Below, piece after piece: positions 1 to 64,000 of a stretch of DNA of 64,000 nt. The position numbers and the translations under genes are program-made. How positions within the stretch are numbered: position 1 is the stretch's first letter; each line of letters begins with the position of its first letter. This DNA comes from Tetraselmis striata (Eukaryota; Chlorophyta; Chlorodendrophyceae; Chlorodendrales; Chlorodendraceae). The DNA is taken from contig VCJN01000608.1 in assembly GCA_006384855.1 (NCBI GenBank), forward strand, positions 90,973 through 154,972. The letters run 5' to 3'. Under the pieces are notes generated by a model that was not told the DNA's origin, searched no databases, and worked only from the letters and a program-made list of their open reading frames with translations.

Positions 1-7
1 GTGCCAT

Positions 8-599
8 GTGCATGTGGTCCTGGGCTATGTCAGCATGATCAACCTCTTCCCCCTCGCGCCGTTCCACCTGTTTTTTTTTGGCTTGGGAAGGGACTTCTGG
101 AGGAAATTTGTCACCGTGCAGGGCCACATTGGATTCCGAGCTATGAAGCAGGAAGACCGGCGCCAGGCTTTAGTCCCGATACCCAGCAACTTTGAACGCG
201 GGTTGCGCCCTTCGTTTGCAGTGTCCAAGAATCGAAAGGTAACCTCCCCCCCCCCCCCCCCCCCCCCGGGCGTGGGCGTGGGCGTGGGCGTGGGCGTGAC
301 GGCATTCCCCTCCATGACTGCAGGGTCAGGCAAGGTGACGGTGCAGTCCGGCTGGGTCATGGAGGACTGCTTGCACCACATGGAAACGTTTTCCATTCTT
401 AACGCCGGTCCACTGCTCGAGGAGGCCCGGGTGAAGGCGATCATGACCGAGAAGGAGCTTCGCGTCCCCAGGCGGTGCTTGGGCACATGTACAAGCGCAT
501 GCAAGGAGCTGCGTGGTTCGTCACGCGGTGGGGGTTGCAGAATGTGGTGACGGAGGAGGACGGCCCCGAGCGCAAGGCGCAGGTGGACGCGCTCACTAG
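8..599 (+). pseudogene. Unidentified coding fragment around a poly-C/GGGCGT repeat
   Basis: A protein-like stretch runs from the left edge to about position 238 (residues such as FWRKFVTVQGHIGF and RRQALVPIPSNFERG). It is followed by a C homopolymer and GGGCGT repeats, then by a second protein-like stretch (VTVQSGWVMEDCLHHMETF) to about 460. A third stretch in another frame follows (MYKRMQGAAWFVTRWGLQNVV) to about 600. A GT at 239 directly before the poly-C and an AG at 322-323 look like an intron, but that splice does not keep the frame open. I do not recognise the protein. It could be a host gene 3' part or a decayed element. Confidence 0.3.
247..298. repeat. Poly-C run followed by GGGCGT tandem repeats
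   Basis: About twenty C in a row are followed by four to five copies of GGGCGT. The run begins a few bases after a possible splice donor (GTAACC). Confidence 0.9.
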
Positions 600-620
600 G
601 GAGGGGAGGACTCGATACCC

Positions 621-754
621 AGCGCGGCGCCAAGGCGCGGCGGCCGGGGCAGCGCGGCGCCAAGGCGCGGCGGCCGGGGCAGCGCGGCGCCAAGGCGCGG
701 CGGCCGGGGCAGCGCGGCGCCAAGGCGCGGCGGCCGGGGCAGCGCGGCGCCAAG
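621..754. repeat. 30-bp GC-rich minisatellite, four and a half copies
   Basis: A 30-bp unit beginning AGCGCGGCGCCAAGGCGCGG is repeated exactly four times from 621 to 740, with a partial fifth copy. The long alanine/arginine-rich reading frames crossing it on both strands are a by-product of the repeat and are not evidence of coding. Confidence 0.95.
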
Positions 755-1514
755 ACAGCGCATACAGCGGAATCGGCGGAAAGGGATGCATTACAAGCTG
801 TGGACGGCAGCCGCTGAAAACTATGCGGTCATGCCGCAACAACCCCAGCACTGACTTCTGGATACCTCTGATCTGGCTGACGGCGGCGGGCTGCGGGATG
901 CAGGGCCGCATGACTGAGGTGGCGGTGCTGGTGAGCCCGGAGAGTCTGCATGCGGCGGAGGCGGCGCAGCCGCATAGGCACTAGACAATGCTCTGAAGCG
1001 AGCCCCAATTGTCTGCCCAGCGCCTGCCCCAATGTAACGCACCAGCTTGGCAGCAATTGGCAGCTCTTTTGCCCCCCCTCCACCCCACAGACACACTACC
1101 AATACCAGTTTCTCATCCCGGCGGGCAGTTGATGCGTATACCCAGGCTTGTGCGTACGCGGTGCCGGGGGGGGGGGGGGATCACTATAGCTAAGCTAGTG
1201 ATGTGAGATATGAGTGCAGCAACAGATATTGTGCAAGATATAATACGATGGCATGCAAGCGGGTCCCCGCTCTTCCACAATCATTGGCCATGCTCCCTCT
1301 TGCCCCGCCCCCGGTGCCCTTTAGCTGCTCTCAGCATCCCGAGTGGGATGGGCGGGGCAGCGGTTGCTACAGAGTGAGGCGTCGCATCGTTTGCAATAGC
1401 AACGCAGCCTTTCCGGTTGCATAGTGTGACGCAGCCTGGATGTAACCCAGCAGTACGCGCAAAGTGCAAGTGTTACACGTCCGTGTGCCCCACCCAATGA
1501 CATTGCGCCCGACC
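755..1514. other. No gene seen
   Basis: I see no supported gene. There is a G homopolymer at about 1168-1179. Short open frames exist on both strands, but none shows a recognisable motif. Confidence 0.5.
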
Positions 1515-2615
1515 TCACTGACGGCATGTCTCGCTCTCCTTCATCTCCTGGGCCGTCCGCCGCCTCACCCTGCGCACCCTACCAGCCGCGCGTGCCTTCT
1601 CGGAAGCCTCACACACGGCGGCGCGAGTCGCGTCGTGGAACGCGTCCCTGACATGGCGGAACTCCGCCCTCACCGTGGCCGTGGTCGGGCAGGGGACTGC
1701 CCGCTGATGGGTCGCCATGCATGGGTACTTGGGGCCGCACAAAGCCGGGCTGCCGTCGCAGCAACACTCCCAGTCCGTCCGTTGGCCGCAGTCCACGCAT
1801 GACGGGCGTCCGGCCAGGACACGCCCATCATAGTGCATGTGGCCGCCTCCCGCCACTGCTCGTAGTGCTCCGGTCAACATGGCGACGAGCAAGTCGGCAT
1901 GTCCCGCAGGTGGCTGCGGGGCGGGTGGCGCGAGCGCAGCCTCGCTCGCCTCGACAACCCCCTCAGCCCGATCAGTCGCCTCGACCACGGCCTCCTACGC
2001 CTCCTGACGCGGCGCACCAGGCGCATCATCGTCGCCTGGCAGGGCGTCCCCCCCCGCAACGGCGCCGTCGGCGGTGGCCGACGCCGTCGTGGCGGGGTGT
2101 TGTGAGGAGGTGGCCCTAGACATAGGTGGGGCCGGCACCGCCATGTGTTGCTCCACATGCGGTGCGGTTCCTGACGCGACAGCTCCGTCGCACCAGTACC
2201 GGCGCCGGCACCCCACGCCTGCTGGGCTTACCACCAACCGGCATGTTTCCTTTGGGAGGCGGTTCATCCGCGTCGGAGGTGAGCGGCGGTGCCTGTGTGG
2301 GTGTGGATACTGCCCGGCCATTAGGGCTCCCGCCGCCTGCCGCTCCGCCGACCCACGCCGCGGCGTGTGCTGCGCCCTGCATAGTCGCCTCGAATATAAT
2401 ATACATGACGCGGGGACGGGGGGGGGGGGGCGGGGATTCGTGCGTTTCGTATGTCGGCGGAAAGGCGTGCGAAGCTGCGGCTGGCGAAGGTGGTGGAAGT
2501 AAGCGTGGCGGCGTCGGCGGCGTATTACCGTGCGCAACCCCGCGGCAGCAAGCGCCGGACTCGGCGTGTGCCGGCGGCAGAGCTGCGAAGCCATGGACAC
2601 GGTACGGGATGCCAA
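1515..2615 (-). CDS. Unidentified cysteine-rich protein, probable gene or pseudogene
   Basis: Two adjoining minus-strand frames, 2615-1995 and 1988-1515, together read like one protein. The first ends in an acidic stretch (GDALPGDDDAPGAP). The second has an Ala/Pro linker, then a dense cysteine region (SCVDCGQRTDWECCCDGSP, then LCGPKYPC and CPTT), then a charged helical C-terminus with Arg-rich residues. The cysteine spacing could bind metal, but it matches no family I can name. The frame change at about 1990 may be an intron, an indel or two separate ORFs. A poly-C run on this strand interrupts the first frame at about 2428. Confidence 0.35.
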
Positions 2616-2639
2616 GTCTGGCTAAGCAACTGCCGAGGC

Positions 2640-3100
2640 TGGCGGCTTAACCCCCATGTCCGGCGGTTGAGGGACGGAAAGTGCGTAGAAGTTGATCGGC
2701 AAAGCGGGCATATAAGCCTGGCTGTGCTAGGTTCCTATTAAGTAATGGCGGTTTGTGCTAAGTAATTCGTAGGGGTAGACCATGCAGCGCAGGTAGGGGG
2801 CGGTATAAATGAGGCCGGGCACATATACTGCTCCACGAAACGACACTGTCGCACGTGTAGTTGAATAGACGCCCCCCCCCCCCCCCCCCCCCCCGCCGGG
2901 TCGGCCCGCCGGGTCGGCCCGCCGACCCGCCACGGCATGTAATATCTGTCATGCATCGCCGGGGTATGTGTGAGTGGATGCCCCGCCGCCACATCCCCCC
3001 CCCACCCCCCCCCCCCCATTTACACTTGTGCACTCATTAAGTTTGGGCTGGTTTCGGAGCAGTACATGTACGTATGTATATACATTAAATGGAACGTAGG
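2640..3100. other. Non-coding stretch with two long C runs
   Basis: I see no gene. C homopolymers lie at about 2871-2894 and 2997-3017. A short GGGTCGGCCCGCC tandem lies at about 2898-2930. Confidence 0.6.
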
Positions 3101-3104
3101 ACCT

Positions 3105-4251
3105 GCGCGGAAAGAGGCGGGGCTGGCGGAGTGCGTTATGGGTGCGTAGAGTAGCGTGTTGGTGAGATTCGGGGTGCATCGGACGCCGGATGCCCATCCA
3201 CCCAGCGTAAAAGACGCGTACGTAATATTCACACTATATATATTCACACGCAAATGTGTGAAAACCGGACATTCCGTGCCGGATGGGTGGGAATACGGCG
3301 TCCGATGCAGCCAAAACCCCAGCAACACGCTATTCTGCGCACCGCCAATGCACTCCGCCAGCACCGCCTCATTCTCTGTCGATTTCGAAAACGCCTTCAC
3401 ATTATCCACCGCTAATTGCAATTGCCACCGTGTAATGTTGTCACGATGTGCGCACACAACAACACTTACTACCGGTTCCGACGCGGATGGAGGCGAGGCT
3501 TGCGGAGTGCGTTGGGGGTGCGTAGAGTAGCGTGCTGCAAATAATTGGGGTGCATCGGACGCCGGATGCCCATCCACCCGGCGTAAAAGACGCGTAATAT
3601 TCACACTTTATTAACACACAAATGTGTGAAAACCGGACATTCCGTGCCGGATGGGTGGGAATACGGCGTCCGATGCAGCCAAAACCCCAGCAACACGCTA
3701 TTCTGTGCACCGCCAATGCACTCCGCCAGCACCGCCTCATTCTCTGTCGATTTCGAAAACGCCTTCACATTATCCACCGCTTATTGCAATTGCCACCGTG
3801 TAATGTTGTCACGATGTGCGCACACAACAACACTTACTACCGGTTCCGACGCGGATGGAGGCGAGGCTTGCGGAGTGCGTTGGGGGTGCGTAGAGTAGCG
3901 TGCTGCAAATAATTGGGGTGCATCGGACGCCGGATGCCCATCCACCCGGCGTAAAAGACGCGTAATATTCACACTGCTTTATAACACACAAATGTGTGAA
4001 AACCGGACATTCCGTGCCGGATGGGTGGGAATACGGCGTCCGATGCAGCCAAAACCCCAGCAACACGCTATTCTATGCACCGCCAATGCACTCCGCCAGC
4101 ACCGCCTCATTCTCTGTCGATTTCGAAAACGCCTTCACATTATCCACCGCTAATAATTGCAATTGCCACCGTGTAATGTTGTCACGATGTGCGCACACAA
4201 CAACACTTACTACCGGTTCCGACGCGGATGGAGGCGAGGCTTGCGGAGTGC
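3105..4251. repeat. Tandem array of ~369-bp units, each with a long imperfect inverted repeat
   Basis: The marker CAAATGTGTGAAAACCGG starts units at 3251, 3619 and 3989, giving periods of 368 and 370 bp. The first two units are complete and almost identical. The third stops at about 4251. A diverged partial right half occupies about 3105-3250. Within each unit the left part (GGCGTCCGATGCAGCC... AATGCACTCCGCC) recurs in reverse complement in the right part (TTGCGGAGTGCGTT... GGTGCATCGGACGCC), with a loop of about 115 bp. The arms are roughly 120 bp. The same peptide pattern therefore appears on both strands, which is a repeat artefact and not a gene. Confidence 0.9.
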
Positions 4252-4700
4252 ACTTGCGGTGCACAGACTAGCGGGAGACTAGATCCATTGTCGCTTATTT
4301 ACAAGCACGGGCGGTGCTGCCAGACCTGATCGTCTACGGCCGATATAATATTCACACTATATTAACATCGGTGCACACCGCCGCACACCGCCGCACACCG
4401 CCGCACAACGCTGCGCGTGCACATTCGTCGCACACATTATCCCGGATTCACTCGCCGTATCCATTACGCCGTGCTACTTCAACAATAAACATTGCGAAAT
4501 TACACCGACACAATGCCGCACCTACTAGCTCTTGACAATACGTGCATATAAATAGTAGTGGCGCGCTGCTCCTCGCCTCCGATGTGTCGTTGACTGCTGC
4601 GGAAGGCGGTCGTCGACTGGGTGTTAGTTTCTCCACCTCGGCCGCCCCCCCCCCCCCCCCCCCCCCGCCCCCCCCCCTCCCCCCCTTCACCGCTCACAGC
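4252..4700. other. No gene seen; small CACCGCCGCA repeat and poly-C
   Basis: A short CACACCGCCG tandem lies at about 4372-4410. A long C-rich run occupies about 4646-4690. Nothing else was identified. Confidence 0.5.
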
Positions 4701-4703
4701 GCC

Positions 4704-5304
4704 ATGGCCAACCTCGCCCCCCCGGGCAAAAGTGGGCGGCGAGCCTTGCTGTCTCGCGTGTCCGCGCCGCCGGCATCGAGGAGGACGAGAAAGACATGAG
4801 GAAACGCGTGACAAGGTGGGCGCGCAACAAAACACTCCATCCTCCACATTAGCACGCACCCACTCGTGGCTAACTTGTGCCGCGCGCAGGTTCGTCCGGG
4901 AGCGCCATAAGGCCCACCTCAACGCCAAGGCTTCCACAGTGCCAGCGGCGCAACTCGTGGTGGCCGAGGAGGCCGCATCCTCAGCCGCTTAAAGGCGAAA
5001 CGATTGTGGCTTGTTGTGGGTGTCTGTGCACAGGGGGCGTCCCGACGCGAAGGTAAGGAAACTCATGGCGGCGTCGTCGACGGCACAGCCTCCCGGGGTG
5101 GTGAAGACACTGACGGATGACAAGAAGCGGAAGAGGCCAGTGAAGAAACGCCGAGGTAAGAAACTGACGGTCGCGGAGTCGGAGGCGGAGTCGGAGGCGC
5201 AGGCGGAGGCGGAGGCGGAGGCGGAGGCGGAGGCGGAGGCGGAGGCAGCGAGATCGTCGAAGCGGAGGGTCCCCCGGGCACGCAAGAACAAGAACAAGCA
5301 GTAG
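4704..5304 (+). CDS. Probable 3' part of a spliced gene for a basic, Lys/Arg and Glu-Ala rich protein
   Basis: An exon reading GIEEDEKDMRKRVT ends at a GTGGGC donor at about 4815. It joins in phase to an exon after a GCGCAG acceptor at about 4890 that reads FVRERHKAHLNAKAS and ends at TAA (4990-4992). A further open stretch from about 5030 reads DKKRKRPVKKRRGKK, then an (EA)n tract encoded by a GGAGGC hexanucleotide repeat (about 5185-5250), then RARKNKNKQ and TAG at 5304. The mix of Lys/Arg clusters and an acidic repeat suggests a nuclear or nucleolar protein. Exon connectivity is uncertain, and the last block may belong to an alternative splice form. The product is not identified. Confidence 0.35.
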
Positions 5305-6012
5305 CCCCCGCCCCCTTACCCCCCCCCCCCCCCCAGGCGGGAGCGGCTGGCGGCGAGGGGGGGCGGGGGGGGCGGGGCGGGCGTGGTCCCCCCGCCCCCG
5401 CACACCCCCCCCCCCCCCGGGCCACATTCCCCGATGGCAGCTGTCGCGAATATTGTAATTCAAACATTCTTCGGCAAACCGCTGCCTGCCCCCGCCCTCC
5501 CCCTCGCGAATATTTATGTAACGTGAGCACTCTTTGGCAACACATGGCAGCCAAACCGCCCATCTGATGACCTTTGATCGGACGGCTGGCAGGCCCGTTC
5601 AGCAGTACTAGCTATAATGTACACAAAATTCCCCAGTGTTACCAAATACGTACGGCTGCGATTTGCGCTCCCATGTACTAATAGTCGTAGTTATCCACAG
5701 GACCACTCGTCATCGTGCCCGGGTACCGGGTACCGGGTACTAGATACCCGGTACCGGCGTAATAAATATATCGCGTACTACCCGGTACTACACGGACAAC
5801 CTTGTACCTTGTACGTCAGTGCCATGTACGCTTCACCGGGCTGGTACGACTACCAGAATGATGACAAAAAGGATTTATCGCCCGCCGGCAATAACGCCGG
5901 ATGTACTCGCACGTAACTGGATGGACGTGCCGCCACCAGCAGCAGCCTTCACGGATAAATAATAGTCGCTAGTAGTAGTGCTTCGTCACCTGTATGTCAC
6001 ATCTGAATCTCA
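5305..6012. other. Intergenic: C/G homopolymers and a GGTACC palindrome cluster
   Basis: C and G runs lie at about 5318-5334, 5358-5372 and 5402-5418. At 5716-5757 the sequence repeats GGGTACC and then its reverse (GATACCCGGTACC), forming a strong hairpin. No gene was seen. Confidence 0.6.
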
Positions 6013-6575
6013 CAGCGGGGGTATCACCGTCATAATTTGGGGTTGTTAGTTCCGGAGTTCATAGATTTTATCAATAGTCAGGTTATTGCGTCAACACCTG
6101 AGGGCTTAACTGCCTTTAGTTTGGGTGGGGTCCCCGCCTCCCTTCACGGCGCCCTGGATTTTACTGGGAATGGGAAATTTTCCAGCTATGGTGTCGGGCC
6201 CTCCCTCACATTGCCTTTTTTTGTTGCACATGTATCGCACTCCCGAAATGCTTTGCTCCGCGGGTTGGGGTTGGCCCCAACTCGCAGTACTCGAATGGGC
6301 CGACGCCCAAACGGGTAGGCGGACCTTTCGTGGTCAGTGCTGGGTATTTTGATGGCAGTGTTTTAGGCGGTGATCCAACAGTATTGGAAATTCTGTCACT
6401 GGCCTTCAATTAGTCTTGCAGAATGCTTCGGCAATTTGCTTCATGACTATACCGAGCGTCGCCTATCCAGGGCTTTCCGTAACTACTACTGGATCGCTGC
6501 CTAAACGGCCGCCGTAGAGACGCTGCAAGGGTTTCACTGGTGCCAGTCCTATCCCGGGGGATAGAAAAACATAAT
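6013..6575 (+). mobile_element. 5'-truncated LINE (non-LTR retrotransposon) 3' end
   Basis: The sequence from GGGGGTATCACCGTCATAAT to about 6575 matches the 3' end of the longer LINE copy at 36147-36690, including the end of its ORF (LLVPEFIDFINSQVIASTPE), the stop region and a tail with CCCGGGGGATAGAAAAA. Similarity begins abruptly, as expected of 5' truncation during target-primed reverse transcription. An indel disrupts the frame relative to the longer copy. It is not a functional gene. Confidence 0.85.
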
Positions 6576-6805
6576 ATCTATCCATAGGACGAAAGCTCAC
6601 ACGCGCCGAGCATTATTATTCAGACCCGAGAGCGTAATATGCGAAAATGGGTCCCCGAACATTACCAAGTCGGGCCAGTCCGTCAGCTCTCATGCCAAAA
6701 GGCTACACGAAATATCACAATAAAAATCAGACGATCGGTTCACAGATTCGGGCTCTCACAGGTCGTGAGACACTGCACGATCGGTAAAAATTTCACAAGC
6801 TCATT
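6576..6805. other. No feature seen
   Basis: AT-richer unique sequence between the LINE tail and the inverted-end repeat. Confidence 0.4.
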
Positions 6806-7179
6806 CCCCTACCTCTTGGGTTGAGCGGAGGAAAAGGAGAGCCGCGTCCGAAATCGCCTGGAATACGTGAGAATCGATACCGGTCGCAATACGGTTTTAT
6901 CACGGATTTTTAGGCGTCCGTCCTCCGTCATCCGTCCTCCCCCATACGCGCTTCGCGCATGAACCGTCATACGTTCGGTGTTCGGTCGTTTGACTTCACG
7001 GTACAGGTACGAGGACGGTAAGGTTCTGAATGGATGCGCGTGTATTCTAGCCCAGGCACGTCATATATTCGTCTAAAACGCCAAAATAACGCGGTACCGC
7101 AGCGCGTTTTTACTGCTGCTGAATCAGCAAGCGAGACTATTCAGCGACTATTCCTTACCTATATACGGTAGTCCAAGTA

Positions 7180-7205
7180 TTTCAAAGTTGAGTCTGGTTT
7201 TGCCA
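7180..7205. repeat. Split repeat A, outer copy (element 1)
   Basis: It begins TTTCAAAGTTGAGTCTGG. The internal copy is 7486-7511, with one mismatch. Confidence 0.9.
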
Positions 7206-7298
7206 AAAAGGTCGCGCAGGCTGTTTTACACGGTCAAGAGCCGAAATTGGCAGGAAGGTTTAGCGAAAAGCGTGGAGGGAAAACGGAGTCAGGGGGGG

Positions 7299-7485
7299 CG
7301 CTGCGTGGAACGCAGCGAAAACTGGAAGATGGCAGGCTCAGCTGTTCTGGCTGCTTTTATGTCTACTCGTGCTGCACCCAACAAGGGCGCAACAACAGTT
7401 ACTAGTTCCCGTACCACTGTGCAGCACTTGTAGCTGAAAAAGCGGTTAGGTCAAGGATGGAAACCCCATAAACTAGTTTAGATCA
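7299..7485. repeat. Split repeat B, internal copy (element 1)
   Basis: It is 187 bp and differs from the outer copy at 10195-10381 at one position by eye. It opens with a perfect 7-bp stem, CGCTGCG/CGCAGCG, around a short loop (TGGAA). Confidence 0.9.
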
Positions 7486-7511
7486 TTTCAAAGTTGAGTC
7501 TCGTTTTGCCA
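7486..7511. repeat. Split repeat A, internal copy (element 1)
   Basis: It directly abuts the end of internal repeat B, forming the B-A junction expected of a circular intermediate. Confidence 0.9.
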
Positions 7512-7564
7512 GTCTTGAGCGAACGTAGAGAGCGGTGGATTGACGGAGAAGGGGTAGCGCCAAG

Positions 7565-9190
7565 TCATGAAGGAGGCACTGGGAAGGCCACCGCTGCGGA
7601 GTCCTGTTGGACTTGGAAGTGGCGGAGGGGGGCGATGTGTCCAAAGAAGAACCACGCGCCAGGAGAAGGAAGAACGTTGGGGTCGATGTAGTCCAGAACG
7701 ACATCGGAGTTAGTGGCCCACCCGCCTTGGTAGCGGATGTGGGACAGTGGCGCTCCGATGGCGTTTGCAGCAGAGGCTGCGCCCTTGCGTAGACTGTGTG
7801 AAGTCCAGGAAGTGCCAGCAGGAGGGGCTGCGTTGACTAGGTTGACCGCTGTAGACAACCAGTCTGACATCGTAGCCGCAGTCCAAGGTTTTGACTGCTC
7901 AGCCACATTTACAGCCCAGAAGTTGGAGGCAGCCAAGCCAACAGTAACCAGGGGGACAGACTGGACGTTGTCGATGAAGTAGCGTAAGAGTCGTGCCACT
8001 CGAGGGTGCTCGGACACCGGAAGGAGCAGTACGCGCAGGTCGTCGGGTCCCCGACGGCCAGCGCGACCCTTCTCGCGGTAGACCTGCAAGGTGATGTTGT
8101 AGGTGTCGACATGCACATCTTGCGCTCGACAGGAGACGCCAGTAAGGCCCCTGGCAAAGAACAGGAAGTTGACAACCGAAGCCAAGAGGGCTCGGTAGTC
8201 GAGGTGGGACTCTGGATAAGGAGCAGACACAATTAGCTCGGCCTTTGAGACGAAGCGGTAAGCTACATCCGCAGGCAGAGGGACACGCAAAGGGGCAACG
8301 TCCAGCCGGCGCTGCCGCAACATTAACCCACGCCTTGCCGAAGTGAGGTGTAGGCTGTCCTTGGCGATCGGGACGAGGTTGTGCAGCTCGAAGAAGGTGT
8401 TGATGGCAGACAGGTAGGGCTGCAGCGACTTGGCTGCGATGTGACCTCGCTCCCCGATCCAGGCAACGTACCGAACAACAGTAGCAGTAGTCGCCTCCAG
8501 CGGGCTGATGTTCTCGGAGTCGTGGCAGAACTCAGCGAACTGAGACAGTCTGCCGGCGTAGCTCTTGAGGGTCTGCGCGCTGAGGGAGCTGGAGAGCAGG
8601 TCCAGCGTCCGCTGGCCTAGCTCGTCTGAGCCGAACGCGTCCTGCAGCCGAGATCGCAATGACGCAGCCCATGGAGCGATAGCTGCGGGCTCGTCGATTA
8701 CGTAAGTGCGTCGTTTTACTGACAGAGTTCCACTGGCACGGCTACTGTTCGCAAAGTACTCGGCAGCAGCGGTTAGGTTCCCGGCGGTTGGCCGGTAGTT
8801 GCTGGACGGGTTTGCAGTAGCTTCAGTACGGGTTTGCGGGGCTAGGTTCAGGTAAGAGGGCCGCCCCGCGCGCCCGTCGCGCTCGTAGCGCCTGTCCCGT
8901 GCGTAACGTACACGCGCGAAACTTGGTCGTTGCGAACCGGTTGTAACACGTAGTGTAACAACCGACGAACGCAGAGTTGGGGTTGTAAGAAAGGCGGATG
9001 GTTGAGCCGCCATGTGCAGGTGTGCGGATGGTTGAGCCGCACTCGGCTGTAGCTGTAAGAAGCGCCGCACCGAGGAAGGTCTAAATGAAGTCTGTAAGGT
9101 GGGGGGGTCAGGTCCTGACACAGGGCGCTCATCCCGCCGTTGAGCTGCAAGGGTGCGTTTTGCGGCGGTCACCGAAAGGTGGCCTCGCAA
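7565..9190 (-). CDS. Tyrosine recombinase of YR element 1
   Basis: This 541-residue protein would cut and rejoin DNA ends of the element, using a tyrosine nucleophile, during excision or integration. The N-terminal ~140 residues are low-complexity and basic. A core-binding helical region follows (SLSAQTLKSYAGRLSQFAEF, about residues 205-225). The catalytic domain has LFFARGLTGVSCRAQDV with the first Arg candidate, a Lys/Arg-rich YREKGRAGRRG strand, HSLRKG (H-x-x-R, about 465-468), GGW (about 489-491) and the nucleophile in LDYIDP (Y at about 501). All hallmark boxes are present and the frame is intact. It starts 36 bp after the upstream ORF1, so both could sit on one transcript. The copy at 49397-51022 has 18 differences in 541 residues by eye. 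Confidence 0.9.
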   Translation of the reverse strand: MRGHLSVTAAKRTLAAQRRDERPVSGPDPPTLQTSFRPSSVRRFLQLQPSAAQPSAHLHMAAQPSAFLTTPTLRSSVVTLRVTTGSQRPSFARVRYARDRRYERDGRAGRPSYLNLAPQTRTEATANPSSNYRPTAGNLTAAAEYFANSSRASGTLSVKRRTYVIDEPAAIAPWAASLRSRLQDAFGSDELGQRTLDLLSSSLSAQTLKSYAGRLSQFAEFCHDSENISPLEATTATVVRYVAWIGERGHIAAKSLQPYLSAINTFFELHNLVPIAKDSLHLTSARRGLMLRQRRLDVAPLRVPLPADVAYRFVSKAELIVSAPYPESHLDYRALLASVVNFLFFARGLTGVSCRAQDVHVDTYNITLQVYREKGRAGRRGPDDLRVLLLPVSEHPRVARLLRYFIDNVQSVPLVTVGLAASNFWAVNVAEQSKPWTAATMSDWLSTAVNLVNAAPPAGTSWTSHSLRKGAASAANAIGAPLSHIRYQGGWATNSDVVLDYIDPNVLPSPGAWFFFGHIAPLRHFQVQQDSAAVAFPVPPS

Positions 9191-9226
9191 GGCTCCTGCA
9201 GCTCCGACGAGCGGCGCCCCACGCCA

Positions 9227-10081
9227 TCATTCGTGCTCACCTTCGCGGCCGCGTCCACGTCCGCCACCACGTCCTCGCCCACGCCCGCGGCCTGCAGCTG
9301 CAGCCGCTACTCGAGAAGTAGCGGTCGCCTTGGCGCTGCTGGCTACGGTCGCCTCGAAGACACGACGCTCGTAGTCTCTCATCAGGTCCCCAAAAATCGC
9401 AGAACCCAGATGCTCCGCAGCGGGCTGAAAATGCTGAGCTCGCAGCACATCCAGAACGCCTTGGTCACCGTGCACACGCTTGATCTCATTCAGCCTCCGC
9501 AGGAAGGCTAGACGAAAACGAAACGCCTTGTCGATGGCCTCGGCGTGATTCCGAGCTCTCGCGAGGTAGGGGGTGAAGTCCTGGTTAGTGGTGGGGACGT
9601 AAGGTAGCAGCTCGTCGAGCGCCACGAAAAGGGCGGCCATGTGAGCCCCGAAACACGACATCCACAAGTACTCCTCCTGGGCCGGCAGACGCCGGTCATC
9701 CTGCTTGAGGTACTCGTTCGTTAGGTCGGTGCTCAATGGGAAAAGTCCAGGCACTCGGCTGACCGGTCGAACGGCCTCGTAACCAGACTCTGCTCTCTGC
9801 AGTAGCTCTGGCACCGCGAGGTAATCATCCTCGGCACTCACGGATTTTGCTCCGACATGGCCGCTCTGGGCTAGCTCTAGCAAGTCGGGGCGCTCTGCGG
9901 CTCCCCCGCTGCCTGTCGGCTGTCCCGCGAAGCGCTGCCCGGAGCCGGAGCCATGTGCCCCTTCTCCATCAACAACGCGATCACGAGCCGTCAATTGTGC
10001 CACAGCTGTAGCCAATGCACGCACATCTGCTTGCAACGACGTGAGCGTCGGCTCAACGACGGGTTCTTCTCCATCTGACAT
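9227..10081 (-). CDS. Gag-like ORF1 of YR element 1
   Basis: This protein of about 284 residues starts at MSDGEEP; an upstream ATG at 10114 would add 11 residues, but MSDG is conserved in the second copy. It has an N-terminal heptad-like helix (ADVRALATAVAQL), a Gly/Ser linker, a helical middle region (EEYLWMSCFGAHMAALFVAL; AIDKAFRFRLAFLRRLNEI), and a C-terminal Arg-Gly tail (GRGRGRGRGGGRGRG) that would bind nucleic acid. It has no CCHC knuckle and no protease motif. Its position before the YR ORF and its RG tail make a Gag-like structural role the best inference; no sequence family was recognised. In the second copy this ORF is broken by one inserted base. Confidence 0.7.
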   Translation of the reverse strand: MSDGEEPVVEPTLTSLQADVRALATAVAQLTARDRVVDGEGAHGSGSGQRFAGQPTGSGGAAERPDLLELAQSGHVGAKSVSAEDDYLAVPELLQRAESGYEAVRPVSRVPGLFPLSTDLTNEYLKQDDRRLPAQEEYLWMSCFGAHMAALFVALDELLPYVPTTNQDFTPYLARARNHAEAIDKAFRFRLAFLRRLNEIKRVHGDQGVLDVLRAQHFQPAAEHLGSAIFGDLMRDYERRVFEATVASSAKATATSRVAAAAAGRGRGRGRGGGRGRGREGEHE

Positions 10082-10194
10082 AGTAACGCACGGACGTACG
10101 GACGAGAATATCACACTCGGATGGCGAGCCGGGTGTGGTCTTGAACAACCTGGGGTGACCTTGCTCGCAACGGGTTACGAGACAGTTTTTACAT

Positions 10195-10381
10195 CGCTGC
10201 GTGGAACGCAGCGAAAACTGGAAGATGGCAGGCTCAGCTGTTCTGGCTGCTTTTATGTCTACTCGTGCTGCACCCAACAAGGGCGCAACAACAGTTACTA
10301 GTTCCCGTACCACTGTGCAGCACTTGTAACTGAAAAAGCGGTTAGGTCAAGGATGGAAACCCCATAAACTAGTTTAGATCA
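10195..10381. repeat. Split repeat B, outer copy (element 1)
   Basis: It is the same 187 bp as 7299-7485, and its last base is the right end of the element. Confidence 0.9.
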
Positions 10382-10957
10382 TATCCTGTAAAATGATAAT
10401 GCTGTGAAAGGGGGTCGCCGCGGTGTGGGGGCAGTCCGCCGACCCGGGGCCCGGCGTCCGTCGACGGACGGGCGTCGGTCGAACGACGGCGTCCGGCGTC
10501 CGGTGCCGGTACAGGCGGCGGGCGTGGCGATTCGCGCCGTGCCCGCCCCGTAGACCTGACGACCGGCCCGACCTGCGCGGCCTCGTGCGGGATGCGGGCC
10601 GCCTGTAGGCGGCTTGTACTGTATTGCTGATCTTGTAGTGCTGTTTTTTTTTGGGGGGGGGGGGGTAATACAACTTTTAGCGGTGGGTTGGGTACCGGCC
10701 TTTTTGTAATGCACACCAGTAGTCAGCGGCCCGCTTTTACGCGGCTTGCAGATTTTAATCTGTTTTACAAAATAATACGTCTCTTTTGAAAAATAAATTA
10801 CTGACAAATCTAACGCTAAAAGCATTATTACCCGGAAACAACAGTATTACAAGATCAACACTGCAAGCCGGCTAAAAGCGGCCCGCATCCCGCACCACGC
10901 TCAACCCAAGAGGTAGGGGCACCTCCACAGATCCCCGGCGCGAAGCGCCGCTTAGTA

Positions 10958-11365
10958 AGGATCAAAAGGCTCAAAATTACGGATCACAAGGTACCACAGA
11001 CCGTTACGCACCATCGACTCAAGGATCGAATGGCTCCCAGACTCGCGGATTTGGGTTCCTTTGGGTTTCTGAATCGTAAGATCCGGGGGCCAAAGAAAAC
11101 GTCATCAGCAAAGCTCGCAAATGCTCGTCATTGACCGTGCTTTAGGTTCACACATATAGCAGTTCGGACTATAAATTGCAGCTATATGTATGTACACATA
11201 TACATACACCACAGCAGTTCACCAGATCAACTAGACACAATCGCAGTAACAATCCAAAGAATACCACAACGAAGATAATAAAAAACTCTATGTATTCACC
11301 GAGTTTACATACTGTCGCCTTTCACCCGACACCCACATATAAAACAAAAAATCAATTTCCTGCTT

Positions 11366-11426
<61 letters not shown>

Positions 11427-12320
11427 CACACACAAACACACACATATATACAGACACGCACATATATATGCAGCACCATCAAAAATGCTCTCCATCGATA
11501 TTTAAAAGTAATATCACGCGCCTGCACACACGCACATATATCTCATATACATACATATATACATATACTTTTATGTATATATGTCGGGAGAGAGAGAGAG
11601 AGAGACAGAGAGAGATTGGTGCTGCATTGGCAGTATTGTGCTTGCTGAAATCACCACCATCGGTCTTCATAAACATCACACCATGTCAACATCAATAATC
11701 AACCACAACAAGCCATCTTCAACTGCAGATGAAGCTAATGCGGATGATACGTACTCCGCCCTTCACGCGTATCAGTCGCTGATCCTCATCTCCGGATATC
11801 TACGACACGGCTCCTGCATTTCGGGGCCTATGCTAGCAATAACAAGTGCACATCAGGTCCGGGCCAAACAGTTGCTTTGAAGCTGCGGCCTGACGGTCTT
11901 GTTGGTAATGACGTCCTGGGTTTTGCCAGCACGGGTTATATTTCACGTGTTGCTGTCGATAGCCGCTGAGGAGGAGAAGGGCCAGGGAATTGTAGTCTTG
12001 GCTCTCACTGGAGCTTTGCGGACTCGCTAGCGAGCATTGACAACGCAGGGCTCCGCCAGCATGTGCTCAGGATTTGCCACGCGGCAGCTTGTCAAGCCCA
12101 TATAGTGTTTTACACTTTTCAACGAGCTGGGATGCGATCGCCAAAAAGCCGGAAAAGCAAGCTAGCAGACTGCTTGGTCACTTGTTTGCTGTCGTGAAGG
12201 CAATGGTGTCAGGGTGCTCCTGACTTTCGGATTCGAGGCGGGCGGATGAGGGGGTAAAGGGGCCGGCGGTGTAGCCGGGCTACAGCATTCCTTCCCCGTT
12301 CGGTGGCACCTGCGCCGCCC
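10958..12320. other. Intergenic with microsatellites
   Basis: A CT dinucleotide run occupies about 11367-11423, flanked by CA and TA repeats, and GAGAGA lies at about 11588-11616. The rest is comparatively AT-rich unique sequence with no gene I can support. Confidence 0.6.
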
Positions 12321-12323
12321 GGG

Positions 12324-13776
12324 CTAGGGGTAGCTGAAGGTAACGCTGTCCATGGTGCGGGTGTCGCCGGCGCCCCCGCTCCGCGCGCCCGGCGATGCGG
12401 CAGCGGCCATGTCCAGATATGCAGCCACACCCCCCTGCAGCAGCGCCGCTGCGGCGCGCACCGAGGCGTCGCCGCCGCAGCCGCCGCCGCTGCCTCCCTG
12501 ACGCCGCCTGATTGTAAAGGTAACCCCCTCTGGCGTTGCCGCCTCCGCCACCTGCGCCCCCGTTGCCTTGCGCACTGCCCAGAGCGCGCGGCCCAGGCAG
12601 GCGCCCGCCGCGGGCGTCACGCGCACGCTGATCTCCTCGCCGTGAACGCTCCCGCCGCTGCGCCTAACCTGCTCCCCCCCCCCCCCCCCCCAGGTGCAAG
12701 CGCATGGTCAGCGGCAAACATACACACAGTGCAGTACGCGAGGACCGCTGGTTATCATGCGCAGATGGTTAGTCAACGGGGGAAAGACAGCGGCCACTTG
12801 CCTCGAGGACTTGGTGCACCCCCTCAAGCTGCTTCCTCCGCTGGGCTGCGCTGACCTGCAGGTGTGGACTAGCTCAGCACAGCACGGGGCCGGACGTCCG
12901 GCATGGCCAGGCCACAGCCCTGCGAGAGGAAGAAAGGGGGAAAGGGGGAAAGGGGGGAAGTTTGCGTGTGTGGGTGGGTGGGGTGGGGGGAGGGAGGGGG
13001 GGGCAAGTTCCTGGCGCACCTGCGCTTGCATGTCCCTGTGACCTTCCCATGCGCCATTATCGCATAGCTTGCTGCCGCCCAGGAACGAGGACCCGCCAGT
13101 CGCGTCGTCGGGCCCCGCGCCCAGCAGATCCGCGGCGCTCGGCAGCGCCAGCTCCGCCGCACCGCCCCTGTCCCCAATGCAACCATGCAGCCCTCAGCCC
13201 CACACTCTTCCCCAATTCCACCCCGGGCGCAAGGCAGACTAAGGTATGGAAACAAGGGGGGGAAGAGGAGAAGGGGGCAGGGTACCTGGCGCCAACTTGC
13301 TCGGAGGCCTCCTCCCCTGCTCTCATCTCCTGCCAAAGGATTGCCCTCTTAGCCCCCCTCCGCGGCTCGACCCACTCCCGCCTTTCACGGCGGCAATGAT
13401 GGCAGCATCAGCACACAATGTGGATGATGACTGGGCCGGGATGCTCCTGGCACCTACCAGCTCTGATGCAGCGTCCGAGTCGCTCTCGTAGTGCGCAAAC
13501 AACCCGCCTGCTCCCTCTTCCTCCCCCTCCTCACTCCCTGTTGGCTCAGCCGCAGTCACAGTTGGTTCTGCTGCCGCCGCACTTGCCTGCCGGCTGTCTG
13601 CCTGCCCCGCCCTTTGGCCACCAACCACCATCACTGGTATTGCGGTCTTCTTCGCCTTGCCACTGCCCTTGCCTCCGCCCAGCAGAAAGTCGGTTGGCTT
13701 TGCGATGCCTCCCGGGCCGCTGGCCGCGTCGCCGCTACCATTCACCCACGGATCCAGGTCAAAACAGGATGTGTAA

Positions 13777-13811
<35 letters not shown>

Positions 13812-14830
13812 TCCCCCGCCTCCCTTAGCCCGGCAAATCGCAAGATGTCCAGCAGGCTGCGCCAGGACAGGCAAGAAAGGGCGCCACCTCTGAGAGAACA
13901 AGCGCTGGAACACCTCCTGCCGGTACGCCTTGTTCTCCTCCTGTGAGTGGGCGGCAACGCTCCATGGTTCAGAGCGGCTCCCAGCCAGGGACTGGCAGGG
14001 GCAAGAGAGGAGGGGGTGGGGGTGGGGGGGGGGGGGGGGGGGTTACGCACTGCCTCGCGCATCGCTGCCTGTGCCTGCGCGAACTGCTTGCCCTCCAGCG
14101 CCTTGGACGCCTGGGCAGGGGCACATGGCAGGCGGGTGAGCAGGCGCCAATACGGCTGCTGTGTGAAGATACATGGCTCGCATGCACGTGGTTTATACGA
14201 CTCAGCCAGGGAGCGCAGCAGCATACCTTCAGGAAGAAGGAGGCGCCGCGGCCTTTGCAGTCCTTGGCAAAGTGGCCTGCCTCGCCGCACACCGAGCATT
14301 TCTGCTCGACGTATGTGCAGTGCCGCCCCAGGTGGCCGTGCCTCCCGCAGCTGCGTGTCACACCCATGGCAGCTCAGAGCTACACTGCTCCGGCATGGCT
14401 ATCTGGCATTGGGCATGGCGGGGGGTGGCATGGGGGCAATACCGGCGGCATACAAAGTTGGGGTTGGCGCGTTTGGCGGGCTGCTCCGGCGAGGACGGTC
14501 CCTTGCGCTTGCCTACCAGCTCTGATCCGCCATTCAAATGCACGCAGAAGTGTCAGAGGGGGTTGTTTTTTTTTTTTTTTTTTTTTTTTGGGGGGGGGGG
14601 GGGGTGGGGGCTGAGGCTAAGGTATGCTAAGTTGAGCTGGTTCGTTTTACCCTGGTGGCTTGCATGCGTGGGAGCGCAAGGGGAAACTGACCGCAAAGCT
14701 CGGCGACGTGCCCACGCTCGCCGCACTTGGCGCAGACCGCCGCCTGCGTGCACTGGGGGGCGCTGTGGCCGGCGCCCCCGCAGCGAGCGCAGTGCGGGGG
14801 TGGCGTGTCCGATGGTGCGGAGGGCCGCAT
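12324..14830 (-). CDS. Spliced gene for a protein with four CCHC zinc knuckles
   Basis: The start at ATG 14830 (MRPSAPSD) is followed by exons 14692-14830, 14443-14521, 14227-14350 and 14051-14110. All have GT-AG boundaries and consistent phase (139, 79, 124 and 60 nt). They encode four C-x2-C-x4-H-x4-C knuckles: CARCGGAGHSAPQC (14-27), CAKCGERGHVAELC (33-46), CRRCGRHGHLGRHC (71-84, created by splicing) and CSVCGEAGHFAKDC (91-104). Later exons carry an AEPTGSEEGEEEGAGG acidic region, SELALPSAADLL-type Ala/Gly-rich linkers, a basic helix (SAAQRRKQLEGVHQVLE) and a last exon (GACLGRALWAVRKATG... VTFTIRRRQ) ending at 12324. Such knuckles bind single-stranded RNA. The array recalls Air1/2-ZCCHC7 or ZCCHC9 proteins, but I cannot assign orthology. 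Several introns contain long C/G runs. Downstream exon limits are approximate. Confidence 0.75.
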
Positions 14831-15197
14831 TATGCACGCTCCTGTTGCGACTCAGCGGCGACGGTCGCGCAGAGACTCCGGAAGCCCCGGGTTGTTTGGA
14901 CTCGCGCTAGCGCCGCTTGGCCAGCCTTCCAGCAAGCGCCACAGTAGTCGGCTTAGGACCAGTGTGGACTAGGTGGTGGCTGCCGGAACCGGCTTCAGAT
15001 CTGCGCAAGGGACGGCGCGGGTTAATTACTACCGTACGGCGCCGCGCGTGGTGAGATGCAGCGCGATCGATGATGACGCGCGCGCAGCGCGGCGAGCGGC
15101 GAGCGCGGACCGCGAGGGCAGGATGCCCGATTTTACTAGAAATATGACAGCGAACGCTTTAGTCGCACCTTCACAAGTACATAACATCAGTGCTTTT
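14831..15197. other. No gene seen
   Basis: Upstream region of the zinc-knuckle gene. It may hold its promoter, but no motif was identified. Confidence 0.4.
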
Positions 15198-16210
15198 CCC
15201 CTACCTCTTGGGTTGAGCGGAGGAAAAGGAGAGCCGCGTCCGAAATCGCCTGGAATACGTGAGAATCGATACCGGTAACAATACGGTTTTATCACGGATT
15301 TTTAGGCGTCCGTCCTCCGTCCGTCCGTCCTCCTGTGCTGCGTTTTCGCGTATGAACCGTCATACGTTCGATCTGTGCTCGTTTGATTTCTAGGCACACC
15401 TCCGAAGACGGCGAGATTCTGAATGGATGCGCGTGTATTCTAGCTCAGGCACGTCATGTATTCGTCTAAAACGCCAAAATAACGCGGTACCGCAGCGCGT
15501 TTTTATTGCTGAATCGGCAAGCGAGACTCGCCCTCTAGTCGCTATATTTATAACAGCGACTATATACACGGTGGTCGGAGGATATGCTGCAACATGATGG
15601 TGTAAAAAGGGATCGCCGCGGTGCGGGGGCAGTCCGCCGACCCGGGGCCCGGCGTCCGTCGACGGACGGGCGACGGTCGAACGGCGGCGTCCGGCGTCCG
15701 GTGCCGGTACAGGCGGCGGGCGTGGCGATCCGCGCCGTGCCCGCCCCGTAGACCTGACGACCGGCCCGACCTGCGCGGCCTCGTGCGGGATGCGGGCCGC
15801 CCGTAGGCGGCTTGTACTGTATTGCTGATCTTGCAGTGCTGCCTTTTTTTTTTTTTTTTTGGGTAATACCACTTTTAGCGGTGGGTTGGGTACCGGCCTT
15901 TTTGTAATGCACACCAGTGGTCGGCGGCCCGCTTTTACGCGGCTTGCAGATTTAATCTGTGTTACAAAATAATAATAATACGTCTCTGTTGAAAAACAAT
16001 AATTTACTGACGAAAAAAAATAAATTACTGGCGAAAAAAAAATACTGACAAATCTAACTCTAACGCTAATAAAAGCATTATTACCCGGAAACAACAGTAG
16101 TACAAGATCAACAGTCCAAGCCGGCTAAAAGCGGCCCGCATCCCGCACCACGCTCAACCCAAGAGGTAGGGGCACCTCCACAAATCCCCGGCGCGAAGCG
16201 CCGCTTAGTA
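15198..16210. mobile_element. Repeat with inverted ends (copy 2, uninterrupted)
   Basis: It is bounded by CCCCTACCTCTTGGGTTGAG (15198) and its reverse complement ending at 16172, with a shared extension to CGCTTAGTAA at about 16210. It matches the two halves flanking the YR element at 6806-10957. The middle contains a very GC-rich palindromic segment (GTCCGTCGACGGACGG) and a T run at about 15844-15860. No coding frame was recognised. The size (~1 kb) and inverted ends suggest a non-autonomous DNA transposon. Confidence 0.8.
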
Positions 16211-17966
16211 ACATATGCGAACTACAAATTCACATATTCATCCTTGTCGCCGAACTGAGAAGCAACCGTCCACTTCTACAGCTTGGGCACCACCCGCAGC
16301 TTGCGCAGTGCAAGACATCAAAGGTGTACGACAGAATGGCGATGCCAAGCAGAGGGGCGTACATCGTACCGAAATGCTCCTTGTTGATGATCTTACCTCG
16401 AGGCCCACCAGGAGCGGAGGATCATGGATGCGGCAGGCCCGGCGGCACCACCCCCACCACGTGGTGGGCGCTGATAGCCCCTGAGACCCGCTCCCGGCCT
16501 GAGCCGGGTGGCCGGTTTGGCGGGTCCTTTGATCATGCGACGACCGAGAAACCCTACGGGGGGCTTTTCAAATACTACTCGTAGTCCCGGTAACGCATGT
16601 TGGCGCCGCCGGGCAGCAAACCTGTACGGAGGGCTGCTAAAAGAATTCATGTACGACCTGAGCTTTGCGTCAGCCTCTCCGAGATCCGCCTACGGCTGGG
16701 GAGGGGGTATGTACGTCTTGGGCGAGGGCAGCCTACTCGCAAGGGCTGCGGGCTCTTCGGAATAAAATCGTGGTCTCGTACCTCGGTACGACCTGCGACC
16801 GACATGCAAAAGATCGCGTACCCCCCCATCCGTATGTGTTCCACCTGCGAATCACTCGAATCCCGGCCTAGTACAACGGTGTGTTCGGCGGCGCCCTGCG
16901 GCCGACCCGCTCGGAACACAGGGGAAACCCTCAGCCGCCCCGTGAGAACGGGCGAGGGCGGCGCCGCGGCGAGCACGAAGAGACGGGAGCCCGGCACTTA
17001 AAGGCGGGGCGGGCGTTCGGGGGCGGAGAGGCCGGGCATGGCAGCGACTCATGGGCCAAGAGACTTGAGTTGGAGTGCTATGACGGGGTCGCAGCCATCC
17101 AGCTCGTCTACCCCAGGACGGGCGGGCGGGGGCGGGGAGGGGGGGGGGGGGGGGGCGCCTTTCCCCTTCATTCCCCCTTGGGAATCCTTCCGCAAGAGCT
17201 CAAGCCGGCGAGATGGAGGCAGCACCGGCGGACTGCGGCGGACCGCCATAGCCGGCGTGGTGGGGGGGATCAACGCCGCAACCTGCGGGATATTTTCAGC
17301 GATGGCGGAAGGTGGAGCCAAAACGCAGCATCACGACCGAAGATCGCGGTGCCGGTGCATTACCGATGTACATGAAAACCTTTTCAGCGGGGCATGGAGC
17401 CGGGCGTAGGAGGACGATGTAACACTGCGAGAAAAACAGTGAGTGTGGTTTGTTGAGGCCTCTTAGAGACAAAAACCATGCGTTGCAATGCTACACCAAG
17501 CGATATACATCCAAGTGTCGCAGAAGGCTCGGTCGCACGCGGGGTGGACCATGTTCGCCCCCGCTAGGTAGCCGAAGTCCTTGCTTGGGGTCCGACTTGC
17601 ACCCTGGCTGGCCGCATGGATGCATGTGATGCAGGTCGAGGTCACGGCCGCGCCACGAGTGGGGGGGGGGGTATGACCCGTAGTCTACGCACGAACAAGT
17701 CCTCTCTCCGCTTCTTCCTAGCCATCGTGCCGTTTCAAACGCCATATCCTGCCGGGCGCGACCTTGGCTCGCGGGGTGCGGAGGGCAATTAGAGCGGAAG
17801 TGCCGGCGGGCCGCCCAAGAACGGCGGCGGCGGCGGCATTGCGCACCTAGGAGCTGCCCGGCGGGTCGATGCTGCCACGCGCGTAGTGCCGCCGCACGCA
17901 ACCGGCCGGGCTGCAACCGCGCGTATACCCGTAAAAACCCCAATTTTCCCAGTTTTAAGCCCCTAG
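16211..17966. other. Uncharacterised stretch
   Basis: Several medium open frames occur on both strands, for example a minus-strand peptide near 16300-16420 reading KIINKEHFGTMYAPLLGIA and a plus-strand frame at 16597-17001. None shows a family motif I recognise, and they overlap on opposite strands. G runs lie at about 17138-17155 and 17661-17671. It may contain decayed elements. Confidence 0.3.
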
Positions 17967-18193
17967 TGTCACTGTAAAGGTGTTGCCCCAAGTGTTAAGC
18001 GGCCAATTCGCCCCCCGCCCCCCCCCCCCCGCGTCACTATAGGGGTGTGTCACTATAAAAAGGGGTGTCACTGTAAAAGTGGTCAAATCTGCTTGACACA
18101 TGGAAAAATTCGGTCCCCCCCCCCCTGTGAATATAATAAAAGTCGTGTCACTATGTAGACTGTCACTATAGGGATGTTGTCACTGTACATATG
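17967..18193. repeat. Cluster of seven GTCACTRTA motifs
   Basis: GTCACTGTAAAGG, GTCACTATAGGGG, GTCACTATAAAAA, GTCACTGTAAAAG, GTCACTATGTAG, GTCACTATAGGGA and GTCACTGTACAT occur within about 225 bp, at irregular spacing and all in the same orientation. C runs sit between them (about 18009-18030 and 18114-18125). Confidence 0.7.
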
Positions 18194-18769
18194 TGTCCCC
18201 TTCTATGATAAGAGATGGTAGGCCCTAGGAACAACTCAGTATGGGTTGTGGAGAGCAGCAGACCAGCACGTTGCCGGAATCATGTAGCGTGTCCGGCTCG
18301 CTCCCGCGCGGCGCTGTCAACAATGCTACGGGCAAGTGGGAGCTGCATTTCAGCAACGACGTTCACACACATGCGCTTATCGACATTCACACAGACGCGC
18401 TCCGGAACACCAAATGTTGCTGAGCTGGCAACAAAGCGGGGCATGCCAAGCTCTCGCGGGATAGAAGGTGCCGTAGTCGTAGACATCCGAGGTGTAGTCT
18501 TATGTCGCGCGATGAGCTTGACATGCCTCAAGGGAAAGCGCGACTGTGCGGCCCCTAACGGCACCGACGCGGGCTGAGTCGACGTCGTAGTCACAAGGCC
18601 ATGTGTGGCAAGTGGGGTTGCTTGAATTGAAACCGGCTCCGGCGCGGTGCTGGGGTTACTGGCCGTCGACATGATCTCGGCTTGGATAGGTTCGGCTAAG
18701 GGACGAATGCGTGCGCCTTTCTGCCCCTAACGCGGGGGAGCAAGCATCCTTCCTTTCAAAGTTCATGAT
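18194..18769. other. No supported gene
   Basis: A 130-residue minus-strand open frame (18672-18280), Thr/Pro/Ala-rich at its start, is the most protein-like feature. It has no recognised motif. Confidence 0.3.
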
Positions 18770-20240
18770 CCAAGAGGCGCCTGGGAGTGAGAGGAAGGCA
18801 CAATAGTCGGCACCGCAGAGGCACGCCTTTCGGCCACCATGCTAGATGGTCGCGCACGAAGGCTCCACGCCGGCGTCTCCTCGCTGGTTTGACACGCCTT
18901 ACGCTTCGGCAGACGCTGAAAGTCGGCCTTGGCCTCGGCCTCGGGAGATGACGCTGCTTCCGAGCACGCACGAACGCCGGGTTCTGCTTGAATGGCTGCC
19001 TTTCGCCACCCTTAATGCCCTCGCAAAGCGCCCATATTTTAGCAACGGCTTACAACCTAAAAAATAGGGCGCTAGCATATAACAGAAACGCCTTTTTTGC
19101 TTGGTTTTTTTGTTTTTGCGAGCAACTCGGGATGCTCATAAGCCTTGCTCTGCTCGCCGCGTCGGAGGCGCCGTAGTATGTGCCTTCGAAGCGGTGGCTT
19201 CTATGCGACATGGCGACAAGTTTAGCAAGCCGTAAAAACACAAAGGCGCACAATAGCATTAAATCGCAACAAGGCCGCCAACCTTGGCGACATGCGGCGC
19301 CTCTTTCGTGGCCGGCTGCGTCTCGTTGGCAGTGGGGCGAGGGGTGCGTCGCTCGTGCCAGCGTGTGCAGTCGGGGGCTGTGGGTCGAACGTGCGATGCC
19401 GACAAAATTAGGAAGCCGTAGAAAAAGCAAAGGCGCTCAATCGCATTATATCGCAGCATGGCCACCCACCTTGGCGACTGGCGGCGCCTCTTTCGAGGTC
19501 GGCTGCGACTCGGCCGCACCGCGGGCAGGGTGTGCGTCGCTCGTGCCCCATTTTGCAGTCGGGGCCTGCGGGTCAAGCGTGCGAACGATGTCGATTGGGT
19601 CAAGCGTGCGATGGCGACATAATTAGCTATCCGAAAAAATAAAGCCCAACATAGTCTTACATCGCATCAAGGCCACCCACCTTGACGACCGGCGGCGCCT
19701 CTTTCGAGGCCGGCTGCGACTCGCCGGCAGTATGGCGAGGGGGGCGTCGCTCGTGCCAGCTTTTGCAGTTGGGGGCTGTGGGTTGAACTTGTGATGGCGA
19801 CAAAATTGGCAAGCTGTGAGAATATAAAAGCCCAACATAGCATTAAACCGCAGCAAGGCCACCCACCTTGGCGGCTGGCGGCGTCTCTTTCGATGCCGGC
19901 TGCGACTCGTCAGCCGTGGGGCGGGGAAATGCATCGCTCGTGCCACCTCTTGCCGACGGGGGCTCCGGGTCGAGCGTGCGATGGCGACATAATTAGTAAG
20001 CTGTGAAAATAGTCAAGGCCAAGATATCCCTACATCGCAGCAAGGCCACCAACCTTGGCGACCGGCGGCGTCTCTTTCGAGGCCGGCTGCGACTCGTCGG
20101 CAGTAGGGCGAGGGGTGCGTCGCTCGTGCCAGCTTTTGCAGTCGGGGGCTGTGGGTCGAACGCACGATGGCGACAATGTATCAGCAAGCCAAAAACATAT
20201 AAAAGCCATAGCATGACATCGCAGCAAGGCATGGCCATGT
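18770..20240 (-). repeat. Repeat region with ~186-bp tandem array (copy 1)
   Basis: Using ACCTTGGCGA as marker, units begin at 19281, 19468, 19679, 19865 and 20052, so the period is 186-187 bp except one of 211 bp that contains a ~24-bp internal duplication (GGTCAAGCGTGCGA). Each unit carries CAGCCGGCC... GAGTCGCAGCC-type and GCAAAAGCTGG-type sequence in reverse complement. The unique flank 18770-19190 also matches, in inverse orientation, 62450-62860. The whole block is thus an inverted copy of 59195-62860. No coding role is evident. Confidence 0.85.
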
Positions 20241-21320
20241 CCACGATGAGGCGGTGAGGGACACGACGCCGAAGTTTCTTGCAGTATTGCCACACCGGGA
20301 TAGGGGTTTTGTGGGCGCCGGTAGTCGGGCCACTTTCGGAGAACAATTGACCTCGGCGCGTCCACTACTGCGACGGAAGTCCGGCTTGTAGGGTGTATGG
20401 CGACAGGTTCCAAATAGCCTTCTAAGATGTCTGCGCCGCGCTTGTCCGTAGTGTGTATGTAGCCCAGAGTCGTTGTTAGGAGGCAGTTGCGTTAGCGTCG
20501 TAACTTCGCCGGGGTCTGCGTCGTTGCTAAGGAGATGGAACACAAGAGCCGTGCCAGGGAAGGGCTGGCGTGAAGACCCGGCGCCGACCTGTGGAGCCTG
20601 CAAGTCACGTCTCTGTGGGCGCTGGCCGGCAGTTGGCCTGGTGGTGGGTCGTCCGGTTGTCGGTCGGCCCATCGTTTCACATGAGTACACTATCAGCACC
20701 ACTAGCCGCGCCGGCTCGCCCGGATTTAGTACACACGCTGTCCTCAGCCCGGTGTTAAGGGCCGGCTGGAAAGTGAGAAGTGTGCATTGCCTCGATGTTA
20801 AACGCGTTGTCGCATGTACAACGAACGGTGTACACGGCAACATAGTCGCTCACGTCGGTAGCGTTGCCTCGGGAGTAAAGCTAGACGGCCTTTACGAGCT
20901 CCAAAAACGAAACAAGCACAACGTAGTTCATCCCGCAAGTGGGGTGCAGCGCAGAGTTAGCCGTTGCTTGAAATGCACAGAAAGCTCAGGGATGAGCGAG
21001 ACGGAAATCTTCGAGTCTTGAAGGATCGAAGACAAAGAGGAGTCAGAGGCTATAGTGGGATCAACGTCCCACTATAGTGCATTTGCACCGCTCAAAGTTG
21101 CGGCCCGAGAGCTTAGCTTATAAGGTGTGCAGTTCTTTGATTGTGCCATTGTCAGGTGTCTCACCGACTAACATGGACTTGACCATACCATGAGAAAGGA
21201 CCATACCGCTTTTCTCAAAGGTTTTGTGAACCGCACAAAGTCTTAGGCTTTTCAATGTGTGGCACTTACCTCCGGGGAGCCGGACCGACTGGTCTTTCGA
21301 CTCGTAGGTGAGCGCAAGCC
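20241..21320. other. No supported gene
   Basis: Overlapping open frames on both strands (for example minus 20843-20181 and plus 20473-21021) show no motif. A perfect palindromic duplicate, GTGGGATCAACGTCCCAC, lies near 21055. Confidence 0.3.
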
Positions 21321-21325
21321 GCTCG

Positions 21326-21660
21326 TAAACATCTCAGTCCCTGAGACGTGTTTGTGTGCTTGCTTACCCGGAGCAAGATGGTGGTGGAGCAGCTGGCCGG
21401 ACCAAGCTACATGTTTCAAAAGAAGTGACAAGAGCATCGGCGCGGGGCTGAGCCTAGGCGCGATGAGGCGCGATGCGTGCCGCTAATATAGCGATACTAG
21501 CGGTGTAATTCATAAGCGCACGAACCGAATCACTACGTCTCGTATCGGCGCGCGGCGCGCGCGAACTACTCATCAGTCAACTGTCATCAACAGTCTTCTT
21601 GGCTGATGTAGTATAAGTCCTCTAGCTCCGGGGCAGCTTGCCATAGTGCATACTCCAACA
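21326..21660 (-). repeat. 3' LTR of the 21.3-30.8 kb copia element
   Basis: It is 335 bp. It matches 29807-29979 and 30665-30805 of the 5' LTR, including TAAACAT at one end and CTCCAACA at the other (plus-strand reading). Confidence 0.85.
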
Positions 21661-21888
21661 ACCCCGTCGAGGACACACCGGGGCTCTGAGAAGCGGGACC
21701 CGTGTGGCATCGCTCAGTCCGGAGTGCACGTGGAAGGTCACAAGCCCATAGTTGGCCGAGCTTGCTTCTCGAGGGCGACCCGCCGGGGAAGAGGCTTGGT
21801 CATTATGTATGCCGAGTTGGGGTCCGTTGCGATGTCCCCAACCCTGACCGTGCCGGCCTCGACGTGGTCTTTCACAAAGTGTCAACGC

Positions 21889-23932
21889 TAAACGGCTCAA
21901 CCGCGGAGGTGATGTTGAGTGGGATGGACGGAGGTGATGTTGCTCGGAGCATCTTCTAGTGGTAGCAGCGAGCCGGACGCGAGATGCGGGGACTGTGGGC
22001 AGCAAGCAAGTGGAAGCAGAGCGCCCGGCGGGCTGGGAGACAGGCATAGGCGCGCGCGACATGTGCCCGGCCGATGCTAGGGTATCGGCCGGTGCTAGGG
22101 TATCGGGCAGATTCCAACAGCCCCCCTCAATTGTAAACGGGGGTCATCTCCGTCTGGCCGTTGTGTGCAGTTGGAACAATGATGGTCGGAGTCTGGCGCA
22201 AACACAATACCGAGTAGTAGTAGTAGTCAACAGTGACTAGCCTATACATCCTTGATAGCTTCCGGGCGACGCCCTCCCGCGTGCACTGCACTCCATGCTA
22301 CACCGTCGCCCCACTGTGTTGTCTTATCCAACACAAGTCTTATCCTCGGAGCTGGTTGGTGATGAGGCCGCGAGGGTGTCATCTTCGTGCCATGGGCGAT
22401 GCCGGGCAGTGCGGTGCGCAAGATGCTCTCTTGCAGCCTCTCCGCGAGCGGCGGGGCTGCTGAGCACATGCTGTTGGTAGCCAACGCAGTCGGGGGAGCA
22501 CAAGGCGGGCTGCTCGTAGCTGAGCTGCCGGCACCAATTAGTAGTGCTGCCTCGCGCCGACTCTAGGCCCAACGCGCACGCACGCCTCCATGCCAAAGGG
22601 CAGATAGCCAACGCAGTCGGGGGGGCCCAGGCAGCTCATACACATGCGGCTCGTAGCTGGGATGCTCGTATCCGGGGTGCTCGTAGGTGGGCTGCTGATC
22701 CGGATGGTGCACTCGCTCTCCTTGCGGTCGCCATTGCGCTGCATGCCTCGCCGATGATGCAACAACAACAACAATCGCCGGAAGCGGCGCGGAAGTTGGT
22801 GATCTTGCACACCAAGCCGCCGCATTTGCCGGGCTTCTCGGGCCTTTGAATTGGGTTGGCCATGAAGATCGGCGCAGTGGGCCCAAGGGTCGTCGCAGCG
22901 GCCGCCTATAAGGTTCACGCGCACGGTGTCGTAAATGCGCGTTCTCGCCAGGCAGCCCCGAAGAAGTCGCCATGTGGCGTTTTGTTGCCGTTGTATGAAG
23001 CACGAATCACGAAACACTGCACGAAACATAAAGCACTGCACGACGAAGTGGATGCTTGCTACGCGGCCATGTGTCGGCGGCAAGATCACCACGTTGTTGA
23101 TTCCGGTAAGTGGGACCGGTTTGCGGGATGTGACAGGCGGGACCTGAGTATGTAGGCGCATGGGCGGTTTGCGCGTGGTTCTCGTTGCGACGATCTTAGA
23201 TGGCTGCTAAAAGACGCGATCCACGCTGAAACGCTCCATTGTGTTATCATTGTCCGGGTTCATGGGATCCGCACAGCACCTCCGCGACGGTCGTCCGGCG
23301 GTCCTTCTAGCAAGCAAAAGTCACTTGCGGGCTCGCCGGCGGTTTCGCCATCTACCTCTAGTATTGCTAGTGAAACCACGACGTGTGACGGCCTGGCTCG
23401 ACGCAAGATGTGTAAATTTTTATTTTGAAGTTTCTCTAAAATGTAAACCTTGTAGCTAAGCACAGCGGTGATTCGACACAATCCCGGGGACTTGTCTATT
23501 GAGCGCAACCCCGGAGGCTGGCTCTCAAGACCGGTAGGCGGAACCCCGATACGGTATGTTGAGCGCCTCCCCGGAAGGCCGGCTCCCTCGGGCCTGCGGT
23601 AGGCGGAACCCCGATACGGTGTCGGGAGGTTTGTGTACCAACCTCGGAGGATCAGCGTGCATCCGCCGCCCCTTGTGGGCTTGTTTTAGGCACCCTTGTG
23701 ACAGCCGCCTCGGCAGTTTTTCGAACGACTCCGGACATGTGCCGGACGCACGGACTTCTGCATGCACCCCCTCGCGCCCACATATCGTGTAGGTGATAGC
23801 CCATAACCTAAACGGCTCAAGCGTGGAGGTGATGTCGAGTAACTGTGCTCGGAGCATCATCTTACACTGGGAGCAGCGAGCCCGGCTCGAGCTGCGGGGA
23901 CTGTGGGCAGGAAGAGAGTGGAAATAGAGCCT
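21889..23932 (-). mobile_element. Short (~2 kb) LTR element, minus-strand copy, nested
   Basis: The 3' LTR is 22119-21889 (231 bp; minus strand TGTTGGAATCTGCC... GCCGTTTA) and is preceded by a polypurine tract, TTGAGGGGGG (22131-22121). The 5' LTR is truncated (about 23932-23809) and is followed by GGTTATGGGC (23808-23799), the same initiator-tRNA half-match as in the larger element. The internal sequence is colinear with 60454-62038 on the other strand. The LTR end and priming site resemble those of the surrounding copia element, so it may be mobilised by that family. Confidence 0.8.
22242..23161 (-). pseudogene. Internal coding-like region of the short LTR element
   Basis: Peptides conserved with the plus-strand copy at 61000-61911 include VPPVTSRKPVPLTG / VPPITSRTPVPLTG, HFVVQCFMFRAV / HFAVQCFVFRAV, and the last segment GTKMTPSR.HHQPAP ending PEAI.DV at the same stop. 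The conservation suggests a protein was once encoded. Frames are broken in both copies and no family is recognised. Confidence 0.45.
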
Positions 23933-24686
23933 ACTAATCCACTAGCACTTGTGTTGTCGCTACTCCACGGACTTGGTTGCTACCGGCTCCGTCAGGGGCT
24001 CCTTGACTGCAGCACATGCACCACAGAGCAAGCACACGATCGACAGTCTTAGTCGTTGACGCGTCGCCACACGCGAGAACTCATTCGCACATGTTGACCA
24101 CCCAAACCACTGTAGACCGTACCTCTCGCGTCATTTAGCGTGTAGCAAATGGATTTCTGCATAGCACCACCGTCCGCCGATAACCTGAGGTGCGCAACCG
24201 GCTCGAGGAGCTTGCTCTGGGACTGAGGTGGGGAAGGGACTGGGGTGCCTTCACGGTTGTTGATACAGTTATGATGAGATGGGCGGGCGTCAGAGACGAC
24301 GACAATGAACGACCGACGACTGGCGAACGTAGTCGTAGCGGTAGGTACGAGTACCGCCCGCCGTCATCTTTAGTATCGGGTAGACTTCGCACATGCAAAA
24401 TACTGCAAAAGCCCCAGCAAGTCAACGACGGGGATAGCGCGGCTGCGCGCATGCGTGCGCGCGTCCTCGGAAAACCATTATTCACCGGAACATCACTTGC
24501 CTTATAGTCCCGCGGGCGGGCCTTGCACTAATACTATCTGCAGTACAGTCATTTGGCTCTACCGGGATTTCACCTGCCTAACTGGCCCCCGCGACACCCC
24601 CCGCGATGCGAGTGGTGCTTGGTGCGCTCGCTAATGAATGATGGTGTTGGTCGCGTAGCTAATCCCACCGTGATTGTCCTCCATCA

Positions 24687-27600
24687 TTAGGAGTAGCCGG
24701 ACGTCGGAGTCAAGAATCTCCAAGACGAGCATTTTGAGGTGAACGCCGTGAGGTCCTTGACAGCCAGTGCCATTGCCATTGTCTCGGCGTCGACATGTGA
24801 CTGCGCGACACCGTCCTCTGGGTCTTGCATTAGTGTTGGCATCGCTGCGGACTTGTAGCTGTATGCACCGTAGTCACCGAGGTGTAAAACGTAGCCGCCA
24901 CGCGAACGACGTTGTAGGAGGTCAGATGCGAAGTCTGCGTCCGCGTAGCCCACCAGCCGCAGTCCGTCGGCTGACTTCGCGCCCCGTTTGATGCCAGAAT
25001 GCATTGTGCCTTTGAGATACCATAGCACTCGCCCCAATAAGGCTGTCATGGCGCGAGGTTGCTTCTGCACGCTACCGAGCACGCCGGGTGCCGTGATTAT
25101 GTCTAGATGAGTGCAACTATTGACGCACATCATGCCGCCCAGAAATTGCACGAAACGGGAGCGTTTTGTGTCGCTGAGCAGTGGGGATGCGCTGACCGTG
25201 GCGGGGAGTGCTTGTAGAAGTCCGCGACCATGGGTCTGCCGACTTGCAGTCCGACATGCCAAACCGATCGAGCATCTCGTTGATGTAGGCGTTCTGTGTG
25301 TATGTGACGCGGTGGTTCGGCCAGTCGTAGTCGATGGACATACCGAAAACCCACGGTTTGTCATGCGGCTTCACCTTGAAACATGTGCTCAGGCGCTCCT
25401 CGAACTCGTCGAGCCAGGGGACGTCGTTGCCGGAGAGTGGCATGTCGTCGACACATACGCCGAGTATAGTGAAACTTCCATGTGCGCGATACACGAACGC
25501 GCATGGGTCGGCGCGGCAGCGACTCCAGCCTTTGTTGATGCGCCATTTGGACATAAGCTCTGCCCATCACCGGCCGGACTTGCGGAGACCACAGGGACAC
25601 TTGGAAAGTTGATATATACGACCGGTGCAATCGTCGAAACCCTCGAGCTGACGCATGAAGACGCGCTCGTTGTCCGGCGTAGGAGCGTTGCGGTAGGCGG
25701 GCACGGGGTGGGGCTGTTGGAAGTGTAGTTGCACGGCTGCGAGCGACGATGGCGAAGAATACCCGCATGCTGGAAATGCGGATGACGACTGGTGCGTAGT
25801 TATGATTCTCTGTGTCTCCCTTTCCTACTTCATAATTGCCGCAGGCCTCAGCCCGGGATTTTGACCTTATTATGAGTGCCGTCGGGAGCAACCGTCACCT
25901 TGAAGACCACTGACCATGAAGGATGTTGGCGCCCGGAGTAGTAGGATAATACAAGAGTTCCCATGTATGGTTGGCCACCATGCCACTCCATTCTGTCTGG
26001 ATGGAAGGTCCCCACACATAGCGGGAAGCGGGGCTCATGGCCTCCTTGTAGGTACGCGGTGTGGGCAGCACATCCACTGCACTGAGCATGGCCATTGGCA
26101 CCTCTAAGAGTGGAGCCGGATCATGTGGATAGCTGGCGTAGTCGATGTAAAGTCATCAGCATGACTATCTAGACAGACAATGTCTTATGGTGCGCGTGCC
26201 ATCATTGCAAACCCAGCAGATGGGCGTTTGGCATTGGCTGGGCGAACCTCGGAAGCGGAGCTGGGCTGGCGAGGTGCGTCAATTGACAGTGTGTTGCCAA
26301 CGTCATCTTGTGCCGGTATCTTTGACTGATAGCGTCGATGACCCCGCTGATCATCTGCCTCGATGTTACACATGTGATACGTGTCTGCATCCGCCGGCAC
26401 GATGGAATTGTCGGTGTTGGGATCGGCGACGAAGCCACTCTCATCCTCGATGAAGCGCATATAGACGATGCAAGTGGATGGGTTGAGGACGAGGTAGCAT
26501 GACGTGGTGCCATGGCAGCACCAGAAACGCCTTTCCATGCCTTGGCATCAAACTTCCTCCGGGTCCACCAGGGATCTTGACATAACCTTGCAGACAAACA
26601 CGCTCACTTTGTCTATGTGAATGTCCTTTGCGCCACGTGTTAGCACATATTATGGAGCCTCTCGCTAGTCAGAGCTAACTCATTCTGGCACCGCACGTCG
26701 TTTCTTGAGCCAAAGCGCTGCGCTAGTAGATGTGGTCCAATACTTGTTAGGCACTGGCATCTCAGACAACATGCATGCTGCACGTTGTCCATGATGGTTG
26801 CCAAGGGCGCTCGATCTTGCCATGATGGTTGTGGAAGTACGTAGTTGTCCACTCGGTGCGCCCGCCCATATGCCTCCCACCATGTCATCAATGGCATGTG
26901 TCTCAAAGAGTCACTGTCAAATCTGACAGTGGGTGCATATGGCTGATCTGATTGAGCCCGATATTTGAGATTGAAGTGCATGGTATCATTTAGCATCGAT
27001 CGCACCGCGGGAAGCACTTTAACTGCCTCCTTAGTGCGGAGGTGGCGGTGCCGCCGGAAGCGGGACAGGTGACACACAACGATGATGGCGGTGTATTTGA
27101 AAGCACCATGTGATGTGCTGTGAATGGGGCCAAAGACATCATCTGACACATGACTGTCACATGTGTTCGACGGAGCATCAAGAGCGCGAATCGCAGATGC
27201 GGTGGTTGCTTTGTTCAAGAGATAGGAGTGGCATTGGATGTTCCTTACATCACTAGCAAAACTAGGTACACTCAATACCCCATTGCTATGTTGCGCATGC
27301 ACAGTGCCCATGCAGGGAGGGCCTAGACGTTTGTGCCATAGTAGCATAGCTGAGTCAGCCACCGTAGTCAGAAGTGGTTGCTTGGTTATCAACATTGTCG
27401 CTCTCCCGTGTCGAGTCCAGGAGGCGCAATGCGTTGTGGCCTCTCAAGCGCACAACTCATGTCGACATAATTAACGTGCCATAGTCAGCACCACCCGGGA
27501 AGTTGAAGTTACCGAGCATGCGTTTTTGCATCCACAAGACGCCGATCAGCCTGCCGATGCCCAGGGGGTTTGTGTCGAGTAGAGATGGGCAAAGACCGCC

Positions 27601-29373
27601 GGCATATTCACCGTACAAGCAGTGCCATGAGAGTGCATTGTCGATATTGCTATCTATTGTTCCGCTGCCCTCGACCGTCACGCCGACATCCCCCAATTGC
27701 TTCTCCGCTGGTCTCGGAACGAAATGCCACAAAGTCGCTCTTGCGAGCGGTGACGATTCGAGGTTTTTTTCCTTTTTTTCGCCCCCGGGATAGGACTGGC
27801 AATAGTGAAACCCTTGCCGCGTCTCTACGACGGCCGTTTAGGCAGTAATCCGGTTACGGAAGTTGACGATTCGAGGTGTGCATGCCAAGTCTACGACCCA
27901 AGATATGCTGAGTTTGGGAGCGCCAGTGAAATGTGAGAGAAATGCCAGAAGTGGGGCGGTAGTGGCCCCGCGCAACAACTTCTTCTCCTCCTACTCCTCA
28001 GGCGTGAGTTCATCGCCGAGGTCCGACTCGTCGGCGGGGTAGTCCGCGCTCACGATAGACTCGTCGAAAGTCGCGAGAGCGACGCCGGACATTGACGGTC
28101 CGTCGGTTGGGTACTTGAGCTTCATCGCTTTGATTTATACGCGCAGATACTTGAGGATGTCTGAGTCCCTCGATGTGCACTATCGGTCAAGTGTTTCTCC
28201 CCGCACGCGCCACATGTACCGAATGCGGTTGTCTTACGGAGCAAGTGTGTGGAACGTTGCTAATGAGCAGCGACGAGGACGCGACTAGACGACGGAGTAG
28301 GAGTCGACGACCGTGCGACGAATGTGGCATGCACGGCGTCACAGTTCGGCGAAGACTGCCTCGAAGCCACTTCGTGACTGCTTAGACTCGTCGTGCTCTG
28401 TGTCACTAGCCTCCCAGATTTTGTCGTAATTATAATGTAATGCCTCGTAATCGCGATTATCCCACGGAATGGCGTGTGATCGCCGTCGTGTCCCCGGCCA
28501 AAAAATTGACAATACGGTTCATATCCAGACATAAAGACGGTCACAAAGGTTGTTCCACGCCAGAGCTCCTCGGTTTTTGACCGGTGAGTCCTTGGGCAGT
28601 CGTAGCTCGGCACTTGCGTCGGCGTGCTGCTGAGGTAGTTGCACCATTAGGTTGTAGAGATAATAGCCATGAAGAGGCATGTCGATTGCTTGGTCATCTG
28701 TCGGATGGATCAGAACGAGTTGGTCGCTCACCTCGGGCAGTGCCATGTAGAGGTAGGAAATGAGTGTATTTTTCCATTCGACAAAACCGTCTGGTCGAAC
28801 GAGCTTCCGTCCGTCGAGCTTGACCGACTTAGTCGCTTGTTCGTCCCCACGACACATGCTCGCCTTCCACACGGCACCATGCTGCGGGTTGGCTAAACCG
28901 ACAGTCTGGCGACGATTTGGAGCACGATACGGTTGATGCCCCAGGTATCCAAAATTTGCACGTGGAGCCGGAACCGGAACCCGAGGTGGAGGTGGAGGTG
29001 GAGCACGAGGTGCGGCCCGCTGATTAGCAAGCGGTGCTTCCATTGTTCTGCGTTGTTCAACATGAAACAAACGCATCTCCTCTCATAAAAGATGTTGTCT
29101 GGCGACGAGATCGCGCAGGCCTTACGATAGCCGAGTAGTGATGGCAGCGAGCTCATGGTGTTGATGGTCTTGTCGACTGTCGAGTGGTGCCAGACGAGCT
29201 TGCAAGCTCGTTGTCGTCGGATTTGTCACAACCGGAGTCTTATGTTTCGTCGGAAACGCGTACGAGTTCTTCGGCATTCTCCAGAAGGCTTCGCCGAGAA
29301 CGACGGGAGTCTCGACGTGTTGTTCGTCACTCGCCTCGAGGCTGGGAGAAATCAAGGGAGATGAGTCGGCCAT
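24687..29373 (-). pseudogene. Gag-Pol remnants of the minus-strand copia element
   Basis: In 5'-to-3' order on the minus strand: Gag-like pieces (29373-29122 and 29076-28519, with GFVEWKNTLISYLYMALPE); a protease C-terminal region (about 27730-27460, GVTVEGSGTI and LWMQKRMLGNFNF); GAG-pre-integrase LLWHKRLGPPCMGTVHA and the integrase core (27395-26640, SHVSDDVFGPIHS, KEAVKVL); integrase C-terminus (about 26590-26190); RT start (26101-25895, RTYKEAMSP... ANHTWELL); RT catalytic box GVCVDDMPLSGND (about 25470-25430) and YTQNAYINEMLDRFGM; and RNase H (about 25000-24690, VGYADADFASD, SHVDAETMAMALAV). Multiple frameshifts and stops separate these blocks. Similarity to Ty1/copia Pol is clear. The element cannot be autonomous in this state. 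Confidence 0.85.
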
Positions 29374-29795
29374 AGTACATGTAGATCCAGTGGGAACTAT
29401 TGTCGTTCATGCCAGCTCGCAGAGCATCCAACACATGGATTTGCGCAATACCAGCTCCGACATCTGCAAGTTCTTCGCAACCCTCCATATCCGAGACTTG
29501 TAAATGCGTCCGCCGTTGCTTACGACGCAGCACCGATTGACCATGTTCTCCCACCCCAAAACGCCAGAGGGAGTTCAAAAAAGCATCCGGTCGGCTCGGT
29601 GGAGTTGAAGCGATTCGAATTCGAAAAAAATCCTTCGAAAAAATCAAAAACTAAGCTAAACACATTTTTCTGTCTAGTGATTTGTCTAGTGATTTGCTGT
29701 GTATTTGTCTAGTGATTTGCCGTGCTGCAGGGGCAATTATCACTCGATCGGAGCAGAGACAGTGATTCAAATATCTTTACACACGAATATGTGAA

Positions 29796-29806
29796 GGCCC
29801 ATAACC
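29796..29806 (-). promoter_or_regulatory. Primer binding site complementary to initiator tRNA-Met anticodon arm
   Basis: Minus-strand GGTTATGGGCC directly follows the 5' LTR. It is the exact complement of GGCCCAUAACC, which contains the CAU anticodon of eukaryotic initiator tRNA-Met. Priming by an internal half-tRNA is known for Drosophila copia and yeast Ty5. Confidence 0.75.
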
Positions 29807-30805
29807 TAAACATGTCAATCCATGGGACCTGTCTGTGTGCGAGCTTGCCCACATAAAGATGATGGTGGACCAACTGGCCAGCCCAAGCTGCTGGGATAGA
29901 AGAAGTGACAAGAGCAGCATCGCGGGGCTGAGCCTAGGCGCGACGAGGCGCGCTGCGTGCCGCTATGTGATACTAGCGCTATCATCGCTGAAGTGCAAAG
30001 ACGTGCCGCCCAACCAAATGCGCAACAGCCAGCAGCATAGCGCATGTCGACACAGTTGCTGCCACGCTCTCCCGCAGGAATTCTGCATCCTGCGCTGCTC
30101 TCGTCTCTTCTACTCCGCACGTTGACCTGCTTGGGCAGCCCGGGCTGCGCGCCAGCTCCTCCAAGCCCCTTAGTCGCTACTGCTCTACGAAGAGCTGCCC
30201 GACGATCCACGCGACGCTGTGCAAAACGCTGTAATGAAAAACGCACTATGAAGTAACTTGACAGTTGAATCAGCGATGCGTCGATTTTTCATAAAATTTT
30301 AAAAGAACGGGTTCTATATCACTGGCCTAGAGTTCCATGAATTGCATTGCCAGCGCTTTGAAGTACCAGCAGCGAGCGTTTGCATTGCCAGCGCTTTGAA
30401 GTACCAGAGTTTTTTTTTCCATTACCAGCAGCGAGTAGCGAGTACCAGTACTCATAGCCTCCCAACCGTGAGATCGTAATCGGACGGCTGTGTAATTAAG
30501 GACCGTGGGCGGGCGGGTGGGCGGGTGGGTGGATCATAGTACTTAGTAGTACATTCCAGTAGATAAGCGCTTTAGTCATGCACCTATAGGCCCGATCCGC
30601 TGCACTATACGGGTACCCGTACGGCAATAATAAAGCTCAACGCCGAAAAATCGACGCTGCGCTGGATAATCGAATCGCAAAGTCTCGCATTGGCGCGCGA
30701 CACGCGCCATGTAATCATCAGTCATCTGTCATCAACACTCTATAGGGCTGATGTAAGACAAGTCCTCTAGCTCCGGAGCAGCCTATCATAGTGCATACTC
30801 CAACA
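29807..30805 (-). repeat. 5' LTR of the copia element, split by an insertion
   Basis: It spans 999 bp against 335 bp for the 3' LTR. The LTR-matching parts are 29807-29979 and about 30665-30805. The middle (~690 bp) is unrelated to the 3' LTR and includes the dispersed repeat at 30250-30384. Confidence 0.75.
30250..30384. repeat. Dispersed repeat also at 63502-63626
   Basis: GAAGTAACTTGACAGTTGA through TTTTAAAAGAACGG to CCAGCGCTTTGAAGTACCAG recurs at 63502-63626 with few differences. A partial second copy of the last part lies at about 30380-30405. Confidence 0.85.
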
Positions 30806-30810
30806 GCTCG

Positions 30811-31362
30811 TGCGATTCGTCGACAATCCAAACTAGCGAATAGATCTGACGAGATGATGTTCTGTCAAACATATGCATTTTGGCCAGAGTAAAAAACTAA
30901 TCCGTCTCTCATGAGTGTTGCAGGAAGGCAGGCTCAGAACCGTAGCTCCGTAACCATCAGTGTCGCGCAACGGCCCGGTGCAGTGGTGTGCGTTGGTGTG
31001 CAGATGGAAGCGTGGCAGGAAATTAAAGTGGAGACGAAAAGGAACTAGTTCAAGAGACCACCCGACGCCATCAGCTTTTATAGCTGTTAGCGCCCCTGCT
31101 GGTCAGGCACGGCACCTTGGGAACTAGTGTTTGAGCTAGTTCTAGTGACTGTAATTCCTTCCGTTGAAAATCCGACTCGGCAGCGTCGTCTGCGGAACTA
31201 AATTGCAGGGCGCGTTTTGCACGCTCAGAGGGGCTGCAGTACTTAGTCAGTAGCTACTTCAGCAGCAACTCTGTAACACTTGGGCTGCAAATCAGGGCAT
31301 GAACGTGCCTACCAGGGCGCCTATTAAGCGCCGGGCACGTGCATCCTGCTATTTGCACTTGA
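30811..31362. other. No gene seen
   Basis: Spacer between the LTR element and the 3' end of the WD40 gene. Confidence 0.4.
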
Positions 31363-34300
31363 TCATCGCCCGTTTCGCCAGAAAATGAGGGATCCCTCCA
31401 CGTCGCCAGCGGCGAGCACGCGGTGGTTGTGACTCCATGACAGCGCTACCACAGGGCTGAGGTGTCCCTGCACGGAACAGCGCCCAGGTGCCAGCACCAG
31501 ACTCCCCTGAGTGGCATGAACCGGAGCGAGAGTGGCAGCTTGTACTGCTACATGTACGTGCCTCAGATTCGAAGTAGAATACTGCAAGGGGTGGCAGCTA
31601 GGCCGCAGTAGCTCCGTTGCTCACATGTGCAGCATCCACCATCTCTGCGCTCGCTTCTACATCGTAGCTCGGCCTCGCTCCCTGTCCATCTAATGCGGAA
31701 AATACACGTACTGACACTACCGGAACATCTGATTGGGTTCGCGGGTCGAAGAAATGGATTGTATTGCAGCATTAAGTCGGAGGATCACTGGGTAGTATTT
31801 GTGATATGGTATATTTCAACATAGATATACTATAAGTTTTCCTCTGCGCGCGGGCCAGGGGGGGTGCAGAACCATAGTATACCGCGAGCCCAAATCGTGC
31901 GTGTGGTGCTGGGTGAGGTTTGTTCTGCAAGTCGAACATTAGCGCGGTACGACTCGAAATCATTAACACCTGAAGCAGTGCGCATCCTGTGTGAGGGTTG
32001 TGCACCTGGGTGTGAATAATGGGGGCGGAAGAGGGAGGACGAGGAGGGGGCACCTGCAGCTGCATGACTGCTGATGGGGCCTGCTGTGGATTGAGTTTGG
32101 CTAGGTTGAAGATGGTGACTCCCGGATGCAGGCAGCCCAGCGCGATTGTTTCCGTCGCCTGCTTGACAGCATACAGTCAGTCCGGGGCCCACGTGGAACC
32201 TGCGCAGCTGCACCGAGGTAGGAAGCTGGGCGTGGAGCTGCCAGCAAGAGCAGTCAAACGCTACACTGGCGGTTGGCTACCTTGGTGGACGCAGAGGGCG
32301 GGCAGAAGACGGCATTGGTGTAGGGCGAGGGCGCCATGATCATTGCCTTGAGCTTTTGCACGATGCGCGGCGCCCGCCCGCTCACCGCTGGCCCGGTGGT
32401 GACTCCCCACAGGCACGCACAGCCGTCTGCCTGTCTCACGGCCAGACCCCATGGCAACCTCATCAGCGACCAGTGACACAGACACTAGACTCCATTAGCC
32501 TGTAATGTCACCCAGGAGGGCATCGATCATGATCAGAGAGGGGTACACCCTATTGATGCATGACCATGACCACCGTGCCGTGTGCAGTTTGGGATCGGCA
32601 TGCTCCTCATGGAGGGCGGAGGGCGCACCTGGTACGTGAGCACAGTGGATTCGTTGGCTACATCGGTCGGCGGCAGCACCTGCACGCTCAGCAACGGCAC
32701 CCGCTCTCGCGTGGGCGGCTGCGTGCGCGTGATCAGCGCAAGGCTCGGCCCGCTGGGCGAGGTGGCGAGGTCCGCGTCCAGCAGCACCAGGTGCCCGCGC
32801 GAATCGCCCACCAGCGCCAGGCTCTCTGTCACTGCCATGGACGCCGCGAACACACCCTCCCACGAGGACGTCTTGAGGGTGTACTTCCCGACGGTGCCCC
32901 CTGCGGGACAAGGCGCACAATGCGACAGAATATGGGCAGGGGATGGCGGAGTTGGGGCAGCCCCTTTCGCTCGCTGGCCGTGCCACCCTGCCAAGAGACT
33001 ACCAAGACTGAATCTATTGCGGAAGTAAAAATAGGCTCTATTGGATTCCAACATGAGGCGCTTGGGGCCTCCGCACCAAGGGCCATAATCAAAACATTCG
33101 AGGGAATGTCACTGCCATTAATCATGATATCCGTGATGTATCAAATCAGATAAAATCAAGGCCGATTTCTTCCTCTAAAATCAATCAAACATCTGATAAT
33201 ATGAATTGAGCATCATTAATCCATGATATCAGCTGCAAACCAACGGCAATTCACTGCCCCTGGAACAACACCGAGACTGCTGTGTATTGTACAGTTACCG
33301 ACGCTTGCCGGCGGGAAGTTGGCCCACCACACTGCAGGCCCTGACAAGGATGAACTGCTTGTCCATCGAAGTGTCGGGTGCTGATATGAAGATACATTCA
33401 CCGAGGTACCCGATAACTTGATCATAACATCTTCTTAGCATCGATTCATCATATCATATCACGATTGCTTTCATTACAAGACACCAATGCCAAACATTTA
33501 TCCAACACTGCTTAGGAGCGTTACTCCACGAGCAGTAATGCCTCCTCAGCAGGGGGGTGGGATGGGGTGGGTGTATGGGCATGCGCGCATGAGCAGGCCG
33601 CCGCCAAGCGGGCCGCTGGTCGCATTCACCTGTGGACGCATTGAGGCAGACCACCGTGCCTAGTGCTGTGCCAACCAGCACAAAATTTGGGTTGAGCGGG
33701 TGGAACCTGCGCTGAGGTTGCCGTGCACAGCAGCTGGTCAGATTATGCACCCTGGCCACATGGCGCAGCCGGACAGTCAGGTGGTGGTTGAGACCCCGGG
33801 CGCTACTGCTTGCCTGCAGCAAATGGCCGAGCCGGGAACCTGCAGCGTGCGCAGGCAGCCCCAGCCTGGCTCCCCCGTCCCGGTGCCCCACAGCACAGCG
33901 CTGCCGTCCTCGCAGCAGGCCAGGAGCGACGCGTCGCCGGCCGACCAGTCCAGGTCTGATACACCGGCCTCGTGCTCCAAAATCTGCCGCCCGGGGCGGC
34001 ACAGAGCTCAGCATAACTCACTCCCGCGGCGGCAACGCGCTGTTCCAATGGCATGGACATCCTGGCGGCAACACCGAGAGGGCCTGCTGGCCTCCTGCGC
34101 CCACCTCGCTAGCAGGCACGGCGCACCTGCATGATCGCAGTCTCCGGCTCCACCTGCATGATCCGCACCTGCCCAGCCTCATCGCCCACTGCCAGCAGGT
34201 CACTCCGCTGCGGCGCGAATTTGACGACGCTGATCGGCATCTCCGACTCCTCGCACACAACCTCCATCTCTTCCCATGCCACTCCGCGCACGCCATTCAG

Positions 34301-34777
34301 GCCCCCACTCGAATGTGAAACAGACATACGATTGACTGCTGCGTGCCTCACAAATCAGAATCCCCACCTTGCAGACTGAAAGATCCCAGCGGGGCGGGTG
34401 CCACGGACGCCAGCGGCTTGGACTCGCTGCCCTCTTCGCAGCCAGCCTCGCCCGCTAGGCGGTTATCCTGCGTTTCTGGGCTCTCCCGCGTGCCCACGGG
34501 CCGCAGGTTGTCACCGGGTACGGCGCCCTCGCCGCGGAGCTCCAGAAACTCGCGGAAGGCTGCATAGCCCCCCAGGTCGTTCTTCCATTTCTACCCGCCG
34601 CCACCAGGTTGTTAATGCTGCCACCGAGAGCCATGACAGCGCGGGGCCTGGGTGCTGTCGTCTTAGCGGCGGACCGGGGACCAACAGCCGAGCCGTGCGG
34701 CGTCACAGTAATCGTCGTTTCTTTTTCCACGCTAAATACCACATAGACCACCCCCCCCCCCCCCCCCGCCCCCCCCC

Positions 34778-34808
<31 letters not shown>

Positions 34809-35073
34809 GGGGAACAAGCTATCACCGAGGGTTTCTCGAGTGGGGAGTGCAAGTTGGGAAGGGGTGTGACTGAAACGGGAGGGGGCTTGGGGGCGAGGCT
34901 TCCTCGGGTGGGGCGGCTACCCCGAGGCACTTCAGCCGGGAGCGGTCCTCCCGGCGGAGCAGCGCAGCGCGCAGCTCCCGCCTCCGAGCCAGCGAGCAGC
35001 GAATCCCTTCCGCAATTAAATTGATGTGGTCACATGTGCGAAGCTCGTCGGGATCTGGTGGGAGGCCAGCCAT
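31363..35073 (-). CDS. Spliced WD40-repeat gene resembling WDR13
   Basis: The start at ATG 35073 (MAGLPPDPDELRTCDHIN) is followed by an Arg-rich helix (LARRRELRAALLRRE). An exon at 34590 to about 34350 begins after a TAG acceptor (KWKNDLGGYAAFREFLEL). WD-like blades follow in order: PISVVKFAPQRSDLLAVGDE; AGVSDLDWSAGDASLLACC with WGTGTGE; RFHPLNPNFVLVGTALGTVV; VTESLALVGDSRGHLVLLDA; a TNAVFCPPSAST segment; and the last exon QGHLSPVVALSWSHNHRVLA... SLIFWRNGR ending at 31363. The blade order and several phrases (GVSD.W, F.P.N.N..VG, GD.RG, FCP, QGH..PV......LA..D..G....WR) match the order in animal WDR13. WDR13 is a nuclear scaffold protein with a poorly defined role. At least seven introns; internal exon limits are approximate. 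Assignment is by recalled motif order, without an alignment. Confidence 0.75.
34748..34778. repeat. Poly-C run and TATATG microsatellite in a WD40-gene intron
   Basis: Two C runs are followed by a TATGTA repeat to about 34806, within the first intron of the gene on the other strand. Confidence 0.85.
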
Positions 35074-35149
35074 CGTGCTGGTTGTCGGGATGGCACAGCA
35101 CCTGCTTCGCAGATCGAACTCTTGTCCTGCCTAGCGACGATTGATATTC

Positions 35150-36690
35150 GCGCTTTGTGTCACTGGCCCGGGGGGATAACGGCCGTAGCGTCGCGGCGGC
35201 GCGCCGATAGGTTGACGGGTTTCGTTAATACGGGGTATAAGAGTCGGGCGAAGCCCAAGTAGTGCCTGGTCATTAAGCATTACGATCATTAAGTCGGATT
35301 TGGGTATGCAACACACAGTAGACGACGGGGTTAAGCAGGGTAAGCGCGCCATTGGGGCGCTGGATTCGGTATTAGTCGTGGACGAGACATAATTATTCCT
35401 ATCAGTGATGTGCCTGTGTCTGTCTTTAAAGCCTGCATACTGCCGGTTTTAACTTACGGGTGTGAAGTATGGGGTATGGATAGAACTACCGGCGCGAATA
35501 AATTACAAACCGTACTCAATCAGTGCCTGCGGTGCCTCATCATCGGGGTGGGTAAAAACTCCCCTGGGGTGGCCATCACTGCACCGATGATATGCGGGAA
35601 TTGGATATTGCGCCCAAAGAGGCTAAGGCCGCTGCGGCACGGGCTCAGGCGTTCCTTAAAGCATCCGACTTGAATACATATATAACCCATTAATTAGATC
35701 AGCCAAGTCGGGTGCGCCCTAACACGTGGACGTCGGGGACTGTGCGGTGGTTAGATCGACTAGCTAGGGCGAATGTAGGGCTAGTTGAGAGGGCGCACCT
35801 TCCACTTGGGTGGAGGTCACTAGCCGCGCGCGATGCCGCTAAACTAGTAAAGGCATCGGTGTGGGCGCGGTACGAATCGTCGGCATCGTTAGCACGCAAT
35901 AAAACCCGGGGTATATATGTCCATGCGTCTTATGCGTCAAACCCGTTGCCACAGTACGGTGTGGGTGTCCCCGCGGGGGTTGTGGCCGGGCTGCACATTA
36001 TGATACAATTACGCACCCGAGTATTTCCCACTGTCCGCCGATTGGCCCGGATTCATGCCATGCCTGAGCGGTTCCCGGAACACTGCCATGCATGTGGCGG
36101 AGATGAATCTGAGACTATCGAACATATGTTGATGGAGTGCCCGCGGTGGGGGTATCACCGTCATAATTTTGGTTTGTTAGTTCCGGAGTTCAGGGATTTT
36201 ATTAGTAGTCAGGTTATTGCGTCAACACCCGAGGACTTAGCTGCCTTTATTTTGGGTGGGGTCCCCCCATCCCTTCACGGCGCCCTGGATTTTACTATGA
36301 ATGGGAAATTCTTCCAGCTATGGCGTCGGGCCCTCCCTCACATTGCCTTTTTTTGTTGCACATGTATCGCACTCCCGAAATGCTTTGCTCCGCGGGTTGG
36401 GGCTTGCCCCAACTCGCATTACTCGAATGGGCCAACGCCCAAACTGGGCGGACCTTTCGTGGTCAGTGCCGGGTATTTTGATGACAGTGTTTTAGACGGT
36501 GATTCAACAGTGTTGGAAATTCCGTCACTGGCCTTCAATTAGTCTTGCAGAATGCTTGGGCAATTTGCTTTATGACTATAACGGAGCGTCGCCTACCCAA
36601 GGCTTTCCGTGACTGGATTGCTGCCTAAACGGCCGCCGTAGAGAAGCTGCAAGGGTTTCACTGGTGCCGGTTCTGTCCCGGGGGCGGAAA
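35150..36690 (+). mobile_element. LINE (non-LTR retrotransposon), 5'-truncated, longest copy in the window
   Basis: It begins within the C-terminal part of a reverse transcriptase (about 35150-35400, degraded) and continues with VFKACILPVLTYGCEVWG and LNQCLRCLIIG, the usual block after the RT thumb. The 276-residue frame at 35712-36542 has a zinc-binding module C-x2-C-x8-H-x4-C (CHACGGDESETIEHMLMEC, about 36093-36147), typical of LINE ORF2 C-termini. The ORF ends at 36540 and a ~150-bp 3' UTR ends CCCGGGGGCGGAAAAAAG. Frameshifts upstream make it defective. Confidence 0.88.
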
Positions 36691-36870
36691 AAAGCACATG
36701 GTACTTCTACGGGCTTCAGGCAGGGTGCGCGGGGGGCAAGGCACTACGAATACAACCGGTAAGTACCATGGCCGGCGGAGCGCGCGTGGCGTGAGGGGGT
36801 CTCTCGGAGGTACGGGTACCCTTGTAAAGTCCTTAAATCGGTAATCCTTCGCGAAGAACACGAGACACGG

Positions 36871-37295
36871 GAATGGGAAATTCTTCCAGCTATGGCGTCG
36901 GGCCCTCCCTCACATTATTTATTGCCTTTTTTGTGGCAGATGTATCTCCCTCCCGAAATGCTTTGCTCCGCGGGAATGCGGGATGGGGCTTGCTCCAACC
37001 CGCATTACTCGAATGGGCCGACGCCCAAACGGGTAGGGCCGTAGGGTGAACCTTTCATGGTCAATGCCGAGTATTTTGATGGGCATTGTTTTAGATGGTG
37101 ATCCAACAGTGTTGGAAATTCTGTCACAAGCCTCTAAACAATCTATCTAGCAGATTGCTTCGGCAATTTGCTTGTTGACTATAACGAAGCGTCGCCTACC
37201 CAAGGCTGTCCGTATTAACTGGATCGCTGCCTAAACAGCCGTCGTAGAGACGCCGTAGGGGTCTCACAGTTGCCAGTCCTGTCCCGGGGGCAGGG
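36871..37295 (+). mobile_element. Second 5'-truncated LINE 3' end
   Basis: It restarts at GAATGGGAAATTCTTCCAG (equivalent to 36300 in the longer copy) and ends CCCGGGGGCAGGGGAAAAA. It contains small insertions relative to the other copies. About 180 bp of unrelated sequence separates it from the preceding copy. Confidence 0.85.
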
Positions 37296-37394
37296 GAAAA
37301 ACGAGACACCTCGACAGGTCGCTACTAAGCGCCTTTTGATACGGGTGGACGAGTTATAATCTAACCCGTAGTAAGAAAACCGCACGAAAGCATA

Positions 37395-37572
37395 TTGTTC
37401 TTAACGCGGTTATGGGGTTTCCCGAACGACCTTAACTGTCCTAGTGCGACCCATGCGGTCAGTTTGTGGTTTCAACCATATAGATCACTGGTACCATCGG
37501 GTTTTAGTACGGGCTGCTCCATCGCCCGCGTGCCTTGCGCTCCCGGCTGGGGAGCTACTTAGGACAGCGGCT
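37395..37572 (+). repeat. ~175-bp dispersed repeat, copy 1
   Basis: From TTATGGGGTTTCCCGAACGA to GGGGAGCTACTTAGGACAG. It matches 39915-40080 with scattered substitutions. No coding frame; it could be a SINE or LINE-tail family. Confidence 0.8.
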
Positions 37573-38260
37573 TCGCGTACTTGTGCGCGCGAGGGTCACC
37601 GAGGCTGATTAAGTCCGCACCGAGGTTCATCAACCCGGTAGTGAGTCGTCGTGCCGCGCACATGCATTAGAACCTCAGGTAGCGACAGACAACCCCTTGG
37701 TAATTTGGTTTTCCCTACTCGTGCGCCCGACGTCATTTTCCGCTTTTTGCTTTGGCCTTGCAGCTAGTAGGACGTTTTCGGGTGGCGAAGCGCACGGCAA
37801 GGAATTGGAGCTGCGGGGTCCCCGTTGAGGGGTTTAAACCTCTACACGCGAAAAGTCGAGTCGCAGTACATGCCTTCGGCGCTCCCGCAATGGAGCACCC
37901 TCTCGCAGTGGTCAACTCTTGAGATTAGGTTAGGTGGACGCGCTCGGCACCATGGCCGCTGCTCATCACGGTTATCAACGACGACTACTACGCCTACCGC
38001 AACAAATCGGCGCGGACGAAGGAGGACGTCCGTGTCGTCGGGGCGACCGGTTGTTGTCCCGCAAGACACTTAAACCATGTCCGCGTGTCCTCGCAGCAAG
38101 GCGTCGTGGCATCAACGGTCGTTGCACGCTGTGGTTCTCCGTAACTATTCGCGTAATTAGTCCGTTACGAGGGTGACGCCGCTCATGCGCCGGTGTTTTG
38201 AGAGGGCTCCTTGCCCTTGCCATGACCATACCTTATTGACAACGTTTGCTGTGGTCGCAG
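37573..38260. other. No supported gene
   Basis: Only short overlapping open frames without motifs. Confidence 0.3.
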
Positions 38261-38261
38261 A

Positions 38262-39095
38262 GGGAGGCGTTTGTGCGGCTCGTCCCGACGCGTCTCCGAC
38301 GCCTCCTACTGCAACGTCGTCGTCACAAGGACCACGACAACCTGCAGCTGCCCGCCGAGGGGCAGCTCTCCCACCTGGCGTGCCTGGCGTCTTGTGGTGT
38401 ACGTAATTGACCCCGACCGTCTCTGGGTTCGGAACCTACCTCGGCTACCGTCGCTGGTGCAACAGCAGCGGCCGCTTCGTCGTCACTCTCGCCCCGACAT
38501 CATTGGCATCGTTACGGGCCGGCATAAGCTACAAGGGCCTCTACGCCGGCAAACCCGCTCCCGACGTCACGACATCTCGTCTGTGACAGCACAAGTTGCC
38601 CGCCGGGGGACAGCTGCGTCACCTAACGCGGCTGGTGCATTTCGTGGCGCCATTCTATGCCCGCGCCTTGTGCGGCTCGTCCCAACGCGTCTCCGACGCC
38701 TCCTGCTGCGACGTCGTCGTCACAAGGACCACGGCAACCTACAGCTGCCCGCCGGGGGGCAGCTCTACCACCTGGCGTGCATGGCGTCTCGTGGAGTACG
38801 TAACTACCCCGGGCTGACTCTGGGTTCGGAACCTCGGCGACCGTCGCTGGTGCGGCAGCAGCGCCCGCCTCGTCGTCGCCGATGTCGCCTTAAGACGTCA
38901 CGGAAGATGTCGCCCTGACATCATTGGCATCGTTACGGGCCGGCATGGGCTACAAGGACCTCTACGCCGGCAAACCCGCTCCCGACGTCACGACATATCT
39001 GACCTGTGACAACACGAGCTGTTCGCCGGGGGACAGCTCCGCCACCTAAGGCGACTGGTGCATTTCAAGGCGCCATCCTGAGTCTGCGCCTTGTG
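38262..39095. repeat. Tandem duplication with ~400-bp unit
   Basis: TTGTGCGGCTCGTCCC starts at 38271 and 38668, and GACATCATTGGCATCGTTAC recurs at about 38495 and 38916, so two copies of a 397-421-bp unit lie head to tail. A degenerate start of a third is near 39090. The Ser/Arg-rich frames crossing it are not supported as genes. Confidence 0.8.
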
Positions 39096-39880
39096 GGGTG
39101 GTCAGCAGCCGTCGTTGCTGCAGTAGCGGCGGCCGGCGCACCGCTCTCTGCGAAGAAAGACCCACGGCGACAGCTTACCTAGTCGGCTGGTCTTCTGCGA
39201 CGTCGTCGACAACCGACCCTGACACACCTAAGAGCCGAAACGACACGACCACACATGGTGCCACGTTCCCGCGCCCCTCAGCGCCAGACGTTTTGCCCGC
39301 CGCCCTTCGCGCGAGGGGGCGAAACAAACATCACTGGTGATGGCAGTGGCCTGACATCGATGTCATCGCGCGTTAGTGCATGTCCAACCCTCGTAACGTG
39401 CATCGCCAGCAGTACAGGTGCAGAGTTACCATTGCGTCGCGTACAACGTACCAGTCCTTCACCTGGTTGTACGCGGTGCGCTCTCGCGCTCGTGCGCGCA
39501 GCTGTACTCGTCCTACTGGCGCTGCCTATGCAGCTGATGCTTTACTGGGCGCTCGTCGCCAACTTCTACTCCACTTCTACCCCCTGCTTCTACATGCCTA
39601 CAATGCCGGCTTGTGCCGCATGCCACCACGGCGCGCGGCAAATGTTGTCGGGCGCCGTCGGGAGACGGCGCCTTAATTCCGCGACACGTCCGGCCTATGT
39701 CGCGCCGGCGTCAGCATATCCCGCCCGCCTCTCTTATGCGCATGCGCCTCGATCGAGTAGTAGAGTAACCTCTCGGCGCGAGATCCCTGCTACAACTCAA
39801 GACATCTTCCGCCTTTGTCTGGTCGGCACGCCTGCCAACTGCCCATGCTCGCAGTCGTAAACGAACCGCGTGTAACTCGC
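39096..39880. other. Open frames without recognisable motif
   Basis: A 201-residue plus-strand frame (39255-39860) includes a hydrophobic segment (LVRAAVLVLLALPMQLMLYW) that could be a membrane helix. No family, splice or codon evidence supports it as a gene. Confidence 0.25.
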
Positions 39881-39881
39881 A

Positions 39882-40280
39882 AAACCAGACTCGATTGCAT
39901 GTTGAAATGTTCGAAACGTGTTTATGGGGTTTCCCTAACGACTTTAACTGTCTTAGTGCGACCCGTACGGTTTGTTGGTGGTATTAACCAATTAGGTAAC
40001 TGGTACCATCGGGTTTCTAGTATGGGCTGCCCCATCGCCTGCGAGCCCTGCGCTCCCAGCCGGGGAGCTACTTAGGACAGCCACCAGCAGCTCGTCTGCC
40101 ATCTTCCAGCTCGCTGCCTTCGGCAACGCCCTCCCGTTTTCCGCCTCCGCCCTGCGGGCACCGCCTCCGACATTCCCTCCCCTTTCGCTGAACCTTCCTA
40201 GCCATACAATGGCGCTTCTTCCGTGTAAAACAGCCTCCGCACTCTTCTTGGCTAAACCAGACTCGATTGCATGTTGAAAC
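39882..40280 (+). repeat. Dispersed repeat copy 2 between 26-bp direct repeats
   Basis: AAACCAGACTCGATTGCATG begins at 39882 and at 40254. Between them lie the second copy of the 175-bp repeat (39915-40080) and about 170 bp of unique sequence. The duplicated flank could be an insertion footprint or an unequal crossover product. Confidence 0.6.
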
Positions 40281-41069
40281 GTCCACGACGCGTACGTGTA
40301 CTTCTACGGGCGATCCGCGTATCAACTCGTCCACTGCTATTATGCCAAAGATATCGCATGACAGTTACGATGAAGTATAACTGTCACAGAACTATAACTG
40401 GGCGGCCCATTCTTTATCTGGAGTGCCAACATGGTGCTACCGCAGCAGCAACACTGATATGTAGATTAGCCGGCTGGTGGAAGTAGATGCGAAGGTGCAG
40501 CTTCTAACCCTGATAGATAGATGTGCCAATCATCACATGATAGCAATGCGCTAGTTCCATGCTCTCAAGTTCTATGCCGAAAAGTGAGAAAGTGGGACAG
40601 TAGAAATGCACATGTTTGCTTGAATTCTCTTCATCATTGACGCAGCGGATTGTGATACGCAGTTAGCCGCCGTGATCGGCGGCGTTTCAACGTGCGTCAT
40701 TCCGCGGCATTAGATGGATGCATAGCAGAAACGTTGCTAATATTGTCCAGAATACACTGTTTTGCATTGCAATGCACTTTTCATTCTTTTCATATCAGAT
40801 ATGAATAATCCGCAATGGCATGGCACGTTGCATTTTATTTCAAGCAGCCCCAGGTTTCCGTACAGCATCGCCGCCCTTGCTTGGGAAGGACACAAACTAT
40901 TACAATGGCTCTAATGTGCGCTGTAGAATGCGTATGTAGAATTGTGCATCGGCTGCTTTTGGTGTAAAGCAAGCAATTCATGTCGGCAAATTCATCCGAC
41001 AAGGCTGTGGGTGCCAATTCCCAGTACACAGTCGCACACACAGCTCTTGATTGCTATATACATACGTAC

Positions 41070-41120
<51 letters not shown>

Positions 41121-41731
41121 CACGCAGATACTGCCAATGCGCAAAGGAAAAATGAAGGGAAAACAGGAGAGGTCAGGTGTAGAGCATGCTTCTGCGTGGG
41201 AGACCGCGATCCGCTTGATTTGTCTCCCTGAACACAATGCAGCAGCAGGCCTTCAACAAACCAACATCATGAAGGTCGGTGATTATCTGACCGATACCTA
41301 GCAATTCCAGACCATAGTATGCATACGCTGCAACAAGGAAGCAAACCATAGCCAATCCATGCGCAGCGGGTTGTACTTCTATGGTAATTCGGAACTTCAG
41401 CTGCCCATTATAACTCAAAACATCGAAGGCCTGGGGCTTACGTTCTGGCACTGTATAATGGCCTGCCCAAATCCGGCAGCGGCGCGCCTGGGCGCTCATT
41501 ACGTACGTGCGCGCCGGTGCCGGAGGTCGCCCCTCGCCCTGCAGCAGAAGACCCTTCCAGCAAAAGCCCTTGGAGCCCTGCCGCTACGCAGCTTGTGTGG
41601 CTCCTGCTCCTGACGGCATGTGTGGGTGCATGTGTGTACTAAGATCCACAAGCGCTCGGGGAAGTATACATACACAACCTTGCAGGGCAAAGTCGCCCAC
41701 TTGCACAGAGTTGCAGGGCAGAGCTGCTCAC
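40281..41731. other. Mostly intergenic; TA microsatellite at about 41080-41121
   Basis: A TACATACATA to TATATA run lies at about 41060-41121. The 3' exons of the phosphatase gene may extend into 41170-41730 on the minus strand, but I could not define them. Confidence 0.4.
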
Positions 41732-42852
41732 CGGGCAGCAATGGAGCCCACTGGCAGCCCGTTATCAGCCTGCCGGGCCTTGACCCGGGATGGGCGAGGG
41801 ATGGCACAGCTCGCGGCGGTTGGGCGTGCCGGTTGCGGCGGGCTTGAGGCCAGGTTGGAGATGCGACTGCGCCTCACTGCGTAATCCCCTTCCCGCGAAT
41901 CAATAATTCGCTGCACCTGTCATGTGCCGGTGCAGTTACAGTGGTCATTGAGGGGCGCGGCGGAGGCCACTTTGTTACAGGCCGAGATATCGCACTGGGA
42001 AGAACATTAAAGCAATATGGCGGATGCCTATGCAGCAGAATGGGCTGAGGCGGATGACTCTTGGGCAGCACATGCTGGCACGCACCTGTGCGCGCTGGAT
42101 GGGCGTTTGCGGCGACTTGACGTGCTGCGGGTAGCTTCGTGTGTCGTGGTAGGCCTGGCACAGGTGCAGCGCGCTGGGAGCACCCATGCCGTACAGCATG
42201 GAAAGAATAAGGCACACCAGTGTCCCTGTGCGCCCGTGTCCCCCCCAGCAGTGGATGTAGAGCACCTCGCCGCGCAGGATGCGGGCGCAGCAGTCATCGC
42301 GCAGGCGCGTCATGGCCTCGTCGCTGGTCACGCTGCCGTCGATTATGGAGAGGTGCAGGAAGTCGATCTTGGGCTGGATGATGCGGGCGTTACCAAGCGC
42401 ATGCGCGTGGCTCAAGATGCGCTGTGCGTCCTTGATGTATGGCCGTAACCCGCGACCAGAGCGCCATGAGCTTTCAGTCACCTCGAGGCTGACTTCAGCC
42501 TGCAGGTGCATACACAAGATGAATGACGGGCCGGAGCCATGATTTGGACGGGGGGTGTAAGCGGCCTAGGGACGGCGCGACCGACGTCATTTCTACGAAT
42601 TACCTGGAGGCACACGAATGTGGTCACGCCTGCCTCCAGCAGCGTGCTCAGAATGTCCTCGGTGTCGCGGTCATCGAGGCTGGCGGGGTAAGCGCCTGCC
42701 AGCATATGGCGCTTGATCACCCAGTTGCACCACGGCGTAGGGCCGCGCATTGCCCGTGCCGGCGGACTCGGTAGCATTGGCAGCCCCGCAGGAGGCGTCC
42801 CAAGACTCAACGCCGTAGGCGCTCCCCGCCTCGGCCGCTGCCCCGCCGCCAT
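41732..42852 (-). CDS. Protein tyrosine phosphatase-like gene, spliced
   Basis: Three exons fit GT-AG rules and phase: 42852-42604 (83 codons, start MAAGQRPRRG), 42499-42086 (138 codons) and 41910-41732. Exon 2 contains the CX5R signature HCWGGHGRTG (catalytic Cys at about residue 167, Arg about 173), which forms the cysteinyl-phosphate intermediate, and a likely general-acid Asp upstream in SIIDGSVTSDEAM. Exon 1 has VIKRHMLAGAYPASLDDRDT and LLEAGVTTFVCLQ, the usual start of a dual-specificity-like fold. The exon 2-3 junction gives SPQTPIQRAQ-RIIDSR, like the SPET..Q...V.RI segment that follows the P-loop domain in related proteins. Substrate unknown, probably cytosolic. The last exon(s) after 41732 were not resolved, so the C-terminus is incomplete here. 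Confidence 0.85.
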
Positions 42853-44995
42853 CTGGCGCCCCCGTCCAGCCCCGCAGGTAGTTGTCCTCTGTGCTCGCAG
42901 AACGCCTGCTGCTGTTAGCCTCGTACAGCCGTTAGCCCAGCTATATAAGCGCCACCATACCGCCTTTCTTGAGCTGACACCTGCAAGTGGCGAGAAATCT
43001 TGACCCTGCAGCGATAGGATGGAAGCAGGCGATAGCCACGGGTTTTAGTCACACCCTGCCGAAAAGGATGTCGACCCGCGGATGTCTACGCTCGCCCTAT
43101 GGCCGAGTCGCAGCAAGCCAGCGTCCCCGACGACGCATACGCCGACGCCCAAAAGATGTTTAGGCGCAGGTGGCGATGATAATGTCAATTGGGGTTCGTC
43201 CTGCTGATGTGCACCCGGCCGAAAAAAGGGATGAGTGGCGCCGACGATCGACTGCTCCATGCCTAATGTGTGCGAGGATGGGCTTGGCGTGCTGCGCCCC
43301 CCCCCCCCCCCCGGCCCCTCGCCCGCCCCCAACCTCCCTTCTCCCCACCCGAGCCTTACCGCCGCCCGGGCACGGCCATATTCTCGGTTCGACAACCACG
43401 ACGGAGTACTACCTTACGTATGGATTCGATATCTGTGGTTTCAAGCGAATAGGTCAAACCCGGGGTACCCAGGGTGGGTCACGCTTCTCGAACGGTATCA
43501 ATACGGCACAAGGTGACAACTTCGGTATCAGCCATTCATTCCTCGGTATTCTACCCGTACCCGTAGCCCAGAAATATTATCCCCCCCGGGGAGGCTCGCC
43601 GCCACGCTGGCCACAGTGCCACACCTCCGAAGTGTCGCCTGCTGACGGTGAGGCGGGTCCACAGGTCAGGCATACATCTGGGTTTGTCCGGTTCCAGTTT
43701 CGGTGGGCATGTGCAAGTTCTGCTCGTTCGTGCGTTTTTACGCGGCCCCGCCTCCTGCTGTGAGGGCACGAGTCCAGAAGTTGGACGGCTAAGTAGCGAC
43801 TACTCGGCGCTGGCGGCGCTGGTGGCGGGGTCATCGTTCTCATTTCATGTACGACTACCGTACTCGTACTGGTACGTATTATACGGTCGATGTACATCAT
43901 CAGTGGTTGTCGTAGCAATCAGACGCAACTGTCCGTAACTACTTTACCGGTATCGGTACGGGTTAATACCTGTGCACGAAAAAACAGGATCGAACATATA
44001 ATGCTGCATTTTGCTTACTACCAGCTGCTTACTAGCTACTTACTACTAGTTGCTTATGTAGTTGGGGTTTCCTTTGCCGTTGTTGGACCCAGGGTACCCC
44101 GGTACCCTGAATCCGCATTTTCTCTCTGTGAAATCCGCATTGTGAAGTGCTACTGCTGTACATGTGCCCAAGATGTACGACACCCAGATGATGCCAGTGT
44201 ACGGCACTTAAACTTCTCTGCCAGATTGCCTTCTTTGATGGAGCGGTGTCTACCCCAGTCGACACCTAGCCGGCTGGTATAAATTGTCAGCCTCGGCTCC
44301 TGTAAATTAAGTCAACTTCTCTTCCCAGAAATATGATTCCGACTCACACTTTCTCTCTCGTGACAGTGCCACTCAGCCATCACCGCGGCGACAGCGACTA
44401 CCTTTCGTCCATCGCCCACAGCTCACAACAACCCTTTGCCTTCCCAGTTTGCATCTCGCTTGCTGGCACTCGACGTGATTCGACGCATGCACGCCGACTC
44501 TCGACGACTCTCCTCCCATCAGTGACAGTGCCACTCAGCCATAACTTCGACAATCTCCCTCCGACATGTTTTTGGGCCCTCTCCTTTGGTTCGACGTCTT
44601 GCCCCTTGCTCGACGCCTGCCAGAGGCTTCAGCCTGCGTGTATCTCGACCCTCGACGGCTTTCAACGATCGACGGCGACACTCGTCGAAACGGGGTTCGC
44701 CTAACCGCGCTTAACACGGTACTTGTACTGTATCCGTACTCAATTTTACTGTACGATTACTGTATTCCGTATCACCCGCGCCTAACCCTCGCCTATATCC
44801 ACTTACAGTCAGCTTGTCTCCGCCTATTTGGCGGTGGTCGCGAGTACCCGCGCCGAGCCATGACTGCCATGGCAGTACCCGTACGCTAACGGTACGTGAT
44901 ATGAGTCCCTTGCGCACTTTTCGCCCCTCGAGTACCCGTGACACGGGCTCGCGTGTCGCGCGCCGACGCGGAGCCCCCGGGCTAAGTACATGCGG
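42853..44995. other. No supported gene
   Basis: A C run lies at about 43299-43314. From about 43800 to 43970 there are many short GTAC-containing words (GTACGACTACCGTACTCGTA). The open frames on both strands lack motifs. Confidence 0.4.
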
Positions 44996-45312
44996 CTGCA
45001 CGTACTCCCTGCACATCCATGCACATCCGCTGCACATCGCTGTGCACATCGCTGCACATCCCTGCACATCCGCTAAACATCCGTTGCACATCCCTGCACA
45101 TCCCTGCACATACATCGCTGCACATCCTTGCACATCCCTGCACATCCGCTGGACATCCGTTGCACATCGCTGCACATCCCTGCACATCCGCTGGACATCC
45201 GTTGCACATCCCTGCACATACATCGCTGCACATCCTTGCACATCCCTGCACATCCGCTGGACATCCGTTGCAAATCCCTGCACATCCCTGCACATACATC
45301 GCTGCACATCCC
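44996..45312. repeat. TGCACATCC minisatellite with higher-order units
   Basis: About 30 near-copies of a 9-12-bp word based on CTGCACATCC, with variants GCTGGACATCCGT and TACATCG arranged in repeated blocks. The Cys/Met-rich frames seen across it are artefacts of the repeat. Confidence 0.92.
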
Positions 45313-45348
45313 TATAGATATCGCTAGAGGGAGGGGAAGCTGAGGTCG

Positions 45349-45855
45349 TTGCCGTGGCGGATTTTTGAGTTCCTCCGTTGTTCTCTCGCATCGTCCGTTG
45401 ATGCTACATCGGGTTGGAGGCTGAAAACCCTTCGCGCCGACGCAGCGCCCCAACGATATGGCGCGACGCGAGAACTGCGCTCGGTGCGTTATGGTCGTTT
45501 CGGCCACCAGCCCGCCGCCTCCGAATTCTGCCGGAAGTGTGGCAAGTCCACCACAGTAGACGGCCTACCAGTGGTAGGCGAGGAGGCGTTGGTCTCGGCG
45601 GTGACCGAGGTGATGTACGACCGCATGAACGGCCACGGCCACCACATGGAGCTGCCAGTTGGCTACTCAGTGGGCCCAAGTGATCCAAAGGCATCGCCCT
45701 TCCTCATTGCCTTCGATGATCCCAAAGTATACGCAATGCGCGAGCTGCATGCGCTGTGCGAGGCGCATTTCATGCACCCGATGGACGATAGCGATGCTCT
45801 GCGCGATGTGATGGGCTGGGATTTAACGCACCAATCCCGCCACCGCTTCCCATAG
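45349..45855 (+). CDS. Unidentified ORF with a possible zinc ribbon half-site
   Basis: A 168-residue frame reads CRKCGK near residue 63, then VVGEEALVSAVTEVMYDRM, SPFLIAFDDPKVYAMRELHA and FMHPMDDSDALRDVMGWDL before its stop. The last 110 residues look like a folded globular protein, but I do not recognise the family. After the stop, another frame (about 45850-46150) continues with charged helical sequence (GKSEADKLEQ, SERARELGERARKL) broken by stops, which suggests a decaying or spliced longer gene. Confidence 0.4.
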   Translation: MPWRIFEFLRCSLASSVDATSGWRLKTLRADAAPQRYGATRELRSVRYGRFGHQPAASEFCRKCGKSTTVDGLPVVGEEALVSAVTEVMYDRMNGHGHHMELPVGYSVGPSDPKASPFLIAFDDPKVYAMRELHALCEAHFMHPMDDSDALRDVMGWDLTHQSRHRFP

Positions 45856-46339
45856 AGACGGGTGGCTATGTATTCCGGTGGGAGGCGCTGCCGGGCAAGA
45901 GCGAGGCAGACAAGCTGGAACAGTAGGCGCTCCGAACTGTGCGCTCAGAGCGTGCGCGTGAGCTGGGTGAGCGCGCTCGGAAGCTGCGCGCTACGGAGTG
46001 GCAGGAGCGCATGGAGCGAGAGTGAGCGGCTATCTCAGACAACACCAGCGAAGGCGACTATTCAGCGCCCCGCACATCGGCGCAGTTCTGAAAGCTACGA
46101 CAGCATTGACAGCTGGGATGCGGTAAAGTGCGGGCCATATGAAAAGAAGTACTTCATGCAGAGGAGGGCGGGGCGCGAAGCAACGATCGATGGAGGCGGG
46201 AGGCGAGGCGTTCAACATCGGTGAGGGGGGCTGAGGGCAGCGGTGAGCCGAGCACCTGCCGCTCATGTGACATGGTTGTCTATGGCAAATCCAATAAGGG
46301 CGAGGAGGGGGAGGGACACGCTCACTAGATGTAATTAAT

Positions 46340-47050
46340 GCATTCACATCTTCCTTCGCTTCGTCGCCGCTTTCTCTGCCATCTCTGCCTTCACGGCACA
46401 CGCCTTTGCCTTGGGCAGGTGGGGCTGTGCACGATGGGCTGGTCCATGCATGTCACGGTGGTGCGCGATCAAGGTCATGCGCGTCGTGACTTGGCCAGTC
46501 ATGGAGAGCATCACCTTGCCGGACTTGAGCAGGTGCTGGGGCTGTTGGTTGCTGCCGTTGCGGAAGCCCTCCTTGATCTCCATGTTTGCAGTGCTCCATG
46601 CACTGAGCACTCAGTGCGTCAAGGTTGCCATGCAGTTCTATCCACCGGGAAATTGCCGTCATGCAACTTCATGCACGGAGTGATGTCCTTTGCTGCCGCG
46701 ATGTCCATGAAGGCTGCGAAGAATACCTTCGTAGCTGCCCGTAGCTTGTAGGTCAAGGTAACTTATTTCGTTGTCGCTGAGCGCCACCTCAAAATCAGCG
46801 CGATGACTTCGCCTCCCGTTGTGTTTGCAGTTGGAGATGCGTGCTATCAACGCCTATGAGCACTGGACTGTGGGAGGGCCCGATCAACACTGTCTTCCAG
46901 CATGACTTTGTCTTCCCGCCCAGGATTGTGCATGGCAGACTTGTCACATATACATGGACAGAGGCCATCAGCATTGCCGGCAGGGGGCGGCGGCAAAGGG
47001 CCGCTGGTGACGCTGTGCCGAGGCAGATGATCATGTGATGGGCCACCTGT
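46340..47050 (-). pseudogene. Unidentified coding-like remnants
   Basis: Minus-strand stretches such as FEVALSDNEISYLDLQATGS (about 46790-46730), NMEIKEGFRNGSNQQPQHLL and LPKAKACAVKAEMAEKAATK (46610-46344) are protein-like but lie in different frames. A preceding stretch (47046-46795) reads KTKSCWKTVLIGPSHSPVLI. They may be exons or remains of a transposon gene. No family is assigned. Confidence 0.25.
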
Positions 47051-47823
47051 GTTATATATTATTGCTGAAGCATCTTACATGTTGTTGCTTTCCTGCACTT
47101 TGCGCTGATGCTGATAGTGTAGCCCGGCACGGGTGGTGCTCCTACTGGAAGCACTCCCATGCCTACGACATCGCCGCCCTCGATGAGGATGATGGCGGTG
47201 TTGATGCCATGCAGTAGTAGCATATACGCAGCAACCGTGGCGTGTGAAAATTGAGCATATCCATATGTTGCGGGAGCAGTTGCGTAGTATGGCAGGCGCA
47301 TGATACATATAGGCGTCGGTTGGGTCTAGGGTTTCCAAATGTAATGTTAAGCAATACTATCTTACGAAACATGGCCAATCTGCATTATGCTTGCACATGC
47401 ATGCTTCACTAATTTTCCTGACACACTCACAACATATTTTTTCTGATACTGACAACATGGGTCAATGTTACGCATGGATGCCGCGGTGTACTTCAGTATC
47501 GTCGCGAGCAGGTATTGTCAACCGATGTTGACACAAAAGTTTGCATTTGTCTTTGCCGTTATACACATCTGTACTTTTGTGAATTTCATGTCATTTGTGG
47601 TATGTATGTTGATATGCATGTAATCTGTTCAGCAATAAGATTCATGTGAAACGCGTTGTGCATTACATACAACAGCAGATGCATCGTAGTGTCATTGATA
47701 ATGTTATTGTGACGCCCCGGGTACCGAGGTACCATTACTACTCGAGACTGATGCAATGATGTAAAGTACGTGATTAGCCACCAGCCGCGCGCGCACTTTC
47801 ACTCTTCGGCACTTCCTCGCTCG
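47051..47823. other. No gene seen
   Basis: Comparatively AT-rich sequence. A GGTACCGAGGTACC palindrome lies near 47718. Confidence 0.5.
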
Positions 47824-48690
47824 ATGCTTCGCCTATTTATGCTGACCGCTTCGCATGAAGAGCAGATCGCCCTGCTCGCCCCCCGTGCCACCATGGCCTC
47901 CGTCAGCACCTTCCATGCCGCTGCCGGGACGGATGACGCGTCGTGGGAAGATATCATGCTGCCGAGAGGAGCACGCGAGCCCCCGCCTGTCCCGCGCGGC
48001 CCGCCCTTGCGCTACTACCTCACGACAGTCAGCGCCGATGACACGTCGAGCGTTTTTGACTGGTCAAGCTGAACGGCCCGTCTGCCCACCCTAATTGACC
48101 GTGGAGGAGGAGCAAGCTGCCTTGCTTAAATCGATGAAGCCGACGCATGCAGCAAGGGTTCTTTGCATCCCCAGTGCAAAGGTGCGCTTGCCGGCCGGTT
48201 TACTTGCTCAAAGTGTAGCTGCTGATGTTGTCGCTGCCCGAGTGTCGGCGACTTAGTGTTTTTTCTTTCATCACTACCGCAGTCCGGAATCGACCAGAAC
48301 GGCGTTCCGGTGCAAGACCTGTCTACCGGCTACAGCCCCCCTCCCCCGCTCGCTCGACGAGCTCATGTTCCCCGTGCGGCTAGATCCCCGGCGCTTCAGG
48401 ACGCTACTGCGAGAATGCAGGCTGGACGCCAAAGGAAGCAAGCGCAACGGGAGCGCGCGGCGGCATCGTGCCAGCCCCGTCAAACAAGCTCCTTAGCCGC
48501 GGGGCGCAGCAGATGGCAGGAGCTGCCATGAATAGCATGCCCGCAGAAGTATCTGCAGGCAACAAGGGGCAGTCAGCACCCGAGCCGACAGCGGGCATAA
48601 CACCACATGCCGGCGCCAGGAAGAGGCCGGCGGCAGCGGAGCCAGCCGGCCGCAGGCCATGGGGGGCGGGCACGGGCCGGGGGCGGTAGT
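47824..48690 (+). CDS. Unidentified ORFs, possibly exons of one gene
   Basis: A frame at 47824-48072 (MLRLFMLTASHEEQIALLAP... SVSADDTSSVFDW-like) is followed by KSMKPTHAARVLCIPSAKVR-type sequence near 48130-48200 and by a Pro/Ala/Arg-rich frame at 48256-48690. No motif was recognised. It may be part of an element that lies next to YR copy 2. Confidence 0.25.
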
Positions 48691-49396
48691 AGACCCATTG
48701 TAATTAAATTTCTAGTATTTCCCTAATACTTTATGCAGTTGCCGACCCCTCCGCCATAAATCCGAAATGTCCGGTGCCTTAACGTTAAATTTGCCAGCTA
48801 GGAGTAGGCGCGCCCATGTCCGCTTAACCACATCCCGAAGCTCGACGCTCATTGGCCGCTGATCCAGCTTGGCACCTCACCTTCATTAAATCACAAAACC
48901 AACCATGACTACCGTGTAATGCATTTTTGCAGCCTTTGTTGTGTATCGACCAGTACCGTACTGCCCCGCCTGCTCGTTATCATCACTCGTCATCACGCGG
49001 GTATCTTCCGCGTTTCAAAGTTGAGTCTGGTTTTGCCAAAAAGGTCGCGCAGGCTGTTTTACACGGTCAAGAGCCGAAATTGGCAGGAAGGTTTAGCGAA
49101 AAGCGTGGAGGGAAAACGGAGTCAGGGGGGGCGCTGCGTGGAACGCAGCGAAAACTGGAAGATGGCAGGCTCAGCTGTTCTGGCTGCTTTTATGTCTACT
49201 CGTGCTGCACCCAACAAGGGCGCAACAACAGTTACTAGTTCCCGTACCACTGCGCAGCACTTGTAGCTGAAAAGCGGTTAGGTCAAGGATGGAAACCCCA
49301 TTAACTAGTTTAGATCATTTCAAAGTTGAGTCTGGTTTTGCCAGTCTTGAGCGAACGGAGAGAGCGGTGGATTGACGGAGAAGGGGTAGCGCCAAG

Positions 49397-51022
49397 TCAT
49401 GAAGGAGGCACTGGGAAGGCCACCGCTGCGGAGTCCTGTTGGACTTGGAAGTGGCGGAGGGGGGCGATGTGTCCAAAGAAGAACCACGCGCCAGGAGAAG
49501 GAAGAACGTTGGGGTCGATGTAGTCCAGAACGACATCAGAGTTAGTGGCCCAACCGCCCTGGTAGCGGATGTGGGACAGTGGCACTCCAATGGCGTTTGC
49601 TGCAGAGGCTGCGCCCTTGCGTAGACTGTGTGAAGTCCAGGAAGTGCCAGCAGGGGGGGCAGCGTTGACTAGGTTGACTGCTGTAGACAACCAGTCTGAC
49701 ATCGTAGCAGCAGTCCAAGGTTTTGACTGCTCAGCCACATTGACAGCCCAGAAGTTGGAGGTAGCCAAGCCAACAGTAACCAGGGGGACAGACTGGACGT
49801 TGTCGATGAAGTAGCGCAAGAGACGTGCCACTCGAGGGTGCTCGGACACTGGAAGGAGAAGTACGCGCAGGTCGTCAGGTCCCCGCCGGCCGGCGCGGCC
49901 CTTCTCGCGGTAGATCTGCAAGGTGATGTTGTAGGTGTCGACATGCACATCTTGCACTCGACAGGAGACGCCAGTAAGGCCCCTGGCAAAGAACAGGAAG
50001 TTGACAACCGAGGCCAAGAGGGCTCGGTAGTCGAAGTGGGACTCTAGGTAAGGAGCAGACACAATTAGCTCGGCCTTTGAGACGAAGCGGTAAGCCACAT
50101 CCGCAGGCAGAGGGACACGCAGAGGGGCAGCGTCCAGTCGACGCTGACGTAACATTAACCCACGTCTTGCCGAAGTGAGGTGTAGGCTGTCCTTGGCGAT
50201 CGGGACGAGGTTGTGCAGCTCGAAGAAGGTGTTGATGGCAGACAGATAGGGCTGCAGCGACTTAGCTGCGATATGCCCTCGCTCCCCGATCCAGGCAACG
50301 TACCGAACAACAGTAGCAGTAGTCGCCTCTAGCGGGCTGATGTTCTCGGAGTCGTGGCAGAACTCAGCGAACTGAGCCAACCTGCCGGCGTAGCTCTTGA
50401 GGGTCTGAGCGCTGAGGGAGCTGTAGAGCAGGTCGAGCGTCCGCTGGCCTAGCTCGTCTGAGCCGAACGCGTCCTGTAGTCGGGATCGCAGTGACGCAGG
50501 CCACGGAGCGATAGCTGCGGGCTCGTCGATTACGTAAGTGCGTCGTTTTACTGACAGAGTGCCACCGGCACGGCTACTGTTCGCAAAGTACTCGGCAGCA
50601 GCGGTTAGGTTCCCGGCGGTTGGCCGGTAGTTGCTGGACGGGTTTGCAGTAGCTTCAGTACGGGTTTGCGGGGCTAGGTTCAGGTAGGAGGGCCGCCCCG
50701 CGCGCCCTTCGCGCTCATAGCGCCTGTCCCGTGCGTAACGTACACGCGCGAAACTTGGTCGTTGCGAACCGGTTGTAACTTGTAGTGTAACAACCGACGA
50801 ACGCAGAGATGGGGTTGTAGGAAAGGCGGATGGTTGAGCCGCCATGTGCAGGTGTGCGGATGTTTGAGCCGCACTCGGCTGTAGCTGTAAGAAGCGCCGC
50901 ACCGAGGAAGGTCTAAATGAAGTCTGTAAGGTGGGGGGGTCAGGTCTTGACACAGGGCGCTCATCCCGCCGTTGAGCTGCAAGGGTGCGTCTTGCGGCGG
51001 TCACCGAAAGGTGGCCTCGCAA
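49397..51022 (-). CDS. Tyrosine recombinase of YR element 2
   Basis: This intact 541-residue frame has the same length as copy 1 and 18 substitutions by eye. All catalytic boxes are kept: LTGVSCR, HSLRKG (about 465-470), GGW and LDYIDP (Tyr at about 501). The changes are mostly conservative and concentrated in the N-terminal low-complexity region, consistent with purifying selection or recent amplification. If ORF1 is required in cis, this copy may depend on copy 1-type protein. Confidence 0.9.
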   Translation of the reverse strand: MRGHLSVTAARRTLAAQRRDERPVSRPDPPTLQTSFRPSSVRRFLQLQPSAAQTSAHLHMAAQPSAFPTTPSLRSSVVTLQVTTGSQRPSFARVRYARDRRYEREGRAGRPSYLNLAPQTRTEATANPSSNYRPTAGNLTAAAEYFANSSRAGGTLSVKRRTYVIDEPAAIAPWPASLRSRLQDAFGSDELGQRTLDLLYSSLSAQTLKSYAGRLAQFAEFCHDSENISPLEATTATVVRYVAWIGERGHIAAKSLQPYLSAINTFFELHNLVPIAKDSLHLTSARRGLMLRQRRLDAAPLRVPLPADVAYRFVSKAELIVSAPYLESHFDYRALLASVVNFLFFARGLTGVSCRVQDVHVDTYNITLQIYREKGRAGRRGPDDLRVLLLPVSEHPRVARLLRYFIDNVQSVPLVTVGLATSNFWAVNVAEQSKPWTAATMSDWLSTAVNLVNAAPPAGTSWTSHSLRKGAASAANAIGVPLSHIRYQGGWATNSDVVLDYIDPNVLPSPGAWFFFGHIAPLRHFQVQQDSAAVAFPVPPS

Positions 51023-51058
51023 GGCTCCTGCAGCTCCGACGAACGGCGCCCCACACCG

Positions 51059-51935
51059 TCACTCGTGCTCACCTTCGCGCCCACGTCCACGTCCGCCGCC
51101 ACGTCCTCGCCCACGTCCGCGACCTGCAGCTGCAGCCGCCACTCGAGAAGTAGCGGTCGCCTTGGCGCTGCTGGCAACGGTCGCCTCGAAGACACGACGC
51201 TCGTAGTCCCGCATGAGGCCCCCAAAGATCGCAGAACCCAGATGCTCCGAAGCAGGCTGAAAATGCTGGGCTCGCAGCACATCCAGAACACCTTGGTCAC
51301 CGTGCACACGCTTGATCTCATTGAGCTTCCGTAGGAAGGCCAAACGAAACCGAAACGCCTTGTCGATGGCCTCGGCGTGGTTCCGAGCTCTCGCGAGGTA
51401 GGGGGTGAAGTCCTGGTTGCTGGAAGGGACGTAGGGCAGTAGCTCGTCGAGCGCCACGAAAAGGGCGGCCATGTGGGCACCGAAGCACGACATCCACAAG
51501 TACTCCTCCTGGGCCGGCAGACGCCGGTCATCCTGCTTGAGGTACTCGTTCGTTAGGTCGGTGCTCAAAGGGAAAAGGTCCAGGCACTCGGCTGACCGGT
51601 CGAACGGCCTCGTAACCAGACTCTGCTCTCTGCAGTAGCTCTGGCACCGCGAGGTAATCATCCTCGGCACTCACGGATTTTGCTCCGACACGGCCGCTCT
51701 GGGCTAGCTCTAGCAAGTCGGGGCGCTCTGCGGCTCCCCCGCTGCCTGTCGGCTGTCTCGCGAAGCGCTGCCCTGAGCCGGAGCCATGTGCCCCTTCTCC
51801 ATCAACAACGCGATCACGAGCCGTCAATTGTGCCACAGCTGTAGCCAGCTCTCGCAGTAATGAAGACTGGGCCCTCATATCTGCGTTCAGCGACTGCAAC
51901 GTCGGCTCAGCGACGGGTTCTCCTCCATCTGACAT
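51059..51935 (-). pseudogene. ORF1 (Gag-like) of YR element 2, frameshifted
   Basis: It starts MSDGGEPVAEPT at 51935 and carries a 7-residue insertion (QSSLLRE region) relative to copy 1. One extra G at about 51578 (GGGAAAAGGTCC against GGGAAAAGTCC in copy 1) shifts the frame. The downstream two thirds, including the RG-rich tail, remain open in the other frame (51670-51059). Confidence 0.85.
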
Positions 51936-52234
51936 AGTAACGCACGGACGTACGGACGAGAATATCACACTCGGGTGGCGAGCCGGGTGTGGTCTTGAAA
52001 ACCCTGGGGTGACCTTGCTCGCAACGGGTTACGAGACAGTTTTTACATCGCTGCGTGGAACGCAGCGAAAACTGGAAGATGGCAGGCTCAGCTGTTCTGG
52101 CTGCTTTTATGTCTACTCGTGCTGCACCCAACAAGGGCGCAACAACAGTTACTAGTTCCCGTACCACTGCGCAGCACTTGTAGCTGAAAAGCGGTTAGGT
52201 CAAGGATGGAAACCCCATAAACTAGTTTAGATCA

Positions 52235-52597
52235 CGTACTCGTGAGGAGGCGCGCGCCTAATAGCAGATATGAAGGGCGGCGATTCCCGTAAAGTACAGT
52301 GACTCGTGTACTCGTGTCGTATTTTGTGCACTCGTGACTACCGAGTACCCGCTACTCGCTATAGTACTTTGATGCAGGGCTCCGCTGCCGTACTAATCCT
52401 TACCGCCAAGTTTAAAGTACTGTGACGCCTAACGTTAGACGCGATATATACAGGCGACTACTCGCGCCTGGCAGTCGTTAAACGCGGTTAAGCGGACCCC
52501 GTTTCGACGAGTGGACGTGCGACGAGACTTTACTTCCCACCTGCCCACCCCTACAGTTATACATATTCCAGCACAAGTGCGCCATCATCCCTTCGCG
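52235..52597. other. Spacer, rich in GTACTCGTG words
   Basis: Possible 5' LTR or leader of the copia element that follows, but no second LTR copy is present in the window to confirm it. A ~35-bp stretch near 52475-52510 (GCGGTTAAGCGGACCCCGTT) recurs in reverse complement near 44690. Confidence 0.3.
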
Positions 52598-54436
52598 ATG
52601 TCTACCAGCATCACCACTGGCATGATAAACACCCCCTGGCCAATCTGGCTCGGCAGAGTGCGATCAAGACAGACCCCGGCAACGCCCCACCACCACTTGA
52701 CTTCCGTGATGATATCAATTCTGATGACGCCTTCAGCCTAGACGGGGCATCGGACAGTCTGTGACTCAGATGACACCCAACATATCGAGCCGGCTGCAGT
52801 GAAGCCGACACTCGACCTCAAGAACGTCCCCATCCGGGACAACATCCTTTCTACGCGGGACAACGCTCAAGCCATCAAGATCCCTCTCGGCAGCGCCGGC
52901 TACTTGGACACCACCAAGGGCAAAGGCACCCGTCAGGAGCAAATGATCCTCCTAGCAGCCCTGCGCCATGCAACAGCGAATTATCTCATGGAACTGGCCA
53001 TCGTCAACAGCATCAGCATGGAATCCAGGAAGTGTGGATATACAGCCTGGAAGGCCCTTCTTACTGAGCTCCAAGGCTCAGCCATGGAGGAGCGCAAGCG
53101 CTTGGAGGAGGAGATCACGGCGGGCAAGCTCCCGAATGAGCCACTTCACGTGTATGTTTGGCGCCACCAGAACCTCTGGAATCTGTTGAACAAGGCACAT
53201 GGCCAGTGGACCTTCGAGTACGTGGCCACCAACTACCTCATCCCAGGCCTTCACCCGGACTACGGTCATATCCTCGACACCACCACCTCGGCGGCCACTG
53301 TCAACGCGAAGCTGGCAACCATCATCAGCGCCGGACAGAACATGGAGGCGCGCAAGCGTCATCGTCAGCAGCGCGTCCGCGCGTGCCCGCCAAACCTCAA
53401 TTCCTACAACCCCAGGGACCCGCAGCACACCACCAGCCCCAGCGTTATCTGCAGACGGTGTGACCGTCCGGGCCATACCCAGCAGCAATGTGTGGCCAGG
53501 CGCCATGCCAACGGCCTGCGTATCCAACATGACACCGCGCCGACCGGCACCATGAACGGCCCTCGCTATGACCGTCATCAGCGCGAACCTGCGGAGCGTC
53601 GCGTCAACACCAGCTATGGCCACAACCCGCGAGACAACTACCGTCATCAGGCGCCGCCGGGTCGGAATTTCTACAACGACACCAATCAGGACAGGCTTCA
53701 GCGTCAGCAGCGTTGGACCAACAAGGGCGGCAACGACGGCATGCAGCGTCATCAACAGCCGGTCGGCCTCGTCTCCCCGGCCGGACATCAGCACCATGGG
53801 CATCAGCATGCCAACAACAACTTCACCCAGCGGCCCACGGGACACCGGGAGGCCTACCCGTTCATGGGTGTGTCCCCATCGGCACAGCATCACAACAGCC
53901 TGCCCATTATGCTCACCTGCACCACCGCAGCCCCAGGAGGGGCGGCCACCGGAGCACAGGAGGGGAAGGGCGAGGACAGCGCGGAGGATGACTTACATGA
54001 CCCCTGGTACGTCCCCTACTCCGACTCTTATGACGACTTCGAGTCCCCGTTCTCACACCCATGGCGTGTCCACCACTCCCGCCCTCACCCCGACGCCTTT
54101 CCGATTTTCGATACCCCCGACATCCCCCCCCCCACCCCCCCGCTGGAACATTTATTCCCATCCCTACCCTCTCGATCCCCCCATCCACATGTCCGACATC
54201 AATTGGCAACGCCCTCAACCCGTCCCCACCCCAGCCCAACCCCTATGCCTCACCTCACCCACATTCCCAGCCTCAGCGGCGTTGGCGTCCCACGTCCTTT
54301 ATGCGGAGCAAGGCGCCCTGCGTGGCAACCCGCCACCAACGCTACCGCTCCTCACCGCAGCGCCGAACCTCCAGCTGCCCACCTCTCTGGTCATCGACCG
54401 TCTTTTTTCGTCGTGCCATGGCCCATCGGCATCTGA
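52598..54436 (+). CDS. Gag of the methyltransferase-bearing copia element
   Basis: The long open frame is 52799-54436. An N-terminal extension from about 52598 (ARQSAIKTDPGN... DDINSDDAFSL) is in another frame and ends at a stop near 52762. The Gag core has helical capsid-type sequence (LAALRHATANYLMELAIV; CGYTAWKALLTELQG; KLPNEPLHVYVWRHQNLW), as in copia UBN2/retrotran_gag domains. A single zinc knuckle, CRRCDRPGHTQQQC, is at about residues 218-231 of the long frame. His/Arg/Gln-rich and Pro/Ser-rich tails follow. It would form the element particle and package RNA. Confidence 0.8.
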
Positions 54437-55330
54437 GGTAGAGGCTCAAGTAGAATGCGGTTTCACATCCACAAGATCACCGGCGCCGACCCATCGCCCG
54501 AGGCTCGTACTATGTGGACACATCGCCTACATGTCATCAGCGACAAGTACCCGGACCGTTCTGCCCCCATCAGCTTTTCAGGATTGCCATGCTAGGACCC
54601 CCATGGACGTCAACGACATCACCATCACGGCGCTATAGACCCTTCGCCCGGTCACCCTCATCGTGTCAGGCCCACCGTGTCAACCATGGTCACGCGCGGG
54701 TTCACGCCTTGGCTGGCAAGACCATCGCTCTCGGGCCTTTGCTTCCGTCATCGGTTTCATCCGTTTCTACATGACTACACAGCCCACACCGGTGCGCTAT
54801 ATTGTGGAGAATGTTCTAGGCGCGCTGGACTTCCCTGAGATACTCTCTTCACTTGGCACCGGCAACATCATGCGTGCGACCGCCTGCGGCTCGGCAGCTC
54901 ACCGCGACACCCTCATGTGGGCCAATATTGCTCCACAAACAGACATCCAAAACTACATCAACAACATCAACACCATCGAGCTCACCGACCCCGGCCCCTG
55001 CCCGTGGGACCTCTGCCTCTCTGAGTTGCCCCACTTTGCTCCGGTGGTGACAACCGACTACTTTCCAAAGTTCGTCGCCCGCCCCGGCTCATACGCCTTT
55101 CGCATGCAAACCAACGGTCCGCCGGGCGCTGGCATGGTATACGAACATGATGTTCCCTGGTCCTGGGCAGACAACGGCAGATGGTGCGAACCCCCTGCAG
55201 CTCTACGCGCTCGCGCCATGGGCTTCACCTTGGAGGATCTGCCCACATCGCACCTTTCCGAGGCGGCACTGCGCAAACTTCTCGGCGGAGTCATCGATCT
55301 CAACGTCATGCGCAACTACATCAAGGCTGT
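54350..55330 (+). pseudogene. DNMT3-like cytosine-5 DNA methyltransferase domain inside copia Pol
   Basis: The C-terminal part lies in the same open frame as protease and integrase. Visible motifs are: catalytic motif IV GPPCQPWS (Cys codon near 54678), motif VI ENV (about 54807), SAAHR (about 54891, the same words as in DNMT3 motif VIII), and a C-terminal RARAMGF... LLGGVIDLNVM block matching the target-recognition end and motif X. Before it, MDVNDITITAL and the phrase LRPVTLIVSG match the DVRNIT... FDLVIGG stretch of DNMT3, with a TAG stop between (54636-54638). Further upstream, HRLHVISDKYPD and LFSSCHGPSA/EVEAQVECGF look like the motif II-I region in two frames. If active it would methylate DNA cytosine. 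This copy has a frameshift and a stop, and motif I is poor. Confidence 0.85.
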
Positions 55331-57600
55331 CTCCGGCGCCGCCCCTTCCCCAGTCGTCATCACTGTCTGTCACACGTCATACGGCACCGTCATCAGCAGC
55401 GACGAGGAGGCATGGGTGCTCATCGACTCGGGCGCATCCTCTCACGTCAACGCCCACCGCACCGACTACATCTACTACATGGATATTCCTGCGGCGGAGC
55501 AATTTCTGGTGGGCGGCTTCGGGCAACCGGCAATCGGCATCGGCACCACAATGGCAGCACCACTGGACATCACCGGCATGCCATATACCATTGTGGCACG
55601 AGACTGTTACCATACTCCCAACATCACCTCCAGTGTCGGTCTCACCAACATTAGCCGCCTGCTCAGCACCCATCAACTCAGCAAGCATGGCTACTCTTTC
55701 TACTTCAGCCGCCTCCTCAACAGCATGATCACCCCAGATGGCGCAGTAATCCACCTTCAGCCCTACCCCGGCACCACAGGCATATACGGCATCAAGCTCC
55801 ATCCCATCCACGATCCCTCTCATGGGGTCATGGCGCTGCCATCTCCGACGGCTTCTCACTCCCTGTGGCATAATTTTCGACTTGGTCATCGCTGTGCACG
55901 CCACATGGCACTCACCCAGAAGCACGCCATCGCCATCCCGACACTCGACTTGGCACCAGAGGCCATCTGCCCATCATGCATCCAGGCTAAGTCCCACCAG
56001 CAGTCGGTCAACCGGCAGCCCTCCCCACGCGCGGCAGCGCCATACGTGCTCGTGGTCATCGACGACTGGAAGGAACCTTGCCCGTCGGTCACTGGCGCGC
56101 AGCATGTCTTTGGCGCAATGGATTCCTACACTGGAGTGAAGGTAGCGATCACTATGCGCACCAAGGACGAGGCCGTCCGCGCCATCCATCAACTCCATGC
56201 GGCTGTGCTCGGCATGGGTCACACCGTTCAAACGCATACGTGCCGATCGCAGCGCAGTTTATACCGGGCTCTCCGGTCCGTCAAGCATGCGCTGATCTCA
56301 ACATCGCGCTGGAGCTTACCGCGTCCCACTCTCATCATCAGGCGGGCATGGCGGAGCGCTCTTTCCGCACTATCGGTGAGTGTGCCCAAGCCATGCTCCT
56401 CCACGCCGGCCTCGACCGCACCTTTTGGGATTGGGCGGCGCATCTTCACGCCGTCTATCTCTGCAACCGCCAGTGGAGCTTGTCCGTCAACGCCATACCT
56501 TACACGCTGATGACCGGCCGCAAGCCCGACCTCACCGACCTGCATGTTTTTCGGCTGCGTGGCCTGGGTCAACATCCCTTTGACTATGAGGGCAGCCAAG
56601 GAAAAAATGACACCTAAATCCTGGCCGGGCATCTACGTTGGCCACCATGAGGACTCCGCCGGCTACCCCATATGCAACCCGGCTACCAAGCGCGAAACAG
56701 TGACACGCGATGTCGTCTTTGACGAGGTAACACGACCCTTCTCCAGCACACCGGCTCTCTCTATGCCAGTCTTCCAATTTCCCGACGATGACCACCTGCT
56801 GGATGAGCCGCAGCCCTTGGACCAGCATGAGGGGCCCCAAGCACCGCCACCCATGCCACCATCAGCAGCGCTTGACTCGGCGCAGGAGGGGCCCCCATCT
56901 CGCATCAAGACGAGCGGTATCTTCCGCGTCATCAAGAGGGGGACGCCACGGCACTACCAGCTCCACTCCAGCGGATCGGCGCACATGCCTTCCTCTTATG
57001 TCGATCTCGGCGACTACCACCCCCGCGCTAGTGGCATCCGCCATCGCGGAGGTTGTGCGCCCCTACCCGGCACGGATGGCAGCCCTCCGCCCTACCGGCA
57101 CCCACTGTCCGCGTATCCAAGGCGCCGCGCAACTACAAGGAGGCCATCTCCAGCAATCACCCCGATGACTGGAAACAGTCCATGGACCGGGAGATCGCCT
57201 CTATCACCAAGATGGAGACTTTTGTTTGGGTCAGCGTCCCTGAGCTTCGACGTGACAACCCATAAGCAATAATCATACAGACAGCGTGGGCCTTCGCGGA
57301 GAAACACGACAAGGATGGCAACCTCATCAAGCGCAAGCCCAGAGTGGTCGTCCGCGGCTATCAACTTACTGTCGGCGAGAACTACGATGACACCAAGACC
57401 TATGCCCCAGTCGTCAGCTTTATCGCCTTGCGCACCACTATTGCTCTCGCAGCTCAACTCGACCGGGAGTTTGTACCATTTCGACGTCGCCTGTGCTTTC
57501 CTCAACGCTAACCTCGCTGAAGATGTCTACGTCTTGCCCCCCCCCCCCCCCCTCCCCGGCTACGGCATTTTTGAGTCAAACGGTCTTATTCTTGGACTCA
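54639..57600 (+). pseudogene. Protease-integrase-RT part of the copia Pol
   Basis: The open frame 54639-56510 contains, after the methyltransferase, the protease active site VLIDSGASSHVN (Asp codon near 55425), the pre-integrase box LWHNFRLGHRCARH (about 55863-55905) and CPSCIQAKSHQQS, then the integrase start (VVIDDW, FGAMDSYTG). A frame change near 56230 leads to MAERSFRTIGECAQAML and FWDWAAHLHAVYLCNRQWS (integrase DDE end). Another near 56560 leads to GIYVGHHEDSAGY. The RT begins with APRNYKEAISSN and continues RVVVRGYQLTVGENYDDTKT and DVACAFLNANLAEDVYV (first catalytic Asp), then ends. Frameshifts and truncation make it defective. Confidence 0.85.
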
Positions 57601-57620
57601 AAAATGTGCCCCCCACGTGA

Positions 57621-58706
57621 TCGCTTAGGCTGGGATATGTACCCACTTTTCGGGCACGTTTCAGGTGCAATGCAATACTTTGGTGGCGACAAGGGCAGCG
57701 GCGGACGGTGTTGACAGGGGGATCAAGGGCCTTGCGTTTAGCCGAGACACGACCGAACCTCACAGGACAAGCGGGGCCGGCTTGCCGCCGCTGGCTTCGG
57801 GATTTTGCGCAGCACCATCGGACGCGGCCGGCTGGCCGCGGAAAGGCTGCATACATAACCGAATGCAGCCAGTCAAGCATGTAAATCACGAGTGGTACCT
57901 CGTAACGTATACGCACAGTCTAGTGGGCGTGAGGACGGGGCAAGATGGTTGTCAAGTGCGGGTTCTCGGTGATCGGCTATCGCGTCCGACCGAGGAGCTG
58001 GGCGCACACGCCCCTTGTAGACCGCCTAATTGGCTCCGCCATCGCCGGTAGTGGCGGATTCCAAGCAACCGCGAGGAAAATTATGGCAACGGCAGTGGAG
58101 GGCGGCTACGTCACGCACGGGGTGTGTGCTGTAGCTCGCAGGCGGGGGGAGGAGCCAAGCTGCTTGGTGGTATTGAGCGTTAACTCGAAAAGCTAATCAA
58201 GATATCGACCCACCGGTGCAGCCCCCTTCGCCAGGCTACAACGTTGACCACCTCGCCAACACCCACGCACCACAGACCTCCAAGGGGTTACATTGAACCC
58301 CTTTGAGGCCCTAAGTCCGGTCATAGGCCCTGCTTAGGGTGCTAAGCATGGCCTTGAAGGCTGCAGAGTTAACGGGTGTATTACTAGACACGGGTGCATT
58401 CGTAGAAATGTTAGATGGTAGTATCACCTCTCCACCTTCACCAAGGCTGCCAAGAACCCAAATAGGGGCGTGGCAGACAGATACATAGAGAAACGGACCC
58501 ACGCGACACAGCCCCCCCAACGTCTTAACTCTCACAAAATGGCGCAGACCCCCGGATTCGTGACAGGAATGGACTCCGCCCACCTTCGGCGTAGGTCCGC
58601 ACGGCTAGTAAGTTGGCATGCTGCCGCCTCTTACGTCCATGTGCCTTACCTGTCATGCATTCCCTGCCCTCTCTAGATACGCAGTTCACGCTATTAGTTA
58701 CTTGTT
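57621..58706. other. No gene seen
   Basis: Unique sequence after the truncated RT, with no LTR or coding motif identified. Confidence 0.4.
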
Positions 58707-59194
58707 GTGCAGGTTGGGCTAGGCCTCATCCCGGTGGAGGTGCCGGGCACCCCCCCCCCTCCCCCCCCGGCACGCGGTCACCCTCGCCAGAGATTGCCAA
58801 CAGGCCCGCCCGTCCCTCACCGCCAAGGGATGCGTATGCTCGACCTGCCCCCACCCGACGTTCTCGTCGCGTCGCGACCGTGGCCGCTCGCCGCGGGTCA
58901 AGGGCATGGCCCGCCAGCCGCAAACATGTCGCCGAGATTGGCTGCCGTTGTTGATGCGGCCGAGGGTTGGCCTACGTCTGGCGATAGCCATGCTGGCGAG
59001 AGCGGCGGGCAAGGAGCCTGCGCGTCGGCAGCCACACCCTCCGGACTTGCGCCCATATTCGGCGGGGGTGAGGAAATGCCTAATGCCATCGGCTCGGAGG
59101 CTAACGGCGTCAATACCACCATACCCCAAGGTAAGAGCTTCAAAATACGCAGGATGGATGGGGGGGGGGGGGGGGGGGGGGGGGGGCTTGCCTG
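58707..59194 (+). other. Open frame without recognised motif, ending in a long G run
   Basis: A 190-residue Pro/Ala/Gly-rich frame runs into a G homopolymer at about 59160-59186. It may be an exon of a host gene whose intron carries the G run. Nothing identifies it. Confidence 0.25.
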
Positions 59195-60211
59195 CTGTGG
59201 TGCGCGCACTTTTGTATTTTTACGCCTTGCTAATTATGTCTCCATCGCATGTTCCACCCACAGCCCCCGACTGCAATAAAAGCTGGCATTAGCGACGCAC
59301 CCCCTGCCCCCGCTGCCGACGAGTCGCAGCCGGCCTCAAAAGAGACGCCGCCAGTCGCCAAGGTGGGGGCCTTGCTGCGATGTAAGGCCATGTTGGGCTG
59401 TTTTAATTCTCGGCTTGCTAATTATGTCGCGCCATCGCACGTTCGACCCACAGCCCCCAACTGCAAAAGCTGGCACAAGCGACGCACCCACGCCCCCGCT
59501 GCCAAAGAGTCGCAACCAACCTCAAAAGAGGCGACGCCGGTCGCCAAGGTGGGCGGCCTTGCTGCAATGTAAGGCCATGTTGGGCTTTTGTAGTTTTCGG
59601 CTTGCTATGGATGCCGCCATCGCACGTTCCACCCACAGTCCCGACTGCAAAACCTGGCACGAGCGACGCATCCCCTGCCCCCGGTGCGGCCGAGTCGCAG
59701 CCGGCCTCGAAAGAGACGCCGCCAATCGCCAATCAGGGAGGGGGCCTTGCTGCGATATAATTCGGTGGTGCACTAATGTATTTTTACGGCTTGCTAATTA
59801 TGTCGCCTTTGTACGTTCCACCCACAGCCCCCGAGTGCAAAAGCTGACATGACCGACGCACCCCCTGCCCCCGCTGCCGACGAGTCGCAGCCGGCCTCAA
59901 GCATAGAGCCGGCGCCAGTCGCCAAGGTGGGCGGCCTCGCTGCGATGTAAGGCTAGGTTGGGCTGTTTTAAGTTTTTTGCTTGCTAATTGTGCCGCTATC
60001 GCACGTTCCACCCACAGCCCCCGACTGCAAAAGCTGGCACGAGCGACGTACCCCCTGCCCCCGTTGCCGAGGAGCTGCAACCGGCCTCGAAAGAGGCGAC
60101 GCCATTATTCGCCAAGTTATTTGGCGGCATTGCTGCGATATAATGCAATTGTGCACCTTTCTAGTTTTCGGCTTGCTAATGATGCCGCCATCGCACGTTC
60201 GCCCCACATCC
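59195..60211 (+). repeat. ~186-bp tandem array (copy 2), left part
   Basis: Using GCCAAGGT as marker, units lie at 59357, 59543, 59728, 59921 and 60111 (periods 185-193). Sequence such as CCCGACTGCAAAAGCTGG and GAGTCGCAGCCGGCCTC is shared with the reverse complement of 19200-20240. The array resumes at 62238 after an LTR element insertion. Confidence 0.88.
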
Positions 60212-60440
60212 TGTTGGAATCTGCCCGATACCCTAGCACCGGCCGATACCCTAGCACCGGCCGGGCACATGTCGTGCGCGCCTTTATTGCGCGCGCGTGC
60301 CTGTCTCCCGGTTCGCCGGGCGCTCTGCTTTCACTCTCTTCATGTCCAAAGCCCCCCCCAGCTCGAGCCCGGCTCGTTGCTCCCACTGTAAGATGCTCCG
60401 AGCACTTCCACTCACCATCACCTCCGCGGTTTAGCCGTTT

Positions 60441-60453
60441 GGGTTATGGGCCC
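60441..60453 (+). promoter_or_regulatory. Primer binding site, 13-nt match to initiator tRNA-Met anticodon arm
   Basis: GGGTTATGGGCCC is the exact complement of GGGCCCAUAACCC in animal and plant initiator tRNA-Met. It abuts the 5' LTR end. Confidence 0.8.
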
Positions 60454-60461
60454 TCACATGC

Positions 60462-61911
60462 ATGTCACGTGGGCGCGAGCGGGGTGCATGGAGACGTCCG
60501 TGCGTCCGGCGCGCGTCCGGAGTCGTTCGAAAAACGGCCGAGGGGGCTGCCACAAGGGCGCCTAAAACTAGCCCACAAGGGGCGGGGCAGCACGGTGAGT
60601 CTCCGGGGCCAGTACACAACCCTCCCGACATTGTATCGGGGTTCCGCCTACCGACCCGAGAGAGCCAGCCTCCGGGGCTGCGCTCAACAAACCAGTCCCC
60701 GGCATTCTGTCGAACCAGCACTGTACTTAGCTGTTTGATTTTGTTTTTAGTGAAACCTCAAACCAATGGGGCGTTTCAGCGCGGAGCGCGTCATCTAGAA
60801 GCCATCCAAGATCGTCGCAGCGAGAACGAGACGCGAACCACCCAGGCGCCTACCTACTCAGGTCCCGCCGATCACGTCCCGCCTGCCACCTATGGCGGAG
60901 TGCACGACCGTTGTGGTACTGTTGGCCACTCGTCGACCGCGCGTACATGGGGCAATACGAGCGCTCCCAATATCGCAGCACACATCTCCAGGCAGCCCGC
61001 CTACGAGCAGTCTACGTACGAGCAGCATGGCTACGGCTACCCAACCATGCGCCTACCTACCTGGGTCCCGCCTATCACATCCCGCACACCGGTCCCACTT
61101 ACCGGAGGCAGCAACGTGGTGCTCTTGCCGCTGACGCAGGGCCGCGTAAGCGGGCACCACTTCGCCGTGCAATGCTTTGTGTTTCGTGCAGTGCTTCGTG
61201 CTTCACACTCCGCAGCAGAACGGAAGGGGGCGACTTCTTCGCGGGCCGCCTGGCGAGAACGCGCATCTACGACACCGTTACTCGCGGACCCTATTGGCGG
61301 CTGCCGCGACGGCCCTTGCGCCTACTGCGTCATCTTCATGGCCAACCCGATGCAAGGCCCGACAAGGGCCGGCCAGTACGGCGGTTGGGCGTGCGATAGC
61401 ACAAATTTGCGCGCCGCACCCGGCGCGCGGCTGCTACTGCCGTTGCATCATCGGCGAGCGTAGTGGCGACCGCGAGGAGGGCGAGTGAACCATCCGGATC
61501 AGCAGCCCGCCTACGAGCAACATGTGTATGATCGAGCTGCCTGGCTCCCCAAGCTGCGTTGGCTATCGGCCCTTTCGCCTGGAGGCGTGCGTGCGCTATG
61601 GGGCTAGCGTCGGCGAGGCAATGCGACTATAGCTGGTGCCGGCAGCTCAGCTACGGGCAGCCCGCCTTGTGCTCCCCCGACTGCGTTGGCTACCGGCTGC
61701 TCGTGCTCAGCAGCCCAGCCGCTCGCGGAGAGCTGCCAAAAGCATCTTGCGCAGCGCACTGCCCGGCATCGCCAAGGGCACGAAGATGACGCCCTCGCGG
61801 TCCCATCACCAGCCAGCTCCGGTGTATAAGACAACACAACCGGGCGACGTTGCAGCATGGAGTGCAGTGCACGTGGGAGCGCGTTGCCCGGAAGCTATCG
61901 AGGATGTATAG
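60462..61911 (+). pseudogene. Internal coding-like region of the short LTR element
   Basis: A 333-residue open frame (60462-61463) and a downstream frame ending PEAIEDV (61911) share peptides with the minus-strand copy at 22242-23161. Middle phrases include YEQSTYEQHGYG, VPPITSRTPVPLTG, HFAVQCFVFRAV and FMANPMQGP. No Gag, protease or RT motif is recognised. Whether it encodes a protein is uncertain because several frames are similarly conserved. Confidence 0.4.
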
Positions 61912-62237
61912 GGTAGTCGCTAGTGATTACTGCTACTATTCGGTACTGTATTACGCCAGACTACAATCATTTGAAAGTGTTCCAATTGCACACAGCGGTC
62001 AGACGGAGATGACCCCCGTGTACAATTGAGGGAGGCGCTGTTGGAATCTGCCTGATACCCTAGCACGGCCGGGCACATGTCTTTGCGCGCGTGTGTCTAT
62101 ATTTCGGCCCGCCGGGCGCCCTGCTTTCACTCTCTTCATGTCCACAAATCCCCGCAGCTCGAGCCCGGCTCGCTGCTCCCATTGTAAGATGCTCCGAGCA
62201 CTTCCACTCACCATCACCTCCGCGGTTGAGCCGTTTA

Positions 62238-62860
62238 CACCCCTCGACTGCAAAAGCTGGCACGAGTGACGACGCACCATCGCCTACGCTGTCGACGAAT
62301 CGCAGCCGGCCTCGAAAGAGGCGACGCCATTCGCCAAGTGGGGCGACCTTACTGCGATGTAATTATGAAGTGGTGCGCCTTTTTTATTTTTACGGCTTTC
62401 TAACCTTGCCGCTATGTGGCACACGAGCCACTTCCCGAAGGCATATACTATGGCGCCTCCAGCGTGGCGCCAACTACGCAAGGTTGCAGAGCTGCTTTCC
62501 CCAAAAAAGACAAAGGAAAAAGGGCGTTTATGCTATACGTCCACGCCGTGTGTTTCATTTAATATTTCAAGCCGTTGCTAGAATTCCGGCGCTTTGCTAG
62601 GGCACTAAGGGTAGGTGGCGAAAGGCTGCCGTTCAAGCATAACCCGGGATTCGTGCGTGCTCGGAAGTAGCATCGTTTTACGACTGCAACCGACGCCGAG
62701 GCCGAGGCCGACTTTCAGCCTTGGCCGAAGCGTAAGGTTTGTCGAGCCAGCGAGGAGCCGCCGGCGTGGGGCCTTTGTGCGCGACCGTCTAGCATGGCAG
62801 ATAAAAGGCAAGCCCGGCGGTGCTGATTTCTGTGCCTTTCTCTCACTTAGAGGAGCCACT
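62238..62860 (+). repeat. ~186-bp array, right part and its unique flank
   Basis: One more array unit (62238-62400) is followed by a flank (62450-62860) that is the inverse counterpart of 18770-19190, for example TGGCGAAAGGCTGCCGTTCA against TGAATGGCTGCCTTTCGCCA. Confidence 0.85.
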
Positions 62861-63300
62861 GCCCGAAAACTTCCAAATATTCGGTGTAGCCGTCTTCGGC
62901 AAGAAGCCAGTGCATGATCTCATGTGGTTCTGGCTGCGCCGTAGGCGGGGTGTTCTACTGGGCTTCATCCCCTATAACGACTGGCTTGTTTCCGACTGGT
63001 TGTTTCCAGCCCACTGATTGCAAAGCGGGAAGGCTACAATGCAGGAAGGCGGCGGGCGGGTAGGGGGATGCGCACCTTAGTATCCCCTGAGGTATGCAGT
63101 ACCGCCATTTGGTCGGGAGGCCAAATATTGCCGCTTGACAGTTTCGTAGTCGGCGTATTCGGTGTGGCCGTCTTCTGGCAGGAGGTAGGCCTTTGCCGCC
63201 AGCAGGTGCGCCTTAGGCAGAATGTTCGACGGCCCCAACCCATCTAACGACTCGCTGGTCATGTTGCACGCTTCCTTGCTAACCATCAATGGTTGGCGTA
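62861..63300 (-). other. Unidentified coding-like stretch with an internal duplication
   Basis: Minus-strand peptide LLPEDGHTEYADYETVKRQY (about 63195-63130, in a frame starting at 63289) resembles LLAEDGYTEYLE encoded about 280 bp downstream on the same strand (about 62920-62880). It may be exons or a duplicated fragment of a gene. Family not recognised. Confidence 0.3.
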
Positions 63301-63501
63301 TTTAGTTGTGTTTATGTTGAAGGGGGCGAATTTGTTTGGCGGTATATTCAGCAGATCGGTAGTGATAACTAATATCATAACGAAGTATAGCGCTTCGCCG
63401 CTATGAGAAAAGGAGCAGGGCCCTTATCCATTCATACGGTTCATGGATTCGCATATATTCGTGTAGATATAGATGTCGTGTATGTATATCTATAAACATA
63501 T

Positions 63502-63626
63502 GAAGTATCTTGACAGTTGAGTCAGCGATGCGTCGATTTTTCAGAAAATTTTAAAAGAACGGTTCTATATTACTGGCCTACAGTTCCACAATTGCATTGC
63601 CAGCGCTTTGAAGTACCAGCAGCGGC
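63502..63626. repeat. Dispersed repeat, second copy
   Basis: It matches 30250-30384 (GACAGTTGAGTCAGCGATGC to GCTTTGAAGTACCAGCAGCG). Confidence 0.85.
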
Positions 63627-64000
63627 TGAGCGGCGTCTGCAATCGCGGCGCCGACCTCCAAGCTATCCCGCATTACTCGACTTCCCCTTGCACTCCATGC
63701 GGAAAGTACAGAAACCCTGAGCCACCGCATTCACACGGTCCGTTTCGCAAAGTTTGCTGCGCGTATGCCCACAAGCGGCCCTGACAGCAACCGCTTCCGA
63801 GGCCGCCTCTTACGCTCTGCGACGGCGTTCCTGGTGACTGATCCTCCAAGTGAGGTCACCTTGGTGAAGTCCGTGAGCGTTCCCCTGAGTACTACGATTC
63901 CATGTTCCGTGTTGCCGCTTGCCGCCCATTTGGCCTTCCGGCGGCTCATGTCCTCTCCCTTGGCGAGCATCTTGTGCTTCTTGCTCCTTCTCGGTACAAG
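63627..64000. other. No supported gene
   Basis: A 79-residue minus-strand frame (63970-63731) is open but carries no motif. The window ends here. Confidence 0.3.

Follow-up and report, generated by a model that had tools for sequence, protein, structure and literature searches.

The 64,000 nucleotides of Tetraselmis striata DNA analysed here (the window) hold what looks like a cytosine methyltransferase lodged between the Gag and protease regions of a copia retrotransposon. T. striata is a chlorophyte of the class Chlorodendrophyceae. We asked whether this enzyme is an accident of one damaged copy or a regular part of a retrotransposon, and what it may do there.

A decayed copia element in the window

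The window carries a decayed copia element in two parts, 44081-44677 and 52516-57545. Its leader is split by a nested insertion and everything past the start of the reverse transcriptase is lost, and the copy is therefore an old relic, dead and nested. Its features, located largely by comparison with a long-frame copy elsewhere in the genome (L011, described below), are:

44081..44566, + strand: 5' LTR, 83% identical to the L011 LTR (blastn against the window)
44568..44677, + strand: first part of the leader, 94.5% identical to L011 (blastn)
44678..52515, no strand: nested insertion of 7.8 kb that splits the leader (gap between two collinear L011 blocks, and self-comparison of the window)
49013-52234: putative tyrosine-recombinase element inside the nested insertion (recombinase judged by eye)
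52516..52596, + strand: remainder of the leader, up to Gag (blastn with L011)
52598..54386, + strand: Gag region and linker (ORF 52799-54436)
about 54387..55331, + strand: cytosine-5 methyltransferase domain, motifs I to X, between Gag and protease
55419..55451, + strand: aspartic protease motif LIDSGASSHVN, read from the translation
55818..55994, + strand: gag-pre-integrase, the N-terminal part of the integrase (Pfam PF13976, E 9e-6, 25.8 bits, below the 28.4 cut-off)
55995..56543, + strand: integrase core, approximate limits, frame-broken
56550..56735, + strand: SH3-like retroviral polymerase domain (Pfam PF25597, E 1.6e-14)
57109..57545, + strand: start of the reverse transcriptase (blastn of L011); the element ends at 57545

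A weak CCHC knuckle in Gag (about 53447-53515) falls below the Pfam cut-off, and blastn of L011 against the window gave no match for the RNase H part or the 3' LTR.

The methyltransferase region matched the Pfam DNA_methylase profile (PF00145) at 26.9 bits (E 4e-6), above the curated cut-off of 22. The first-pass annotation had placed methyltransferase, protease and integrase in one uninterrupted frame, 54639-56510. This frame is indeed open, and runs through GPPCQPWS, ENV, SAAHR and LLGGVIDLNVM into DSGASSHVN and the gag-pre-integrase. The description thus fits the C-terminal part of the enzyme and everything up to the gag-pre-integrase, but the N-terminal half is divided between two frames, with an in-frame stop just before the GPPCQPWS block, and the integrase core and downstream parts are frame-broken. 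Since its frames are split and interrupted by a stop, the window copy does not make a whole enzyme; the codons for the catalytic Cys, Glu-Asn and Arg are all kept. A second locus, L009 on contig C308, matches window positions 51093-59302 at 99.66% identity with the flanks included, and is thus the same insertion seen on another haplotype or in a duplicated segment rather than an insertion of its own.

The putative recombinase element within the nested insertion is one of two copies of a 3.2-kb element in the window (49013-52234 and 7180-10381, 95.4% identical), with direct terminal repeats of 186-190 bp, a Gag-like ORF and a 541-codon ORF that appears tyrosine-recombinase-like by eye. It is possibly DIRS- or PAT-like and non-autonomous; no reverse transcriptase was seen in it. 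A minisatellite-like array (period about 190 bp) is also found twice in the window, at 59171-60211 and, in the opposite orientation, at 19210-20230.

A young, multi-copy family with signs of constraint on its methyltransferase

We searched the 224-Mb assembly (224,097,584 bases in 2903 contigs) in six frames for further copies of the window family, here called F1. The search, which scored 71 of 843 candidates, gave at least 85 matches, several of which may come from one broken copy, and at least seven of them lie in stop-to-stop frames of at least 1800 codons. At the protein level, 25 sequences matched residues 1-250 of the frame 54639-56510 with identities of up to 100%; together with 27 matched by alignment A1, all are EukProt models of Tetraselmis striata, making 49 distinct proteins. 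From the genome we fetched 20 F1 loci, 16 of which have LTR pairs. The first-pass annotation had proposed to look for full copies; two of the 20 loci (L011 and L012) hold a single ATG frame of 2052 codons.

In L011, Pfam identified the methylase, the gag-pre-integrase (residues 1067-1130), the integrase core rve (1145-1242; 29.2 bits, under the 32.6 cut-off), the SH3 domain (1302-1375) and RVT_2 (1559-1790), with the protease and RNase H recognised by sequence words only. The order protease, integrase, reverse transcriptase and RNase H within one polyprotein is that of Ty1/copia elements. The LTRs are about 481 bp long with ends TGTTGG...CCGACA (TG..CA). Both boundaries could be located in 15 of the 16 LTR-pair copies (those of L020 were not found), and all 15 are flanked by perfect 5-bp target duplications. 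Four of these 15 copies have identical LTRs, and the 15 pairs together differ by 27 substitutions. The target duplications and near-identical LTRs indicate that F1 insertions are recent and were made by an integrase. F1 is therefore a multi-copy Ty1/copia family with a single polyprotein in the order Gag, methyltransferase, protease, integrase, reverse transcriptase and RNase H; the slot between Gag and protease, first seen in the window, is kept in the F1 copies elsewhere.

The methyltransferase could, in principle, be a gene that landed by chance in one copia copy, or an artefact of reading frames, and the window copy, broken at several places, might give that impression. Such an accident would not recur in many copies on separate contigs with precise LTRs and target duplications, nor would it leave signs of constraint or have relatives from other sources (both described below), and we consider its probability negligible. 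The first-pass annotation had named a missing methyltransferase match, or other copies without the domain, as findings that would speak against it; the Pfam match is there, and all 20 fetched F1 loci keep the domain.

The domain is a cytosine-5 methyltransferase as judged by its PF00145 match and its active-site residues, with the L011 copy reaching 36.9 bits. The catalytic PC of motif IV, EN of motif VI and Arg of motif VIII are kept in all 21 aligned F1 rows (the 20 fetched loci and the window), five of which have a stop within the domain. F1 motif I is unusual (LFSPCHGPSA), and the motif VIII Arg is missing in three F1 protein models (P0003, P0005 and P0013) among the 49 predicted proteins.

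Compared with L011, 18 of 20 rows had a methyltransferase dN/dS of 0.06-0.33, the other two being without synonymous change; because the copies are related, these rows are not independent. The corresponding values were 0.06-0.60 for Gag, up to 0.54 for the protease, up to 0.33 for the integrase, up to 0.67 for the reverse transcriptase and 0.33-1.25 for the linker, where the 0.67 comes from a gappy row and some rows in the set are frame-broken. Variants among the 16 LTR copies, with each single-base codon variant counted once, gave a raw pN/pS of 0.31 for the methyltransferase (24 synonymous and 23 nonsynonymous), next to 0.29 for the integrase, 0.34 for Gag, 0.35 for the protease, 0.38 for the reverse transcriptase-RNase H part and 0.52 for the linker. 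Constraint on the F1 methyltransferase thus appears comparable to that on the integrase and reverse transcriptase, and these codon statistics show signs of its upkeep as a part of the element.

One enzyme lineage in copia and LINE elements

PF00145 matches occur at 123 places in the genome, and among those long frames that were read the methyltransferase sits in the same copia slot in at least three further lineages besides F1. Family F2 (L029, with a frame of 2295 codons and LTRs 98.7% identical, and copies L030, L032 and L035) and the related F2b (L033 and L034) have the order Gag-CCHC-methyltransferase-protease. F3 is represented by L069 and by an N-terminal part in L026, and its domain is matched at 98-100% by nine frames of 2113-2147 codons. 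F4 (L071) has frames of 2164 codons on contig C193 and 2152 codons on C1860, the assignment being based on the C193 reading. A LINE also carries the enzyme: L031 (143-8695 on contig C2687) has a reading frame of 2851 codons with endonuclease, RVT_1, a PCIF1-family stretch, methylase and RNase H, so that the methyltransferase lies between reverse transcriptase and RNase H; the LINE is matched at four loci, with 92-100% identity. PF00145 scored 45.8 bits for L029 and 35.3 for L031; L069 of F3, at 19.4, stayed below the cut-off. PC and ENV are kept in the F2, F2b, F3, F4 and LINE rows.

The genome also contains abundant copia elements that lack the methyltransferase (F0, represented by L070), with recurring frames of 1561 codons. 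An unrooted six-row Pol tree fits both a loss of the domain in F0 and F0 as an outgroup. In F2, the two pairs of greater divergence had a methyltransferase dN/dS of 0.18-0.20, and the two closest, which have few changes, had 0.41-0.56; with 0.38-0.87 for protease-integrase in close pairs, the picture is less clean than in F1. One F2 copy, L032 (contig C2406), has a methyltransferase dS of 0.19-0.20 to L029 and L030, as opposed to 0.03-0.09 for Gag, linker, protease-integrase and reverse transcriptase; in these pairs the methyltransferase is thus two to six times as diverged at synonymous sites as the rest. Its methyltransferase segment looks as if swapped by recombination, a hint of ongoing exchange.

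The alignment of the F1, F2, F2b and LINE domains extends from motif I through motif X and takes in the stretch between motifs VIII and IX, which serves target recognition in known enzymes. The F1 domain shares 34% identity with its LINE counterpart and 31-34% with its counterparts in the other copia families. When about 5.8 billion proteins were searched with a profile, scoring those candidates that were 0.55-1.75 times as long as the query and had the most shared words, 430 matched. Among the best 120 of these 430, 14 scored 140-271 bits and the rest at most 55 bits, the latter being bacterial where named. The 14 comprise three T. striata proteins and 11 from public 'ena' contigs, presumably environmental; of these 11, P0052 and P0053 carry a copia Pol_BBD domain, P0051 runs into RNase H (recognised by words), and the remaining ones group with the LINE by eye and in the tree. 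P0056 also seems, by eye, to share the PCIF1 stretch, which in L031 (PCIF1_WW, PF12237, E 9e-15) lies between reverse transcriptase and DNA methyltransferase. A viral origin was considered and not adopted: no relative turned up when IMG/VR was scanned with the F1 alignment, and the four-family alignment matched 29 loci there at 27-38% identity, over restricted parts of the domain within query residues 58-210 of 302.

In phylogenetic trees the retroelement methyltransferases and their public relatives form one clade against eight bacterial rows (support 100/100). Two origins for the copia enzymes were considered, as a first tree joined F1 with the LINE (83/80), but AU tests do not reject a single copia clade (p = 0.116, 0.127 and 0.389). 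One clade spanning copia and LINE elements implies that the enzyme passed between LTR and non-LTR elements one or more times, unless two captures were made from one vanished source.

A further set of sequences, here called derivative B, consists of Gag and a truncated methyltransferase. Among the 49 predicted proteins motif VI has Gln in 12 and Glu in 19, and 11 of the 12 Gln proteins lack the protease motif (P0015 has protease and integrase). For one Gln protein, P0017, 13 genomic matches cover almost the full length, and 11 of these are stop-free, in frames of 927-1237 codons; the Gln itself was read in predicted proteins rather than in each genomic match. Because P0017 corresponds to a continuous genomic frame, the loss of the target recognition domain, protease and integrase is genomic and does not reflect an intron of the gene model. 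Derivative B is present in high copy, on contigs C1266, C124, C554, C317, C427, C835, C870, C1912, C1892 and others. Full elements presumably supply what it needs to move, and it may work in trans, either as a decoy or by dampening the active enzyme. Its frame has stayed open even though the element is non-autonomous.

One reading of these observations is a 'retro-DNMT' cassette that would have moved between retrotransposon orders: a single lineage of methyltransferase, carrying its own target region, shared by at least four copia lineages, which have it in the same slot, by the LINE and by the relatives on public contigs. Taken jointly with the decoy or dampener role of derivative B, we regard this reading as evenly balanced between right and wrong.

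Retrotransposon-borne DNMTs are known from dinoflagellates and charophytes (PMC5890265), a precedent that the first-pass annotation had correctly named. The T. striata elements share with those the presence of a DNMT in the retroelement coding frame, multiple copies and constraint. KnitGypsy-Dnmt3 of Klebsormidium nitens is likewise an LTR retrotransposon of a green-lineage alga with a methyltransferase in its Pol frame, for which conserved key residues and purifying selection are reported; however, it is a Gypsy element of a charophyte with a DNMT3 in the authors' tree, whereas ours are copia elements of a chlorophyte (PMC5890265). Symbiodinium resembles T. striata in having several retroelement orders with DNMTs in one genome, at high copy (SymbioDIRS-Dnmt3 and SymbioLINE-Dnmt), but there each order has a separate enzyme, an orphan one in the LINE and a DNMT3 in DIRS, unlike the single lineage shared by copia and LINE here; also, the SymbioLINE methyltransferase is in an ORF upstream of the reverse transcriptase ORF, and that of the T. 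striata LINE is between reverse transcriptase and RNase H in one ORF (PMC5890265).

A study of 2025, in one sentence of its section 5, lists 'LTR Copia and DIRS' retrotransposons as bearers of DNMT3 (PMC12344493). Its data were EukProt proteomes, from which our T. striata proteins also come; as references the sentence gives the streptophyte and dinoflagellate cases of 2018, for which the 2018 paper says Gypsy. The main text of the 2025 study does not mention Tetraselmis, and its supplement may list these proteins; 'LTR Copia' possibly denotes either the earlier cases or the T. striata proteins. By title or abstract we found no account of methyltransferase-bearing Tetraselmis retroelements, and as far as the literature was searched the chlorophyte host, the several copia lineages, the enzyme lineage common to a LINE and the altered-site derivative are new.

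Possible roles of the enzyme

The best explanation, in our view, combines the dead nested copy in the window, a methyltransferase maintained in a retroelement lineage, and methylation of the element's own cDNA; jointly, these are slightly favoured over any departure from them. Since the methyltransferase adjoins the protease in Gag-Pol, copia biology suggests that it would be packaged in the Gag-Pol particle together with the reverse transcriptase, to be freed there by the protease. It would then methylate the double-stranded cDNA of the element before or at integration, so that a new copy would arrive at the chromosome pre-marked; the mark could mask the copy as resident DNA, or reduce its expression and hence its cost. 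Self-cDNA methylation has been proposed for SymbioDIRS, and CG methylation was shown in yeast, by de Mendoza and colleagues (PMC5890265).

The choice of DNA as substrate is suggested by a DNMT3-like fold, the retained active site and the retained target region, cDNA being the double-stranded DNA of the element prior to integration. The modelled structure of the relative P0052 has a Rossmann methyltransferase fold, nearest to DNMT3 and then HhaI, of similar domain size to the catalytic domain of DNMT3A/B and with about 20% identity to DNMT3 in the structural alignment. The first-pass annotation had called the window enzyme DNMT3-like, and F1 does contain the words DV.DIT and SAAHR; the fold of this relative agrees, but the sequence profiles give DNMT3 no lead (HaeIII 37.5, DNMT2 36.5 and DNMT3A 34.2 bits; with an F1-only profile, DNMT3B 18.6 and DNMT2 18.5). 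A tree gave 95/90 for kinship with DNMT3, but in an alignment where the DNMT3 rows are only 32-43% filled. Among NCBIfam cytosine-methylase models, TIGR00675 (dcm) matched all four proteins searched, well under its cut-off, and there was one weak PRK10458 match and no other.

The scoring of DNMT2, a tRNA methylase, as high as DNMT3A is compatible with an RNA substrate, whereby the enzyme would methylate genomic RNA or the primer tRNA in the particle, for RNA stability or priming. Copia and LINE proteins both bind RNA, and an RNA substrate would explain how one lineage serves both; the PCIF1-family stretch in the LINE would also fit. On the other hand, the P0052 model is nearest to DNMT3 and HhaI, with DNMT2 absent among the 50 structural matches listed (an absence that proves nothing), and both copia and LINE rows retain the stretch from motif VIII to motif IX. 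We regard RNA methylation as unlikely, though a serious alternative to methylation of the cDNA.

Methylation of the cDNA also presupposes catalysis. The Gln variants of motif VI, the open P0017 frames and the unusual F1 motif I would fit a domain that serves the polyprotein as a module for binding DNA or RNA or for assembly, and the spread of derivative B with an altered site indicates that a working enzyme is not required in cis. However, such a module need not have retained Cys, Glu-Asn and Arg in every fetched F1 locus and in the window, or PC and ENV in the other copia families and the LINE, making a purely non-catalytic role distinctly unlikely.

As to the target, the enzyme might mark insertion flanks or the genome at large instead of its own cDNA, thereby tuning host silencing or target choice. 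The copy number is high here, and de Mendoza and colleagues discuss effects on the whole host in Symbiodinium (PMC5890265); but the slot beside the protease suggests packaging, and the window, with a CpG observed/expected ratio of 0.99, has no sign of CpG decay. We consider a host-DNA target improbable. A CpG footprint sought in the 15 young LTR pairs gave transitions at 2 of 856 CpG and 15 of 3126 other C/G positions, no excess in these small counts, and the CpG ratio in L011 is about 0.89. These values argue against strong CpG marking; other sequence contexts or faithful repair would be compatible with them. The self-cDNA reading also has to accommodate the unusual motif I, the models without the motif VIII Arg, the stops, the F2 dN/dS values, the abundance of methyltransferase-free copia elements and the spread of derivative B.

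Retroelements bearing the silencing chemistry of their host had been known from two lineages, where separate element orders had separate enzymes; here one enzyme lineage occurs in both LTR and non-LTR elements of a green alga and has persisted there in families that are young and rich in copies. The same nucleus holds copia elements with the enzyme, copia elements without it and an altered-site derivative, and these natural contrasts make the question of what a transposon gains from DNA methylation testable in T. striata.

Cytosine methylases of another type also occur in the assembly. A standalone, bacterial-type enzyme with the motif PPCVGLS is encoded in 325-codon frames at L036, L037 and L038 (contigs C1993, C1230 and C493); it is found at several places, three of them on one contig, and is possibly carried by another mobile element. 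L039 on contig C2009 encodes a 630-codon cytosine methylase of bacterial look, on a contig that may be bacterial contamination.
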